Below, in pieces: positions 1 through 64,000 of a DNA stretch of 64,000 nucleotides. How positions within the stretch are numbered: the stretch's first letter is position 1; each line of letters opens with the position of its first letter. Source of the DNA: Chloranthus sessilifolius (lineage: Eukaryota; Streptophyta; Magnoliopsida; Chloranthales; Chloranthaceae); NCBI GenBank assembly GCA_021018995.1, contig CM037587.1, positions 67,909,604 to 67,973,603 on the forward strand. The letters run 5' to 3'. Both the position numbers and the translations under genes were made by a program. Under the pieces are notes generated by a model. The model searched no databases, had not been told where the DNA came from, and saw only the letters and a list, made by a program, of their open reading frames with translations.

Positions 1-325
1 GGTGAAGAAATTTGAAAAGATCTCTTTCACACACATCCCTAGATTAGAAAATGAGTTAGCAGATTCCTTAGCCATACTAGCCTCTGTCATCCAGATACCT
101 ATTGGACAAAATACCAAGACCTTCATCATTGAAAGATTAACAGTACCCGCCCACAAAGTAGCATGGACCGTTACAAGGGAACTACCAATTCTCCCTGCCA
201 GCATGGAATCAAAAGAAATAATCACTCCAGAAAATCACGCTGAAACAGAAACCGAAGTCGCTACATTCAGATTTGAGAAATCACTAACTGACGATGGACA
301 ACCATGGTATTTTGATATCTGAAAT
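1..325 (+). pseudogene. Element A pol: end of second RNase H and connector
   Basis: The + strand reads the C-terminal end of the archaeal-like RNase H that Tat-clade elements carry in addition to the usual one. The motif FTHIPRLENELADSLAILAS contains the last catalytic aspartate region (ELADSLA) and aligns with the matching stretches of elements C (about 39730) and B (about 63320). A variable connector follows that leads to the integrase. The 5' part of pol lies outside the window. The element is a broken fossil. Confidence 0.8.
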
Positions 326-1590
326 TTCTTGAAACATCAACACGCTCCCCCATATGCCACGAAAATCGAACAAAAGACTATAAGAAATCGGTGTGCCCGA
401 TTCTGTATACTGAGCAAAACATTATACAAAGAAGCATTTACCAAAGGAGTACTGCTGCGATGCGTCACCATTGCCGAAGGACAATACATCATCCGAGAAG
501 CACACACCAGCGCCTGCGGCGCCCACTCCGGTAGACAAAGACTCATCAATCAAGTTATCCGACAAGGCTACTTCGAGCCGACGATGATGAGAGATTGCCA
601 CCTCTATGTTCAATCCTACAAACAATATCAAGAGCACGCTGTACTTATCAAAGCTCCATCAGTTGCACCAAACACCATGACTTTGCCGTGGCCATTTTCG
701 ATGTGGGCCTTTGACATCATTGGACCATTTACAGACACCGTTGGGAATACTCACAAGCATGCATTCATACTTACATCGATCGAATACTACACCAAATGGG
801 CCGAGGTCGAGTCTTATGTCCGAATCACCGCTTCGACGCTCATGAGGTTTATAGTTCGAAATATCATTACTCGGTTTGGAGTACTCAGAATGTTCCTCAC
901 TGACAACGGACCTTAGTTCATTACGGAAAAGACGAAGAAGTTATGCAAGAAGTACAACATTGACTTGTGCCACTCATTATTGTTCTACCCTCAAGGCAAT
1001 GGACAAGCAAAAGCTACGAACAAGACCCTGATTTGAATCCTGAAATGAATCGTGGTAATAAGAAATGGAGCCGACTGGCCTGAACGATTACCGAAAGCAC
1101 TCTGGGCCTATAGGACCTCTATTCGTATGGCCCCTAGCCAAACTCCCTACCTCCTCACCTATGGGATGGAGGCAGTCCTACCATATGAGATACAAGTCCC
1201 ATCTTTACGCATCCAACTCGACGATGAGCTATCCTTAGACGATAGGAGATTTGCTTTACTTACTCCATTAGAGTGCCTAGATGAAACACGCCTAAGGGCA
1301 GCTGATCACGCTCAGGTATATTAGAAGAGAATGGCTAGGGCCTACGATAAGAAAGTCCTTGAACGAACCTTTAATATTGGCGAACTAGTTTTAAAGAAAA
1401 TTATGCCTTCCAAACACGCCCATCCAAAAGGAAAACTGAAACTGAACTGGGAAGGCCCTTACGTTATAACAGCTGCATACCCTGAAAACGCATACAAATT
1501 GGCAAACCAAGATGGGAAAAAGCTCCCTAACCCTTAGAATGTCATATACCTTGGAAAATACCATCCTTAGTCTTATGATCATCACATCTT
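326..1590 (+). pseudogene. Element A pol: integrase
   Basis: Integrase of a Tat-type Ty3/gypsy element, which would join the cDNA to host DNA. An N-terminal zinc-binding region is visible (HTSACGAHSGRQRL and the degraded YVQSYKQYQEH). The catalytic core follows, with WPFSMWAFDIIGPF for the first aspartate and FLTDNGP for the second. Then come [20 protein letters not shown] and the C-terminal GPYVI-type domain (LNWEGPYVITAAYP) ending near 1570. The same modules occur in B at 62885-61904. It is broken in several places and cannot encode a whole enzyme. Confidence 0.85.
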
Positions 1591-2700
1591 GTGGTTAAAA
1601 TACTTATACTTATCATTCTTGTAGTCATCACGACCATCCATTGGTCGTATGTCTTTAATCCTCAGAATATTCTTAAAAATCTCTGACTTGTCGCCCACCA
1701 TTTACACTCGGGCGATTTGATTGAAGGATTAGTGACCTACCTAAAACTTTTTTCTCAAAAGCGTAAGAAACACTCGATTCTCATTCCCTATCTCCGCCAT
1801 TGGAGGAGACATTAGAGCAAAAAAAATGAAGATGTTAGGTTCAATCGAAACTCGTCATCCTTGCGCCAGCAGGATGCTTTCAAAAAAAATGTTCACAAAA
1901 AAAAATATATCGAGCGAGAGCATCATGACGAATGAACAATTCAATGAACTCAAGGAAGCATAAGCAGGTCGTGAGGACATCTCTAGTAATTTTACTGGAA
2001 GTGTATAAGCAAGCTGCGAGGGCATCCCTGATATTCTCATACTACTAGATGTCGTCGTAAGGTGGCGGGAGGAGGATAAACCCCTGCTAGCCATAGAATG
2101 CAAGATTTTAATGGTACCGAAACATGACGAAGAGCTCGATCATGGCATTCCATTCCCCTCAGAGGAGAAGATTGCTACTTACCCCTTTTGAAAAGGTATT
2201 AGTTACGAACTATTCCCCATATCACTAAGCCTTACCTCTCCCCCTTCTAGTTTTATTTTGAGGACGATGAATCTGAGACTTCACAGGGTATTCCTAGGAA
2301 TGAAACTGAAAACCACTGAATGACGATTGATGCAATCACCCATTATACTTACCATGCTTTTCTCAAATAACCATGGAATAGGATGATCAATAACCTGAGA
2401 TAGACCCCCATATGCTATTAATCAAAGGACCTCCCCCCGGTTCGGAGACAGTACCGATGCACTTTTCTGCAAGACTAATTCACCTAATACCCATGACTAT
2501 TTATAGATCCAAAATGCTTATCTAAGGCCCAGGGAAGCTCCATTGCATCCACACACTGGGGCATTTTTTTTATGGAAAAAGAAGGTAAGCTATATCAGAA
2601 GCGCCGACTCGACCACTAAAAGATGAAGAATGATGAAGATATCGCTCAGAGAGCACTATCAAAATACCTTACTGTAAGTTCAACCACGCTTCTATGCTGG
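1591..2700. other. Element A interval after pol, no gene recognised
   Basis: About 1.1 kb between the end of pol and the low-complexity tract. I see no coding region with a recognisable family in either strand and no strong repeat. Its position matches the interval after pol in B and C, but no clear sequence similarity to those is visible by eye. Confidence 0.5.
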
Positions 2701-2702
2701 GA

Positions 2703-2840
2703 CTTTTTTTTTTTTTTTTTTTTATTTGTCATTATTTTTATTGTCATTTGCTTTCCCTGTTGCACTATTTATTAAGTCAAAAAAAAAAAGAAGAAGAAAA
2801 AAAGAAAAAAAAAAGGGAAAAAAGAAAAAGAAAAGAGGCT
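2703..2840. repeat. Poly-T tract followed by A/G-rich tract
   Basis: A run of about 20 T is followed some 50 bp later by an A-rich purine tract (AAAAAAAAAAAGAAGAAG-like), so the two could pair as a loose inverted repeat. It lies just beyond the 3' end of the antisense PMD unit, as T-rich tracts do in C (about 24050-24430) and B (about 61270-61330). Open frames here are low-complexity artefacts. Confidence 0.7.
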
Positions 2841-3211
2841 TATATCCACCTTTCTATCACCAGACCCCGGTCTGAGATATTTTCCCCCTTGACAACTGGC
2901 AAGGGGGGGAACAAAACTTCTAATAGTATTACCTTTACATGTGCAGACACAAAGCGACCTTCAAACCAGCACTTGGCCAGCTCAGAAAGCATCCAAGTAC
3001 CAGCGACGGCTGACGGCTCCGAAGGCAAAAAGAAAACACCAAAAGATACTCAAAGGAGGAGAAGCAAATTAGGTACATTTGAACCAAAAATCCCTATATA
3101 TATACATATACCAAAAAAGTAATGCTTTCTTTTTTCTTCACATTTGGCACTGGGGACACTCCCCTATGTATAATGCACATAAAACGAATATAAACAAAAG
3201 CACACACAACC

Positions 3212-6200
3212 CTAATCCCTACGCTGCCACTGAGGAGGACGAGTGCCGCTATCGCCGGTATCGTCAGCTCGGAGGTCCGTAGACTGATCATCTGAAAGCA
3301 CAATCTTGACACTCGGAGTCCTCGGAACCTCTAAATGGCGAGGACCCGCCACCGAACCCCCCTCACTAGCCTGACTGACCGACCGCCTCGACTGAGAATG
3401 AGGAGGAAGCCTCGCATGACTCTCTCGAATGATAGAATCCTCACGACTATCGCTCTTGTCACGACTGCGAGAGGTATGATGAGACTGCCCAGCTGAAGAA
3501 CTCGTAGCCCTCGACTCCAACCTGACTAGCCAACCCGCGTGACCCCCGCTCGCCCCTCGTCAGGAGATACTATAACTGATCCAGGGACACCTGCATCTCC
3601 GCCCGTGTCATCTGACACGCTGCCACTAGTTCCTCCGTATGAGTCCTCTGCGTGACCAACATCTTGACCACCAGATCCTCACGACTCTCCACCTCTCCGA
3701 GGACCCGTCTCACCTCTAGAGTGGTGAACACTCGCGCTGCCGCTAGCCGTGCCTCCTCGAGCTGACGAACCTGCATAACTCTATTGAATCAGAAGAAGCA
3801 AACATATACATATACGAACAACAACAAAACCCGAAATAAAAAAATGCATATATATCATATCTAGCCTCTCTCCTAGAAGTCGCTCGACTGTCTTCGCGGT
3901 CACAGGATCAGCAGATGGCACCCGAGGGATGGCAAATGCAAACCAGCTATAACAAGAATAAACAAATGCATCAAATGAATATTACGATAACAAATAAGTT
4001 ATGAACCCAATGACTAAAACATACCTGGGTAAGGATAGGAACGGACCCCTGAGGAGGAGCCTTGGGAGCGGAGTCCGGAACTGCCTGAACAACAAAAAAA
4101 CAAATGACAAGCCAATATGAACGCGTTAGAATAAATAGAAATGAATAATCCAAACTAAATTACACTAAACCATACCTGACTCTTAGAACGTAGAGAGGCG
4201 GTGGTCACCTCCCTCATCTGCAAGTCCTCAGCAACTCGACACTGAAACACCGACACACGATAGTAAACCATCAAGCCAACATAATAATAATGCCTAACCA
4301 ACCAGTATAGTAACACAAGTAAACTGAAGAGTGATGGAACTTACCCAATGCTCCAACTTAGACCTCAAACGAGCTATCGCTGGATCCTCCTGACTGGAGG
4401 AAGCCATTGAAGAAGGATCAAATGCCTGAATCGAAGCCCTTGCAGCGGAAAGCTTTGCTATCTAGAAACACCACCAATATGCCAACATTAGAAAGGATCC
4501 CCAAACCATCAATAGTTAATAAGTCCAATCCAAGATACTTACCAATCGTTCGATCTCCGAACGTAAACTAGCCTCCATTGCGCGACCTACCTACTGCTGG
4601 CCACGCAATAGCTCGATCATCACTGCCTGGCAAGCAACCTCAGACTCTCTCTCAGACTAGCCACGGTAAAAACAATACCACTATATTAAAAGCATTACTA
4701 GAATAAACCAATATAATGAATGGATGAATTAAAACCAGTAAATTAACTCACCAGGAGCTAACGAGCCTCTGCTAGTTGAACTCCTAACTCATCCTCCGCT
4801 GCCCTTGCCTTGGCAACTGACTCGGTCAAAGAATGCAACATCTCCTCATCAGGACGAGGAGCATGCCCCATCTACTCCATCGCCCTATGGTGGGCATCCA
4901 ATGCTCCCCGCACACTAGCCGTGAGGTGCCCCTCCTCCAATGCAGCTAACCTCTCCCTCAACGCTGACGCCGACTCCGGCCTGCCGAAAGCGAAAGAACC
5001 ACTGCCATGAAAAGGGCGCATGAAGAGATGTCCACCACCCAGTGTGCCAAACCACCTCCTATACTCCCACACATCAGCCCCATCATGCGCCCCTGTGACT
5101 CTGGTCCCCCCAGCTCTGAAATCGGCTATCTGGAGCGCCATCCACTCCATAAAATTTTGGCCTGAAGGGTCGGCCATCCTCTTAGCCACCCTGTGGCTAG
5201 TCGCCGGAGGGACTCCCTGATCAAGTCCCAGCTGCCGAACAACCCGAGAGGTGTGGATCCTCTCCACTCGCTAAAAACAATGGACCCATATGTCCACATC
5301 GAAGAATGGCCGACTGGACTCGATCACCGCCTCACTCGCGTCCTCTGCACCATCATAAGGTCTCTAGATCACCTATCCAAAGGAACAAATCAATTCATGA
5401 GCGAAGCCTAAGGGCCACCAAAAAATAAATAGATGAGGTCAAATGAAAACATAAACGCCATATACATACCTGCCCTGCATGCATATCCTCGAAGAGGCCT
5501 CGTGCAGTCTGAAGGTCAGCCGACCAGCGATGACCCCTCAATGCCTCCCTCCACACGAGCATCCGCGAGAACGTGAACGAAATCTCTGACGGAACCTCCG
5601 GGCGCAGAAAAATGAAATGATCGTATGCCCAAAACTGAAAATGATAACATAACAACAACGACCACACGCAACAAACATTAAGATCGTCACTATGACCAAA
5701 GGTTAAAAGAAAAAGAGTCACCACGATACCAATTTAACTAAAACTCACCTGGAGAAATGGGAGGAAACCTCTTATTGACGCTATCCCCTGACCTCGATGG
5801 TAAAACAGCTCATAGAGATGCGCCAACACAGCCGCACCCCACCCGTAAGTCAGGACTCGGTCTAAATCCCCCATAATCATAAAAAATAACCCGGTGACAC
5901 ATCCCCGAGTCAAAGAAGAGAAAAGTATTGCGCCCAAGAAGTGCATCAAGAATGCTCGAAGCACCCTATCCGTGACCACTCCCGGCTCGATCACAGGCTC
6001 TTGGCTCATCACCCTCACACAATGTGCCTCGTAAACCACTACTGCCTCCGAATGATGCCTCGGAGGGGTGAACCCACTCGTGAACATATCGAAAAACTAA
6101 GTGACCCGAACAACAGCGGGCCCCGATCCACTCAACTTGTAAGGCACACCCAGGATCTCCTCACATACCTCTAAGTAACTCCCTGCCATCCACCCCGTGA

Positions 6201-7081
6201 ACGGCTCACCCTCAAAACGAAGACTAGTAATGCAGACCCAGTCCTCAGGGGTCGGCAGCATCATACTGACTGGAAAAAGAAGTGCCTGATGCCTCTCGCT
6301 CCACCTCTCTATAATCGCCGTGATCAAGCCCCGATCAACCTGAAAAGGCTCCAACTCCAAAATCATCCCAAACCTAAAAGACACCAACCGCTCTCGCTGA
6401 AACTCCGGCAAGGCACGGTACCAAGTATGAGACTCGGCCCATGCCGTGCTGATAGCCAGCTATGGGGGCTCCTATTGAACGAAACACAAACAATGACAGT
6501 AAGACTAACGCACACCTATGACGAAAGATAAACAAATTTAAAGCTCAAAGCAGATGAAATACACCCAAACCACATAATAATAACTTACAACAAACACACA
6601 AAACATGATAAGAACAACTAAATACAACATGTTATCATAATACACAAGTAAACACGACCCATAATTAACGCAGGTTCGACATAAATTAGAAGGGTTTACA
6701 GATCCTAACAAGCCTATATCATAGCCTGAATGCCTAGGAAAATGGAAGAACTCTTGCTTACAGGGACCTACTCGGCCTCTGGCAAAGAAATCCTCTAGTG
6801 GATAATGCCTACGATCCCGAGGCTCAGCACCTGGCTGCTCCGCGCCCTGCTCACCCTTAACTTTATCGCCCTCCTCCTCGGCTACCCCTGGGCCTCGGGT
6901 ACCTCCTCCCTGACCACCATCCGGTCACCCTCAGGGACTCTCTCCACGACCATCTCCCTAATATCCGCCTCTATGGCAACAGCTCTAGCCTGTGCCTCCA
7001 AACTCTCACCCCCTCGCTCATCAACATCCCCTCTAACTCAAAAATAGTAAGCTCCGGCCTACCAACACCATCACCATCCAT
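3212..7081 (-). pseudogene. Element A antisense unit: plant mobile domain (PMD) protein
   Basis: Intron-containing gene on the strand opposite to A's pol. It starts near an ATG at 7081, about 170 bp below a TATA box. The PMD (aminotransferase-like plant mobile domain) is clear on the minus strand between about 6411 and 5745: IIERWSERHQALLFPV, then LPTPEDWVCITSLRFEGEP, then YGWGAAVLAHLYELF, followed by the WAYDHF motif at about 5640-5600. Further exons down to 3212 are charged and end in a Ser/Arg-rich tail. Host PMD proteins such as Arabidopsis MAIN and MAIL1 act in nuclear gene silencing. PMD extra genes are also known in Tat elements and MULEs. Several GT-AG-like introns are visible, and the copy is broken. 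Confidence 0.75.
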
Positions 7082-7249
7082 CTGATACAAAGAGCTCGAG
7101 AAATTGAAGAAAACAAAAGAAACGGCACCCGAAACGGATGACCGGATCATAGGATATCACGAAAACACCAAAAATGAGCACACAGACACTAGGAAACAAA
7201 AAAATCAATGACTAAAACCGATCGCGTGACAAAAATGAGAAGTTTTGAA

Positions 7250-7261
7250 CTATTTATAGAA
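7250..7261 (-). promoter_or_regulatory. TATA box of A's antisense PMD unit
   Basis: The minus strand reads TCTATAAATA at 7260-7251, about 170 bp upstream of the ATG at 7081. The half-site repeats at 7270-7620 lie directly upstream of it on the same strand. This matches the arrangement of palindromes and TATA in B and C. Confidence 0.6.
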
Positions 7262-7269
7262 GCTTCCCG

Positions 7270-7620
7270 AATTGCACGCTTGAAATAAAATGCTCAAACG
7301 AATCATGCGCCACTCATAAAATGCTTAATTCGGATCACACGCTCACTGATGAGCACGCAAATGGTCTGTCACCCACTCACATCTATCCGACCAGTTGATC
7401 ATGAAAGTTACTGAGAGCGTGTAATCACCTCAAACACCCACACCTCAGCGCGGGAATGCCAGTGGTTGTGTTCATCCTGTTCATTGGTTCAAATGATTAA
7501 ATGAATTAAACACCTATGAACTAGCGTGTTATAACTCTTCACCTTTCCGAAATGCGCACTCGAATTTTGGCGCATAATTAGATCAAACGACCGAAGATAG
7601 ACGCGTAATCTGCCCAGAAA
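7270..7620. repeat. Degenerate ATT-CGCGC inverted half-sites (A family), upstream of PMD unit
   Basis: Many copies of short half-sites of the form AATTnCACGC, AATCATGCGC and GATCACACGC, and their complements (GAGCACGCAAAT), lie within about 350 bp. They resemble the half-sites at 10165-10600 and in A's LTR at 12975-13345. The arms are less perfect than the palindromes of B and C, which fits an older element. Confidence 0.5.
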
Positions 7621-9900
7621 CAAAATTTTCACACCCAAGACACAAGCAAAAACCCAAAATTAGGACATTCCTGACATTTACTATCGACTCGAATTACACC
7701 CTTGGGAAAACCACCAAAAATACTTCTAACTTAAAGAAACACACTTCCCTAAAGGAAAAGAGAGCCCCCCAAGACTAAGGTCGTACGACAAAAATGCACT
7801 CTCCTTCACATTCATCAATTACACCAAAAAGAAAAGGTTGCCCCCATCTTCCATACATTCCAACAAAAATATACATATAACAAAAATGCCCCCCAACGCT
7901 TCTATATCCCTTAAGTTAAACCTAAAAAAAAAACACAAAAAAAAGAAGGAGAAACTACCCCTGGTGCTCCTTGAATTTAATAAATTTAAATTAAACTAAA
8001 CTCAAATAAATAAACATCACATGAGTCAAACATGATACCGAGAAAGTCGAACCAAAACAAGATAAAAGATATAGAGAACACAACCACTTTATAGATCAAT
8101 AAAATAATTACAAAATACACCGAGGGTATACCCTCTGAATATATAACTCAAAATAAGAAACTTAGAATTCGCACATTCAGGCAATGCCCAAATCTGGATC
8201 TATTTGGAAAACTAGAAATCTCAGAGAAGACAGGAGAAGGAAAGCACCCTGAGCAAATTCTAACTATGATAGCCTCTTCCCCTTGCCCCGAACTGATAGA
8301 AAAGGAAGAGTGGCTCACAGAAAGCCACCCAGGACCTGTGGATCTATTGTTGGAAGCTCCCCTTGGACACATTAAAAAATGAGAAGCAACTAACGTTGAA
8401 TCCGCAGAGCCTATCGAGAAAACATAGGCATCGGTCACGAGAACTCTGACCTTGCCTTATCCTTGGGTTCCCTCTCTACCACTTTTTTCTCTTCCATCTC
8501 TTCCCCCAATAGGGTGGCACTTCGAGTTGGATTGATAGCACCAACCCTAGCGTCACTCCGAATTCCCAATCCCGTCCATTCTCATTATCTACTTAATAAG
8601 CATAGTCCATTGGGTCCAATACCCGGGATACGAAATAGAAAGGAATAAAAGACATTAATAAATAAATAAAAGAAATGCCCCAAACATTACAAACACAAGA
8701 TGCCCCCCAAAAAAAAGGGGGAGAAAACTTTCAAACTTTAAACTTGAAATAAGGGAACAAAATATTCCAACCTAAAACCTCAGACTCAGACATTTATAAA
8801 CTATATCCTTTGAATCACCAACTGACAAATGCCACACATCTGAGCCCCCTACCAAGCTGATTGGATCCAAAACCATACACATACCCCTTTAAAAGACCAC
8901 GATCCATGACAACCAGGATGAGCCAATAATTACACAACACTTGCCCCTCTAAAAAAAATAAACTCCTCAAGTCTAGATAGGCCAATAGGATTCAAACACT
9001 TAACACCCATCTAGAAACTTTAAATTAAACCTTGAATTCATACGCTTCTAACAAGTGTCATCTCAAATCAAATAAAAAGACTAAAATAAAATACTTTAAA
9101 CTTTAAACAAAAGAATAATTTTCTAGAATAAGACCCTGACTTGTTTGGAACCAAAAAAAGAAATGCTCCCAACAAACCCATCAAAACCAAGTAAACCCTC
9201 TAAACAAAACTCAATAAAATAAATCAATCTTGAGATAAACCCTCAATGAATCCAGAGTGAAACCCTAAACTAAATTAAATCCTAAAATAAATCAAATAAA
9301 TCCAACTAATCCATCGATAAATTAAATCAATAAACGAGCATAATAAAATAAAATAAAATGCCACAAACAAGCCTGATAAAAATCAAGTGAACCTACTAAG
9401 TAGGACCTAATATGACGAATGAATAAACCTTGGGTCATTCTCATAACAAACTTTAAAACTATAAGCTAACTAAAATCTTAAAACTACGATAAAGCAGATA
9501 AGTCCACTTAATCCATCAACCAAAATTCAAGCCAACCAACTGCACAATATAAGGAATAAAAAAATAATAATAAAAAAATGCCCCTTTTTATTTATAATTT
9601 AAAGTTTTATAAGTTTCACCAGAGGCATACCTCCCGAATTACAACCCAAAATGAAAACCTAAAGTCTAATATACAACTCAAAACGAAAACCAAAAATATA
9701 ATGAGCCAAAATGAGGAGCAGAACATCCAATCAGAGGCTTCAGAAATGTTGCCACCAGACTTGGAGAACTTAAACGAGCCACCGACAGAAGAGACGGAAA
9801 ATGGGTTAGGGATACATCCCTCCATTTACAGCACCTCCTCTCCCTGCCATCTTCACTTCCTTCGTCGTCGCCCCGTCAATGCTGCCTTCACTGCTCCCTA
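7621..9900. other. A-rich interval of element A, no gene recognised
   Basis: About 2.3 kb of A-rich sequence on the + strand, with many AAATAAAT-like runs around 9040-9400. Short open frames exist on both strands (for example 8438-8148 minus and 9825-9616 minus) but none resembles a known family. Since a minus-strand TATA box lies at 10155, this may be the decayed body of a second antisense unit; that is inference only. Confidence 0.4.
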
Positions 9901-10145
9901 GAAAGAAACGCTGTGAACATCGGCGCCCTCATTCCCAATACCGCTCATTCCCAGAATGACGCTATCCTCGAGCATCACACTAGGACAAAATCACACGAAA
10001 TGACACATATAGGAAGAAGCCCCATCCTAATCTAACGGTTAGATCACTCAATATAGCTGAAACACGAATCTTAGAATGCTAGAACACTCATAAAAGTCAA
10101 GACTCGAGACTAAACCCAAGAATGAAAAGCAAATGAAGTTCCCCC

Positions 10146-10155
10146 GCTTATATAG
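10146..10155 (-). promoter_or_regulatory. TATA box of a second antisense transcription unit in A
   Basis: The minus strand reads CTATATAAGC here. Half-site repeats lie just upstream on that strand (10165-10600), which is the same layout as the PMD promoter at 7250. No recognisable gene follows downstream, so this may be the promoter of a decayed unit. Confidence 0.45.
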
Positions 10156-10164
10156 AACATGGCC

Positions 10165-10600
10165 CTGATCACGCGCATGGAAAATGTGCTTAATTTAATC
10201 ACGCGCTACACACATAGAGCCCAATCCAAATCCCGCGCTCCTAACCAGGCGCGTAATACAACTATCGCCCGCACAGAGAGAGCAACCTCCCGATCCAGCG
10301 CTTCCTACAGATCGCGCAATCCAATCGAACGACAAATAGTTGATGCTCAATGTGAAAGGTCACCCGCATAGTGACCTGGTGACTCTCCAATCCCACGCTC
10401 CTGCTATGTCGTGTAATCGGTTTAAACGTCACAATAGCCGCGCAAGACCGAAAAGTCACCGGTCCGATGACACGGTAACGCTTCGATCACGCGCAATAAT
10501 CATTGTGCTCAATCCAATCACAGGTTAACCTACACACGCATAAATACTTCCCTTATACCCTGAATCACACGCCTGGAATCGGGATCATGATCAGTTTAAG
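10165..10600. repeat. Inverted half-site array (A family), about 30-bp modules
   Basis: Successive inverted pairs of a half-site like ATCACGCGC and GCGCGTAAT are separated by loops of about 10 bases. Clear cores fall near 10172, 10202, 10234 to 10257, and 10295 to 10320. More half-sites run on toward 10600 (for example GATCACGCGC near 10487). The array sits upstream of the minus-strand TATA at 10155. Confidence 0.55.
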
Positions 10601-10670
10601 CGGCTGATGTTAGGTATTTAATTACTGATTTTGCTCAAAATTTACCCCTTCTCGAACGAGAGTCCCCTTT

Positions 10671-11625
10671 GCCCCATCGCATAGCCTCATGAACCAGTCA
10701 GAGTGAAAAGGGACAGTCACTCATTGTTGTCCCATCGCATAACCAAAAAAAAAAAGAATGTTGACCACGCCTTTGGCCCTATTACAGACAAGACATGTAT
10801 GCCCCACGTGACGCCGTCACCCCCTCACCACATCGTTCATTTCATCTTAATCGAAACCATCTCGCCCCGTCATGCAGCCACTCAAGCATGTCCCACCACA
10901 ATGAAAACCCACACACATGATACCACCCCAACGTTCAGTCCCATCACAAAATTGTTGCCATGCCCTCATGGCCCATCGTGAAAAGCCAAAAACAAATCTC
11001 TCAAAAATGCAAATACACCAAATAACAAAAAATCTAAGTCAATCACAACACAACTACAACACAATCTCACCAAAACCAAAGATTTGCCAAAGAAAGAAAC
11101 TAGACACACTTGTCACATTAACACCCTACCTAGCGTAACGCTTAGCTCACTTCCCATCGCGGACACCTCTACCCAAAAAAAAAAAAATCATTCACAACAC
11201 TGGTCACACTAAAAGAATGGGAGAAAGTACGAGCATGTCCCATCGCCAAAACAAAGAGCCTCCTCTTGAAGTGCCTGCCACAAACCCACCAGACGCCACT
11301 ACAACAGAAAGGCAGGAAGACGTGGAACTACTCCCATGTCCCATCGCATTTCACTACTGCCAAGCTACAGCGCGAACATTCCAACAATACCTCTCAAGTC
11401 CTATAGCGATACCACAACAATCACCAAGGCCCCATCGGTACATCATGCTGACAACCGCCAACCACTGCTTAAGCAACAAGCGAAAAGAAAAAAAAATGGT
11501 ACCCTACTACGACATTGCACCCGGAACATTGCATTACAATGAAAGCCACCAAGTCCCATCGCGCTGCTACAATACTGCCAAAGTACCACCGCTACAATAT
11601 TCCCAAGGTCTCACCGCACAATTCA
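10671..11625. repeat. Dispersed short motif GTCCCATCGC
   Basis: The 8-10 base motif (G)(T/C)CCCATCGC and close variants recur about twelve times over 950 bp. Examples start near 10671, 10729, 10938, 10970, 11151, 11238, 11339, 11428 and 11550. Spacing is irregular. There is no coding region I recognise, and the function is unknown. Confidence 0.5.
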
Positions 11626-11639
11626 GTTAAGTATCACAC

Positions 11640-12676
11640 CCAGGTAAGTACTACCCCTTTTTCAATTACTCGATATTTCCTCTAAATTATAATTATCTAT
11701 GATTAAGTCAAAATATTTTCAAAACTTGCCTCTCTCAACTCGCGAATTACTGTAGTCCTCCCATAAGAGACAATCATCAGTATTCGTCGAGAAGGTTAGA
11801 TGGAGTATCTGGCATGCCAAGTGTCATCTTGACAACCACATGAACGGTCGGGTCCACAAATCTCGTACTGGTGGATCTGCTCAGCGACAAATCTCGTACC
11901 GATTGATCTTAAGTTAAAATTCCCAAAATTTCAAAACCCCTTACTCATTCTAAAATCTTTTATTTATCTTTCTTCTCTTTCTTGCAAAGGAAAAAAAAAA
12001 GCAAAAATAAGGAAAAGAACAAAATGAACAAAATACATAGACCCGACCCACCTTTCTTTAAATACAACAACCAACTACCTTAGCCTTAACCTTTAAATCT
12101 CAAAGCCCTCTGAACTCGCAATCAAGCACATACGCCACTGCACAGGATCACTTGTTCAGATGTAAAATATGCCACTACGCAGAATTTGACTAAGCACACT
12201 TCACAAAATTAACCTCAATTACCAGCCCAAATGAACCATTCCCCTGGGAAGCCAAACAATGAGTATACTCAATCTAAGAACTTACAAATGCCTATTGAAA
12301 ATGGAACGCCCAACGAGCATTTGTGTGAGCAATGACGCGCTCGGTTTGACATAACTTGCAAAAGCTTTCGACACTACATACTATTTCATCTCTTTATTAT
12401 CAGTCCCTGGACCTTGTTTTGGACATTTGATTGATGCTCCGATACCATGATAGCATAAAATCCCTCTATTAGCTCGTGCCATGTGATGGGATGCGCCATG
12501 CACCCACAGACCCAGAATATGCCCTTCGATAGCTATCATTTGCCCTTCAAATGCTCTATTTTAGCTTGTGCTGATAGATAAGAAAGCCAAGCTTGCCATG
12601 TCAACATCACCAATTCACATTTCTGAATTCCTAAGAAACGGGAAGGCACCTCGAATGAGGAGTTCTACTTCTTTGT
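11640..12676. other. Element A 3' untranslated region
   Basis: About 1 kb between the dispersed-motif region and the polypurine tract, with no gene recognised. A small direct duplication, ACAAATCTCGTAC, is repeated between about 11863 and 11907. Confidence 0.45.
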
Positions 12677-12716
12677 CGCGCTCTTACTTCGCAAGAGCGC
12701 GTCGAAGAGGGGCATC
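12677..12716 (+). promoter_or_regulatory. Hairpin and polypurine tract next to A's 3' LTR
   Basis: A perfect 9-bp stem (CGCGCTCTT at 12677-12685, AAGAGCGCG at 12693-12701) with a 7-base loop is followed at once by the purine tract GAAGAGGGGCATC (12704-12716) and the LTR start. The tract is nearly identical to those of B and C on their own sense strand. The polypurine tract primes plus-strand DNA synthesis in this class of element. Confidence 0.8.
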
Positions 12717-12974
12717 TATAGACACCCCAATTTCGCCCTCTCGAAGTACACAAATTTGTTTGGTCAGCCCTTGACCTTTTTAACCCTCGACATGGGACCA
12801 TACAACAGTACATGGCTGAACACAAGCTGAAACAATAGCTTTGTGGCTTAGATCTCAACGTAGGGAGGCTATATACTAAGCAATAGTATATAGTCAGAAT
12901 GTAGACTGAAACAATAGTCCTACATTCCATTCTTGAGACCATACCCGGACAACCCTGAATTAAGTGCTTGAAAA

Positions 12975-13345
12975 CCCGTGCGTAATTTGATCACACGCAC
13001 CACTACAAGTGCACAATCAGTCCCCTTTCAAACCAACCTTCCTTTCACAGACCGTTTCAAGACTCGATTACGTGCCTAGAAACAGACACGCGATCGGATT
13101 GAGAGCTACACCACTAGCGCGCAATAGGCCTATGCCCGACCTAGTCTCCTACCCTTGACTCCTACGTTTCCTTGATTAAGCACTTTAGGTAACACGGTTA
13201 ATTGGATTACGCACATCCCTCCATGCGCATAATTAGTCCTGATTTCATTAGGACTAGGAAACCCGCTGAGTAATTCAGCCTGTCGCTCACTGAGTGGGTG
13301 ACCGACTCAAAGTGATTAAGCGCCAGAAAAATAGCACGCAATTCA
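12975..13345. repeat. Half-site repeats in U3 of A's LTR
   Basis: Inverted pairs include GTGCGT...ACGCAC (12978-13000), CGATTACGTG...CACGCGATCG (about 13065-13096), GGATTACGCAC...ATGCGCATAATT (about 13204-13234) and GATTAAGCGCC...GCACGCAATTC (about 13314-13345). They lie upstream of the LTR TATA box at 13383, as the palindromes do in B and C. Confidence 0.55.
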
Positions 13346-13382
13346 ATTTAACGTTCAGAAATGGGCACATAATTGAATAAAA

Positions 13383-13393
13383 ACCTATAAAAT
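13383..13393 (+). promoter_or_regulatory. TATA box of A's LTR promoter
   Basis: CCTATAAAATC lies about 670 bp into the LTR and is followed by a purine-rich stretch. The position is similar to the TATA boxes in the B and C LTRs, about 885-895 bp from the LTR start. Confidence 0.6.
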
Positions 13394-13454
13394 CTTTTTT
13401 CTCGAAGAGAGAGAAAGAGGTTGCAAATTTTGAGAAATGAGAGCGTAAATTCTG

Positions 13455-13710
13455 AAACCAGAGAGCTCTGAGAATGGATCCCTAGAGCAAATTAGCCATG
13501 ATTTTAATATTCAAACTCTGAGATTTCTCACCGCAGCCCCGATTCTAATTTGTAGACCATAGCATCCTCTTTGAGTACACAACACGGGAGACTATAAAAT
13601 TCAGAGAGGAGAGACCATAAATAAAAAACCAGAGAGCTCCGAGAACGGATCCCTAGAGCAAATTAGCCATGATTTTAATATTTGAACTCCGAGATTCCTC
13701 TCCGCAACCC
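13455..13710 (+). repeat. About 86-bp direct duplication in A's LTR
   Basis: Copy 1 at about 13455-13540 and copy 2 at about 13626-13710 share a stretch with CCAGAGAGCTC, GGATCCCTAGAGCAAATTAG and GATTTTAATATT, differing at a few bases. The repeat period is about 170 bp. It lies downstream of the TATA box, in R/U5. Confidence 0.8.
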
Positions 13711-15096
13711 TGAACCTATGTATGAATTTACTTTTATTTTATACTTAGGGTTTCCCTTAGTTTAATTCATCAATTCTATTTCCAAGTTTTTAGCCGTAGC
13801 ACCCTATTTGGACCAAAATTCTCTATATCTGGTTCTACTTCCCTATTTCTAGAACCCATCCTTAATTTAACGGTTCTATCCACCGACTTTATACTTTGAT
13901 TCTACTCCAAAATCTTAATCTACAGTCCTATCATTAATTTCTGATTCTCTATATCTGATTTCAGACCCAAACTCAGTCCTAAATTTTAATCTATAATTTA
14001 ATTCTATATTTTCCTGCCATCAAAAAATTTAAAACTATAAATTTCAGTTCGTAACTTTAGTCTCTTAATTTAATTTTCTATTATAATCTCAAATTCCATT
14101 CCAAAAATACCTTTTTTTTATTATTCAAATACCAATCTATCTTTTATCTCAGCCATCTAATTTGCCCATGGGAGCTTACGGAGGGTACTCCAGAACGAGG
14201 CCAATCCTCCTTAGCATAGCAGGCCCAACCTCCCTTTTATAAATTGCTTCAGATTACTTAGTTAATTTTAATTAGTTTTTATTACAGTATAATCGATTAA
14301 TTGCACCTAGTAGGCCTCTATATCATCATTATTTGCTTTGATTTAATTTAGTATTCCAGTTTAGTTAGTCTACAGTGCAACCGTGGGAATCGGGATGATC
14401 CCATCGCGATGATGCGCTCTCTAACGATGAAAAATATAGAGTCACCACCCAGAGCTTTCGGTGTCCCCAGATACCTAGTTCATTTTTATGAGCACCTAAG
14501 TGCTAAAAATATGACTCTGAATCCGGTCTACACCAAAGGCTCTTGGGTAGGGGCTTCGGTTATCGATCAGGAAGGTGTTAGGCACCCGATCAACCCGCTT
14601 AACGCAATCTCTACTTATGACCAAAAATAAAATGATGTAAAAGCAAAGAAAATAGCTTCCACTTGCCAAAAAGGGCTTAGAATCCTATTTGTACCCCTCC
14701 GTTCCTACCGAAAAATTGGCGACGTAACGACACAAATGGGAGGATGGAGGGAGCTAGAAAGAGATAGGAGAAGAAAGGGGAGAGTTGAAGCTCTCGGGCC
14801 CTTGTAGCTCCGTAGAGGAGCCTTGCATGGCTTACTTTGATGAGCTCTTGAAGGCCTTGTATGGTGGAAAATGGGGTTCTAACTCCTAAGACTTAAAGCT
14901 AAGAGGTAGGGAAGGGAGGCTAAGGGATCACACACACTTAGGCTATGAGTTTTGGATGTAAGAACAAGCTTGGGAAGAGGTTTTGGAATTCTGGAATTTG
15001 GATGAAAATAGTGTACAAAAGGGAGGAAGAACTTCTCACTTTGAGCTCTTTCTCTCTTAAGCAAATTTCTCAGCCCCTCAACCAAGGGGGGGGGGC

Positions 15097-15109
15097 CTCT
15101 ATTTATAGG
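15097..15109 (-). promoter_or_regulatory. TATA box of C's 3' LTR
   Basis: The minus strand reads CCTATAAATAGAG, about 890 bp into the LTR and about 280 bp downstream of the palindrome array. The same box is at 49454-49466 in the 5' LTR. Confidence 0.7.
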
Positions 15110-15389
15110 AAAGGAGTGGATTAGGAGGCTACTTAGATGTTAATTGGGGTTACCAATTAGGTAATCTCAAATCTAAGGTTTCCTAGGATTTTGAGAGCAT
15201 AGAAAGGTGTGAAGGTGGTTCTAATGGTGGATGATGGGGTGAGGCTTTAAGCCACTTGGAGGGTTGCAAATAGGCAAGGAATGGGTGCAACAGAACTATC
15301 AAAACACACCCCAAAGGTTGAGGTAGTCAACAAGTCAAACCCCAAACACAAATTTCGGGGCAAAAACCTACTGTTACTGTTCATATGCC

Positions 15390-15641
15390 TGGCACAACTA
15401 ATAGTTGCGCCAGGCAAATGCATAGTAAAATAGTGAGGAACAGTGTTGGAAGTTAGCTCGCAGGGTGGGGGCCTCCTTTTAAACTTGGCGCAACTATTAG
15501 TTGCGCCAGGCTTAAAATTAGGGAGGATTGGCCTGGCGCAACTAATAGTTGCGCCAGGTAAAATTTATACTCGGCGTAACTATTAGTTGTGCCAGGCCAT
15601 TTCTGGGGAGAAAGAGCCTGGCGCGACTAATAGTTGCGCCA
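15390..15641. repeat. Palindrome array in U3 of C's 3' LTR (5 copies)
   Basis: Five copies of a 23-bp palindrome: arm TGGCGCAACTA, one central A or T, then the reverse complement of the arm. Copies start at 15390, 15486, 15534, 15572 and 15619. Start-to-start distances are 96, 48, 38 and 47 bp. Some arms carry one changed base. The matching array in the 5' LTR is at 49747-49988. Confidence 0.92.
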
Positions 15642-15993
15642 AATCCCTAAGGGGGGGGCCACCTTGAAATTACCTTCCTGCCTTCCGGGTTCGGACTGCC
15701 ATATCTTCTGATATATATCTCTGATTGGGGAAATTCTTGGTCTGTTGGAAAGCTGACGACCTCTACTCTTTAGTGGTATAAGAGTTGGTTGCTGTAGAGG
15801 GTTGTAGCTAGTTTTGGTGCACCCCTCCTTCTTATTGCCTGGGAAGGTTAAAAAAGGGTTCTAAGGGTCGGGTTGGTTTCTGGGTTATCTAGGGTGATTC
15901 CTAAGGGTTCCATACATGCCATCAAAAGCTCAAAAATGTGCCTCTCTCGAAATGTGTTTCGATCAGGCCTTGGGCCAAATTTGGGTGTCTACA

Positions 15994-16038
15994 GATGCCC
16001 CTCTTTGGTATCTGATCACTAATGATCGAATGCCAAAG
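15994..16038 (-). promoter_or_regulatory. Polypurine tract and adjoining hairpin of C
   Basis: In the sense direction (minus) a hairpin spans 16038-16003, with 16-base arms, 13 of them Watson-Crick paired, and the 4-base loop 16019-16022. It is followed by AAAGAGGGGCATC and the LTR start TGTAGACACC. The tract is the plus-strand primer of this class, and the hairpin touches it. Confidence 0.8.
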
Positions 16039-17315
16039 AAAAGAGACATCTGAAGAGGCCCAAGGCATCACTGACAGGTACACTGTATCCAGAACGAACT
16101 TCAAACATCATATGAGTAACACGGTGAGAAAACGAAAGCCCTGGAGTGTCAGGCTAATCATTCGGTTCTCGAGGTAATCGGTTCCCAAGCGCTTAGCGAC
16201 ATTACTGGGCATAACCGAGGTGGAATGAGTTGCGAAAGCCCAATAGCTGAGAAAAATGTTCGCCTCTCGAGTTGCGAAAGCCCGTTAGTCAGGAAAAACG
16301 TCCGCTTCTCAAGATGATTTGAAGGTGATTGATGTTCGAGATTCATTCTGAATGCAACAACTTTGTAAGTAAGGGGGGTGATCGACCCACATTCAAAGAT
16401 AGGCACGAAGTAAACAAACGCAAAGCTCCACAGTTTGCGTCCAATCCTACAAGGCATTTGATGACCTTTTTGGATTATTCGCGGGTGCCTCTGCTGAAAG
16501 CAGGGTTCGAGATCTTTGGGCGAACCCATCGATCCCAAAGTTTATTTAGCATGACCACCTGGGCGAAGTGAATAGATGTCACAACGCTTTTTAGGGGTGC
16601 GTGCTATTTTTCAAAATGCGCCTTGGATCCACATGACCCAGAGCGTCCAACTTCAAATACCACTAAACAGATCCAACCAGTTACCGAGTGCTAACCCAAA
16701 AGGGACATCCAATCCTAGTTTCTGCCAACAATGATCATAAGCATCAATTAACTATACATAAACATGCACCCATTAGGGGTAATAAGCAACAACAAAGGCG
16801 ATGGAAGCCCCGGCCCGGACCCGCCCGGGTACAATTTATGAGGACAAATGACCATCATACGGATACCCAGACGCATGGCGTACACTTTATAGGGATACCG
16901 CTGCCCATACAGGTTTTAAGTCTGAGGAAAATAAAAGGGAAATGAACCCTTCTGAATGCATGGTTGCACATAGTTTGATTGGCACATAATCTCATCCTCG
17001 ATAGGTTGGTTTAAACCAACGATTGACCTTTTTTAACGGAGAATCTGAAGCCTAAGGCACTTAAGTTCTCATGAGTCTAAGCGCTTGTCGTAAAAATTTA
17101 TCAGTGGAGTTGATCTGATCGAAACATTGACTATTTGACCGAGATTGACACTGTTGCTCCTGTCATAAGACAAGATCCGGAGATCTAAGGCGAACCTCTG
17201 ACTCAGGACTTCGATGTGGCACAACTGTATTGCTGATAAAATATTGATGTTTTACCGCTTTATGCTTGTGCGCTGAAAAGGAGTTCAAATCTGTTTTTAA
17301 TTTTTCTATCATTTT
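16039..17315. other. C 3' untranslated region with blocks shared with B
   Basis: No gene is seen. Stretches near 16188-16225 (containing GCGACATTACTGGGCATAAC) and 16829-16925 (containing GGATACCCAGA and ATACAGGTTTTAAG) are clearly matched in B at about 52143-52180 and 52923-53018. A short direct repeat, GTTGCGAAAGCCC, occurs at about 16229 and 16272. Confidence 0.6.
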
Positions 17316-17319
17316 ATGC

Positions 17320-17630
17320 GATTTTCTATCATCTTATGCGAATTTTTTGGAATTTTGGAGTTATTATTTTATGTGATATTTTGGATTTTTATGTGAATTT
17401 TTTTGGAGTTTTGGAGTTATTATTTTATGTGAATTTTCGAATTTTTATGTGAATTTTTTGGAGTTTTAGAGTTATTATTTTATGTGAATTTTTGGATTTT
17501 TATGTGAAATTTTTTTAGAGTTTTATATGGATTTTTTTTTTAGTTATATGTGGATTTTTCTCCTGAATATTTTTGGAGTTTTATATGGATTTTTTGGAGT
17601 TTTATGTGGATTTTTCTCGTGAATATTTCC
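17320..17630. repeat. T-rich tandem repeat in C
   Basis: Irregular tandem copies of a T-rich unit with TTTTATGTGAATTTTT and TTGGAGTTTTGGAGTTATTA, about 60 bp per unit, with roughly four to five copies. It lies upstream of the palindromes of antisense unit 1. Confidence 0.7.
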
Positions 17631-17779
17631 GGCTCACTGTGGGGATTGTATTTTTCTGGATTTTCCTTGTGTGTAGGACCGGGGTGCTTGTTGACCTCGG
17701 CCCGTCCTTATTCTAGCACAGCTTCCTTGGCAAGTCGAAGGATGACCGAAATGCTGTCTTGGGACCCGGCCAGTGTACC

Positions 17780-17899
17780 TGGCGCAACTATTAGTTGCGC
17801 CAGGCCATTATGGGACCAGAAATAGGCTGGCGCAACTAATAGTTGAGCCAAGCCAAAGGAAGGCAAACATTTGCCTGATGCAACTAAGGTTTGGCTAGG
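17780..17899. repeat. Palindrome array upstream of C antisense unit 1
   Basis: Two good copies of the C-family 23-bp palindrome start at 17780 and 17828 (48 bp apart). A decayed third copy begins near 17876, again 48 bp on. A TATA-like ATTTAAAATA follows at 17901-17910 on the + strand. Confidence 0.88.
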
Positions 17900-17900
17900 C

Positions 17901-17945
17901 ATTTAAAATAGCCTGAACTCGGGCAGTGGGGTCTCATTTCAAATT
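17901..17945 (+). promoter_or_regulatory. Promoter region of C antisense unit 1
   Basis: TATA-like ATTTAAAATA (17901-17910), then GGGCAGTGGGGTCT, directly below the palindrome array. The GGCAGTGGGG motif recurs in the promoter of unit 2 (about 22224), so the two promoters look related. Confidence 0.5.
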
Positions 17946-17949
17946 TTTC

Positions 17950-20900
17950 CCCCTCTCTTCCTCTTTGAAATCGAAAACTGCTCCCCCTCTCCCTAGGGTT
18001 CCTTTATGTTGCTTTTAGCGTGCCCATTGCCGTTGTTTCGTTTGCGGATCGATCGCGGACCTACGCTAGACAAAAAAACCCATTTTCTTCATAAGGTAAT
18101 CTTTTAAACTCTTTTTTCTTGATTTTTCTTGCTTTTTGTTATGCAAATGTATCATGATCTTGCATTTCTAGATGAAGAATAGTTTATTTTTGTTGTGGTT
18201 GATGATGTGTGAATGATCTTTTATGAATGATGCGTTCTCCTTCTTTTCTTTTTTTTGGGTTTTATGCGTAATATATGCAAATAATAATTTTTTGTTTTTA
18301 TTTGTGCCTAGAAAAGGGGTTTTATTTTGTTATTTTTTGTTTTTTATCTCAAAGCAAGGATTTTATACATCCTTTTTGACAACTAGTTTAGAAAAAGGTA
18401 ATTTCTAATGATTTTTGGTTTCTACATATTGAAGACTAATTAAGGAGAAAGTGTTTGTTTGTTTTTTATTTTTTTATATATAGTATGCAAGAAGGATTCT
18501 TTTTTGCTTGATTTTATGGTCCATGAAGAGAAGGATTCTTTTGTTGTTGTTTTTTTGTTTCCTGATTTATAAGGAAAGGATTTTTTTTTGCTTTTAGGAA
18601 CATAAAATGAAAGACCTTTTTTAGTTTTTCTAAACAGAAAGAAAGAGATTTTTTGTTTCCTATTTTTAGAGGCGTAAAGAAAGGACTTTTTTTTTGTTTT
18701 TTTTTTTTGGATGTGTATCTCTCATTTTTTTTTTTTAACAGTAGGAAAGACCTTTTTTTTGTTTTTATGATTTTCGAGGTATAAAGTGAAGGACTTAGTT
18801 TTTCTAAACAGAAAGAAAGAGATTTTTTTGTTTCCCTAGACATAAAGGGAGGATTTCTTTTTCTAAGTGTAAAAGAGGGGCCTTTTCTTTTTTTCTTTTT
18901 GGAGTGATAAAAGAACAATTTTATTTGCTTCTAACTTGCTTTATTTTCAAAGATAGGAAGGGAAAATTTTATTTATTATCTTTTTCTGAAGAAAAGACTC
19001 TTCTTTTTTTTTGTTTTGCATTTTCAGCCTAAAAATGGATTTTTTTTTTTGTTGTTTCTTTTTGGATGTGTATCTCTCATTTTTTTTGTGATATGTGAAA
19101 AGGAAGGGGGAAGGTGAGCATACTTACCTCCCTTTTTGCAGCATAGGATATCATGGCCTTTTATCATTGATCCGTTCTGACGTGATTGCTTTGTTGCCCC
19201 AGCATGTCGGGCGATGATGAGCACGTCCCTGAGGAGGGCCACGAGGAGGGGCCCGAGATAGTGTACGGTCCGCGAGGAGAGTAGTTCCTTTGGGTGGAGC
19301 GGAGAGCGGGCCCATGGCTCGAGATGCAGGGTGAGGCTGCCCGGGTCGGTCTCCTCCATCAGCAGCACACTCACATCTCCAATTTCGGAATCGCGGGCAA
19401 GGTAAAAGCTAGGTTTAGTTTCTTTCCTTTGCGCAGTTTTTCTTTACCTCTGCCATCTGATGTGTATATATTTTTTTTTGGGTGCAGGAGCTGCCCAACA
19501 TTGTGTTCCACGGGGGTGGCTTGATTTCCACGAGTTCTACCTTTATGTCCCCCCTGTGGTGAAAGTTTTGTTGGAGTAGGTGGGCTTCGGGGAGTTCTTG
19601 TCCTGCCCTGCCATGAGGGCGGATGCCGCCTATTTGAAGGCCCTCATTGAGCAGTTCCATCCCGAGACCATGACGTTCCACATGCCGTATGCCGAGTTGA
19701 CGCTGACGCCCGTTGATTGGGCCATGATTACTAGCATTAGGATCGACGGAGTCCTGATATCCACCTTGGTGGTACCGAGCTTGGAGGACATAATTCGATT
19801 GATCGGGGCCTATCCTCCTCGTGGGCAGACCCATGGCACAGAGGTCAAGATGTCCTGGCTGACCTCCCTCTTTTCTGTTGATGAGCTGGTGGACCTAGGC
19901 CAGCCAAATCGGGTGCTTTACATCGCGCCAGAGCGGGCGATCGTTCTAGCTCGCATCACCCTCCTACTCCTGCTGGGCAAGACCCTTTTTACAAATGCCA
20001 GTGGGGGATGGGTCAGCCTGGCCCTGTTGAGTGTGATGGATAATTGGGGCGATGTTCCCAGGCATGACTGAGGAGGGGCAAGATACGCCTGACTGATGTA
20101 CAACTTATCTCGGGTCACGACCGGGGACTCGAAGTCTGCCGTGGAATTTTTGGCCGTTCTGGAGGTAATTCCTCACCCCTTCGCTTTTGTTATCGCTAAT
20201 CATTTACTCATCATTTTTCTTTTTTGACTAATCCATTTATATTACTGACCTGCTCTCGTGCCATGCCCCTTTTTTAGGTATGGGGATACCACCACTTTCA
20301 CCCTGGGCGCCCACTCCTTTTCACGGAGGTGTTCACCTATCCCCTCCTCAGCAACTAGCATCAGGCCCGACGCCGTGACGTGGGCCTAAAGCACCTGGAA
20401 ATGGGACTAGGTCCCAGCTTGATTTGATGGTGCCTGAGCAGGTGATAATTTTTCAACCCTAGTTTACTTTTAGCTTGGTCATTTCTTTTGATTGAGGCAT
20501 TGCTTATTTGGTCTCTCTTGCCTTTTAATTTTGAGCAGATCCTCCCCGATCCGTACCTGGCATCCCCCTTCTGGGACTGAGCAGCCGTGGGTGCCTCCCG
20601 CCTATTCAACAACCGCCGCATCGTCTTCTTTTATGGAGCGTGGGCCAAATGCTACTATTAGGGGGAGAGGGTGGTGCATCAATTCCAGGGCTACTATGCC
20701 ATACCCGTGGACCCACCAGCTGACGTTTGGAGTCCTGCTGGCAGTATTGAGTTGACAGCGGCCTTTTTCAACAATGGGTTCCCCATTCGCGCCCTCCATG
20801 TGCCTGGGGATTATCATGCTTGGTAAGAGTGCCTCCCCTACCGATTCATCTTGTCGCGTTTTATCCCTAGCACTAGTTTCCTTGCGTTCGGGGGCCCACT

Positions 20901-21670
20901 CGGTCAGGAAACTTCTCCCCAGCTTGGATTTGTTTTTTTCTTTCACTTTTACTCGGCCTTGGTCCTATTTGAATAGATTCTTCTCTGGTTCACAGTTTTA
21001 TCCGGGAGATGGTTTGGACAATGAGGGTGGGCCGAGTGCTGCTGACATGTCAGGGGTAGATCCCTCTAGTGCTGGTCCTTCTTGTGTGGGTCCCTTGGGT
21101 GAGGGTTCCTTAGGTGCTGGTTCATCGGGTACCTCTCAGGCGGGTGTCCTTGGTGGGGGTCCATCTGTAGCTTATGGGACCTTTCGGCATCTTGACGATA
21201 GCTTCCTCTCAGATCTTTGTGCCGACGTGGACCGGCAGGCACGGCTCTCTGCCGAGGTGGCCCGCATTCCTCCTCCTAAGGTGGTCCCTGGGGTGAGTTT
21301 TCAGATGAACCGTTTCTCCTTATTTTGGTTTCCTTCGGTACATGCTGTCAGGGGTGTTCTATCAATTGAATTTTGTATCGTAGGACTTCAACTCAGCTAT
21401 GGAATATGCAGAGTACCATCGTCATCTGGCAGAGCTTCGGGAGGTGGAGACGGTGAGTTCCTGGCTGCTCAACTCCCCCTTTTTTTTTTCATTATCATTG
21501 GCCCCTTGACTGATTTTGTCCTTGACTGTGCCTTGCAGCATGCCTGAGCTAAGGAGTCGCGTTCCTTGCTCAGTAGGATTTCGTAGGCATGGTCTAGAGT
21601 GGGGGACATGAGGACCTATCAGAGCTCCTCTCGCCGTCGCAAGAAGTCCAAGGGAGCGAGCAAGGAATAG
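17950..21670 (+). pseudogene. C antisense unit 1: PMD (plant mobile domain) protein
   Basis: Gene opposite to C's pol, with a 5' untranslated exon (to about 18096), a long T-rich first intron, an ATG at 19204 (MSGDDEHVPEEGHEEGPE) and several further GT-AG introns, ending in a basic tail near 21670. PMD signatures: AYLKALIEQFHPETMTFHM and LTPVDWAMITSIRIDGV at about 19628-19750, then LARITLLLLLGKTLFTNASG at about 19948-20005. It is collinear with B unit 1 exon by exon. PMD proteins of the host act in the nucleus in silencing and genome stability; the role in the element is unknown. The copy is broken in several places. Start choice rests on the match to B. Confidence 0.78.
18097..19203 (+). other. 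Long T-rich first intron of C antisense unit 1
   Basis: A donor-like ATAAG|GTAATC lies near 18096 and the acceptor CCCCAG precedes the ATG at 19204. The intron is T-rich with irregular repeats of an AGAAAGGACTTTTTTT-like unit, mirroring the repeat-filled first intron of B unit 1. Confidence 0.6.
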
Positions 21671-22043
21671 GCCATTAGTTTCCTTCAGCATTTTGGATTT
21701 TATTTGGGATCTATTTTTAAACAATTTGGAGAATGGTTGGTGTAGTACTTTTGGAAACAAATTTGATTTTTTTATAATTATTTGGGAAATGGTCTTGCTT
21801 TGATTTTATGCTCCGCTTGCTTGGCATCAAATCTGTTTCTCTGCAGGATGTGCCTGCTTCATACGCCTTTTAGAGAGTGGCCTTTTGGGTCGCATGCCTC
21901 AATGTAGGATCAATCCTACACATAATAAAATAATCCACAAGTCATTGATGGTCGGAAGTGTCAACACATATAAAATCAACAAATAGGGCAGAAGTCCCCT
22001 CTTCAGTTCAGCCTTGAGATGCCTGGAGGGGGGGGTTTTAGTC

Positions 22044-22210
22044 TGGCGCAACTATTAGTTGCGCCAGGCTAAAGTGCCAAGGAAATTTCACTGGCGCAAC
22101 TAATAGTTGCGCCAGGCCAAATTGGGGGTTCAAATGCACTGGTGCAACTATTAGTTGTGCCAGGCCAAAATAGGGACAGTAATGTGCTGGCGCAACTATT
22201 AGTTGTGCCA
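22044..22210. repeat. Palindrome array between C antisense units (4 copies, exact 48-bp pitch)
   Basis: Four C-family palindromes start at 22044, 22092, 22140 and 22188, exactly 48 bp apart: 23-bp palindrome plus 25-bp spacer. Spacers differ in sequence. The central base is A in one copy and T in three. The array ends about 24 bp before the TATA-like box of unit 2. Confidence 0.95.
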
Positions 22211-22223
22211 GCTTTGGCCTGCC

Positions 22224-22245
22224 GGCAGTGGGGCCTTATATGCCC
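22224..22245 (+). promoter_or_regulatory. Promoter of C antisense unit 2
   Basis: GGCAGTGGGG is followed by the TATA-like CCTTATATGCCC (22234-22245), about 24 bp below the last palindrome and about 90 bp above the ATG at 22339. B has CCTTATAACC at the matching place. Confidence 0.6.
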
Positions 22246-22338
22246 GAATTGAACTAGAAATTGTTTCTTTTTTGTTTGACTTGGCTCCTTTGACCGACAT
22301 TTTTAGCTCTTGTCTTCCTAAAAGTTCCTTGTATGTTC

Positions 22339-23789
22339 ATGAATCCGCCTCCTAACCCTCCCTTAGGTGGAGGGTCCGAAGCCAATGTATCCTCTTTGTC
22401 GGGCTTGGGGCCCAAGTTCCTGGCGGCTTGGTTTGGGAGTCTGAACGAGAGCGAGCTCGCCGACTTGGGGTGCCTTGGGCTATCTCGCCTTCCTTCTTTC
22501 TTAGAGATTCCTCTTCGGTGGGAGCTCCTTCATGCCGCCGCTTCGTGCTAGGATGTGAACCTCCATATATTCCGTTTTGGGAAGCGGGAGTTGACCCCAA
22601 CCCTTGAGGAACTGTCCAATCTGTCTGGCCTAAAGGTTCATAGGGACCTTGCAAGAGTTATGCCTAGGCCCGGGTATTCCAGATCTATTCACCTTACTCT
22701 TAGTTTGAAGAAATCCGAGTATGAGAAAAGCCTCGTCGGGGGGCCCACAAGGTGTTCGTTGAAATTCCTCAAAGAACTTTTTGGTGATGAAAGCCTCCGA
22801 AGATTGCCGGTTAGGAGTGTCTTTAACGTGAAAGCTCTAACACTTGGTCTTATCTCTGAAATCCTCTTCTACATCGGGGGAGAGAGCTTCTCATTGACTG
22901 TTTGTGATATTTTGATGGAATTGGAGGCAGGCCGGTCCATGATGCATTTGGTGCTTGCCTTCAGGGATGCCCCTTGTTGCTCCAGGTCTGGCTGGGTGAG
23001 CATTTTGCCGTTTTAGGGCCCGTGCCTCGCTTCTATGTTGCTCGAGGTGAAGTGGCCCACTGTTTTTTGGGTAGATGCCACTTACTCCCCCAGGGTGATA
23101 CGTCGGCTCTGAAACTTTGGTTGGTCGATGCTGAGCTGACATGGAGGCTTCCTTGGTTGGATCGAACCTTCCCAGTGATTCGTTCTAGAGACCATGAGGG
23201 CATCACCCTCCTAAGACTGACCGGCAGCACCTTCTACTTCCCATTTCGGGTGTTGCATCAGTTTGGCTGCCCTTAGTAGGTGCCTTGTGTGGCCAGACCC
23301 CCTTTATGTGATTTGGTCTTTTCCAGGGGATCCTCTGGAGACATAGACCAGATTGTTGCTCTTTGGGAGACGCGACGGTCGACCCTGATGTGTGATTTTG
23401 AGCAGGGAGACTCAGTTAGAACTTCTCCTGAGTATGAGACCTGGCTGTTGACTGAGTGGCCTGCCACCGATGGCCCAAATTTGTCAGAGAGCATTGAGGC
23501 TGGAGGCCCCTGGCTAAAGAAAGAAGTGGCGCTCTAGACCTGTATTGAGCTATTGGTGGATGAGAAGAGGGTCCTGCAAGAATTCTTGGTATGCGAGAGG
23601 GTTAGAGTAGTCGCAGCGGAGGGCGAGGTTCTTCGTTTGAAAGAATCACTGGGCGTTGCTTTTGGAGCCGCCTACTCTTCTCGAAAGAGGTTCAAAAGCC
23701 TGCATGGTCGTTGGCTGACTGAGAGGAATGTCCGAGAGGATGATCTTTATGCTGAGATTAGCACTTTGAAGCGCGAGTTGAGCCATTGA
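22339..23789 (+). pseudogene. C antisense unit 2: DUF7745-like protein with coiled coil
   Basis: A second gene opposite to pol, apparently with few or no introns. The N-terminal part has GPKFLAAWFGSLNESELADL, then FRFGKRELTPTLEELSNLSG, and GGPTRCSLKFLKELFGD. These resemble the DUF7745-type domain of plant mobile-element proteins (CFTF-x-LTPTLEE-like start, and a W-L-xx-H block at LQVWLGEHFAVLGP near 22980). The C-terminal part (about 23550-23790) is heptad-like and charged, a probable coiled coil. It is collinear with B unit 2, which supports its reality. Start chosen at the ATG nearest the promoter. Broken copy. The family name is a recognition by eye and could be wrong. Confidence 0.65.
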
Positions 23790-25102
23790 CTCCTTCACTA
23801 CGTAACTTTTGCATGAGATCATATACGTAAAAAGGCGAGAAAACCCTTCTGATACACACACATTTTTGGTATACATATATATATATATTTTATTTTTGTT
23901 GTCATTTTTTCTTCTTTCTATACTTATAAAAAGGAAAACATGCTAGTCATCACACCGACTTTTTTGAGATGTGGTGCAAGTGATACAAAAGGCAGTTATA
24001 TATACCTATACAGATCTATTTTTTTGGTTTATGTATTATCTCCTCTTTTTTTCTTCTTTTTTTTCTTCTCCCCCTTTTTTTTTATTCCTTAAGCAATGGG
24101 TGATATTTTGAGAAACCTTGGGTCCACCTTTGAACATGGTCAACCCCCCCTTTTTTGGAGTCGGACCTGGATGAGTTTCCGAATTTGCCAAGGCCGAAAT
24201 ATTGATCCCTTTGGATTAAGTTAAACCTTTCTCCTTACATCGGGTCATACGTTTGACAGTGTGAGTTTCACAAAGATAATTCTGGTCGGGACCCGATTCG
24301 ACCCCAGTCGGACAAGAGGGTACAGGAAGAGTAACAAAAGGGTTCCTAAAACATCAATCTTTTCAATCAGTCCAACCCTTTCTTTTTCAATTTTTTTCTC
24401 TCTTCTTTTTTTTTTATCTCCCCCTTTTTTACCCGTGGTGCCCTTTCGGGTTTTCACCATGTCCATGGGTTCAGCTCTCTTACCCCAAGCACCCTTTCGG
24501 GTTTTCACCTGGTCCGCACAAGCCCGCTGTTTTTACCCGTAATGCCCTTTTGGGTTTTCACTACGTCCATCTTGCTTTAAGCTTGTATTTTTATTTTATT
24601 ATATATATATTTTATTCTTTTTATTATTTTTTCAAGAGCCACGACATAGACGTCGATTCCGTCATAGCTGGCTGGATGGGGTTCTGGTGTCATCTCACGA
24701 CTCTACTCGTGTTGACTTAATAGATATTATGACTGCTTGCGAACCTACAATGAGGGCTTCCTTCAGGGTGTAGCTTGGCCATGGGTTAGGTTAGGATTTC
24801 AAGGAATGCTGGGCTAAAAGGGTTTCCTTGATACGACTTCATTTTTCTCAACATACTTTCTTCCTTGGGGGTTTTTACTGTACATGCCCTGTGATTCTTC
24901 TATACGCACCTTTTTTATTATTCTTTTTCCTCCATTTCAGGTAATCTCTTTTTTTTGAGGTTTTGCTTTTTCAATTTTTTTGGATTTGATAGTAACTTTA
25001 TGCACATGCATCTTTTCTCTCTCTTTTTTTGGTATACGTACACGTATATATATTTTTTTGGAGGGAATGGTTTATTGAAGGAAAAGCCCAGGCTCAAATG
25101 GG
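23790..25102. other. C interval after unit 2: T-rich tracts, short repeats, conserved block
   Basis: No gene is recognised. It contains a TA microsatellite (about 23874-23890), T/C tracts (24040-24085, 24390-24430), three copies of a roughly 50-bp unit with CCCTTTCGGGTTTTCACC-like cores (24428-24570), and a block containing CCACGACATAGACGTCGATT (24639-24658). The last two have clear matches in B at 61077-61265 and 61337-61356. Element D interrupts this interval at 25107. Confidence 0.65.
24428..24570. repeat. CCCTTTCGGGTTTTCAC repeats (C)
   Basis: Three copies of a unit with ACCCGT..., GCCCTTT(C/T)GGGTTTTCAC and (A/T)CGTCC-like ends, spaced about 50-55 bp. ACCCG and CGGGT within a unit can pair. 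B has the same repeats at 61077-61265, so the sequence is conserved between families, unlike the palindromes. Confidence 0.7.
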
Positions 25103-25107
25103 GTAGC
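25103..25107. repeat. Target-site duplication of D, left copy
   Basis: GTAGC directly before D's 5' LTR. The same five bases follow the 3' LTR at 38175-38179. Confidence 0.92.
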
Positions 25108-25394
25108 TGTTGAGAACTGGAAAATACCATTTTCCACCCCTTAACTTGGGTCTTGATAGACCTTTGAGAGAACTAAATAAGTGTTTTTAGCGTTTGTTTT
25201 ACAGCTAACAATAAAGACAGGCTTAACCCTGAAAGCAGCTTAAAAGTACCAAAAAGAGGATGACTCATGCTAATCTAGTGGAAGAAGGAGAAGGAACAAC
25301 CTCACTGATTTTCCAAATGCCTTAACTAAAGAGGACAAAGGCCTGGTTTCAACCTGGAAAGAGGTTTGGAGCTATTCGAATAGAAGAATGCATT

Positions 25395-25525
25395 ACAGAA
25401 TGCTTTTCGAAAAGAACCTGAACTTTTCGAAAAGAACCTGAACTTTGCGAAAAGAACTAAAAGCTCCAGGCTTAGTTTTCGAAGAGCACATGAACTCTTC
25501 GAAAGGATTCCTGACCTATTCGAAA
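25395..25525. repeat. TTCGAAAAG short repeats in D's LTR
   Basis: Six or so copies of CTTTTCGAAAAG or variants (CTTTGCGAAAAG, CTCTTCGAAAGG), some in direct repeats with AACCTGAA between. TTCGAA is self-complementary. The same motif is dense at 32786-33085. Confidence 0.8.
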
Positions 25526-25824
25526 AGAAGAGAACTCCTTGTAACAAGACCAGCTGTCTTGAAAAGAGCTTCAAGTCACAAGTTCTCCAAACTGTGTGAA
25601 ATGGTATTCTTAAGATTCCCAGCATTTGCAAGGGTAATTTAGTAATCTCTGCACGTGCCCCAATGCATTTAAAAACCCAGGGACATTCCAGAAGATTTTG
25701 AGCACGAACTAAAGGCATATTCCACCCCATGTGAACACACGAAGATGAAATTACTTGGCAAGAACTTCTAGAAGCTCTAAAAAATTTTTGAATTTCATAA
25801 CAGAATTGATGCTTCTGTCACCTG

Positions 25825-25925
25825 ATTGGCTGAACGAGATCAAGCAATTCTGATTGGCTAAAATAGATCTAGATCCTTGTGCTCGACTCCTATTGGTTGG
25901 TACAGATCTAACAAATTCTGATTGG
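25825..25925 (+). promoter_or_regulatory. CCAAT-box array in D's LTR promoter
   Basis: Four ATTGG boxes (CCAAT on the other strand) start at 25825, 25853, 25892 and 25921, within 100 bp and just upstream of the TATA box. CCAAT boxes are known NF-Y sites in eukaryotic promoters. Confidence 0.65.
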
Positions 25926-25956
25926 TTAATACACATCTGAGCTGGACTTAGGGAAA

Positions 25957-25967
25957 ACTATAAATAG
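25957..25967 (+). promoter_or_regulatory. TATA box of D's 5' LTR
   Basis: AACTATAAATAGA about 33 bp after the last CCAAT box, in a classical plant promoter layout. The LTR end and primer site follow about 1 kb downstream. Confidence 0.75.
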
Positions 25968-26968
25968 ACGATCCATTTGTCCAATTTGGGTATCCAGAAT
26001 TTGAGTTTCATTTCTGCTGCCCCATTTCCAATTCAGATCAAGATAGCTTGTCTGAAGCTTCTGTAATACCCTAGCTTTTATTTGTAACTGAGAGCTGTGA
26101 GATGCTTCTGTAATTCAAGTGAGAATTGTATTCAAGACTACAAATCCGAAAGATGTTTAAGCTGTGCTCTGTAATTGTAATGGTGAATTTGAAAAGGTTG
26201 CTGTGAACAGTACATTCTCAATTGGATTCGTGTTGAGGGTTCGGTGTGATCTTATTCATTAGATTCCTTTAGATTTACTATTTTTAAAGCAATTTCCCTT
26301 AATTCATTATCCCTGTGAGAATTAGCGTTTGTAACCTAACTTCTCACAGCATTTGTAGTGGTGTTTTTGCTCTGAATCAAGGATTCTGATTGAAGACTAT
26401 TGGATGGTCTGTGTCCATTTAAGTGGACAGACCATAGCCATAAATTCAACTCTAATCCTTGAGTTAGATTACTTTCTCTTGCATCTATGCTGGTAGCCAG
26501 ATGAAGATTGGATAATATCTCATGTGTTTTACATTTATTCTCATTCTGTAATCAAGTACTAAATCGAAGTTAGATATCATTTCTCCATTCTTATTAATTT
26601 ACATCAAATCTCCCCGACTCAGATCTGGATCATTTAGTTTAATTTTTACTTTTATCATTTAGTTAATGTGACAAATTCAACCTCCTCCCATCTTATGTGC
26701 TTTGTAGATAGGATCAGAGGTCAGATCTGGTAGCTCAGATCTGAAGGTTTATCTTACATTTTAAATCAATTCCCTGTGGACAATCTTTTACTCACTTACA
26801 TTTAAAACTTGCTACAATTGGCCCTGATCTTGCAGGATAATTAAGTTCTCTCTGTGCTGATATTTTCTTTATTCTTTTTAGTTTTCCAAATTCATTATAA
26901 TTCATCATTTGCAAATCTGTTTTCAAAACACAAATAAATCATGCACACTTAGAATAGCAACAAGTTTT

Positions 26969-26986
26969 TGGCATTGTTGCCGGGGA
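26969..26986 (+). promoter_or_regulatory. Primer binding site of D (tRNA-Asp type)
   Basis: TGGCATTGTTGCCGGGGA, six bases after the LTR end. It is close to the Athila primer site TGGCGCCGTTGCCGGGGA, complementary to the 3' end of tRNA-Asp. Confidence 0.85.
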
Positions 26987-27168
26987 ATAGATTTTAAAAT
27001 TGGTAGACCTAAGTTTTTTTTTTTATTATTATTAATTAATACATCAGTGCTAACTGTTCTATTGTTTAAATTTGTGCAGTTATTCCTATACATTTGAGCG
27101 TGGAATCTATTATAGAAGGAATACTGAAGGTTTGCTTTGCATAATTTTAATCTCTATTTCTGTGTTGT

Positions 27169-28610
27169 ATGTTTGGTAGGAGGACTCTCAATCCTGAGAT
27201 TGTCCCTCTGAATTTAGAAGTTGAAAGGATACTAAGTACCAGACAAATATCACAGAATTTTGCTGAGACTGCTACTATGGGTGAGCAACCTAGACTTTTG
27301 AGGGATTACTTTGCACCTGGTGCATATAATTCTCCATTTTGTATCCAATTTCCTACTATTGAAGGAAATTATGAGATCAAATCATCAACTATCCAGATGC
27401 TTCCTTCCTTCCATGGTTTGAGTAAGGAAGATCCATACAAGCATGTGGATGAATTTTTGTCTCTTTGTACAACATTCAACATAGCTGGACTTGGTCCAGA
27501 GGCAACCAAGCTTAGGCTCTTTCCTTTTTCATTAAAAGACAAAGCTAGAGCATGGATGTCCATGTTTGCACCAAATAGTATCACTTCTTGAAATGATTTG
27601 CAATGTCAATTTTTAGCCAAATACTTCCCTATGTCTAAAACCAGCCAGTTGAGACAAAATATTGTTTCTTTCTCACAACAATCAACTAAAACTTTTCATG
27701 AAGCATGGGAAAGGTTTAAAGAACTTTTAAGGCAATGCCCTCATCATCAAATTCCCCGATGGCAGCTTGTTCAAAGCTTCTATCAGGGAATTGATCAAAA
27801 GGGCAAGAATATGATAGATGCTTCCTGTGGAGGCACCTATTTGCAAAAAACAGTTGAGGAGGTCTGGGACCTATTTGAAGTTATTGGTGAAAATTCAACT
27901 CAACAAGAATCTTTGTCAAGAGACATGGAGAATCCTGCTCAGTTGAACATTCAGCAGACCACCAAGGGAAAGATTTATGAGGTGAATGAGTTGGAAAGGA
28001 AGATGGATAATTTAACCACCAAGTTTGATAGATTGATGGACTCACTTAAAAATCCAATGGTTGCTAGAGTAGAGGAGGCATGTCTGATATGCCAGTCCCC
28101 TACTCATTCCCATGATCAATGTCCAGCTGCACCACAGTTCCCAGATCTAGTGGTGGAGCAAGCTCATGATGCTCAATCATTTGGACAGATGCAGTCAAAT
28201 GAATATGCATGGAGAGGGCACCCCAATTTAAGGTGGAGCCAGGGCAATTATCAATCACAATAGCAGCAGCAACCAAAGAATCAAATACCTTTCAAAACTG
28301 CTCAGCCTTACCAGCAGAATTTTTATACCAAGCCAAATTTTCAGCAGCCCATTCGACAACAGATGGCACAACCTGTGCAGCAATCTGCTCTAGTTCAAAC
28401 CCCTTCCAGATTCCCTTCTTTTGAAGACCAAGTTCTAAATTCACTCCAAAATTTAGGGTCTTTAACTCAGACTGTAAACTTTCACAGTCAGAGCATAAAG
28501 AAGATTGAAGAAACATTGGGTCAACTTTCAAATACTTTGGCCAAAAGAGAGGAAGGCAGGTTACCCAGCCAACCTTTGAACAATCCTAAAGGACAGTTCA
28601 TAGTTTGAGA
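27169..28610 (+). pseudogene. Element D gag
   Basis: Athila-type Gag, which would form the particle and bind RNA. It starts MFGRRTLNPEIVPLNLEV. A retrotransposon gag domain follows (KIEDPYKH-like GLSKEDPYKHVDEFLSLC, then FPFSLKDKARAWM, then FHEAWERFKELLRQCPHH), with a CCHC-like knuckle CLICQSPTHSHDQCP near 28080-28125. A Gln-rich stretch and the conserved QVLNSLQNLGSLTQTV area follow. The ATG at 27169 is about 180 bp after the primer site. Broken copy. Confidence 0.88.
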
Positions 28611-29049
28611 TGCCTCTGTTTCACATGAAGTAAAAGCTATCACTACCTTGAGAAGTGGAAGAGTTGTAAATAACAATGTGAATCCTGAAAAAGGAGAAGA
28701 AAAAATTGAGGAAACTGCTAGAGATATGCAGCAGGAGCAGCATGATGTTAGCATTAGGGGTACTGATGTACCTCAGAAAAATAAAAAAAATGAAAAAACA
28801 AAAAATTAAAACAATTATGGTGATGATTCTAAAGCTATAAATGAAGGACTAGTTCCTCATTTGCCATTTCCCCATGCCATGAAATCTGTATCCCCTTTTG
28901 ATAAAGGGAATACAAAAATAGATGAAATGATGGAGACTTTCAAGCAAGTCAAGATAAATATACCTTTGCTTGATACAATCAAACAAGTCCCAGCATATGC
29001 AAAATTTTTGAAAGATATTTGCACTCACAAAAGACAATCTAGGATATAG

Positions 29050-29634
29050 TTATCTAAGAAGGTCTTTACTGCAGAAAGAGTTCAACAGATTTTGTCCATT
29101 GCCACACCTCCTAAACTTCAAGATCCTGGAATCCCCACAATCCCTTGCATTATTGGGGAACATACCATTGAAAAGGCTTTATTAGATTTGGGTGCTAGTG
29201 TCAACCTGCTTCCATATTCTGTATATGAGAAACTAGGTTTGGGAGAGTTAAAACCCACTCATATGGTGCTACAACTAGCAGACAGATATGAAAGAAAGCA
29301 AGTTGGGATGATTGAGGATGTATTGGTAGGGGTAGATAAGTTTTTCTACCCCGCTGATTTTTTGGTATTGGACATGGAACCTACAAAAAGCAGAACTTCC
29401 ATCCCTGTCATTTTGGGGAAACCATTCCTGGCTACAGCCAATGCTTGCATTCAATGCAGGTCTGGTATTATGGAAGTATCTTTTGGAAATATGAAGGTAA
29501 AGTTAAATGTCTACAACGCAGTTACACAGCCCCAATTTAATTCTGAGGAATGCTTTCTTGTTGATTTGTTGGATGAACTGGTAGAAGAAACTTTACCACA
29601 GTTTTTGCAGTGTGAAGATTTAACCACATTTTAA
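29050..29634 (+). pseudogene. Element D protease
   Basis: Retropepsin-like aspartic protease that would cut the polyprotein. The region reads PTIPCIIGEHTIEKALLDLG, then ASVNLLPYSVYEKLGLGELK, LADRYERKQVG, and VILGKPFLATANACI. The usual D-[ST]-G triad appears here as DLGAS, as in many Athila copies. It ends near 29634. Part of a broken polyprotein. Confidence 0.85.
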
Positions 29635-29824
29635 AGATGCTTGGAGAAATGCTGTGGAAGAAACAGTTTGTACCTCAAAGTCTGAGGAGGTTAATGCTGT
29701 GCAAGGAACTCATGATCAATCAGCAAGGTTATCTTCATGGAAACCATCCATCCTTCCCCTTCCACAAACAGCCAAGGTACCTTTGTTACCTTCTTTCTCT
29801 CCCACGATGTAGAAACAAGCTTGA

Positions 29825-31025
29825 TTGTCAGAAAATTTGAAATATATGTTTTTAGGAGACCATAAAACATTGCCTGTGATTATTTCTTCTTCCCTCACTG
29901 AGGAGCAGGAGGAGTTGTTGATTGTATTGAAACAGCATAAGAAGGCAATTAGCTGGACTATTGCTAATTTGGGAGGAATCAGTCCAGCTGTTTGCATGCA
30001 TAAAATTCACTTGGAAGAAGATGCAAAGCCTTCTAGCGAAATGCAAAGGAGGCTGAATCCTCATATGCAAGAATTGGTCAGGAAGGAGGTTGTTAAGTTA
30101 TTGGATGCAGGGGTCATTTACCCCATCTCAGATTCAGCTTGGGTGGCACCTACACAGGTGGTACCTAAGAAATCAGGGATTACTATGGTAACCTCAGATT
30201 CTGGTGAGCTCATTTCAACCAGACAAACCACTGGTTGGAGGGTCTGTATTGATTACAGAAAGCTCAATACAATGACCAAAAAAGACCATTTCCCTCTTCC
30301 ATTCATTGATCAAATTTTAGATAAGCTAGCAGGAAAAGCTTATTATTGTTTTCTTGATGGTTACTCTAGTTACAACTAGATTCTTGTGTATTCACAAGAC
30401 CAAGAAAAGACCACATTCACTTGCCCCTTTGGCACTTTTGCCTATAGGAGAATGCCTTTTGGTCTTTGTAATGCTCCTGCTACCTTTCAAAGATGCATGT
30501 ACTCCATTTTCTCTGATATGATTGACCAATTTATGAAGATTTTTATGGATGATTTTTCAATATATGGAGACAGTTTTGCCCAGTGTTTACATCATCTCAA
30601 CTTGGTATTACAGAGATGTGAAGAAACTAATCTAGTTTTGAGCTGGGAGAAGAGCGATTTCATGGTCACCCAAGGCATTGTCCTTGGCCATGTTGTCTCC
30701 CACAAGGGCATTGAGGTGGACAGAGCAAAAATTGATTTAATTACACATTTGCCACCTCCCAAAACTGTTAAACAAATCAGAAGTTTTCTGGGGCATCTTT
30801 GGATTTTGAGGTTCATTAAGGACTTCAGTAAAATATCCAAGCCTCTTTGTCATTTATTGTTCCAAGATGTTCCTTTTGTTTTCAATAATGAATGCCTGAA
30901 GGCATTTGAATTCTTAAAAAATTATTTGATTTCAGCCCCAATACTACAGTCTCCAGATTATTCACTGCCTTTTAAGCTGATGTGTGATGCATCAGATTAT
31001 ACTTTGGGAGCTGTTCTTGGGTAGA
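29825..31025 (+). pseudogene. Element D reverse transcriptase
   Basis: Athila RT. Landmarks in order: RRLNPHMQELVRKEVVKLLD with AGVIYPISDSAWVAP (about 30050-30150), GWRVCIDYRKLNTMTKKDHF (about 30233), CFLDGYSSYN (about 30349), FGTFAYRRMPFGLCNAPATF (about 30428), and the catalytic FMDDFSIYGD (about 30541). The thumb and connection follow (FLGHLWILRFIKDFSKISKP). It would copy genomic RNA to DNA in the particle. Broken copy. Confidence 0.9.
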
Positions 31026-31325
31026 GAAAGGATAAGCTGCCTCATGTCATAGCTTATGCCAGTAGATCAATGATTGATGCACAGCTCAACTACACAACAA
31101 CTGAGAAAGAGCTGTTGGCAGTTGTTTTTACCTTGGAAAAGTTCAGGTCATATGTTTTGGGTTCACAAATTGTGTTCACTGACCACTCAGCCCTGAAATA
31201 CCTTCTGTCTAAGAAGGATACCAAACCAAGATTAATCAAGTGGATCCTCCTATACAGGAGTTTGATTTGCAGATTAAAGATAAAAAGGGTGTGAAAAATG
31301 TGGTGGCTGACCCACATCTAGAATT
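31026..31325 (+). pseudogene. Element D RNase H
   Basis: RT-linked RNase H region of Ty3/gypsy type: [20 protein letters not shown] with the catalytic glutamate area, then [19 protein letters not shown]. Athila has a single RNase H, in contrast to the dual RNase H of the Tat elements around it. Broken copy. Confidence 0.85.
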
Positions 31326-32695
31326 CTAATCTTTGAGATTGATAGGCTGCCTATCAATGAATCTTTTCCTGATGAGCAACTTTTTGCTATCAATGTACAC
31401 ACCCCTTGGTTTGCAAATATAGTCAACTTTTTGGCTACTGGAAGGACCCCTCAACACTGGAATAAAATGGATAAAGATCTTTTCTTCTCAAAGGTTAAAT
31501 ATTTTATTTGGGAGGATCCTTATTTGGTCAAGATTTGTGCAGACCAAATAATTAGAAAATGTGTCCATGAAGAAGACTTTCATAGCATACTCTCCATGTG
31601 TCATGAACAGGCCTGTGGAGGTCATTTTAGTGGAAATAAAATTGCTACAAAAGTTTTGTAGTGTGGATTTTATTGGCCCACACTCTTCAAAGATGCATTG
31701 CAGCACTGTAAGTCTTGTCAGAACTGCCAGAGATTGGGCAACATTTCCAAGCGAAATTCAATGCCTTTACAGCCCATTTTGGTAGTTGAATTGTTTGATA
31801 TTTGGGGGATAGATTTTATGGGACCTTTCCTCCCTCAAATGGTTTTTATTTCATTTTAGTAGTTGTGGATTATGTATCCAAATGGGTTGAAGCCACAGCC
31901 ACTAAAACCAATGACCATAGAGTTGTCTTGAAATTCTTAAAGGACAACATCTTTTCCAGGTTTGGTTCCCTCAGAGCCATTATCAGTGATGGGGGAAGCC
32001 ATTTTTGTAACAAGCATTTTGAAGTTCTATTAAAAAAGTACTTTGTGACTCATAGAGTAGCTACTCCATATCATCCACAAACCAGTGGACAGGTGGAGAT
32101 TTCCAACAGAGAACTCAAACATATACTGGAAAAAACTGTGAAGAAGGACAGAAAAGATTGATCCCTTAAACTGAATGATGCATTGTGGGCATATCGGACA
32201 ACCTATAAAACCCCAATTGGCATGTCCCCATTCAGATTGGTCTATGGTAAAGCATGCCATTTACCAGTGGAGTTAGAATATAAGGCCTTTCGGGCTATTA
32301 AAACCTTGAACATGGATCTTATTACTGCTGGTAATCATAGGAAACTTCAGCTTGCTGAGTTGGAAGAGCTGAGGATGGATGCATACACCAATGCAAGAAC
32401 TTATAAAGAAAAAGTTAAGGCTTTCTATGACAAGAATCTGCTGAGAAAAGAGTTCATAGCTGGCTCCAAGGTATGGCTATTCAACTCAAAACTTAAGTTT
32501 TTTCCTGAAAAGCTGAGATCCAGATGGGAAGGGCCATATACTGTCATTCAAGCATCTCCTTCTGGGGCTGTCGAAATTATGGACCCAAGTGATGGGAGAA
32601 CCTTGAAAGTAAATGGTCAGAGGCTCAAACCATACATTGAAAATACCCTGGAGCCTGTGCTGATCATCTACCATCAAGAGCCTCCACAAATCTGA
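31326..32695 (+). pseudogene. Element D integrase
   Basis: Zinc-binding N-terminus ([27 protein letters not shown]-like area near 31710), then a DD-x-E core: WGIDFMGPF area near 31804, [15 protein letters not shown] near 31980, and [15 protein letters not shown] near 32077. It continues with [20 protein letters not shown] and a C-terminal domain with [20 protein letters not shown], ending at 32695. It would insert the cDNA. Broken copy. Confidence 0.9.
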
Positions 32696-33357
32696 TGTTA
32701 AACAACTGTATCATATGTACTTTACTTGTGTTTGTTTTGTAGTTTTTGCATAGTTTATTTCTCTCTATTTTTTTAGTCATACACTCAATTCGAGAAGTCT
32801 ACAATATGTGAAAAAAAAACAATTCGCAAAAAAAACAAATTCATTTCGAAAAGTTTAATTTCCTTTTCGAAAAGAATGATTTGCTTTTCGAATAGATGGT
32901 TCTGATGCCTTTTATTTTTCGAAAAGTTGTTTCTGAAGCCATTTGCTTTTCAAATGGTACTGATGCCATTCTCCTTTGTAAAAAGGACTGTTTTGAACTT
33001 TTCGAAGACTCTAAAGATGCTTTGCGAAAATCGTTTTGAGCATATTTAAACCCTTTCGAAGCAAGGGTTTCATATTCGAAAGCCTTCCCAGAGTGTCTTG
33101 TGTCGCAGAAAACCCATTTTCCTTCCATCCCTGCGGTTTTAGAGTTCGCATCCACCTTCATATTTGCCCCAATCGTGATTAAGCTTGAAGAGAGGGATCC
33201 TTTACTTCGATTCTCGAGGATTTAATCAAGTTAATTTCAAATATTTCAAGCAAAACCCTAGATTTCGGTATTTTTCTGTGCATATCCTCTGTTTGTGTTT
33301 TGCAAAGTTAATTTCTGTATCAGCATACATTGTGTGAAATTCAAACAAAGTTTTAAA
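32696..33357. other. D spacer between pol and the 3' ORF, rich in TTCGAA motifs
   Basis: About 660 bp without a gene. From 32786 to 33085 it holds roughly ten CTTTTCGAAAAG-like motifs, the same as in the LTR. The leader of the 3' ORF follows. Confidence 0.7.
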
Positions 33358-35756
33358 ATGGGGAAAGCTGAAAAATCACTGGCTGCAATGTTCCTGAAGT
33401 CGTCTGCTAAGAAAGTTAGCAAACCCTCCACAAAAGGAAAAGCCAAAACCTCAACCAAGAGGAAACTGTCGATGGATAAAGCTGATAAGATTGAAAAAGG
33501 GAAGAAGGTTAAACATGAGGAACCCATCCCAGTCGCTGACCCTAGTCCTGAACCTGAGTTTCCTCCTCTTCCTATGCATTTGGTAATGGCAAACCCTTTC
33601 ATTGAACCTCAAAAGCTGATCCCAGAGCTTATTGTTGATGAAACCTTTTTCTTGAACAAACCTGAATGTAAGCTATCCTTGAACTACATCAGGGATGCTT
33701 CACTGAGCAATATCCTAACCCCTCTTCCAGAGAAAATCTATCCATGAATGGTGAGATTATGGTACCAAAACATGGTAAAAGTGACTGAGAAGGATGCTGA
33801 TGTCCCTACTCTTGTAATTTTCATTGATGATTGCGATTTAACAGTCACTTATGAAGACATTGGAAATACCTTGGGAATTCCATTTCAACATGATCCGGTT
33901 GGCCCTTTGCACTTTGCAAGATGTTCTTTAGAGAAATGGTGCACATCTAACCAAGGCATAGTTGAATCAAGTACCCATCATGAGGAGAGACTTAGCACCT
34001 CAATTTATGCTGATGGATTCCATTTTAAGAGGATGTTTTTATGTCACTGGGCACAGCCAGGAAAGAAGAACACTCATTTTGGAGGCTCTCTTTCATTTTT
34101 GAAAGGGACAATTCTTCAATGCCCCTATGCTAATTTTTGAAGCCATGGCTGACATCAGTGTTAAGATGAAGAAGGAACAGAAAATAGCTGGAATACCATT
34201 TGGTAGGCTGATCACAGCCCTACTAAAAGCCAAATTTGACATTGATGAGCAAGAGCCATTTGAGATTATCTCCCCTCACGCTTTTGGGAAGAGGGCTTGG
34301 ACTACAAGCCAAACCATGTTGAATAGAATGAGGGAAGAGGTTGAGCCAGCCCCTGCAGCTGCCCAAGAATTTGCTATACTGCACCGAGGTGACCAAATTT
34401 CTTTAGTCAGACCTATTTCACTTGCAAATGACATTGAACCACTATCATTCGAGGTGCCCAAATTTCACTCAAGCACCCATTGTTGAAGTGGTCATCATCT
34501 TACCCACTTCACCTAGCACAACTCCTATTCCTTCACCCATTCCAGCAGTCCCATCACTCATAACCACCATAATCCCAATTGCAGATTCTCCCTCTACACC
34601 AACCACTCCAGCCATACTTACACCACCAATTTCCCCTAACAATGTCCAAGATATGGCCACAGATTTTGTTGAACAATCTCCTAGCACTCCCCTTTTTCAA
34701 AGCTTCTCAGGTTCACCTGCTCATTCAACTCATACACCTGAAATCACTCATACCCTTGAACCTGAGATATTCACAACAGAGGCCTATTCATCGTTGATGG
34801 GAGCTATCTTGGAGAACATTGGACTTGAATCTATACCTATACCTGACCCTCCTCATTTCACCCATTTGGCTACTTCTCCCTTTACAGCCATTTCACCCAT
34901 TGCCCCTCAACCATCTACTTTGATTTTACCAGCCCCTAATTTGCATACCACACCCACACATGATGCAATTAGCCAAATCTTTACCTCTCTCCAATCCATC
35001 CAAGCCCAACTACAGATCAACACAGACAACCACTCTGTGACAAATTTCATTCTCCAAACCTTGACCTCCACATCCCAAACAACCACCTTAGCCACTGTAC
35101 CTTCTGTTTCTGACCAAGCAACCCAAACAGATCTGGAGGTAATAGTTTTAGATCCACACATCCCCACTGTGTCTGACCATGCTACCCAATTCGAACCTGA
35201 GGCAATACTTTTGGATTCACCTACACCCATCCCCACTGTCTCTGCTTAAGCCACACAAACTGACCCTGAACTAGTGCTTGTAGATTCCCCTTCCCCCACT
35301 GCTGGAATACATCTGGTCCCCTACCATCCATTCCCATCCCACATTTTGCCACTCTTAAAAGGGTTATGGAAGATAACCCTTACATCTTTCGCGACGTCCT
35401 TAAGGGGATTGCCGATTTCCACACTTACATCAAAACCCCTTATGAATACCAGATTCGGACACTAGAGCTGTTCATGAAATTTGAAAGAGAGAAGATGCAG
35501 GACCTGTTGGGCCAAAGTTACCATGTTGCAAGCACAGCTTGAACAAGAAAAATTGAGAGCTACTAGACTTACAAAATATATTGGCCTCACCAAAAAGATC
35601 AAATCTAAGGAATACACCGAGCTGCAAGCCACAATCCAGGAGAAGGCTAAATCGAGTTCAGACTCTAATACTGACTCAAGTTCTGACACTAACAGTGATT
35701 CCAGTTCTGATCCCATTGAACCAACTTATGATACAGATTTTGACCCCGGTTATTAG
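33358..35756 (+). pseudogene. Element D extra 3' ORF (Athila env-like/ORF2 type)
   Basis: Extra coding region after pol, as is usual in Athila elements (historically called env-like; function unproven). It begins MGKAEKSLAAMFLKSSAKK with a Lys-rich, nuclear-signal-like stretch (KRKLSMDKADKIEKGKKVKH). It goes on to a folded part (KPECKLSLNYIRDASLSNIL, then YEDIGNTLGIPFQHDPVGPL, then PFGRLITALL), and has a long Pro/Thr/Ser-rich second half. It ends in an acidic Ser/Asp tail. No signal peptide or clear membrane segment is visible. Broken in several places. Confidence 0.75.
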
Positions 35757-37492
35757 AATACATTGTACATGTTTGTTTTGTTGGGGTTGTAGTATGTAAT
35801 GCCTGTTTTCTGTTAACTTTTGTTAAATTGTAATTCCTGTGCATTTCTTTTCTGCTCTGTCAATATGATTTCTATTTTTTGTTCTTTTCTTTGTTTATGC
35901 ACTTCTGACCAGTGAGGACACTGCTCATCATAGGTTTGGGGGTGTGGCAGAATTGCCAATAGTTTAGTTAACATCAGTGCAGCTTATGATCAGCAGAATT
36001 TTTGGAAATGAAGTAATTTCACACCTGTTGTTTTAAAAAGTGAGGAAGTTAAAACTTTTTTAAATTGATTTCTAGTGTAATTCCAATACTTTCATGAAGT
36101 GAATGTCAGAAAATTTTCAAAAGAAAATTGATGTTTTAGTAAACCTAAAAAGAGATAAAACAGTGATGATATACCTCAGAAATTTGATAGAAAACCACAC
36201 CCAGTGAGATTTGGGCCTGAAATGTATTCTTGGGAGGTATGAATTGGCAATTTTTCTGCTCTAGGGACTGTTTAAACCTGCTTACTATCACTAGAAGTTA
36301 CACATATCCAAATTAAAATAATTTGACAGCAATCATGATATTAAAGACATGATGTAAGGCCTCCTTTTGGACAGTTTGAACTTTAAAAATTCCCACCTTT
36401 TAAAAAACTACCCTTGATACACACCATTTGAGCTTTATAAATCTAAGATTTCTTTGAAACCTCATCAACCTCATTTAGCCTAATCCCCACTCTAAAAATT
36501 CAGAAGCTAAAGGAAAGGAAGCAGAAGAAAGGAGAGTTGGGTTACAGTTGGTGATAGAAAAAGAAAAATAGTTGAAGACAATGATGTATCAACAGTAGAA
36601 GTGTGGCATTCCAGTCAATGTCAATTTGAAAAAAAAAAAGGAGAAGTCATTTCATTGGAAGTTTGAAAAAGAAAGAGGAAAAGATGGCCACTTTGGCTCT
36701 GAAAATTCAAAGAAGAAGATGAAATTGTGCTGAAATAAAGAAGGTGTCCATACCACCTCCTTACCTTGACTAACTTCTCAATTTTGAACTCCATTCCACC
36801 CCTTTATTCTTGATAAATTTCACCCATAAGCCACATTACAACCCAAGTTAAAGTCCTTACTGATCAAAGATGGATTGAGCTATCACATGGAGATAAGGAT
36901 TTGTGTAATCTATGGTGAAAAGAGCAGCAAATTCAGAACTGAAAAACAATGCCTATGCTCCTGCTTACAGTCCTATTTGAGGGTTGTAGCTGCTCTTGAG
37001 CTGTGCGAAATAGTACAACCCCCTTACTTGCATGGTGAGTGAAAATCCTGGAGAGAGTTGGGTTTGAAATCAACTAATTGGGGTAACATCAAAACTGAAT
37101 TCTCAAATAGAAGGCAAGCTTCTCATTAATTTGTCTTGTAAAAAAAACTTTTTGACACAAACAGAGTGAATGGTGAAAGGAATTACAGCAGAATTTTAGT
37201 TTTAAACTGATATTTTCTTGATATTCTTCTTACAGCCTGACTGATACAAGTGTGAATAATCTAACTAGATGAAAGTCTGCTTTAACAGAACTACATTGAT
37301 ATTAACTGATTTATTGGAGAAGTTTGTGGGTACCTTCACTGAAAACCCTCAGGAGACTTCACTCCTCCACTAGGGATCACCCAGGGGTTTAAAAGGCTTG
37401 TTGCATATGCTAAATGCAACTGTGCTCCCTACATAAATGGCTTTTTCATTCTGGTTCTAAATTTTGTCTTTGCTCAGGGACTAGCAAAGCTT
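35757..37492 (+). other. D 3' untranslated region with internal purine tract
   Basis: About 1.7 kb with no gene. AGGTTTGGGGGTGTG at 35932-35946 closely resembles the terminal tract AAGTTTGGGGGTA, so it is a candidate internal polypurine tract. Confidence 0.6.
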
Positions 37493-37505
37493 AAGTTTGG
37501 GGGTA
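37493..37505 (+). promoter_or_regulatory. Terminal polypurine tract of D
   Basis: AAGTTTGGGGGTA directly before the 3' LTR start TGTTGAGAAC; typical of Athila. Confidence 0.88.
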
Positions 37506-38174
37506 TGTTGAGAACTGGAAAATACCATTTTCCACCCCTTAACCTGGGTCTTGATAGACCTTTGAGAGAACTAAATAAGTGTTTTTAGCGTTTGTTTTAC
37601 AGCTAACAATAAAGACAGGCTTAACCCTGAAAGCAGCTTAAAAGTACCAAAAAGAGGATGACTCATGCTAATCTAGTGGAAGAAGGAGAAGGAACAACCT
37701 CACTGGTTTTCCAAATGCCTTAACTAAAGAGGACAAAGGCCTGGTTTCAACCTGGAAAGAGGTTTGGAGCTATTCGAACAGAAGAATGCATTACAGAATG
37801 CTTTTCGAAAAGAACCTGAACTTTTTAAAAAGAACCTGAACTTTGCGAAAAGAACTAAAAGCTCCAGGCTTAGTTTTCGAAGAGCACATGAACTCTTCGA
37901 AAGGATTCCTGACCTATTCGAAAAGAAGAGAACTCCTTGCGAACAGCACCAGAACTGTGCGAAAAGAGCTTCAGAAGTCACAGTACCTTGCGAAAAGTTC
38001 TCCAAACTGTGCGAAATGGTATTCTGAAGATTCCCAGCATCTGCAAGGGTAATTCAGTAATCTCTGCACTGATATTTTCTTTATTCTTTTTAGTTTTCCA
38101 AATTCATTATAATTCATCATTTGCAAATCTGTTTTCAAAACACAAATAAATCATGCACAGTTAGAATAGCAACA
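37506..38174 (+). repeat. Element D 3' LTR (short form)
   Basis: It starts TGTTGAGAACTGG and ends AGAATAGCAACA like the 5' LTR, but is only about 669 bp. It carries the two ends of the LTR and the TTCGAA repeats, but not the CCAAT/TATA promoter part. Confidence 0.9.
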
Positions 38175-38179
38175 GTAGC
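38175..38179. repeat. Target-site duplication of D, right copy
   Basis: GTAGC, identical to 25103-25107. Confidence 0.92.
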
Positions 38180-38280
38180 AAAGGATATCATCATTTTTAG
38201 GGATGTTTTTGGGCTACTGGGCTTGGAATGATGGCCTCTTTTGGGTGGTTCTTAAGCAGTCACGTATATGTTTCATCAAT

Positions 38281-38289
38281 ACTTACCTT
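38281..38289 (-). promoter_or_regulatory. Consensus splice donor just after C pol
   Basis: The minus strand reads AAG|GTAAGT a few bases after the end of the integrase frame. The same signal is at 61885-61893 in B. It might let the sense transcript skip the antisense gene block; no acceptor was identified. Confidence 0.4.
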
Positions 38290-38299
38290 ATCGTGATAG

Positions 38300-39620
38300 A
38301 CTAAGAGTAGAACCATCAGACGTATCCAGCGTTGATGAGCTCAGGAAGATGATCTCTGTCCATGGTGGCGAGGCGGATGGCGTATCCCGGCAGCACTTCT
38401 CGAATGACGTATGGTCCTTCCCAGTTCGGTTTAAACTTTCCTCTTGGATCGGCATGGAGGGATGGGAAGATCTTCTTTAGCACAGTGTCTCCTACCTTTA
38501 GAACTCGACCGTAGACACATTTTTTGTAAGCGCATGCGATTCTCCCCTGGTAAATTTGAGTGTGGCATAAGGCTAGGAGTCTCTTTTCGTCCCGTAAGTT
38601 CAGCTGATGAAAGCGTGATCTTTCTCTTTTTGCTTCGGGTAAGCTTGATTCTATGAGGATTCAGAGCAAGGTTACTTCAACCTCTACCGGGAGGACGACC
38701 TCAATTCCATACACAAGGGAGAATGGTGTTGCCCCTATAGCGGTATGGATTGACGTTCGGTAGGCCCACAAAGCAAATGGCAGCATTTCGCTCTAATCTC
38801 GCTAAGTGACGACCATTTTCTCAAGGATGTGGACGACTGTCTTGTTCGCAGCTTCCATGGCTCCATTAGTTTGAGGCCGATAAGGGGACGAGGGATGGTG
38901 CATGATCTTATATTGTTACCAGAAGTCTCGGACGCTCTTATTCACAAAGTTTGTGCCGTTGTCCGTGATTATATCTTTGGGTACTCTAAATCGGCACACA
39001 ATATTGTTCTTGAGAAACTTCTCGACGTGACTGGCCATGATGTTGGCATATGACGCCACTTCTACCCACTTGGTGAAGTACTCAATGGCGACGAGGATGA
39101 ACCGATGTCTGTTTGATGCTTTTGGATTAATCATTCCGACAACGTCGAGGCCCCAGGTAGCAAATGGCCAAGGAGTGGTCATGCAGTGAAGATCAATGGC
39201 AGGAGCGTGTATCAGGCTGGAGTGTTCTTGACACTTGTAGCATATTTGAACATGTTTGTAGCAATCTGATTCCATGGTGGTCCAAAAGTATCCCTGCCGT
39301 AGGATTTTCTTAGCGAGCATGTGACCGCTGACGTGGGCTCCGCATACTCCCTCATGGATTTCTTTCATAATATTGACCGCTTCACTTTCAGTGAGGCACC
39401 TGAGTAAGATGTTATTGTATGATCGCTTGTAGAGGCATTTCCCGCAAATGACATAACCTGCCGCTAAACGTTGAATGGTTCTTCGGTCTAACTTGGATGT
39501 ACCCTCTGGGAAAGTTAGGGTCTCAAGGAAATTCTTGATATCTGAGAACCAAGGTGGCTCATCATCAGGCTTTGTAGGTTCCTCAATCTGGAGGCAGAAG
39601 GCTGGCTCATTCCTCTGCTC
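38300..39620 (-). pseudogene. Element C pol: integrase
   Basis: Minus-strand Tat integrase. Zinc-binding region HEGVCGAHVSGHMLAKKI with CYKCQEHSSLIH, then the core with PWPFATWGLDVVG (first Asp) and KDIITDNGTNF (second Asp). The remainder runs to a C-terminal domain ending near 38300. It is highly similar to B's integrase. Broken copy; it would have inserted the element's DNA. Confidence 0.88.
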
Positions 39621-40560
39621 GATCACGATCGGCTTCATCTTAACACCATAGGGGATTTCAATCATCGACGCCAAAGTTGCTAATGCATCAGAAAAGCGAT
39701 TCCTTATCCGGGGGACATATGAGAAAGTCACATCTTGGAAGCAAGCTATCAGATCCTCGAGGTGTTCATGATAGGGGATCAGTTTCTCATCTTTCGTCTT
39801 CCAGTCACCATTTGTCTGGCATATGATTAACTATGAATCGCCAAATACTCGAAGGTGAGTTACATTTAGATCGAGAGCTACCTACAGACCAACGGTGCAA
39901 GCTTCATATTCAGCCATGTTGTTAGTGCAAAGGAAGTTGAGCTTGATAGAGACCGGTACATGGGATCCTTTTGGTGAGATTAGGATGGCACCAACTCCTT
40001 GGTCCTCAATATTTGCTGCCCCATCAAAGTGCATTACCCATGATTCTTCTGCTTCTTCTGTATCGTCTTCCGTCATGAACAAGATATCTTCATCGGGGAA
40101 CTCAGTTCTCAAAGGCTCATAATCAGGTAAAGGATTGTCGGCAAGATGATCAGCCAGTGCCTGCCTCTTGATCGACTTCTGAGTGACATACGTGATGTCG
40201 AATTCAGATAATAAGAGTTCCCAGCGTGCGGTTCGTCCAGTGAGAGCTAGCTTCTCGAATAGGTACTTCAACAGATCCATCCGCGCTAGAAGTAGAACGG
40301 CTTAGGATAAGAGGTAATGCCAAAGTCTTTGAGTAGCCCACACGAGCGCTAGGCACGTCTTCTCCAGATGAGAGTAGCGCGTCTCATAATCAGTGAACTT
40401 CTTGCTCAGTTAGTAGATGGCCTGCTCTCTTCTTCCTGTGTCATCGTGTTGCCCTAACACAAAACCCATGGAAAACTCTGTCGTGGATAGGTACATTATC
40501 AGGGGTCTACCAGGTACAGGTGGTACCAATACTGGAGGATTTAGGAGGTAACCCTTGATC
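39621..40560 (-). pseudogene. Element C pol: dual RNase H region
   Basis: The ordinary RT-linked RNase H ends near 40290 (DLLKYLFEKLALTGRTARW area). It is followed by the archaeal-like second RNase H that marks the Tat clade: VMHFDGAANIEDQGVGAIL, then NNMAEYEACTVG (40280-39882), and RIRNRFSDALATLASM near 39700. The two-domain layout is the clade's diagnostic feature. Broken copy. Confidence 0.85.
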
Positions 40561-41480
40561 TTGTCAAATGTAGCTTGGCAGTCATCATTCCACTCAACTG
40601 GTGAGTCCTTTCTTAGTAGTTTGAAGATTGGTGCGCATATCGGAGTTAACTGTGCAATGAACCGACTAATATACTAGATTCTGCCTAAAAAGCCTCTAAC
40701 CTCTTTCTCTGTAGACGGTGGGGGCATTTCAGTGATGGCCTTGATCTTGGTCGGATCGACCTCGATGCCTCTCCTACTGACGATAAAACCTAATAGTTTT
40801 CCTGACATAGCGCCGAATGCGCACTTCTGGGGATTCAACCGCAACCTGTACTTTCTCAACCTCTCGAACAGCTTCTGAAGGTCTACCAAGTGGTCTTCCC
40901 TTTTCGGCGATTTGGAAATCATATCATCGACATACACTTCGATCTCTCGGTGCATCATGTCGTGGAATAGGGTCGTCATTGCTCTCTGGTAGGTCGCCCC
41001 AGCGTTCTTGAGCCCGAATGGCATCACCTTGTAGCAGAAGGTTCCCCAGGGAGTGATGAATGTGGTCTTCTCTCAGTCGGCCTCTGTCATCTTAATCTGA
41101 TTGTAGCCTGAGAACCCGTCCATGAACGAGAGCATTCCGTGCTTAGCAGTGTTATCGACCAAGATATCGATGTAGGGTAATGAGAAGTCATCTTTAGGGC
41201 CTGCCTTGTTGAGATTTTGGAAATCAATGCACATTTGAACTTTTTCATCCTTCTTTGGCATGGGGACGATATTGGCCAGCCATTACGGGTACTTGGATAC
41301 CATGAGAAAACTCGCGTCATATTGCTTAATGACCTCGTCCTTTACTTTCAACATCCATTCAGGTCGGAGACGTCTCAGCTTCTGCTTGACTGGCTTTATA
41401 TCAGGGTAGAAGGGCAACTCATGCTCAACCAAATCAGTATCCAGACCAGGCATGTCCTCATACAACAGGTAAAAACGTCT
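40561..41480 (-). pseudogene. Element C pol: reverse transcriptase
   Basis: Ty3/gypsy RT on the minus strand: VKQKLRRLRPEWMLKVKDEV, then VQMCIDFQNLNKAGPKDDF, SFMDGFSGYNQI, MMPFGLKNAGATYQRAM, and the catalytic YVDDMISKS near 40930. It continues with LGFIVSRRGIEVDPTKI and GFLGRI. This would copy the RNA genome. Broken copy. Confidence 0.9.
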
Positions 41481-42290
41481 TGGTATGACCGAAGGAAGTC
41501 GATCATGCTTTTTCTTTCCTCAGGAGACAGTGACGTTCCGATTTTGGTTATCCTGGGAACCTCCTCAGTTCCTAGATTGACGTCTTCGGTCTCTTCGACA
41601 ATGGGGGTAGGGCCATACTCAAATTCGGCAAATCAGTCAAGGAGCTCATTGGGGAGCTCCTCGAAGGGGACATCCTCATCTAGACTCGTGATCCCTACCT
41701 CTTCTTGTATTTCTACAGGGAAGGGGTCGATTTCACGTGGGACGGGCATTTTGATTAAGGCACCCTTTTGTGGGACATTTTCTGGAATTTTAAATGACAA
41801 TATTTTTGGACTTTGGATTTTTTCAATGTTTTTGAGATTTTGTGTTTTTTGTATGTTTTTGAGATTTTGTATTTTTTTCATGTTTTTGAGATTTTTGTTT
41901 TCTTCGGAGACGGACCCTTGGCAATGCGAGTTTATGTATATACAAGGTATTGCCTGCCAAGGGCTTATCTCACTTTTTATAGGTTGTTTTTTTTTTGGGA
42001 AATGTGTGCCGAAGGTTAGGCCACTCCCCGCTTCTAGGGTTTGGGGCAAAGATGCCCAGTTGCGTACCTAAGGGGCCGCTTCTTTACCTATTGGGATGGA
42101 GGGTGCTGACTGATATTGCTCATTGGAGTCAACCTCCATCATATTGATCCCCATTTCGTTTGAGATCATGTCCTCAAATGATAACTCAGTTTTGTGGTGA
42201 TTCACCACAGAGGGGGCTTGTTCAGATACCGACCGTCGTTCTTCAAAAATGGACAATGCGGCCAAATCTGTCTCCAAGCTGGGAAGGGAG
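41481..42290 (-). pseudogene. Element C interdomain region between protease and RT
   Basis: Minus-strand spacer with low-complexity coding text (NLKNMKKIQNLKNIQKTQNL near 41870-41800) and an acidic stretch (EEVGITSLDEDVPFEELPNE near 41680). Ogre-type elements are known to carry an intron between protease and RT. A donor-like LTTAG|GTACGC spot near 42068 and an acceptor-like CCTGTAG near 41720 are possible, but weakly supported. DNA repeat ATGTTTTTGAGATTTTGTAT occurs three times at about 41828-41900. Confidence 0.55.
41828..41900. repeat. Short tandem repeat, ATGTTTTTGAGATTTTG unit
   Basis: Three copies of a roughly 30-bp unit with TGTTTTTGAGATTTTG on the + strand. It codes for the NLKN-type repeats on the minus strand. 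Confidence 0.8.
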
Positions 42291-42689
42291 ACTGGGGATT
42301 GGTGGGATGGACTAGGGCTTTGGGTTTGTGTGGGGTCAAATGGGTTGCCCCATTTCGATCAATCTTTATGACCCCTGCGCTGATAAAGGAATCTTTGATG
42401 TGTGGCCTAGGGCGAGGTTTCTCTTCTATGTTGATTCCTCGAGCTCTTACTACCGCGGTGACCCTGGCCTTTTCTTTGGCCTCTCGGACCTCTTGCTCTG
42501 TGGGCTTATATCCTAGCCCGAATCTTACTTTTTATCCCTTAGTCATAACTGGCTCTCTTCTGCCTTGTAATTTGGGTCCCATACCCCTTCCTTTCTAATA
42601 GCCCCACTTTTGGAGCATCACCACTGCTGCTACCATACCGCCTCCCGTTTTAGACATGATGCCCTCCATGGGTTCTGGGAGTATTGCCG

Positions 42690-43440
42690 ACAAATCGTAC
42701 TCGAAACTGTGGAGGTCGACGTCCTCTGCGGTGTGTGGTATATCTAGCATATTGGGATTTTTAATGCTATTGGTAGCCTTTTCTTTTTCACTGTGCCCCT
42801 CTCCAATGATCGTGATGATCTTGTGCCCAGATGCAAATTTGAGTTTCTAATGCAATGTGGAAGGTATGGCTCCGACTTCATGTAGCCACAGGTGCCCCAA
42901 CAACAGATTAAATGAGAATTTGATATCCATGACTTGAAACAAGATGGAAAAGGTCATTGGCCCTATCAATAGCTCAAGATCAACTTCTCCCATTATTTCT
43001 CTCCTGGTATTGTCAAACCCTCTAGCGCTGGTTCTGGTGGGCCTTAGCATGCACGGATCAACCCCGATCTTGGTGGCGGTTCTTAACGGGCATATATTCA
43101 ATGCAGACCCATTATCGATTAGTACCAAGGGGATAATCATATTTTCAAACTCAATGGTTATTTTTAAAGATTTTGAGTGGCTACCTCCTTCCTCAGGTAA
43201 ATCTGCATCAGAAAATGAAATGGCATTTGGAGCCATCACTTGACCAATTATCAGCCCGACTTCATCTGGGCTAACTTGGAGTGATACATGTGCATTTTTT
43301 AATGCCCCCACTAATGCTTGGAAATGGAGTGGGGACGTCATCAACAGATCCCATACAGTGATATGGACAGGCATTCTTTTGAGCTGAGTCTCCAGTATAT
43401 GTTCTCGACTCATCTTCTCGAAGGGGTTCACCGGGCTGTC
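42690..43440 (-). pseudogene. Element C protease
   Basis: Retropepsin-like protease on the minus strand. LVLIDNGSALNICPLRTATK has the DNGS active-site variant usual in Tat elements. It is followed by ARGFDNTRREIMGEVDLELL and FSFNLLLGHLWLHEVGAIPS. Upstream text (RMPVHITVWDLLMTSPLHFQ) is the conserved linker before the protease. It would process Gag-Pol. Broken copy. Confidence 0.85.
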
Positions 43441-43569
43441 TTTCTTTCCTTCGAGTTGGGCATGTGCTGCTGCTGGTGCTTCTGGCTGCTTTGATATCCT
43501 CCCTGACCTGGTAACAAAATCTACCGCCCCTTCTCTACTGTTGCTACCGGCATTGACATCTATCTGTTC

Positions 43570-44740
43570 GTAGCTTAGCGGGACTTGATGAGGATCATAT
43601 GTTGGTCCGAGAGATGGAGTGGTGTGGCAGCCGGTGCTTGAGATACTTGTATTGTCGGCTCAGAGGGCATGGGAAACACCTGATTTATTTTGGCGGTGGA
43701 GGGTTGGGAGGACAGATTGGGCCAAATAGGGATGGTAGAGCTTGAGGGTGGTGGTATTGGAGGGAAGGAGGTAAAAGTAGGCATTTGATAGCTAGTGGGT
43801 GCTGGCGGCAGATGGGGGGTCTGATGGGCCGTTAGGTAATTGATTGGGGTGGTGGAACTTGCCGGTGGTTGAGCTGGGGGTGATGGAGTGGGCGCAGGCC
43901 ATTTATAACTGATGGGCGTGGGTGTTGGATTGGGGGCCTTATGGCTTAAAGGGTAATCGATGGGGGCTGTGGTGTATGGTGGTAGTTGAAACAGGGTGGG
44001 CGCAGGCCATTGGTAACTGGTGGGTGCTGGTGTAGGATTGGGGGCCTATTGGCTCATCGGGTAACTGATGGGGGTTGTGGTGTATGGTTGGTATGCATTG
44101 ATATTCACATAATTGACGGGTGTGGGCAATGGAAAGTATGCCCTGAGATCCAAGGGTTCAATTTGTGGAGTCGAGTTGGAGAAATAATCTGACAAATTTA
44201 GGGGTTCAAATACCCCTATATTCCTCTCTTCAACTTTTCTTAACAACGGTGCTACATAACTCTCCCGATCACTGATGTAATCGGATGGGTAGAATTCTAA
44301 CTCCTCATCTTCTATCATTCTGATGGTGGGTCTGGGACCTGCTCCTCCGGTAGGATGTGGGGGTAGTGGTAATTGATGAATATTAGCATGCTGAGAAGGT
44401 GTAGGGGGAATGATTTTCCCGGCATCGATCAAATCCTGAATGGCATGCTTCAATGGGAAGCAGCGATCAGTAGGGTGACCCGGACCCTGATGAAAATTAC
44501 AGTGGGTATTTGGGTCATAGTTCTTTGGGATTGGGTGAGGAGGAGGTTCCCGTTGGCGGATAGCCACTAATCCCTTTTCTACTAACATGGGTAAAAGTAC
44601 ACTCAAAGATTGCCCAGAGGTGTAAAGACTCGGTCGTAGCGGGCTCTCCTCTGTTCCGGGTCATTTGCATTCCTTGCCCATACCCTGTTCTTTGCATCTG
44701 CTCAGGCCTAACTGGTGCTAGTGGGGCCGCCTAAAATTGA
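43570..44740 (-). pseudogene. Element C gag: C-terminal half with zinc knuckle
   Basis: Minus-strand text NYDPNTHCNFHQGPGHPTDR followed by CFPLKHAIQDLIDAGKI is the CxFHxxxGHxxDxC knuckle of Tat Gag and would bind RNA. A Pro-rich low-complexity part (43790-44090) follows, made of repeats such as NPTPAPTSYQWPAPT and APIDYPLSHKAPNPTPT-like units. It connects to the protease. Broken copy. Confidence 0.78.
43790..44090. repeat. Degenerate tandem repeat in C gag
   Basis: About three to four copies of a 120-bp-scale unit with GGGCGCAGGCCATT and GGTGTAGGATTGGGGGCC-like parts, encoding Pro/Thr-rich repeats on the minus strand. Confidence 0.6.
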
Positions 44741-44839
44741 AACGGAGCAGTATTATTATTGGGCCTGGTGTTGGCTATGTTCTGGACATCCTCCCCTGTT
44801 CTCTTCTCGTTCCTTTGCTTAGAAAATCTTCTGACCCTG

Positions 44840-45450
44840 CTAGGGCCCCCTGAGGTATTCTTACTCAACCGCCCTTCCCTGATGGCACCTCGCAGTGGTT
44901 GGCATTCCTCACCAAGTCAGCAAAACTAGACTGTTGTTGGTACACAAGGAAATCAGAAATCACTGGCAGAGTGTTCTTTGAAATCATCTCTATCTGCTCA
45001 TCATCCGGTATTCTATTTCTGACTTGAGCTGCCAGTGCTCTCCATCGCCCTAAGTAGTCACTGAAGGTCTCGTTTGGATTCTGCTTTAAACGGGCCAAAT
45101 CAGATTTGCACTATTCAATATCAGTATTATAGACATACTGTTCCTGGAATAAATGCGCTAAATCTTTCCATGTCTTCATCATGGATGGTTCAAGAGATGT
45201 GAGCTACCTCAGGGCCGGTCCGGTCAAACTTTTCTGAAAGACTTTTATTAGCAGTCTTTCATTCCCCTCGTATTGGCACATGCCCCCATAATAGGACTTG
45301 AGGTGTGTGATCGGGTTGCCTGTGCCATTGCACTTGTCGAATACTGGCATTTTATATTTGGGGGGCAAGGGGACCTCAGCGAATAGGCATAGGTCTGTAA
45401 AGTCTGTGGCGTGGATTTCAGTACCACCCATTTTCATCAGCTGTTTTTGT
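44840..45450 (-). pseudogene. Element C gag: core domain
   Basis: Retrotransposon gag domain on the minus strand: PLPPKYKMPVFDKCNGTGNP, ITHLKSYYGGMCQYEGNERL, VFQKSLTGPALR (45437-45204), then LKQNPNETFSDYLGRWRALA and AQVRNRIPDDEQIEMISKNT (45098-44950). This is the particle-forming part of Gag. Broken copy. Confidence 0.88.
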
Positions 45451-47268
45451 ATTTTGTTTAACTGTTCTTTTAGCTGCTCTGACTCTTTCGATATAGGGGC
45501 CGCTTTCTGTCACCGACTTCACTCGGGCTACTAGGGGTGGGCAATCGGTGGAGGGTTGAGGTTTAATGCCCCAAAGATAGGCCCCGTTGTTTCTAATCTC
45601 GTCCTCCTCATACTGCTGGTCAGCATAATGTGCAGTGAAGACGGGATTCTTGACTTGTTGCTGCATGGGTTGGATAGGAATGACATGAGTAGGGGTTGGG
45701 TGAGCCCATTGGGGGTGTGGAAAGGTTTATTGGGTGATGGGAATTTGGTTTTGAGGCGGGACTTGGTAAGGCCATTGGGTATGGGGGAAGGTTTGGAGAT
45801 GGCCTTGGGGTGTAGGTCCATGGGGGAATTGGGTTTGGGGGATGACATGGGTTTGACCCAGCTGTGAAGGTTGGGTTAAGTGTTGGGGGTATTGTGGAAG
45901 GTATGAGTGTGGGGTTTGGGTTTGGGCCATGAACCCTTGATCATTTTGGGTCATGGGCCACTGATATGTCTGGGCCATGGACCCTTGGTAGCCTTGGGCC
46001 AAGGGCCCTGGATAGGTTTGGGCCAATGGGCCTGGGTAGGTTTGGGCCATGGGTCCTTAGTGAGTCTAGCCCAATGGGCCTTGATGGGTTTGGGCCATGG
46101 GCCCTTGATGGATTTGGCCCAATATGCCTTGATGGGTCTGGCCCATGGGCCCTTTTTGGGTCTGGCCCAATGGGCCTTGTTGGGTCTTGGCCATGGTCCC
46201 TTGATGGGTCTGACCCGATGGGCCTTATTGGGTCTAGGCCATGGGCCATTGATGGGCCTTATTGGGTCTGGGCCATGGGCCCTTGATGGGTCTGGATTTG
46301 ATGGGTTTGGCTCAATGGGCCCTGGGGGACATGGGTAATGGGGTTTAGGGCCAATGGACCTTGGAGATGATGGGTAGTGGGTATTGGGCCATGGGGCCCT
46401 GGAGATCATGGATGGTGGGGTATTGGGTCATGGGGCCTTGGGGTATGTGGGTGATGGGGGTTTGGGTGGTGTGGATTATGGGGGGTTGATGGGGGTCATG
46501 GGGGAGTGAGGCATGGAGATTTGCTAGGGTATGGGATGGGTTCATGGGGTGTGGAGGAGAGGGGGTGTTTTGAGAAGCCTTCCATAAGGAGTAGGCTTGG
46601 AACATCTCCTCCATCATGGCCATGGAAGGAGGATGGGATGTGGATGGTGGATTTAAGGGTTGATGGGGTATAGATGGGATGGAGGTGGTGGAAAAATTGG
46701 GCATGGCCACGGTAGGTGGGGGTGTATGAGGTGGATGAGGGGATATATTTTGGGATGATGGGGGGCATGATGAGGGAGGATGAGGAAAATTGGGCATGGC
46801 CCTGGTAAAAATGGGCATGACCCGGGTTGATGGGGGGATTTGTGGGGGATCAGATAGGGCGGAGGTGGTGTATGTGAACGTGGGTGGATCGGGTCTATAT
46901 GGTGAAGATGGGAAATGGGGCATGGATGTGGGTTGAGAAAACGGGTTAGGGTTTTGTATGGGCATGGCTTGGGCAAAAGATGGGGAATGGGGGGTTGGAC
47001 TTTGGATATTTTGGAGGGTATCGGTTGGGAAAATGGGTGCGCCAAATGGGCCGGTAATGGTAAAGGGGGGTTGGGTGAGAGGGATGGTGGAAAAGACTTC
47101 TCCCGAATGGGAGTGGGTTGGAGAATGTGGTGGGGATGAGTCGGGATCGGCGTAAGCCGGGACCACTACCCACGACATTCTACGGGAGCGGGTCGGGTAA
47201 AGGTGCCTTGGATAAGGCCAAAAAATCCTCCTTTCCCTACGGGATGACGGAGGGCAAGATGATGCCAT
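45451..47268 (-). pseudogene. Element C gag: Pro/Gln-rich N-terminal region
   Basis: Long low-complexity N-terminal part on the minus strand. A possible start is MASSCPPSSRRERRIFWPYP at 47268, or MSWVVVPAYADPDSSP at about 47180. Pro/Ser/His-rich text follows, then repeats of the type GPLAQTYPGPMAQ (46450-45960) coded by a 24-bp minisatellite. An acidic segment near 45660-45470 (MQQQVKNPVFTAHYADQQYE) leads to the core. Low-complexity Gag N-termini are common in Tat elements. The true start is uncertain. Confidence 0.65.
45960..46410. repeat. 24-bp minisatellite in C gag
   Basis: About 18 copies of a 24-bp unit on the + strand, such as GGGTTTGGGCCATGGGCCCT plus TGAT, often alternating with a GGCCCAATGGGCC form. 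GGGCCATGGGCCC is nearly self-complementary. The unit is a multiple of three, so all minus-strand frames stay open and give octapeptide repeats. Confidence 0.85.
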
Positions 47269-47665
47269 TGTGCCGGCTCCACAAACTAAATATTTTTTGT
47301 GTTTTGATTATATATATATATATATATTTGAATTTTATGAAAACTTTTTGGAAAAACAAAGATTCTGAGGCCTTGGAATTCCCTTTTTGGGTGGCTCTCG
47401 TACATTAGTTCAAGACCCGCGGCGACGGTTTCGATGCACTTTGGAAGAATCGAACGAGAACCTTCGATCTATTGAAGATACGGAAATTGAGGCAGACGAC
47501 CCGATCCCCCGAAACGAGCTACAAAGAAGTTGCCTTCTCTTGACTGGTGGGGGCGTATTGGGTGTCGGAGATGGCGGGGCCTAAACAAGACACTATGCAT
47601 ACTGATCGGGGAACTCGGGAGGTGGAAAGGGCGAAGGATTCGGGTTGGGTGCTGCCAAACAGACC

Positions 47666-47784
47666 TGGCGCAACTAATACTTGCGCCCAGGTTGCAGGGG
47701 AGGACTTTTACACTGGTGCAACTATTAGTTGTGCCAGTTATAAAATCCAATGTTTTTACACTGGCGCCACTAATACATGCGCCA
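47666..47784. repeat. Palindrome array in C's 5' leader (3 copies, 48-bp pitch)
   Basis: C-family palindromes start at 47666, 47714 and 47762, exactly 48 bp apart. The outer two have a few changed bases in one arm. Confidence 0.9.
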
Positions 47785-48299
47785 GGCAAAAACTGCCTCT
47801 CCAGAACAGAGAACAGCAGCCACTGATGCCCGAAATAAGTCTCTTTTTGGTTTTTTTGTGGAAGCTAACCTTCTGGGAACTGAGCTGTTTTATGGTGATC
47901 AATTCTCTCCTTACCGCACCTAAAGCATTGAGTTCAGTATAACTCGCTAGCACGCTCCCCAAGGGTTTTAAACTTTGGAATGGGAACCCACCCAATATAC
48001 CTCCGGCGCAAGCACTTTCTCAGATACTAGGTGGGCTGGGACTTTTCTGGATCATCACCATTAGGGGCTGCCACCATACTAAGACTCGGGTGTTCGTATG
48101 TGTGCCTAAACCAATCCCTTTGAAAAATCTATCCCGCAAAACAAATTAATTAAGCTCCCTAACTTGGTTCAATTTTAATTTTTTTCAAAGCTTTTCTCTT
48201 TTTTTGAAGTTTTCTTTAGTTCAAAGACCGGGGGTGATTATCCCATGCCGCCACTACGGGCCGATGTCCACTGTTAGGATATGAATAATAAAAAAAGGC

Positions 48300-48625
48300 G
48301 GGGCCAGTCAAGCGACTAGGCGGGAAATATAAAGTGCTTAAATTTAAAAGGTGTCAGTCAAGTAACTAGGTAAAATTTGCTGAAATTTAAAGCGGAAACG
48401 TAGGGGTGAGTAAAAAAATGTGTCAGTCAAGTGACTGGGCAAAAATTGCTAAAATTTAAAGCGGAATCGTAGGGGTGAGTAAAAAAGGTGCCAGTCAAGT
48501 GACTAGGCAAAGATTGCTGAAATTTAAAGCGGAATCGTAGGGGTGAGTAAAAAAAGGCGCCAGTCAAGTGACTAGGCAAAGATTGCTGAAATTTAAAGCG
48601 AAATCGTAGGGGTGAGTAAAATGAC
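48300..48625. repeat. About 68-bp tandem repeat in C's 5' leader
   Basis: Five copies of a unit containing CAGTCAAGTGACTAGGC, ATTGCTGAAATTTAAAGCGG and TCGTAGGGGTGAGTAAAAA. Unit marks fall at 48305, 48355, 48424, 48492 and 48561. AGTCA and TGACT within the unit form a small inverted repeat. Confidence 0.88.
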
Positions 48626-48727
48626 GTAATTGGTGGGGTGAGTGACAAAAAAAATAAAAAATAGCAATAAATTAGAAAATATCAAAAATAACAAGGCCAA
48701 GTTCAAGGGGAAGCTCTACAAGCTACT

Positions 48728-48744
48728 CCCCAGTAGAGTCGCCA
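48728..48744 (-). promoter_or_regulatory. Primer binding site of C
   Basis: The minus strand reads TGGCGACTCTACTGGGG two bases after the 5' LTR. The TGG start pairs with a tRNA CCA end; the sequence resembles the tRNA-Arg-type primer sites of Ogre elements. Confidence 0.75.
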
Positions 48745-49453
48745 TCTGTGCAACCGTGGGAATCACGACGATGCGCTCTCTAATGATGAAAAATATAGAG
48801 TCGCCACCCAAAGCTTTCGGTGTACCGGGATACCTAGTTCATTTTTATGAGCACCTAAGTGCTAAAAATATGACTCTGAATCCGGTCTACACCAAAGGCT
48901 CTTGGGTAGGGGCTTCAGTTTTCGATCGGGAAGGTGTTAGGCACCCGATCAACCCGCTTAAAGCGGTCTCTACTTATGGCCAAAAATAAAATAATGTAAA
49001 AGCAAAGAAAATAGCTTCATCTTGCCCAAAAGGGCTTAGAATCCTATTTGTGCCCCTCCGTTCCTACCGAAAAATTGGCGGCGTAACGACACAAATGGGA
49101 GGATGGAGGGAGCTAGAAAGAGATAGGAGAAGAAAGGGGAGAGCCGGAGCTCTCGGGCCCTTGTAGCACCATAGAGGAGCCTTGCGTGGCTTGCTTTGAT
49201 GAGCTCTTGAAGGCCTTATATGGTGGAAAATGGGGTTCTAACTCCTAAGACTTAAAGCTAAGAGGTAGGGAAGGGAGGCTAGGGGATCACACACACCTAG
49301 GCTATGGGTTTTGGATGTAAAAACAAGCTTGGGAAGAGGTTTTGGAATTCTGGAATTTGGATGAAAATAGTGCACAAAAGGGAGGAAGAACTTCTCACTT
49401 TGAGCTCTTTCTCTCTTAAGCAAATTTCTCAACCCCTCAACCAAGGGGGGGGG

Positions 49454-49466
49454 CTCTATTTATAGG
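49454..49466 (-). promoter_or_regulatory. TATA box of C's 5' LTR promoter
   Basis: The minus strand reads CCTATAAATAGAG, about 280 bp below the palindromes in the sense direction. This would drive the genomic RNA. Confidence 0.7.
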
Positions 49467-49746
49467 AATGGAGTGGATTAGGAGGCTACTTAGATGCTAA
49501 TTGGGGTTAGCAATTAGGTAATCTCAAATCTAAGGTTTCCTAGGATTTTGAGAGCTTAGAAAGGTGTGAAGGTGGTTCTAATGGTGGATGATGGGGTGAG
49601 GCTTTAAGCCACTTGGAGGGTTGCAAATAGGTAAGGAATGGGTGCAACAGAACTATTAAAACACACCCCAAAGGTTGAGGTAGTCAACAAGTCAAACCCC
49701 AAACATGAATTTCGGGGCAAAAACCCACTGTTACTGTTCATATGCC

Positions 49747-49988
49747 TGGCACAACTAATAGTTGCGCCAGGCAAATGCACAGTAAAATAGTGAGGAACAG
49801 TGCTGGAAGTTAGCTCGCGGGGTGGGGGCCACCTTTTAAACTTGGCGCAACTATTAGTTGTGCCAGGCTTAAAATTAGGGAGGATTGGCCTGGCGCAACT
49901 AATAGTTGCATGTAGGCATTTATATCTGGCGAACTATTAGTTGCGAGCCAGCTACTGGGAGAATAGCTGCCGACTATTAGTCGCGCCA
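49747..49988. repeat. Palindrome array in U3 of C's 5' LTR
   Basis: Two clear copies start at 49747 and 49843 (96 bp apart). A partial copy starts at 49891 (48 bp on) and two decayed copies lie near 49929 and 49966. The layout matches the 3' LTR. Confidence 0.88.
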
Positions 49989-50321
49989 AATCCCTAGGAG
50001 GGCAACCTTGAAACTACCTTCCTGCCCTCAGGGTTCGGACTGCCATATCTTCTGATATATACCTCCGATTGGGGCAATTCTTGGTCCGTTGGAAAGCTGA
50101 CGACCTCTACTCTTTAGTGGTATAAGAGTTGGTCATTGTAGAGGGTCGTAGCTAGTTCTGGTGCACCCCTCCTTCTTATTACCTGGGAAGGTTAAAAAAG
50201 GGTTCTAAGGGTCAGGGTTGGTTTTTGGGGGATCTAGGGTGATTCCTAATCAAAAGCTCGAAAATGCGCCTCTCTCGAAATGTGTTTCGATCAGGCCTTG
50301 GGCCAAATTTTGGTGTCTACA

Positions 50322-50364
50322 TCTATTATCTTAAATCAGAATTTGGGAAAGTTTATTTACTTAT
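50322..50364 (+). other. 43-bp scrap between C and B, probably element A
   Basis: TCTATTATCTTAAATC... lies between C's outer end and B's LTR. It starts with TCTAT, matching TCTAC before C at 14369-14373 in four of five bases, so it is likely A's LTR resuming after C. Confidence 0.5.
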
Positions 50365-51065
50365 TGTGCGACCGTGGATCCAATCGAACCCGTTGCGGCG
50401 ATGCGCTTGCCTTTAATGAAAATGTAGAGTAGTCACCCGGAGCTTTTGGTGACCCGGAAAACCTTCAAATCGATATTTTGACCACCGAAGTGCTAAATAT
50501 GACTCTGATTTACCGGTCTTTGCCAAAGGCTCTAGGTTAGGGGCTTCGGTTATCGATCGGGAAGGGTTTAGGCACCCGATCAACCCGCACATAGCGGTCT
50601 CTATCTATGGCCAAAATAAAAATAAAAAGGGCGGAGCTTCCCCTTGCCCGAAGGCAATACGATCCTATCAAGCTTTGAGCCAAACCGAAATTTCGGCGGC
50701 GTAACGGCTTGAATCCTTGGACGGAGGAGACACCAAGAAGGTAGAGGAAGAGAGGGGTGAGCCGGAGCTCACGGGCCCTTGTTGCACCGTGGAAGATCTT
50801 AGCTTTGGCATGCTTCCGATGGCTTAAATGGTGTGAAAATGGGTTCTAATGCTAGGATTCGGTAAAATAGGAAGTGTAGGGTGAGGTTAAAGGCTAGACT
50901 TTAGCAAAAGGGAGTGATCTAATGGTGGAAATGGGTTGAAGGGGATGAACTAAGCATTCTGGAATTCTGGGAAAATGTGTGCATTTTCTCTCACTAGGGT
51001 TCTCTCTTAAGCTCCAAATCCTTAACCTCAAATTTTTTCCAACCCTTAAGGAAGAGGGAGGCCTC

Positions 51066-51078
51066 TCTATTTATAGAG
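51066..51078 (-). promoter_or_regulatory. TATA box of B's LTR
   Basis: The minus strand reads CTCTATAAATAGA, at the place matching C's TATA box and about 275 bp below the palindromes. Confidence 0.7.
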
Positions 51079-51353
51079 AAGGGATGGGTTAGGGGCTTAC
51101 TTAAGAGCTAATTGGTTTAGCAATTAGGTAATCCCCCATCTAAGGTTTTTTGTGTTTTCAAGGTCCTAGGGTTTTGGGAAACTGGTTTCAATGGCGGATG
51201 ATGGGGTGAGACCATGGGTGACTTAAGGGTTGCCAATAAGCTCAAAGGGGGTGCAACCAATCTCAAGACACCCACCTCAACCAAGGGGATGGTCAAAGGG
51301 TCAAACTAGATGGAGGAAATTCGAGCTATTGATGACAGTTACTGTAGCTAAGC

Positions 51354-51572
51354 TGGGCGTATATATTATATACGCCCAGTTTAGGAACAGTAAACTTCAC
51401 CAAAAATAGGGGAGCCTTGAGAAGATGAAGCCCGTGCCGGGTCCCACCTATGATGGGCGTATATATTATATACGCCCGGCCAAATTTCCCCCAAAATAGG
51501 CAGGCGTATATAATATATACGCCTGACTAATCGGGGGCTAAATTGGCTGGGCGTATGTAATATCCACGCCTG
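51354..51572. repeat. Palindrome array in U3 of B's LTR (4 copies)
   Basis: 25-bp palindromes: arm TGGGCGTATATA or CAGGCGTATATA, one central base, then the reverse complement. Centres are at 51366, 51466, 51513 and 51560, so spacing is 100, 47 and 47 bp. The last copy has changed bases. Confidence 0.92.
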
Positions 51573-51957
51573 CCTAAAATCTATGATTTTATGTGAAACT
51601 TAAAATGGCCATAACTTTTGAACCGTAGCTCCAAATTGGGTGATCTTTGGCTCGTTGGAAAGCTGAAGAAGTCCTATTTCCAATGGTATATGGCTCATCT
51701 ATGGTACTAATCTGTGTGAAATTTTGTAACTCTCCTCCCATCAACTGCCAGAAGGGTTTAAGTTAGGTCTGGGAAGGGATTCTAGGGTGTAGGGGTGACT
51801 TCTAAGGATTGGAGGAATGGCTCTAAAGGTTTTAGGGTGATTCCTATTGGTCTAGATAGGTTCTTAAGGGTTCAGGGGGGTGCCATCGGAAGCACAGGGG
51901 TACATCTCTCCCGAAGTATAGATTGATCGGGCCTTGGGCCGAATTTGGGTGTCTACA

Positions 51958-52002
51958 GATGCCCCTCTTTGGTATTCGATCACTAATGATCGGATGCCAA
52001 AG
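51958..52002 (-). promoter_or_regulatory. Polypurine tract and adjoining hairpin of B
   Basis: In the sense direction a hairpin at 52002-51967 has 16-base arms, 14 of them Watson-Crick paired, and a 4-base loop. It runs straight into AAAGAGGGGCATC and the LTR start. Confidence 0.82.
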
Positions 52003-53910
52003 ACAAGAGACATCCGAAGAGGTCCAAGGCACATTTGATGGGTCCGCCTGGTTCAACTCAATTATCAAACATTCATGGTGATGGTGAGTGTACGTAAGCC
52101 CTCTCATTTCGGGATATCGTTCGTACCTCAAAGCTAATAGTCCCCAAGCGCATTGCGACATTACTGGGCATAACTGCGATGATCACAGAAAGTGTAAACC
52201 CGCTAGCCGGGATATCATCCACTTCCTGAGGGAAATTATAGATTTGTGATGTTTGAGTATTAATCTGAACCAGACAGCTCCATGAAACGGGATGATCGAT
52301 CTATGCTTCGGAATTGATGCGAAGCATACAAAGCGAAGGCCTTCAAACTGTCTCCAATCCTATGGAATATCGACAGCTCCATTGGATTGGGCACGGGTGC
52401 CCTTACCTAGGTAAGGCTCAAAGTTTCTGGGTGAACCCATCAACCTTGAGGTTGCTTTAGCATGATTGACCCGAGTGGAGCGAATATTGATGTCGCAACA
52501 CCTCTTGGGAATGCATGCCCATTTTTCGAGTAATTTTTTGTGTAATTTTCTGAATTTTCTTTTGTTTCGAGGCCTCTAAGCAGAGCTCGATGACCTCTGA
52601 CAACTTTATTTTTGCACAACTCTTTAAGTGGATCAAATGCCAGTTGATACGCTTTTAAGAGTGCGTGCACCATGCCGGGGATAGGGGCACCTTGGGGATG
52701 TGCATGTTCCAGTGGTGAGGTGCTCCTGGTTCACATGGACCGGAGTGCCTTAACTTGAGACAAAGCTGAAAAGATCGGTCTAGGACCAATCACCCCTCGA
52801 AAGAGATGGCCAATTCTAGCCTCCATCCCTAATGAAATCACATCTTACTGACTATGCACAGACAGACACCCATCAGGGGCGATAAGCAGTAAATAGGCGT
52901 GAATAGAAGCCTCGACCCTAAGGTACAATTTACGAGGACAACGACCATCCTGCGGATACCCAGATGCAAGTGTGTACATTCAACAGGGACACCGTGCCTA
53001 TACAGGTTTTAAGCCTGTGTAAAAGGAAATAAAAAGAGAAAAGAGCCCTTTGGTCTATATGTTTGCACATAGTTTGGTTGGTTGTAATTTCATTTTTGAC
53101 GGGTCAGTTTCAACTGACAATAGACTTTTCGAATGGTCTGAAATCGGGGGCACTCTTGGTCAACATAGATCCGAAGGGCGATGACCAGAGTGAATGGTGG
53201 AAGGTGGGGTCAACCCACTCAGGATTTTTTACGAAGCAGCAACAAGTTGTTATTTCTTCTCCCCTTCTTTTTTTTCTTTTTTTCTTTTTTCTTTTTTTCT
53301 TTTTTTTGTTTTGATTGAGACTCCGGGCATGCTCAAACTGCCTTTATTTTTGCACGTATCCTTAGGCGAATCAACTTGTCATGTTGATATACCTTAGGGA
53401 CGTGTGCATTCCGGTGATGGGTTCTTGGTTTGCCTGCCGGATCGGGCCTTGACTCTTGCTGGGGGACTCTGTAGGGAACAGTGACCGGAGATGGGCAAAA
53501 TTACTTGCCTAAAATGGGGTTCGAGAACTTTCGGGTGAACCCGATTATTCCGAATTGATTTAACACGGCTCTCGGAATGGGGCAAACAAGCATTGCGACG
53601 CTCTTTTGAGAACCAGCGTTGTATATATTATATATTTTTTTCTTTTCATTATTATTATTTTTTTATTCTCTTTTTTTGATTTTATGGGCGCATTAGGTGG
53701 GCGCCTACAAATCTAGATCCGTTTATTGTACCATGGTCCCTTTGGGCCAATCGAAGGAAACTCGAAGGGTCACTTGGGGACGCGTGCACCATGGCCAATG
53801 ACACGTGGGCCTCGAAGGGGGGTCCGGATCGAGGTCCATAGCATACAAGGGGGCCGTTGGGCCTTAAAATCGAAAGAGGGAGGTCGGGTAGTTTAAAAAC
53901 TACCATTTTT
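52003..53910. other. B 3' untranslated region
   Basis: No gene is recognised. Blocks near 52143-52180 and 52923-53018 match C's 3' untranslated region. T/C tracts lie at about 53262-53310 and 53628-53675. Confidence 0.6.
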
Positions 53911-53913
53911 GGT

Positions 53914-53986
53914 CGAGCGTATATAATATATACGCCTGACCAAAATCTGGCGAAAAATGGTCAGGCGTATATATTATATACGCCCA
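53914..53986. repeat. Palindrome array upstream of B antisense unit 1
   Basis: Two B-family palindromes centred at 53926 and 53974 (48 bp apart). The position matches C's array at 17780-17899. Confidence 0.9.
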
Positions 53987-54201
53987 TCTAAAATCTGGCA
54001 GTTACGAAACTACCCGAGCCCGAGCACAAAAGGGGCCCCCCTTTTCAAATTCCCTCTTCCTCCCTCCCTTCTTCTTGAGTCCGGGACAACCTCTTAGGGT
54101 TTTTTCATTTGATTTGGCTTGAGTTCTATTACCGGCGGTCGCGGGTGTGGATCGAAAGGCGCTTATCCTCCGCCGCTATTCGTTTTTCTCCCCCATTGAA
54201 G

Positions 54202-55206
54202 GTAACCATTACCTTCCCTTACTTTCCCTTTGCATTTTGATAATATTACTATTTGATGCTTTTCTTTTTCTCTCTCTTGTTTTTTTTCTTTTGTGGTGAA
54301 ATGTTTTTTTTTCATTTTCATTTAAACATATGTGATGCCTATGTTCCTTTCTCTTGGTTTTGTTTTTGTTGTCTTCCTTAGGCCTATTTTTTTTCATCTA
54401 TCACTTATTCATCTCATCCTATTTTCTCTTTCTTTTTTGTTTCCGATGGATTAGTGCATCTTATTTTTTTGGATTAGTACACTCGCACATGATTTTTTTT
54501 TTTTTTTTTGTACACACACACATCTCTTTCTTGGATTGGTACCTACACACACATGGTTTGTTTTTTTTTTGTTTTTAGTACACACACGCATCTCTTTTTT
54601 TTTTTTTTGGATTGGTATATACACATGGGTTTTTTTTTTGTTTTTAGTACACACACGCATCTTTTTTTTTTTTGGATTGGTATATATACATGGGTTTTTT
54701 TTTTTTTTTTAGTACACACACACACCTCTTTTTTTTTTTTGGATTGGTATATACACATGGATTTTTTTGTTTTTTAGTACACACACACCTCTGTTTTTTT
54801 TTTTTTGGATTGGTATATACACATGGTTTTTTTTTGTTTTTTAGTACACACACACCTCTCTTTTTTTTTTTGGATTGGTATATACACATGGGTTTTTTTT
54901 TATTTTTTAGTACACACACACACCTCTCTTTTTTTTTTTTTGGATTGGTATATACACATAGTTTTTTTTTGTTTTTTAGTACACACACACACCTCTCTTT
55001 TATTTTTTGGATTGGAATATACAGATGGTTTTTTTTTTTTTTTAGTACACACACACACACACACCTTTTTTGTGGTTCGGATTGGTATATACACATGGTT
55101 GTTTTTTTTTGTTATTTCTTTTGGGATTAGTGTATATATACATTTTTTCTTTCTTCCCTTTTTTGTTGGCAACCTTCTCATATGCCGATGCGTCTCATAT
55201 TTTCAG
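54202..55206 (+). other. First intron of B unit 1, in the 5' untranslated region
   Basis: Borders GAAG|GTAACC and TTTTCAG|G lie just before the ATG at 55208. It is mostly filled by the tandem repeat at 54500-55100. C has a T-rich intron at the same place. Confidence 0.7.
54500..55100. repeat. About 65-bp tandem repeat inside B intron 1
   Basis: Eight or more copies of a unit made of a T-run, GGATTGGTATATACACATGG, a second T-run and TAGTACACACACAC. GGATTGG marks fall at 54609, 54674, 54741, 54807, 54872, 54942, 55009 and 55079. Open frames across it on both strands are artefacts. Confidence 0.9.
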
Positions 55207-58047
55207 GATGTCTGGTGACGAAGGGCATGATTGGCAAGAAGGGCCGGAGATGGCCTATGGCCCCCGTTGGGAACAGTTCATTGTGTCTCAGCGCTCCTCC
55301 CAGCCTTGGTATGAGATGCAAGGCGAGGCCGCCCACACCGGCCTCCTCTACTGCCAGCACACCCATATGTCCAACTTTGGGATTGTTGGTCAGGTAAACA
55401 GATGGGCCCCCTCCTCCTTTCCGCTTTTGTTTTCCTTTGATGCCCTCATTATACCTCCCTGCCCCTAACTGATTGATGCCTTCTGCTTGCAGCCCCTGCC
55501 GCACATTATGTTCCGAGGCAGTTGGTTTGACCTCCAGCGTCTTGTGCTTTACCTTCCCCCAGTGGTGAAGGACCTACTCACTGCTGTCGGTTTTGGGGAC
55601 TTCATTTCGTGCCCCGCTATAAGGGCTGACACGGCCTATTTAAAGGCACTGATAGAGCGTTTCCACCTCGAGACGATGACATTCCACATGGCCATGGCAA
55701 AGATGGCCTTCACACCGGCGGACTGGTCTATGATCACCGGGGTCCGTATCGGAGGGGTGCCCGTGGTACCTACCCGCACACCGGGTAGGGAGGAGGTGAT
55801 TCAACTGCTAGGGGCCTACCCATCCTCAGGGAATGTTCGGGGCTCGGAGGTCAAGCTATCCTGGTTGGTTGATCAGTTTGGGCCTAATGAGTTGGTGGAC
55901 CAGGGGCAGCAGCCTGACATGGACATTTACATCGAGCCTGCGCGCACACTTATGCTGGCCCGCATCTCCTTACTGTTCCTCCTGGGCAAGACTCTCCTCT
56001 CCAACACTAGTGGAGGGCGAGTCTCCTTGTCCCTGCTCAACCTAATGGTGAACTGGGAGACCGTGCATCGATTCGATTGGGGTGGCGCTGGCTATGCCGT
56101 ACTCATGTCCAACCTAAAGCAGGCCGTTCTTGGGGAGTCTAACTCCATTGTGGGTTTCTGGCCTGCCATTGAGGTATTTTATCTTTTGGATTTAGTTTAT
56201 TCAATTTTCTTTTATAGCATACCTGTCCTCATCTGCCTGCTTTCTCAGGTCTGGGGGTACCTTCACTTTCAACCTAGTCGCCCTCTGCTTCAGTCCGACA
56301 TTGCTACATTCCCCCTCATGAGTAACTGGCACGTGGGTTGCCGTCAGGACGTAGGTATGAAGCATTTGGAGTTAGGACTGCGCTCTCAGTTCGGACTATT
56401 GATCCCAGAGCTGGTAAAACAATTCCCTTTTTATAAATTTGACAGCTCAGCTCCTGTGTGCTAGAGGTTCTGACCAAATGTGTGCATCCCCTTCCGATTT
56501 TCTCTTCTTTCGCAGGTCATCCTCGACCCTTACATAGGATCTCCCTTCTGGAATTTGGCCTCGGTGGGTCCTCTTTTCTTTGCCGTCATTATCATCTTTC
56601 TCTACGGGTCCTGGACTAGGGCCTACTACTTAGGGGAGAGAGCGGTTCATCAGTATCGCCTTCTCTTTGTCGTGCCCCAAGCTCCTCCTGTCGATGTGTT
56701 GGCCCCAGAGGGCTCCATCGATGAGCTCACTGCTCACTTTCTTCATCATGGGGTTCCTATCGATTACCTTCTCCTGCCCGGGGGGTATCAGTCGTGGTAC
56801 GACTCCCTGCCCTATCATTTCTTGCTGCCCTGCTTCATGCCTGGTGCTAACTTTCTAGCTTTTGGCGGGCCGCGATCTCAGGTAATGCCCCTTCTCTCCT
56901 TTCATTCAGCAGCTTTCATGTGGTTACTTTGATTGACCTGTCGCCCTTAATGATAAAATGTTTCTCTCCATAGTTTGAGCAGGGCGGCGACTCAGATGAG
57001 GGGGAAGAGGTGCCCGTTCCCTATGATGCAACAGGTGCAGGACCCTCCGATCCTTCCGGGGCTGGTGCTTCTGGCGTGGCTTTAGGTGCTGGACCCTCTG
57101 ACCCTTCTGGTGCCGGTGCTTCTGGTAGCTCGCCCGTCGAGGTCCAGGGGACCTTCAAACGCCTGGATGATGCCTTTTTGTCACGCGTGTGTGCCGACGT
57201 GGCCGAGAAAGCACGAATTTCTGCTGAAGCTATCTAGATCCCACCTCCTGAGCTGATTCCTGGGGTAATCCCTATCTTGTTGCTCTGTTCTCTTTCCCTT
57301 TGAATTATGCTGATGGCCTGTGTGACTAACACCTCCTTTTTCTTACTGGCCAGGATTATGAGTCGGCAGTGAGTCAGGCCGAATACTACCATAATCTCGT
57401 TGACCTTAGGGAGACCGAAGTGGTGAGTGAATGCTGGCCCAACCTAGTCATTTTCCTTGTTTACTTTCTGCCTATTTCTCTATTTGATGGCTTTTGGTGT
57501 GCCTTTACAGCGTGCTCGTGAGAAGGAGTCGCGCTCCTTGCTTAGCCGTATCTCTCAGGCATGGACTCGGGTGGGGGAGACCCGTACCTTTCAAAGTGCG
57601 AGCCGGTGCCGGAAGAAGTCGAAGGGGGCTGCCCAGGACTAGTTTATTTTCTGCAAAAGTGGACACAATGAGATAATTTAGACTTTTGATTTATATGGGA
57701 TATGTAATAACTTTAGACAACAACAATCTCTTTTTTTGATGGTTTTATAATTTTCATGGTTCATGCGACTGTTTTATTTGGTTATCTCTTTGCTTTGGTG
57801 GTTTCCTCTCTCTTTTTCTTACTTGGAATGAACTAGCGCCTCTCTAATGATGAGGTTGATCATGCAGGTGACTCTCCGTATGTGACCTATGGGCGGCGCG
57901 CCACCCGAGGGTTTCTCATGGGTGTGTGATTATGTGCGCCTGTGAGCTGCCCTGAGATGAAGAAGTGGGCCAAGCAGAAACATGTTCCTCCTTGGGCACA
58001 AAAATGGGCCAATGTGAGGGGGGGGCTTGCTGGGCCCTGGCTTAAAA

Positions 58048-58167
58048 TGGGCGTATATATTATATACGCCTGACCAATCCTCAGTAAAAATGGCCGGGCG
58101 TATATATTATATATGCCGAGCAAAAATGGTTCAAAATTTGCCTTGGCGTATATAATATATACGCCTG
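58048..58167. repeat. Palindrome array between B antisense units (3 copies)
   Basis: B-family palindromes centred at 58060, 58107 and 58155 (47 and 48 bp apart). The position matches C's array at 22044-22210. Confidence 0.92.
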
Positions 58168-58190
58168 CTATAGATTGAGCTCAGCGGGCT

Positions 58191-58200
58191 CCTTATAACC
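58191..58200 (+). promoter_or_regulatory. TATA-like box of B antisense unit 2
   Basis: CCTTATAACC lies 24 bp below the last palindrome. C has CCTTATATGC at the same place. Confidence 0.6.
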
Positions 58201-58341
58201 CGCGCCTGGTCCCCCCTTGTCTCCTCTTCTACTTTGGTTTGGCTGTTTTGCCCCTCCTTTTATTTTCTTTCTTTCCCCTCTTTTTCTAGCGGGCCCATCG
58301 TCATATATTGACCGATTTCACAAAGAACATCTTTGTACGCC

Positions 58342-59825
58342 AATGGGCCTGCCTTCAAAAGGGGGCCCAAGCTTTATCTGGGGCGGTATACTTCCTGCTT
58401 TGGACCCGGGGCCCAGCTTTTTGCAAAAATGGCATGATAGTTTGGCTGAGAGCGAGCTTTCTATTCTGAATGGCCTGGGGTTGTCCCGCCTTTCCTCTCT
58501 CCTCGCTGTTCCTCTGTTGCCCAACCTACTACAGGCTGCTTTGGCATCATGGGACCATAGGGCCCATGTCTTTAAATTCTAGGGAGTTGACCCCAACTTT
58601 GGAAGCGCTAGCCTCCATCACTGGCTTGAAGATGCATCGAGGCCTTGCCAAAGTAGTGCCCAAACCGGGGTATGCAAAGGCGGTCCACGCGGTCCTTGGC
58701 TTAAAGAAGGGTGGATACGAGAAATGTTTCGCCGGAGGGCCCACCAGGTGTTCGGTGAAATTCCTGAGAGAACTTTTTGGTGACTCGAGCCTTCGAAAGT
58801 TGCCTATTCAAGATCCCTTCAATGTGAAGGCCTTTGCCCTTTATTTGCTGTCGAGAGTTCTCTTCTTCACTGGGGGTGAGAGCTTTTCCCTTGGGCTATG
58901 TGATGTTTTGATCGAATTGGAGGGAGGTCGCTCATTGGTACACCTGGTCTTGGAGGAGATGTATCGAGGCCTGGATGCTGCGGCCTCGGGCCAGGTTGGG
59001 ATTCTCAGCGGGAGCCCGCTCCTTGTTCAGATCTGGTTAGGAGAGCATTTGGCTATCATGGGGCCTGTGCCGAGATTCTACTTGATTAGAGGGGATGTGG
59101 CTCGGGGTTTTCTGATCCGGAGTTCGAGACTGCCTGGTGGGAGCATCGAGGAACTGAGCCTGTCTATCGATGCTGAGCCGACTGCGCTTCTGGATGGACG
59201 ACACCTTTCCGATTGTCCGCTCTCGGGATTGTGAGGGCATCACACTTTTGGGGCTGACTGTAGTACATACTACTTCCCATCTCAGGTGCTCCGTCAATTC
59301 AGGTATGCTCAGCATGTGTCGTGTATCACGAGGCCACCCTTGTGCTCTCTGATATTCTCTCGCAGTTCTCTTTGTGATCTTGATCGCATAGCTGCCCTCT
59401 GGGAAACCCGCCAATTGGCGCATATGTGTAGCTTGGTTCAGGGGGGCGTCGTCTCTCCGGGTTACGAGGGCTGGCTGGTATCTGAGGAATTACCTACTCC
59501 TAGCCCAGCATCGGTAGATGTGGTGGAAACAGGGCCCTGGCCATGTAAGGAAGCGATGCTTCGAACCCGGATCGAGTCCCTTTCCGTAGAGAGGCAGGCT
59601 TTGGAGAAAGAAAGGGTCAGAGCTGATATTGCGGAGGTGAAAGCCGCTACAGCCGAGAGCGAGGTTCTTCGGTTGACTGGTCTTTTGACTGAGTCCCGCA
59701 GCGCAGCTGAAGCTTCACAGAGACGGCAGAAGAGTTTTCATGGTAGGTGGATGTCTGATCGAAATGCCCGCGAGGACTCCCTGCTTGCAGAGATTAGCGC
59801 TTTGAAGCGTGCTCCCCGCCCTTGA
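58342..59825 (+). pseudogene. B antisense unit 2: DUF7745-like protein with coiled coil
   Basis: Second gene opposite to pol; start MGLPSKGGPSFIWGGILPAL at 58342. Domain text: FLQKWHDSLAESELSILNGL, RELTPTLEALASITGLKMHR, FAGGPTRCSVKFLRELFGD, FNVKAFALYLLSRVLFFTGG and PLLVQIWLGEHLAIMGPVPR. This order fits the DUF7745-type domain found in plant mobile-element proteins. The C-terminal third (about 59540-59820) is a charged heptad-like coiled coil ending LLAEISALKRAPRP. It is collinear with C unit 2, with the palindrome array and TATA-like box just upstream. Few or no introns are evident. Family call by eye; broken copy. Confidence 0.68.
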
Positions 59826-60129
59826 CATGTTCCTGCACATATCATAGATCATATACACGGGGGGAAGGCCCCCTAACAGAGATCTCTTTTTGGGTTATCT
59901 TTTTCTGTTCTTTTTCTTTTTTTTTCTCTCTTTTTTTCATATGTACACAGCTATATACATTTTGGGTTTTGTTTTTTCGTTGTAAAGGAAGCAGCAAAAT
60001 AGAAAGCGTGTCATGTCGTTATCTTTTTGGGACGTGACACTCAGCAGGCAACACTTGTAAAGAAAGGGAATGAAATCTATACATGCGCTCTTGTTTTTCT
60101 TTTTGTAATTCTGCAACGTAAGACTTTTT

Positions 60130-60770
60130 ATGGGGGTTTTCTCTTTCACCTAGTGGGGTCTTTTTTTTTTTTTATGGAAAAGGGAAATCTATTTTCTTCT
60201 TTTTTTGGAGTTTTCTCCTTCACAGTGTGAGGCTTTTTATGGGAAAGGGAAATCTATTATCTTTTTTGGAATTTTCTCCTCCACAGTGTGAGGCTTCTTA
60301 TGGGAAAGGGAAATCTATTATCTTTTTTGGAATTTTCTCTTCCACAGTGTGAGGCTTTTTATGGGAAAGGGAAATCTATTATCTTTTTTAGAATTTTCTC
60401 CTCCACAGTGTGAGGCTTTTTTATGGAAAAGGGGAATCTATTATCTTTTTTGGAATTTTCTCCTCCACAGTGTGAGGTTTTTTATGGGAAAGGGAAATCT
60501 ATTATCATTTTTGGAATTTTCTCCTCCACAGTGTGAGGCTTTTTATGGAAAAGGAAAATCTATTTTCTTTTTTGGAATTTTCTTCCTCACAGTGTGAGGT
60601 TTTTTATGAGAAAGGGAAATCTATTTTCTTTTTTGGAATTTTCTTCCTCACGGTGTGAGGTTTTTTATGGAAAAGGGAAATCTATTTTCTTTTTTGGAAT
60701 TTTCTCCTCCACAGTGTGAGGTTTTTTATGGGAAAGGGAAATCTATTATCTTTTTTGGAATTTTCTTTTC
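60130..60770. repeat. 61-bp tandem repeat after B unit 2
   Basis: Nine to ten copies of a unit with CACAGTGTGAGG, TTTTTTATGGGAAAGGGAAA, TCTATTATC and TTTTTTGGAATTTTCTCCTC. CACAG marks start at 60221, 60282, 60343, 60404, 60466, 60527, 60588, 60649 and 60710: almost exact 61-bp spacing. It lies in the 3' flank of unit 2; C does not have it. Confidence 0.93.
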
Positions 60771-60779
60771 TTTTGTGAT

Positions 60780-61884
60780 GCCGGTAAAACCAGCGGGTCC
60801 CTTTTTGAGCATGGTCGAACCCTGTTGGTGAGGCACAAGTTTTTTCCTTTAAACATGGGAAGGTCAGCTGCCCTAGGATTGGTTTAGTCCTCTGTCTTTC
60901 CCTTTGGTCATGCGTCAGACACTGCGGTAGAGACGACATACTTGATTGGGATCTGATCCAATTTCCAACATGAGTGGCCCATCAAAGGGGAGAAGAGGCT
61001 TAAGGGGTCCAAACTGAAGTAGGCGGGCCAGAACAGGTCTTCTCCTAATCTCTCTTTTCTTGACATTTTTTGCTCATAGCGCCCAAGACGGGTTTTCGCC
61101 ATGCCTGTCATCCCTGTTTTTACCCGTAGCGCCCTTTCGGGTTTTCACCACGTCCATGGGTTCGCTCTCTTACCCCAGGTGCCCTTTCAAGTTTCACCTG
61201 GTCCGCGTGAGTTTGCTGTTTTTACCCGTGGCGCCCTTTCAGGTTTTCACCACGTCCGTCTTGCTTTGAACTCAAATTAATTTTTTTTTCTTTTTTTTTT
61301 TTTTCTTTTTTTTCCTTTTTTCTCAAGAACTAGAAAGCCACGACATGGGCGTCGATTCCGTCACAGCCGACTGAATGAAGTTCTATGTGGTTTGTTAACT
61401 CGGCTTGTTTTGATGCAGTAGATGTTATAACCGCTTGTGGACTTTAAAGAGGGCTTTCTTCCGGGTTGTAATATGGTTGGGGTTCAAACAGGTTGGGATT
61501 TTCTGGGGATTTGGATCTAAGTTTGGGGTGATTTCTAGATTCGGGGACTCCTTTTTCTTTCCCAAAGGCTTTTTATGCCTCAGTCATCATTCATTTTTTT
61601 GGGGTGTTTTTTTTTTTTGGGTACCCCTCTTTTTTTTTTTGTTTTTTTTTTTTTTTTTTGGGGGGCGCCTTCTTCTTCTTTTGGTTTGGATTTTTCCTCC
61701 CTTTTCTTCGTTCTTCTTTTTTTGAAATTTTGGGTGGGGTATATGAAAGAAATGGTTGTTGGCCCGAAGTGTGTAGCAAAAAGGGGTGAAGGTTTTAAGG
61801 GAATATTCTTCTGGGCCACTTGACTTTGAAATGATGGCCTCTGTTATGGAGCCCTTAAGTGGTCACGCATCTATTTTTATCAAA
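60780..61884. other. B interval between the tandem repeat and pol
   Basis: No gene is recognised. It holds repeats with CCCTTTCGGGTTTTCACC-like cores (61077-61265), T-tracts (61275-61322, 61594-61660) and a block with CCACGACATGGGCGTCGATT (61337-61356). These are shared with C. Near 61775, GTGTAGCAAAAAGG is the uninterrupted match of the spot where D entered C. Confidence 0.65.
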
Positions 61885-61893
61885 ACTTACCTT
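61885..61893 (-). promoter_or_regulatory. Consensus splice donor just after B pol
   Basis: The minus strand reads AAG|GTAAGT about a dozen bases after the stop of the integrase frame. The same arrangement is in C at 38289-38281. Confidence 0.4.
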
Positions 61894-61903
61894 GTCCCAA
61901 GAC

Positions 61904-62990
61904 CTATGAGTAGAACTTACGGAGGTATCCAGCGTTGATGGGCTCAGGAAAGTGGTCTCCGTCCATGGTGGCGAGGCGAACGGCGTATCCTGGCAGAACC
62001 TCTCGGAGGACATAGGGTCCTTCCCAATTTGGCCTAAACTTCCCTCTCAGATCGGCGTGGAGAGACGGAAAATTTTTCTTCAGTACAGTGTCTCCTACCT
62101 TCAGATCTCGGCCGCGGACGCGGTTATTGTAAGCACGTGCAATTCTCCTCTGATAGACCTGAGTGTGGCATAAGGCTAGGAGTCTTTTCTCGTCAATCAA
62201 GTCTAGCTGTTCAAAACGGGCTCTTTCCCTCTCAGCTTCAGGTAGATGGGAATCTAAAAGGATACGGAGTGACGGTACCTCGACCTCAACGAGTAGCACG
62301 GCCACGGTCCCATACACAAGGGAGAATGGTGTTGCCCCTGTTGCGGTGCAGATAGATGTTCTATAGGCCCAAAGTGCGAAGGGTAACTGCTCACTCCAAT
62401 CTCTGTAAGTAACTACCATCTTCTCCAGGATGCGGATCAGAGTTTTTTTGGCTGCCTCTACTGCTCCATTCATCTGAGGCCTGTTCGGGGATGAACGATG
62501 ATGCTTGATCTTAAACCGCTCACACAAGGCCCGGATGCGCCTATTAGCGAAATTAGTGCCCTTATCAGTAATGATATCTTTGGGTACGCTGAATCTACAA
62601 ATGATGTTGTTCTTGATGAACTTCTCAACATTGCTAGCCTTAATGCTCGTATAGGAGGCCGCCTCTACCCATTTTGTCAAGTATTCCACAGCGACGAGGA
62701 TGAATTGATGTCCATTGGTAGCCTTAGGATTGATCTTCCCAATGACGTCAAAACCCCAGGTGGTGAACGGCCAAGGAGTGGCCATGCTGTGCAAGTCAAT
62801 GGCCGGAGCATGTATTTGGCTGGAGTGCTCTTGGCATTTGTAGCACTTCTGTACGTGCTTGCAGCAATCAGTCTCCAAAGTAGCCTAAAAGTATCCTTGC
62901 CTTAGAATTTTCTTAGCAAGCATGTGACCGCTGATGTGGGCTCCACAGACCCCTTCATGAATCTCCTTCATGATCTCAATTGCTTCTTTC
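61904..62990 (-). CDS. Element B pol: integrase
   Basis: Largely open integrase on the minus strand. Zinc-binding HEGVCGAHISGHMLAKKI and HVQKCYKCQEHSSQIH. Core motifs TPWPFTTWGFDVIGKI, KDIITDKGTNFANRRI, and NRPQMNGAVEAAKKTLI carry the two aspartates and the glutamate. Then [20 protein letters not shown] and the C-terminal domain FRPNWEGPYVLREVLPGYAV, ending YLRKFYS at 61904. It would insert the element's cDNA. This is the best-kept pol part of the three Tat elements, though the element as a whole is treated as a fossil. Confidence 0.9.
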
Positions 62991-64000
62991 TGGGTTAGGC
63001 ATCGGAGCAGAATATTGTCGTGAGACCGTCTATACAGGAGATCGCCGCAGATGACGTAGTTTGTTGCCAATCGCTGGATGGTGCGCTTGTCTACCTTTGA
63101 TGTTCCTTCCGGGATAGTTCGGGTCTCGAGGAAGTTCTTGATGTCTGAGAACCAGGGTGGTTCATCCTCTATCTCCATAGGTCCTTCGATCAGGTGACAG
63201 AAAGCCGGTTCACTCCTCTGCTCTATCATGATCGGCTTCATCACCACTCCATATGGAATCTCGACCATAGAGGCTAGGGTAGCCAGGGCGTCAGCAAACC
63301 GATTTCTTGCTCGTGGCACATAAGAGAAGGTGACTTCCTCAAAGCAGGTTATCAGATCCTCCAGATGTTCATGGTATGGGATCAGTTTCTCATCCTTGGT
63401 CTTCCAATCCCCGTTGGTTTGGCATATAATTAACTGTGAATCTCCAAAGACCCTAAGGTGAGTTATATTTAGATCAAGAGCCGCCTGTAAACCAGCTGTA
63501 CAGGCCTCATACTCGGCCATATTATTGGTGCATGGGAAGTTCAATTTGATTGAGATGGGTATATGGGATCCTTTCGGCGAGATAAGAATGGCGCCAACTC
63601 CTTGGCCCATAACATGCGATGCCCCATCAAAGTGCATTACCCAGGGCTCCTTCGTTTCCTCTGTATCCTCGTCAGTCATGAACAAAATGTCTTCATCAGG
63701 GAATTCGGTCCTTAGAGGCTCATAGTCCGGCAGAGGGTTCTCAGCAAGGTGATCGGCGAGTGCTTGCCCCTTAATCGACTTCTGGGTGACATAAGTAATG
63801 CCAAACTCGGATAGGAATAGTTGCCAACGTGCGATTCGGCCAGTGAGAGCAAGTTTCTTGAATAGGTACTTTAACGGATCCATCCGTGCTAGAAGTAGAA
63901 CGGCCTGGGATAACAGGTAGTGTCGAAGTCTCTGAGTAGCCTAAACGAGCTCCAGGCATGCTTTCTCCAGATGAGAATAGCACGTCTCGTAATCAGTGAA
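62991..64000 (-). CDS. Element B pol: dual RNase H region (continues outside)
   Basis: Minus-strand text from the right edge. The end of the RT-linked RNase H (ACLELV-type, then MDPLKYLFKKLALTGRIARW) is followed by the Tat-type second RNase H: VMHFDGASHVMGQGVGAIL, NNMAEYEACTAGLQAALD, LRVFGDSQLIICQTNGDW, and RARNRFADALATLASMVEI. The acidic residues of an RNase H active site (D, E, D, D) are all visible. The connector to the integrase follows near 63200. RT lies outside the window. Confidence 0.88.

Follow-up and report, generated by a model that had tools for sequence, protein, structure and literature searches.

Why would two related LTR retrotransposons, here called B and C, carry arrays of short palindromes at the same places and at the same pitch, with the palindrome itself differing between the two? 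The first-pass annotation of the window (the whole analysed stretch of 64,000 nucleotides of Chloranthus sessilifolius DNA) read this as replacement of the palindromes in concert at all sites, under selection on symmetry and with a co-changing reader encoded by the element, and named the VANC proteins of VANDAL transposons as a parallel. The features of element C that bear on the question are the following.

14358..15993, minus strand: 3' LTR, with the sense TATA box at 15107
15389..15642, no strand: array in U3 (centres 15401, 15497, 15545, 15583, 15630)
17779..17851, no strand: array upstream of antisense gene 1 (centres 17791, 17839)
19580..20071, plus strand: antisense gene 1, main plant mobile domain (PMD) exon (PF10536, 2.6e-12; 58% identical to B)
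22043..22211, no strand: array upstream of antisense gene 2 (centres 22055, 22103, 22151, 22199)
22552..23016, plus strand: antisense gene 2, exon (55% identical to B; PMD 0.12 and DUF7745 0.16, not significant)
47665..47785, no strand: fourth array, in the leader between the 5' LTR and gag (centres 47677, 47725, 47773)
48762..50321, minus strand: 5' LTR, holding a copy of the U3 array (centres 49758, 49854 and 49902, the last with three changes)

The gene-2 array of C was also detected by TRF, and a TATA-like box was noted by eye at about 22237. Element B, which runs past the window end, has the following features.

50350..51959, minus strand: 3' LTR, from self-comparison
51065..51076, minus strand: sense TATA box, CTATAAATAG, common to the C LTRs (first T of TATAAA at 51075)
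51354..51572, no strand: array in U3 (centres 51366, 51466, 51513, 51560)
53914..53986, no strand: array upstream of antisense gene 1 (centres 53926, 53974)
55208..57642, plus strand: antisense gene 1, PMD (PF10536, 4.3e-22; ORFs 55469-56464 and 56474-56932; bounds and exons set by eye)
58048..58167, no strand: array upstream of antisense gene 2 (centres 58060, 58107, 58155)
about 58193: TATA-like TTATAA after the gene-2 array, by eye
58470..59825, plus strand: antisense gene 2, two ORFs, PMD superfamily (PF10536 at 1.9e-6, under the cut-off)
61904..63940, minus strand: pol, with RNase H, RVT_3-type RNase H and an integrase ORF (integrase by eye)
about 72405-74000, beyond the window (locus L036): 5' LTR, 96.4% identical to the 3' LTR (L036 6010-7603 versus 50365-51957)

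Both elements have the hallmarks of the Tat clade (Ogre/Retand) of Ty3/gypsy. Paired LTRs flank gag-pol (92.4% identity for C, 14403-15993 versus 48762-50321, and 96.4% for B), a second RNase H precedes the integrase (RT_RNaseH followed by RVT_3 in 63940-62885, with the integrase ORF next; the second RNase H is called from the RVT_3 match and the integrase was read by eye from the ORF), and a long region between pol and the 3' LTR holds tandem repeats and extra ORFs antisense to pol (PMD genes on the plus strand, pol on the minus strand). In the literature, which here and below is cited from excerpts of the papers, PMD is reported in 57% of Ogre elements and Transposase_28 in 23% of Retand elements (PMC11963269, PMC6317226), and by PMC6317226 the PMD content of B and C would point to Ogre rather than Retand. 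Hypervariable tandem repeats between pol and the LTR are typical of Tat elements (PMC7004042, PMC11963269); these repeats are family-specific, and PMC11963269 states that no function is known for them or for the antisense TRP28 proteins of Retand. The hypervariable 3' UTR of Ogre/Tat elements has also given rise to satellites, which resemble the present arrays in being short and in occupying the same region, but are described as varying in both monomer sequence and length (PMC7004042); the present arrays keep a 47-48 bp pitch and the palindrome frame across families. Palindromic arrays are not mentioned for Tat elements in the literature searched, chiefly outside subscription papers; in the excerpts, the string 'palindrom' occurs in PMC11963269 in a reference title only and is absent from PMC7004042.

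The B palindrome, GGCGTATATA-W-TATATACGCC, is found at all nine centres named beforehand, six of which match the 21-bp motif exactly (three changes at 51560, one each at 53926 and 58107). The steps between centres are 100, 47 and 47 bp in U3, 48 bp before gene 1, and 47 and 48 bp before gene 2, so that the 47-48 bp pitch with a single double step is as first described; the skipped slot near 51413 contains no palindrome. The arms are shorter than the 12 bp originally given: the constant arm is 10 bp, and symmetry at +11 and +12 is just 33%. The whole window contains 12 exact palindromes, whatever their sequence, whose arms reach at least 10 bp; each of 10 first-order Markov shuffles contains at most one. 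When up to four mismatches are allowed, the B motif is matched 0.0 times on average in five such shuffles; a chance origin of the palindromes in the window is excluded. Across the 2.17 Gb of the genome scanned, the 21-bp B palindrome occurs at 8,687 sites and its reversed control at 0.

The arrays of B and C correspond one to one in U3, before antisense gene 1 (PMD) and before antisense gene 2 (PMD/DUF7745), as had been claimed, and the gag leader adds a fourth place common to both elements. The leader array of B was forecast from C and then found beyond the window end, at window coordinates 71485, 71526 and 71566; it is degenerate in the present copy, its sites departing from the B motif at 5, 3 and 5 positions, and a second B copy (L067) has a clean leader array at 464 and 511. 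The distance from the U3 array downstream to the sense TATA box is 291 bp in B and 294 bp in both C LTRs.

The outer frame and the central base are not all that B and C palindromes share, as the initial reading had it: T at +1, A at +2 and T at +5 in each arm and an outer C.AA (+14 to +17) are common to both, and the arms differ at +3, +4, +6 and +11. Within one element, the palindromes of different arrays are nearly identical (94.6% in B, 91.5% in C), whereas the adjacent spacers are not (47.2% in B and 38.7% in C, with 30.6% at random places). Between B and C, identity is 66.5% in the LTR body, 76% at the LTR start and 68-70% in exons, but only 41.5% in the DNA adjoining the palindromes, compared with the same 30.6% at random; the flanks are thus alignable, as described, for the LTRs and exons, and much less so right beside the palindromes. 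Synonymous sites are near saturation between the two elements (pS 0.70-0.75), and the layout, pitch, frame and symmetry have nevertheless been kept, which supports selection on a symmetric site, as proposed.

The frame common to B and C, GCG-NNNN-TA-W-TA-NNNN-CGC, occurs at 48,037 sites in the genome, whereas its reversed control occurs at 154. In the upstream DNA of 30 gene-2 loci, we identified 44 framed sites, picked blind to the tetramer and spread over 23 loci (the other seven have none), with the symmetric tetramers TATA (family B), TACA, CACA, CATG and GTTG (family C). The two arms carry a like tetramer in 36 of the 44 sites and unlike tetramers in 8; the mean for like arms in 2,000 shuffles is 12.2 and the maximum 21. 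Neighbouring sites at these loci are 48 bp apart in 11 of 21 steps and 47 bp apart in 5. A TATA lies 25-60 bp beyond the last listed site at 17 of 24 gene-2 loci (background 0.11), and at 36-41 bp in 14 of the 24. At one of the 17 loci (L065), the TATA falls within a further palindrome.

Concerted replacement, as inferred initially, was seen in full within the elements B and C and in part in E and F. One F element carries F/F sites alongside C/F sites, and C/F hybrids number 1,527 genome-wide; symmetry and concert are therefore not strict. In family D, we did not find an array before gene 1 in two 1.3-kb stretches; an LTR of C type precedes one D gene by 7.6 kb, with no internal homology linking this LTR to the D element. 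Searching viral contigs for the exact B and C palindromes yielded none.

If an element-encoded protein reads the palindromes, palindrome type should follow the protein, and the check on gene 2 at the 30 loci largely agrees. On the tree of 26 labelled gene-2 proteins (6 of the 32 rows lacked a clear type and are omitted), palindrome type changes 6 times, the least possible being 5 and the shuffled mean 12.4, and none of 200 shuffles is as low; 11 of the 23 inner branches of this tree are weak. CATG (3 rows) and CACA (2 rows), tested singly, do not cluster. A co-changing reader encoded by the element accounts best for the link between type and tree, but part of that link comes from common descent.

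The antisense proteins are under purifying selection, with dN/dS between B and C of 0.085 for gene 1 and 0.134 for gene 2, at saturated dS. Relatives of antisense gene 2 match PMD as well as DUF7745. Homolog searches with both antisense proteins gave no match at E 0.001, a PDB sequence search gave nothing up to E 1, and a structure model of the PMD exon from aligned B and C pieces has a mean pLDDT of 35 and is uninformative. VANC carries DUF1985, and a weak DUF1985 match, at the same profile end, is seen in the PMD of B (antisense gene 1, 55493-56173, 7.4e-4) and in four other PMDs of the genome, that is, in 5 of 6 shorter PMDs (1.4e-4 to 0.22, all under the curated Pfam cut-off) and 0 of 3 full-length ones; the C fragment has no such match, and DUF287 is not among the profile matches of the PMDs. 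The unrelated Corona_NS2A and DUF2272 match two PMD loci about as weakly, which lowers the weight of the DUF1985 match.

The parallel with VANC holds for the layout. In both systems, related families of a mobile element have differing short motifs in tandem in their own non-coding DNA, and VANC, the protein concerned, is encoded by the transposon (PMC5735166). The sequence link through DUF1985 is weak. The carriers differ as well, VANDAL of Arabidopsis being a MULE DNA transposon and the elements here LTR retrotransposons, as do the sites: the motif of VANC21, YAGTATTAY, has nine bases and an orientation, whereas here odd-length palindromes in a constant frame stand at promoters. The excerpts of the VANC papers (PMC5735166, PMC10398659) do not contain 'palindrom'.

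We consider it rather probable, judging from sequence patterns, that the palindromes are operators for an element-encoded dimeric DNA-binding protein, likely one or both of the antisense PMD-superfamily proteins. Each half-site would read TA-NNNN-CGC, with TA and CGC as the constant frame and the middle four bases as the family address. Given that the arrays are placed just before the antisense promoters, about 290 bp before the sense LTR promoter and in the gag leader, a single protein could act on every promoter of its family at once, by switching or protecting them, and leave other families untouched. The putative reader might act by activating transcription or by VANC-like removal of DNA methylation. 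As families diverge, reader and half-sites would shift stepwise, the mixed-half sites perhaps being intermediates.

It is common for plant LTR promoters to rely on host factors, and the arrays are positioned like upstream promoter elements, so the palindromes might instead bind host transcription factors, different ones having been recruited by different families. We regard this as rather unlikely: the constant frame, centre, pitch and places, together with the graded tetramers, favour one diverging family of readers, and a single common host reader would presumably not explain differing addresses in families that reside in one nucleus. A regulatory role could also be lacking altogether, with the arrays being 3'-region tandem repeats of the hypervariable kind known from Tat elements (PMC7004042, PMC11963269), which template switching or illegitimate recombination would have homogenised. 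This is improbable given that palindromes are alike between arrays and spacers are not, that arrays are present in U3 and the leader too, that the distance to the TATA is often fixed, and that homogenisation is not expected to produce symmetry. Array-wide homogenisation as the sole cause is rejected because the spacers differ between arrays, and arm-to-arm copying in decaying copies because 0 of 19 arm changes are mirrored in the opposite arm.

Of these 19 arm changes, eight are transitions at CpG, the pattern of methylated DNA, and a CpG is kept in the frame of each arm, which would suit sites that mark the element for host silencing by CpG methylation or siRNA and are kept for that reason; however, a silencing target would be expected to be lost, yet 48,037 sites are kept with matching changes on both arms, and we hold this explanation to be very improbable. 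Nor do we give much chance to the palindromes being RNA hairpins of the sense transcript, involved in packaging, dimer linkage or processing. All four arrays could fall in sense RNA, where inverted repeats would form hairpins, but a centre of one base is too short for a proper loop, and the 47-48 bp pitch and the spacing upstream of the antisense TATA favour DNA. In the arm changes, decay and G-U pairing are indistinguishable here.

Beyond the operator reading favoured here, we tentatively suggest a fuller scheme, which is possible and well short of probable: a modular self-recognition code of the Tat elements of this plant, in which a PMD dimer, perhaps a distant relative of VANC, would read the address within the constant frame at every promoter of its family and keep these promoters active against silencing, new families arising as the address drifts stepwise through heterotypic sites. 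A review suggests that element PMDs may serve in counter-silencing and describes the activity of the plant mobile domain as unknown (PMC8616336). The sites and the antisense genes are joined here in one testable system, comprising some 48,000 sites, five or more addresses within one nucleus and a phylogeny of candidate readers, which bears on whether PMD proteins bind DNA sequence-specifically and whether VANC-like self-recognition arose outside VANDAL. If the scheme is true, the plant mobile domain, including that of the host proteins MAIN and MAIL1, would gain a concrete activity, sequence-specific DNA binding.

The minus strand of the window (G000:C4:67909604-67973603, in the 2.17-Gb Chloranthus sessilifolius genome) carries two Tat-clade LTR retrotransposons, C and B, end to end:

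14358-50321, minus strand: element C, its LTR pair 92.4% alike, with at least one more element inserted within it
50350-51959, minus strand: 3' LTR of element B, which extends beyond the window

A further LTR element (25100-38069; LTR-like ends 25100-25654 and 37500-38069, 93.9% alike) is seemingly nested in C. In both B and C, the region from pol to the 3' LTR contains antisense genes. Gene 1 matches the plant mobile domain (PMD; PF10536; B 4.3e-22, C 2.6e-12). The PMD match of gene 2 is weak in B (1.9e-6) and non-significant in C. In all seven gene-2 relatives from the genome, picked for absence of stops, PMD and DUF7745 match over one common stretch, so that genes 1 and 2 belong to one superfamily. 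Gene 1 of the B copy has an in-frame stop (57228-57240, judged against C by eye). Two tandem arrays are present in B, a T-rich and CA-rich one ahead of gene 1 (54464-55110; 67-bp unit, 9.6 copies) and another between gene 2 and pol (60169-60766; 61-bp unit, 9.7 copies), a 24-bp piece of the latter recurring in L069, a locus of family F.

All nine B palindromes listed in the first-pass annotation were located where it had placed them, six exact and three with 1-3 changes, with arms of 10 bp around a single A or T rather than the 12 bp it gave. Counting every exact palindrome whose arms reach 10 bp or more, the window has 12, compared to 0 or 1 in shuffles. As had also been proposed, the C arrays are placed as in B (U3, upstream of gene 1 and upstream of gene 2) and differ in inner sequence. 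C has an additional array in the leader before gag (47677/47725/47773), so that one was expected in B, and B-like sites were found at window-coordinates 71485/71526/71566 (5, 3 and 5 mismatches, pitch 40-41 bp). Another copy of B, which is nested next to an element of family E, shows a cleaner leader array: two palindromes, each with perfect 10-bp arms, at a spacing of 47 bp (L067, 464 and 511).

The half-site consensus, derived from 18 B and 28 C half-sites with duplicates in the C 5' LTR omitted, is TATATACGCC in B and TAGTTGCGCC in C. The two agree at +1, +2, +5 and +7 to +10 and differ at +3, +4, +6 and +11; an outer C.AA at +14 to +17 is common to both, so that the shared part exceeds the outer frame and central A/T to which it had been confined. 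The variable part is captured by the address tetramer, NNNN of the half-site TA-NNNN-CGC, which is TATA in B and GTTG in C. When the arrays within a single element are compared, palindrome identity is 94.6% in B (26 pairs) and 91.5% in C (71 pairs), whereas that of the adjoining DNA is 47.2% in B and 38.7% in C (30.6% at random places), so this sameness is not explained by homogenisation of whole repeat units. Nor is one arm copied from the other in decaying copies, since none of the 19 arm changes (14 of them in C and 5 in B; 8 CpG transitions) recurs in mirrored form. Synonymous divergence between B and C is near saturation (pS 0.745 over 163 codons of the gene 1 exon and 0.697 over 124 codons of gene 2), with dN/dS, necessarily rough at such dS, of 0.085 and 0.134, respectively. 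At this distance, neutral DNA should be hardly recognisable, so that the common places, pitch, frame and symmetry are most simply explained by selection.

Similar sites occur at other loci. Among the best 30 of 117 listed DUF7745 matches in the genome, 23 loci yielded 44 framed sites within 1.5 kb upstream of gene 2, defined by a TA-W-TA centre and GC at +8/+9 of both arms regardless of the tetramer; the other seven contained no framed site in that interval. Both arms carry the same tetramer in 36 of the 44 sites (GTTG 19, TACA 6, CATG 5, CACA 4, TATA 2) and unlike ones in eight, compared to an average of 12.2 like-armed sites and a maximum of 21 when arms were re-paired over all loci (2,000 shuffles, ignoring relatedness of loci). 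Neighbouring sites are mostly 48 bp (11 of 21 steps) or 47 bp (5) apart. A near-palindrome that differs at the centre, CTTGCGTATATTTTATATACGCAAG, occurs in L046 and L048.

When the main tetramer was mapped on the gene-2 tree (26 of 32 rows, omitting L040, L041, L046, L048, L055 and L056, which lack a clear type), six changes were required, the least possible being five and the shuffled mean 12.4 (0/200 shuffles as low). GTTG (13 rows) forms one group (0/500), and TACA and TATA are clustered (8/500 and 12/500). The predicted correlation of palindrome and protein is thus apparent for gene 2 overall, but not for CATG (3 rows) or CACA (2 rows) taken singly (500/500 each), and is owed in part to common descent. 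In the midpoint-rooted tree, which has weak support for 11 of its 23 inner branches, the order TATA, TACA, CACx, TACA, unresolved TACA/CACA/CATG, CATG, GTTG would be largely one of one- or two-base steps per half-site.

The claim that the palindromes changed in concert at all sites holds for B and C, with four arrays of a single type each, but not for F (loci L057, L069 and L071), where F/F sites are mixed with C/F hybrids: CATG appears twice in the gene-2 array, U3 has one F/F site and two hybrids, and one decayed F site (by eye) and one F/C hybrid precede gene 1. Mixed C/F sites are common, with 734 + 793 genome-wide and none in the control; among about 100 listed, all but five (by eye) have centre A with the C half on the left. 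In E, the gene-2 array is CACA (L061), and a single site with arms AACA/CACA lies 4.2 kb ahead of that gene; a nested B element cuts off the U3 of E. In family D, two stretches of 1.3 kb, ahead of L058 and of L060, yielded neither an array nor homology; an LTR of C type lies 7.6 kb before L039, but the DNA that follows it shows no homology to the elements of the window, so that this LTR is not assignable to D. In a 16-kb region (C1:35533408-35549821), all five framed sites listed have unlike arms.

Genome-wide, GCGNNNNTAWTANNNNCGC occurs at 48,037 sites, compared to 154 in the reversed control. Of the first 50 listed, an unrepresentative set from the start of one chromosome in which several resemble chance sites, 25 have identical arms, 23 of these being GTTG. 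Downstream of a PMD match (130 bits) in L032 (2900-3700; G000:C13, near 20473257), 17 exact copies of another palindrome, CGATTAATCG, are clustered, possibly an independent PMD-linked array; the other 29 PMD loci contain no copies.

In their placement, the arrays resemble upstream elements of promoters. A TATA sequence follows the last listed site by 25-60 bp in 17 of 24 gene-2 loci (six of the 30, without a clear array, omitted), compared to 11% of random windows; in 14 the distance is 36-41 bp, and the TATA of L065, counted among the 17, is itself part of a further palindrome. Several other loci have A/T-rich variants within similar GGG...CCCGAG surroundings. From the last site to the TATA, the distance is 39 bp in B and 38 bp in C (by eye). 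The U3 array precedes CTATAAATAG by 291 bp in B and by 294 bp in both C LTRs; this is the sole TATA-like sequence, among several found, that is common to all three LTRs.

The closest known arrangement is that of VANDAL transposons, whose VANC motifs form tandem arrays differing among related families (PMC5735166), and to this extent the parallel drawn in the first-pass annotation stands. At the protein level it is less secure: the profile of DUF1985, the domain named for VANC (PMC5735166), matches several PMDs at the same profile end, but below the curated cut-off (B 7.4e-4, L024 1.4e-4, L027 3.4e-3, L016 0.028, L029 0.22; the four L loci were selected for lack of stops and are perhaps close relatives), and not the C fragment or the full-length PMDs L005-L007. 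Matches of such size call for caution because Corona_NS2A (0.005 and 0.0099) and DUF2272 (0.07 and 0.08), both surely unrelated, also match L016 and L024. Remote homology of PMDs to VANC is treated here as a possibility. DUF1985 has 150 scored matches in the genome, many with open frames.

A review raises the possibility that the PMDs of such elements act against silencing (PMC8616336), and a regulatory role was suggested for antisense proteins of Retand elements in a 2025 survey (PMC11963269); in the accessible parts of the literature searched, we found no published description of target sites, code or placement of the palindromes. From the sequence patterns, we think that an element-encoded PMD-superfamily dimer reads the TA-NNNN-CGC half-sites of its own family and would thereby set the activity of all promoters of that family. 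Candidate readers are the products of genes 1 and 2, singly or together as a heterodimer; the orientation of the C/F hybrids would agree with the last of these. The data would accommodate either activation of these promoters or their protection from methylation.
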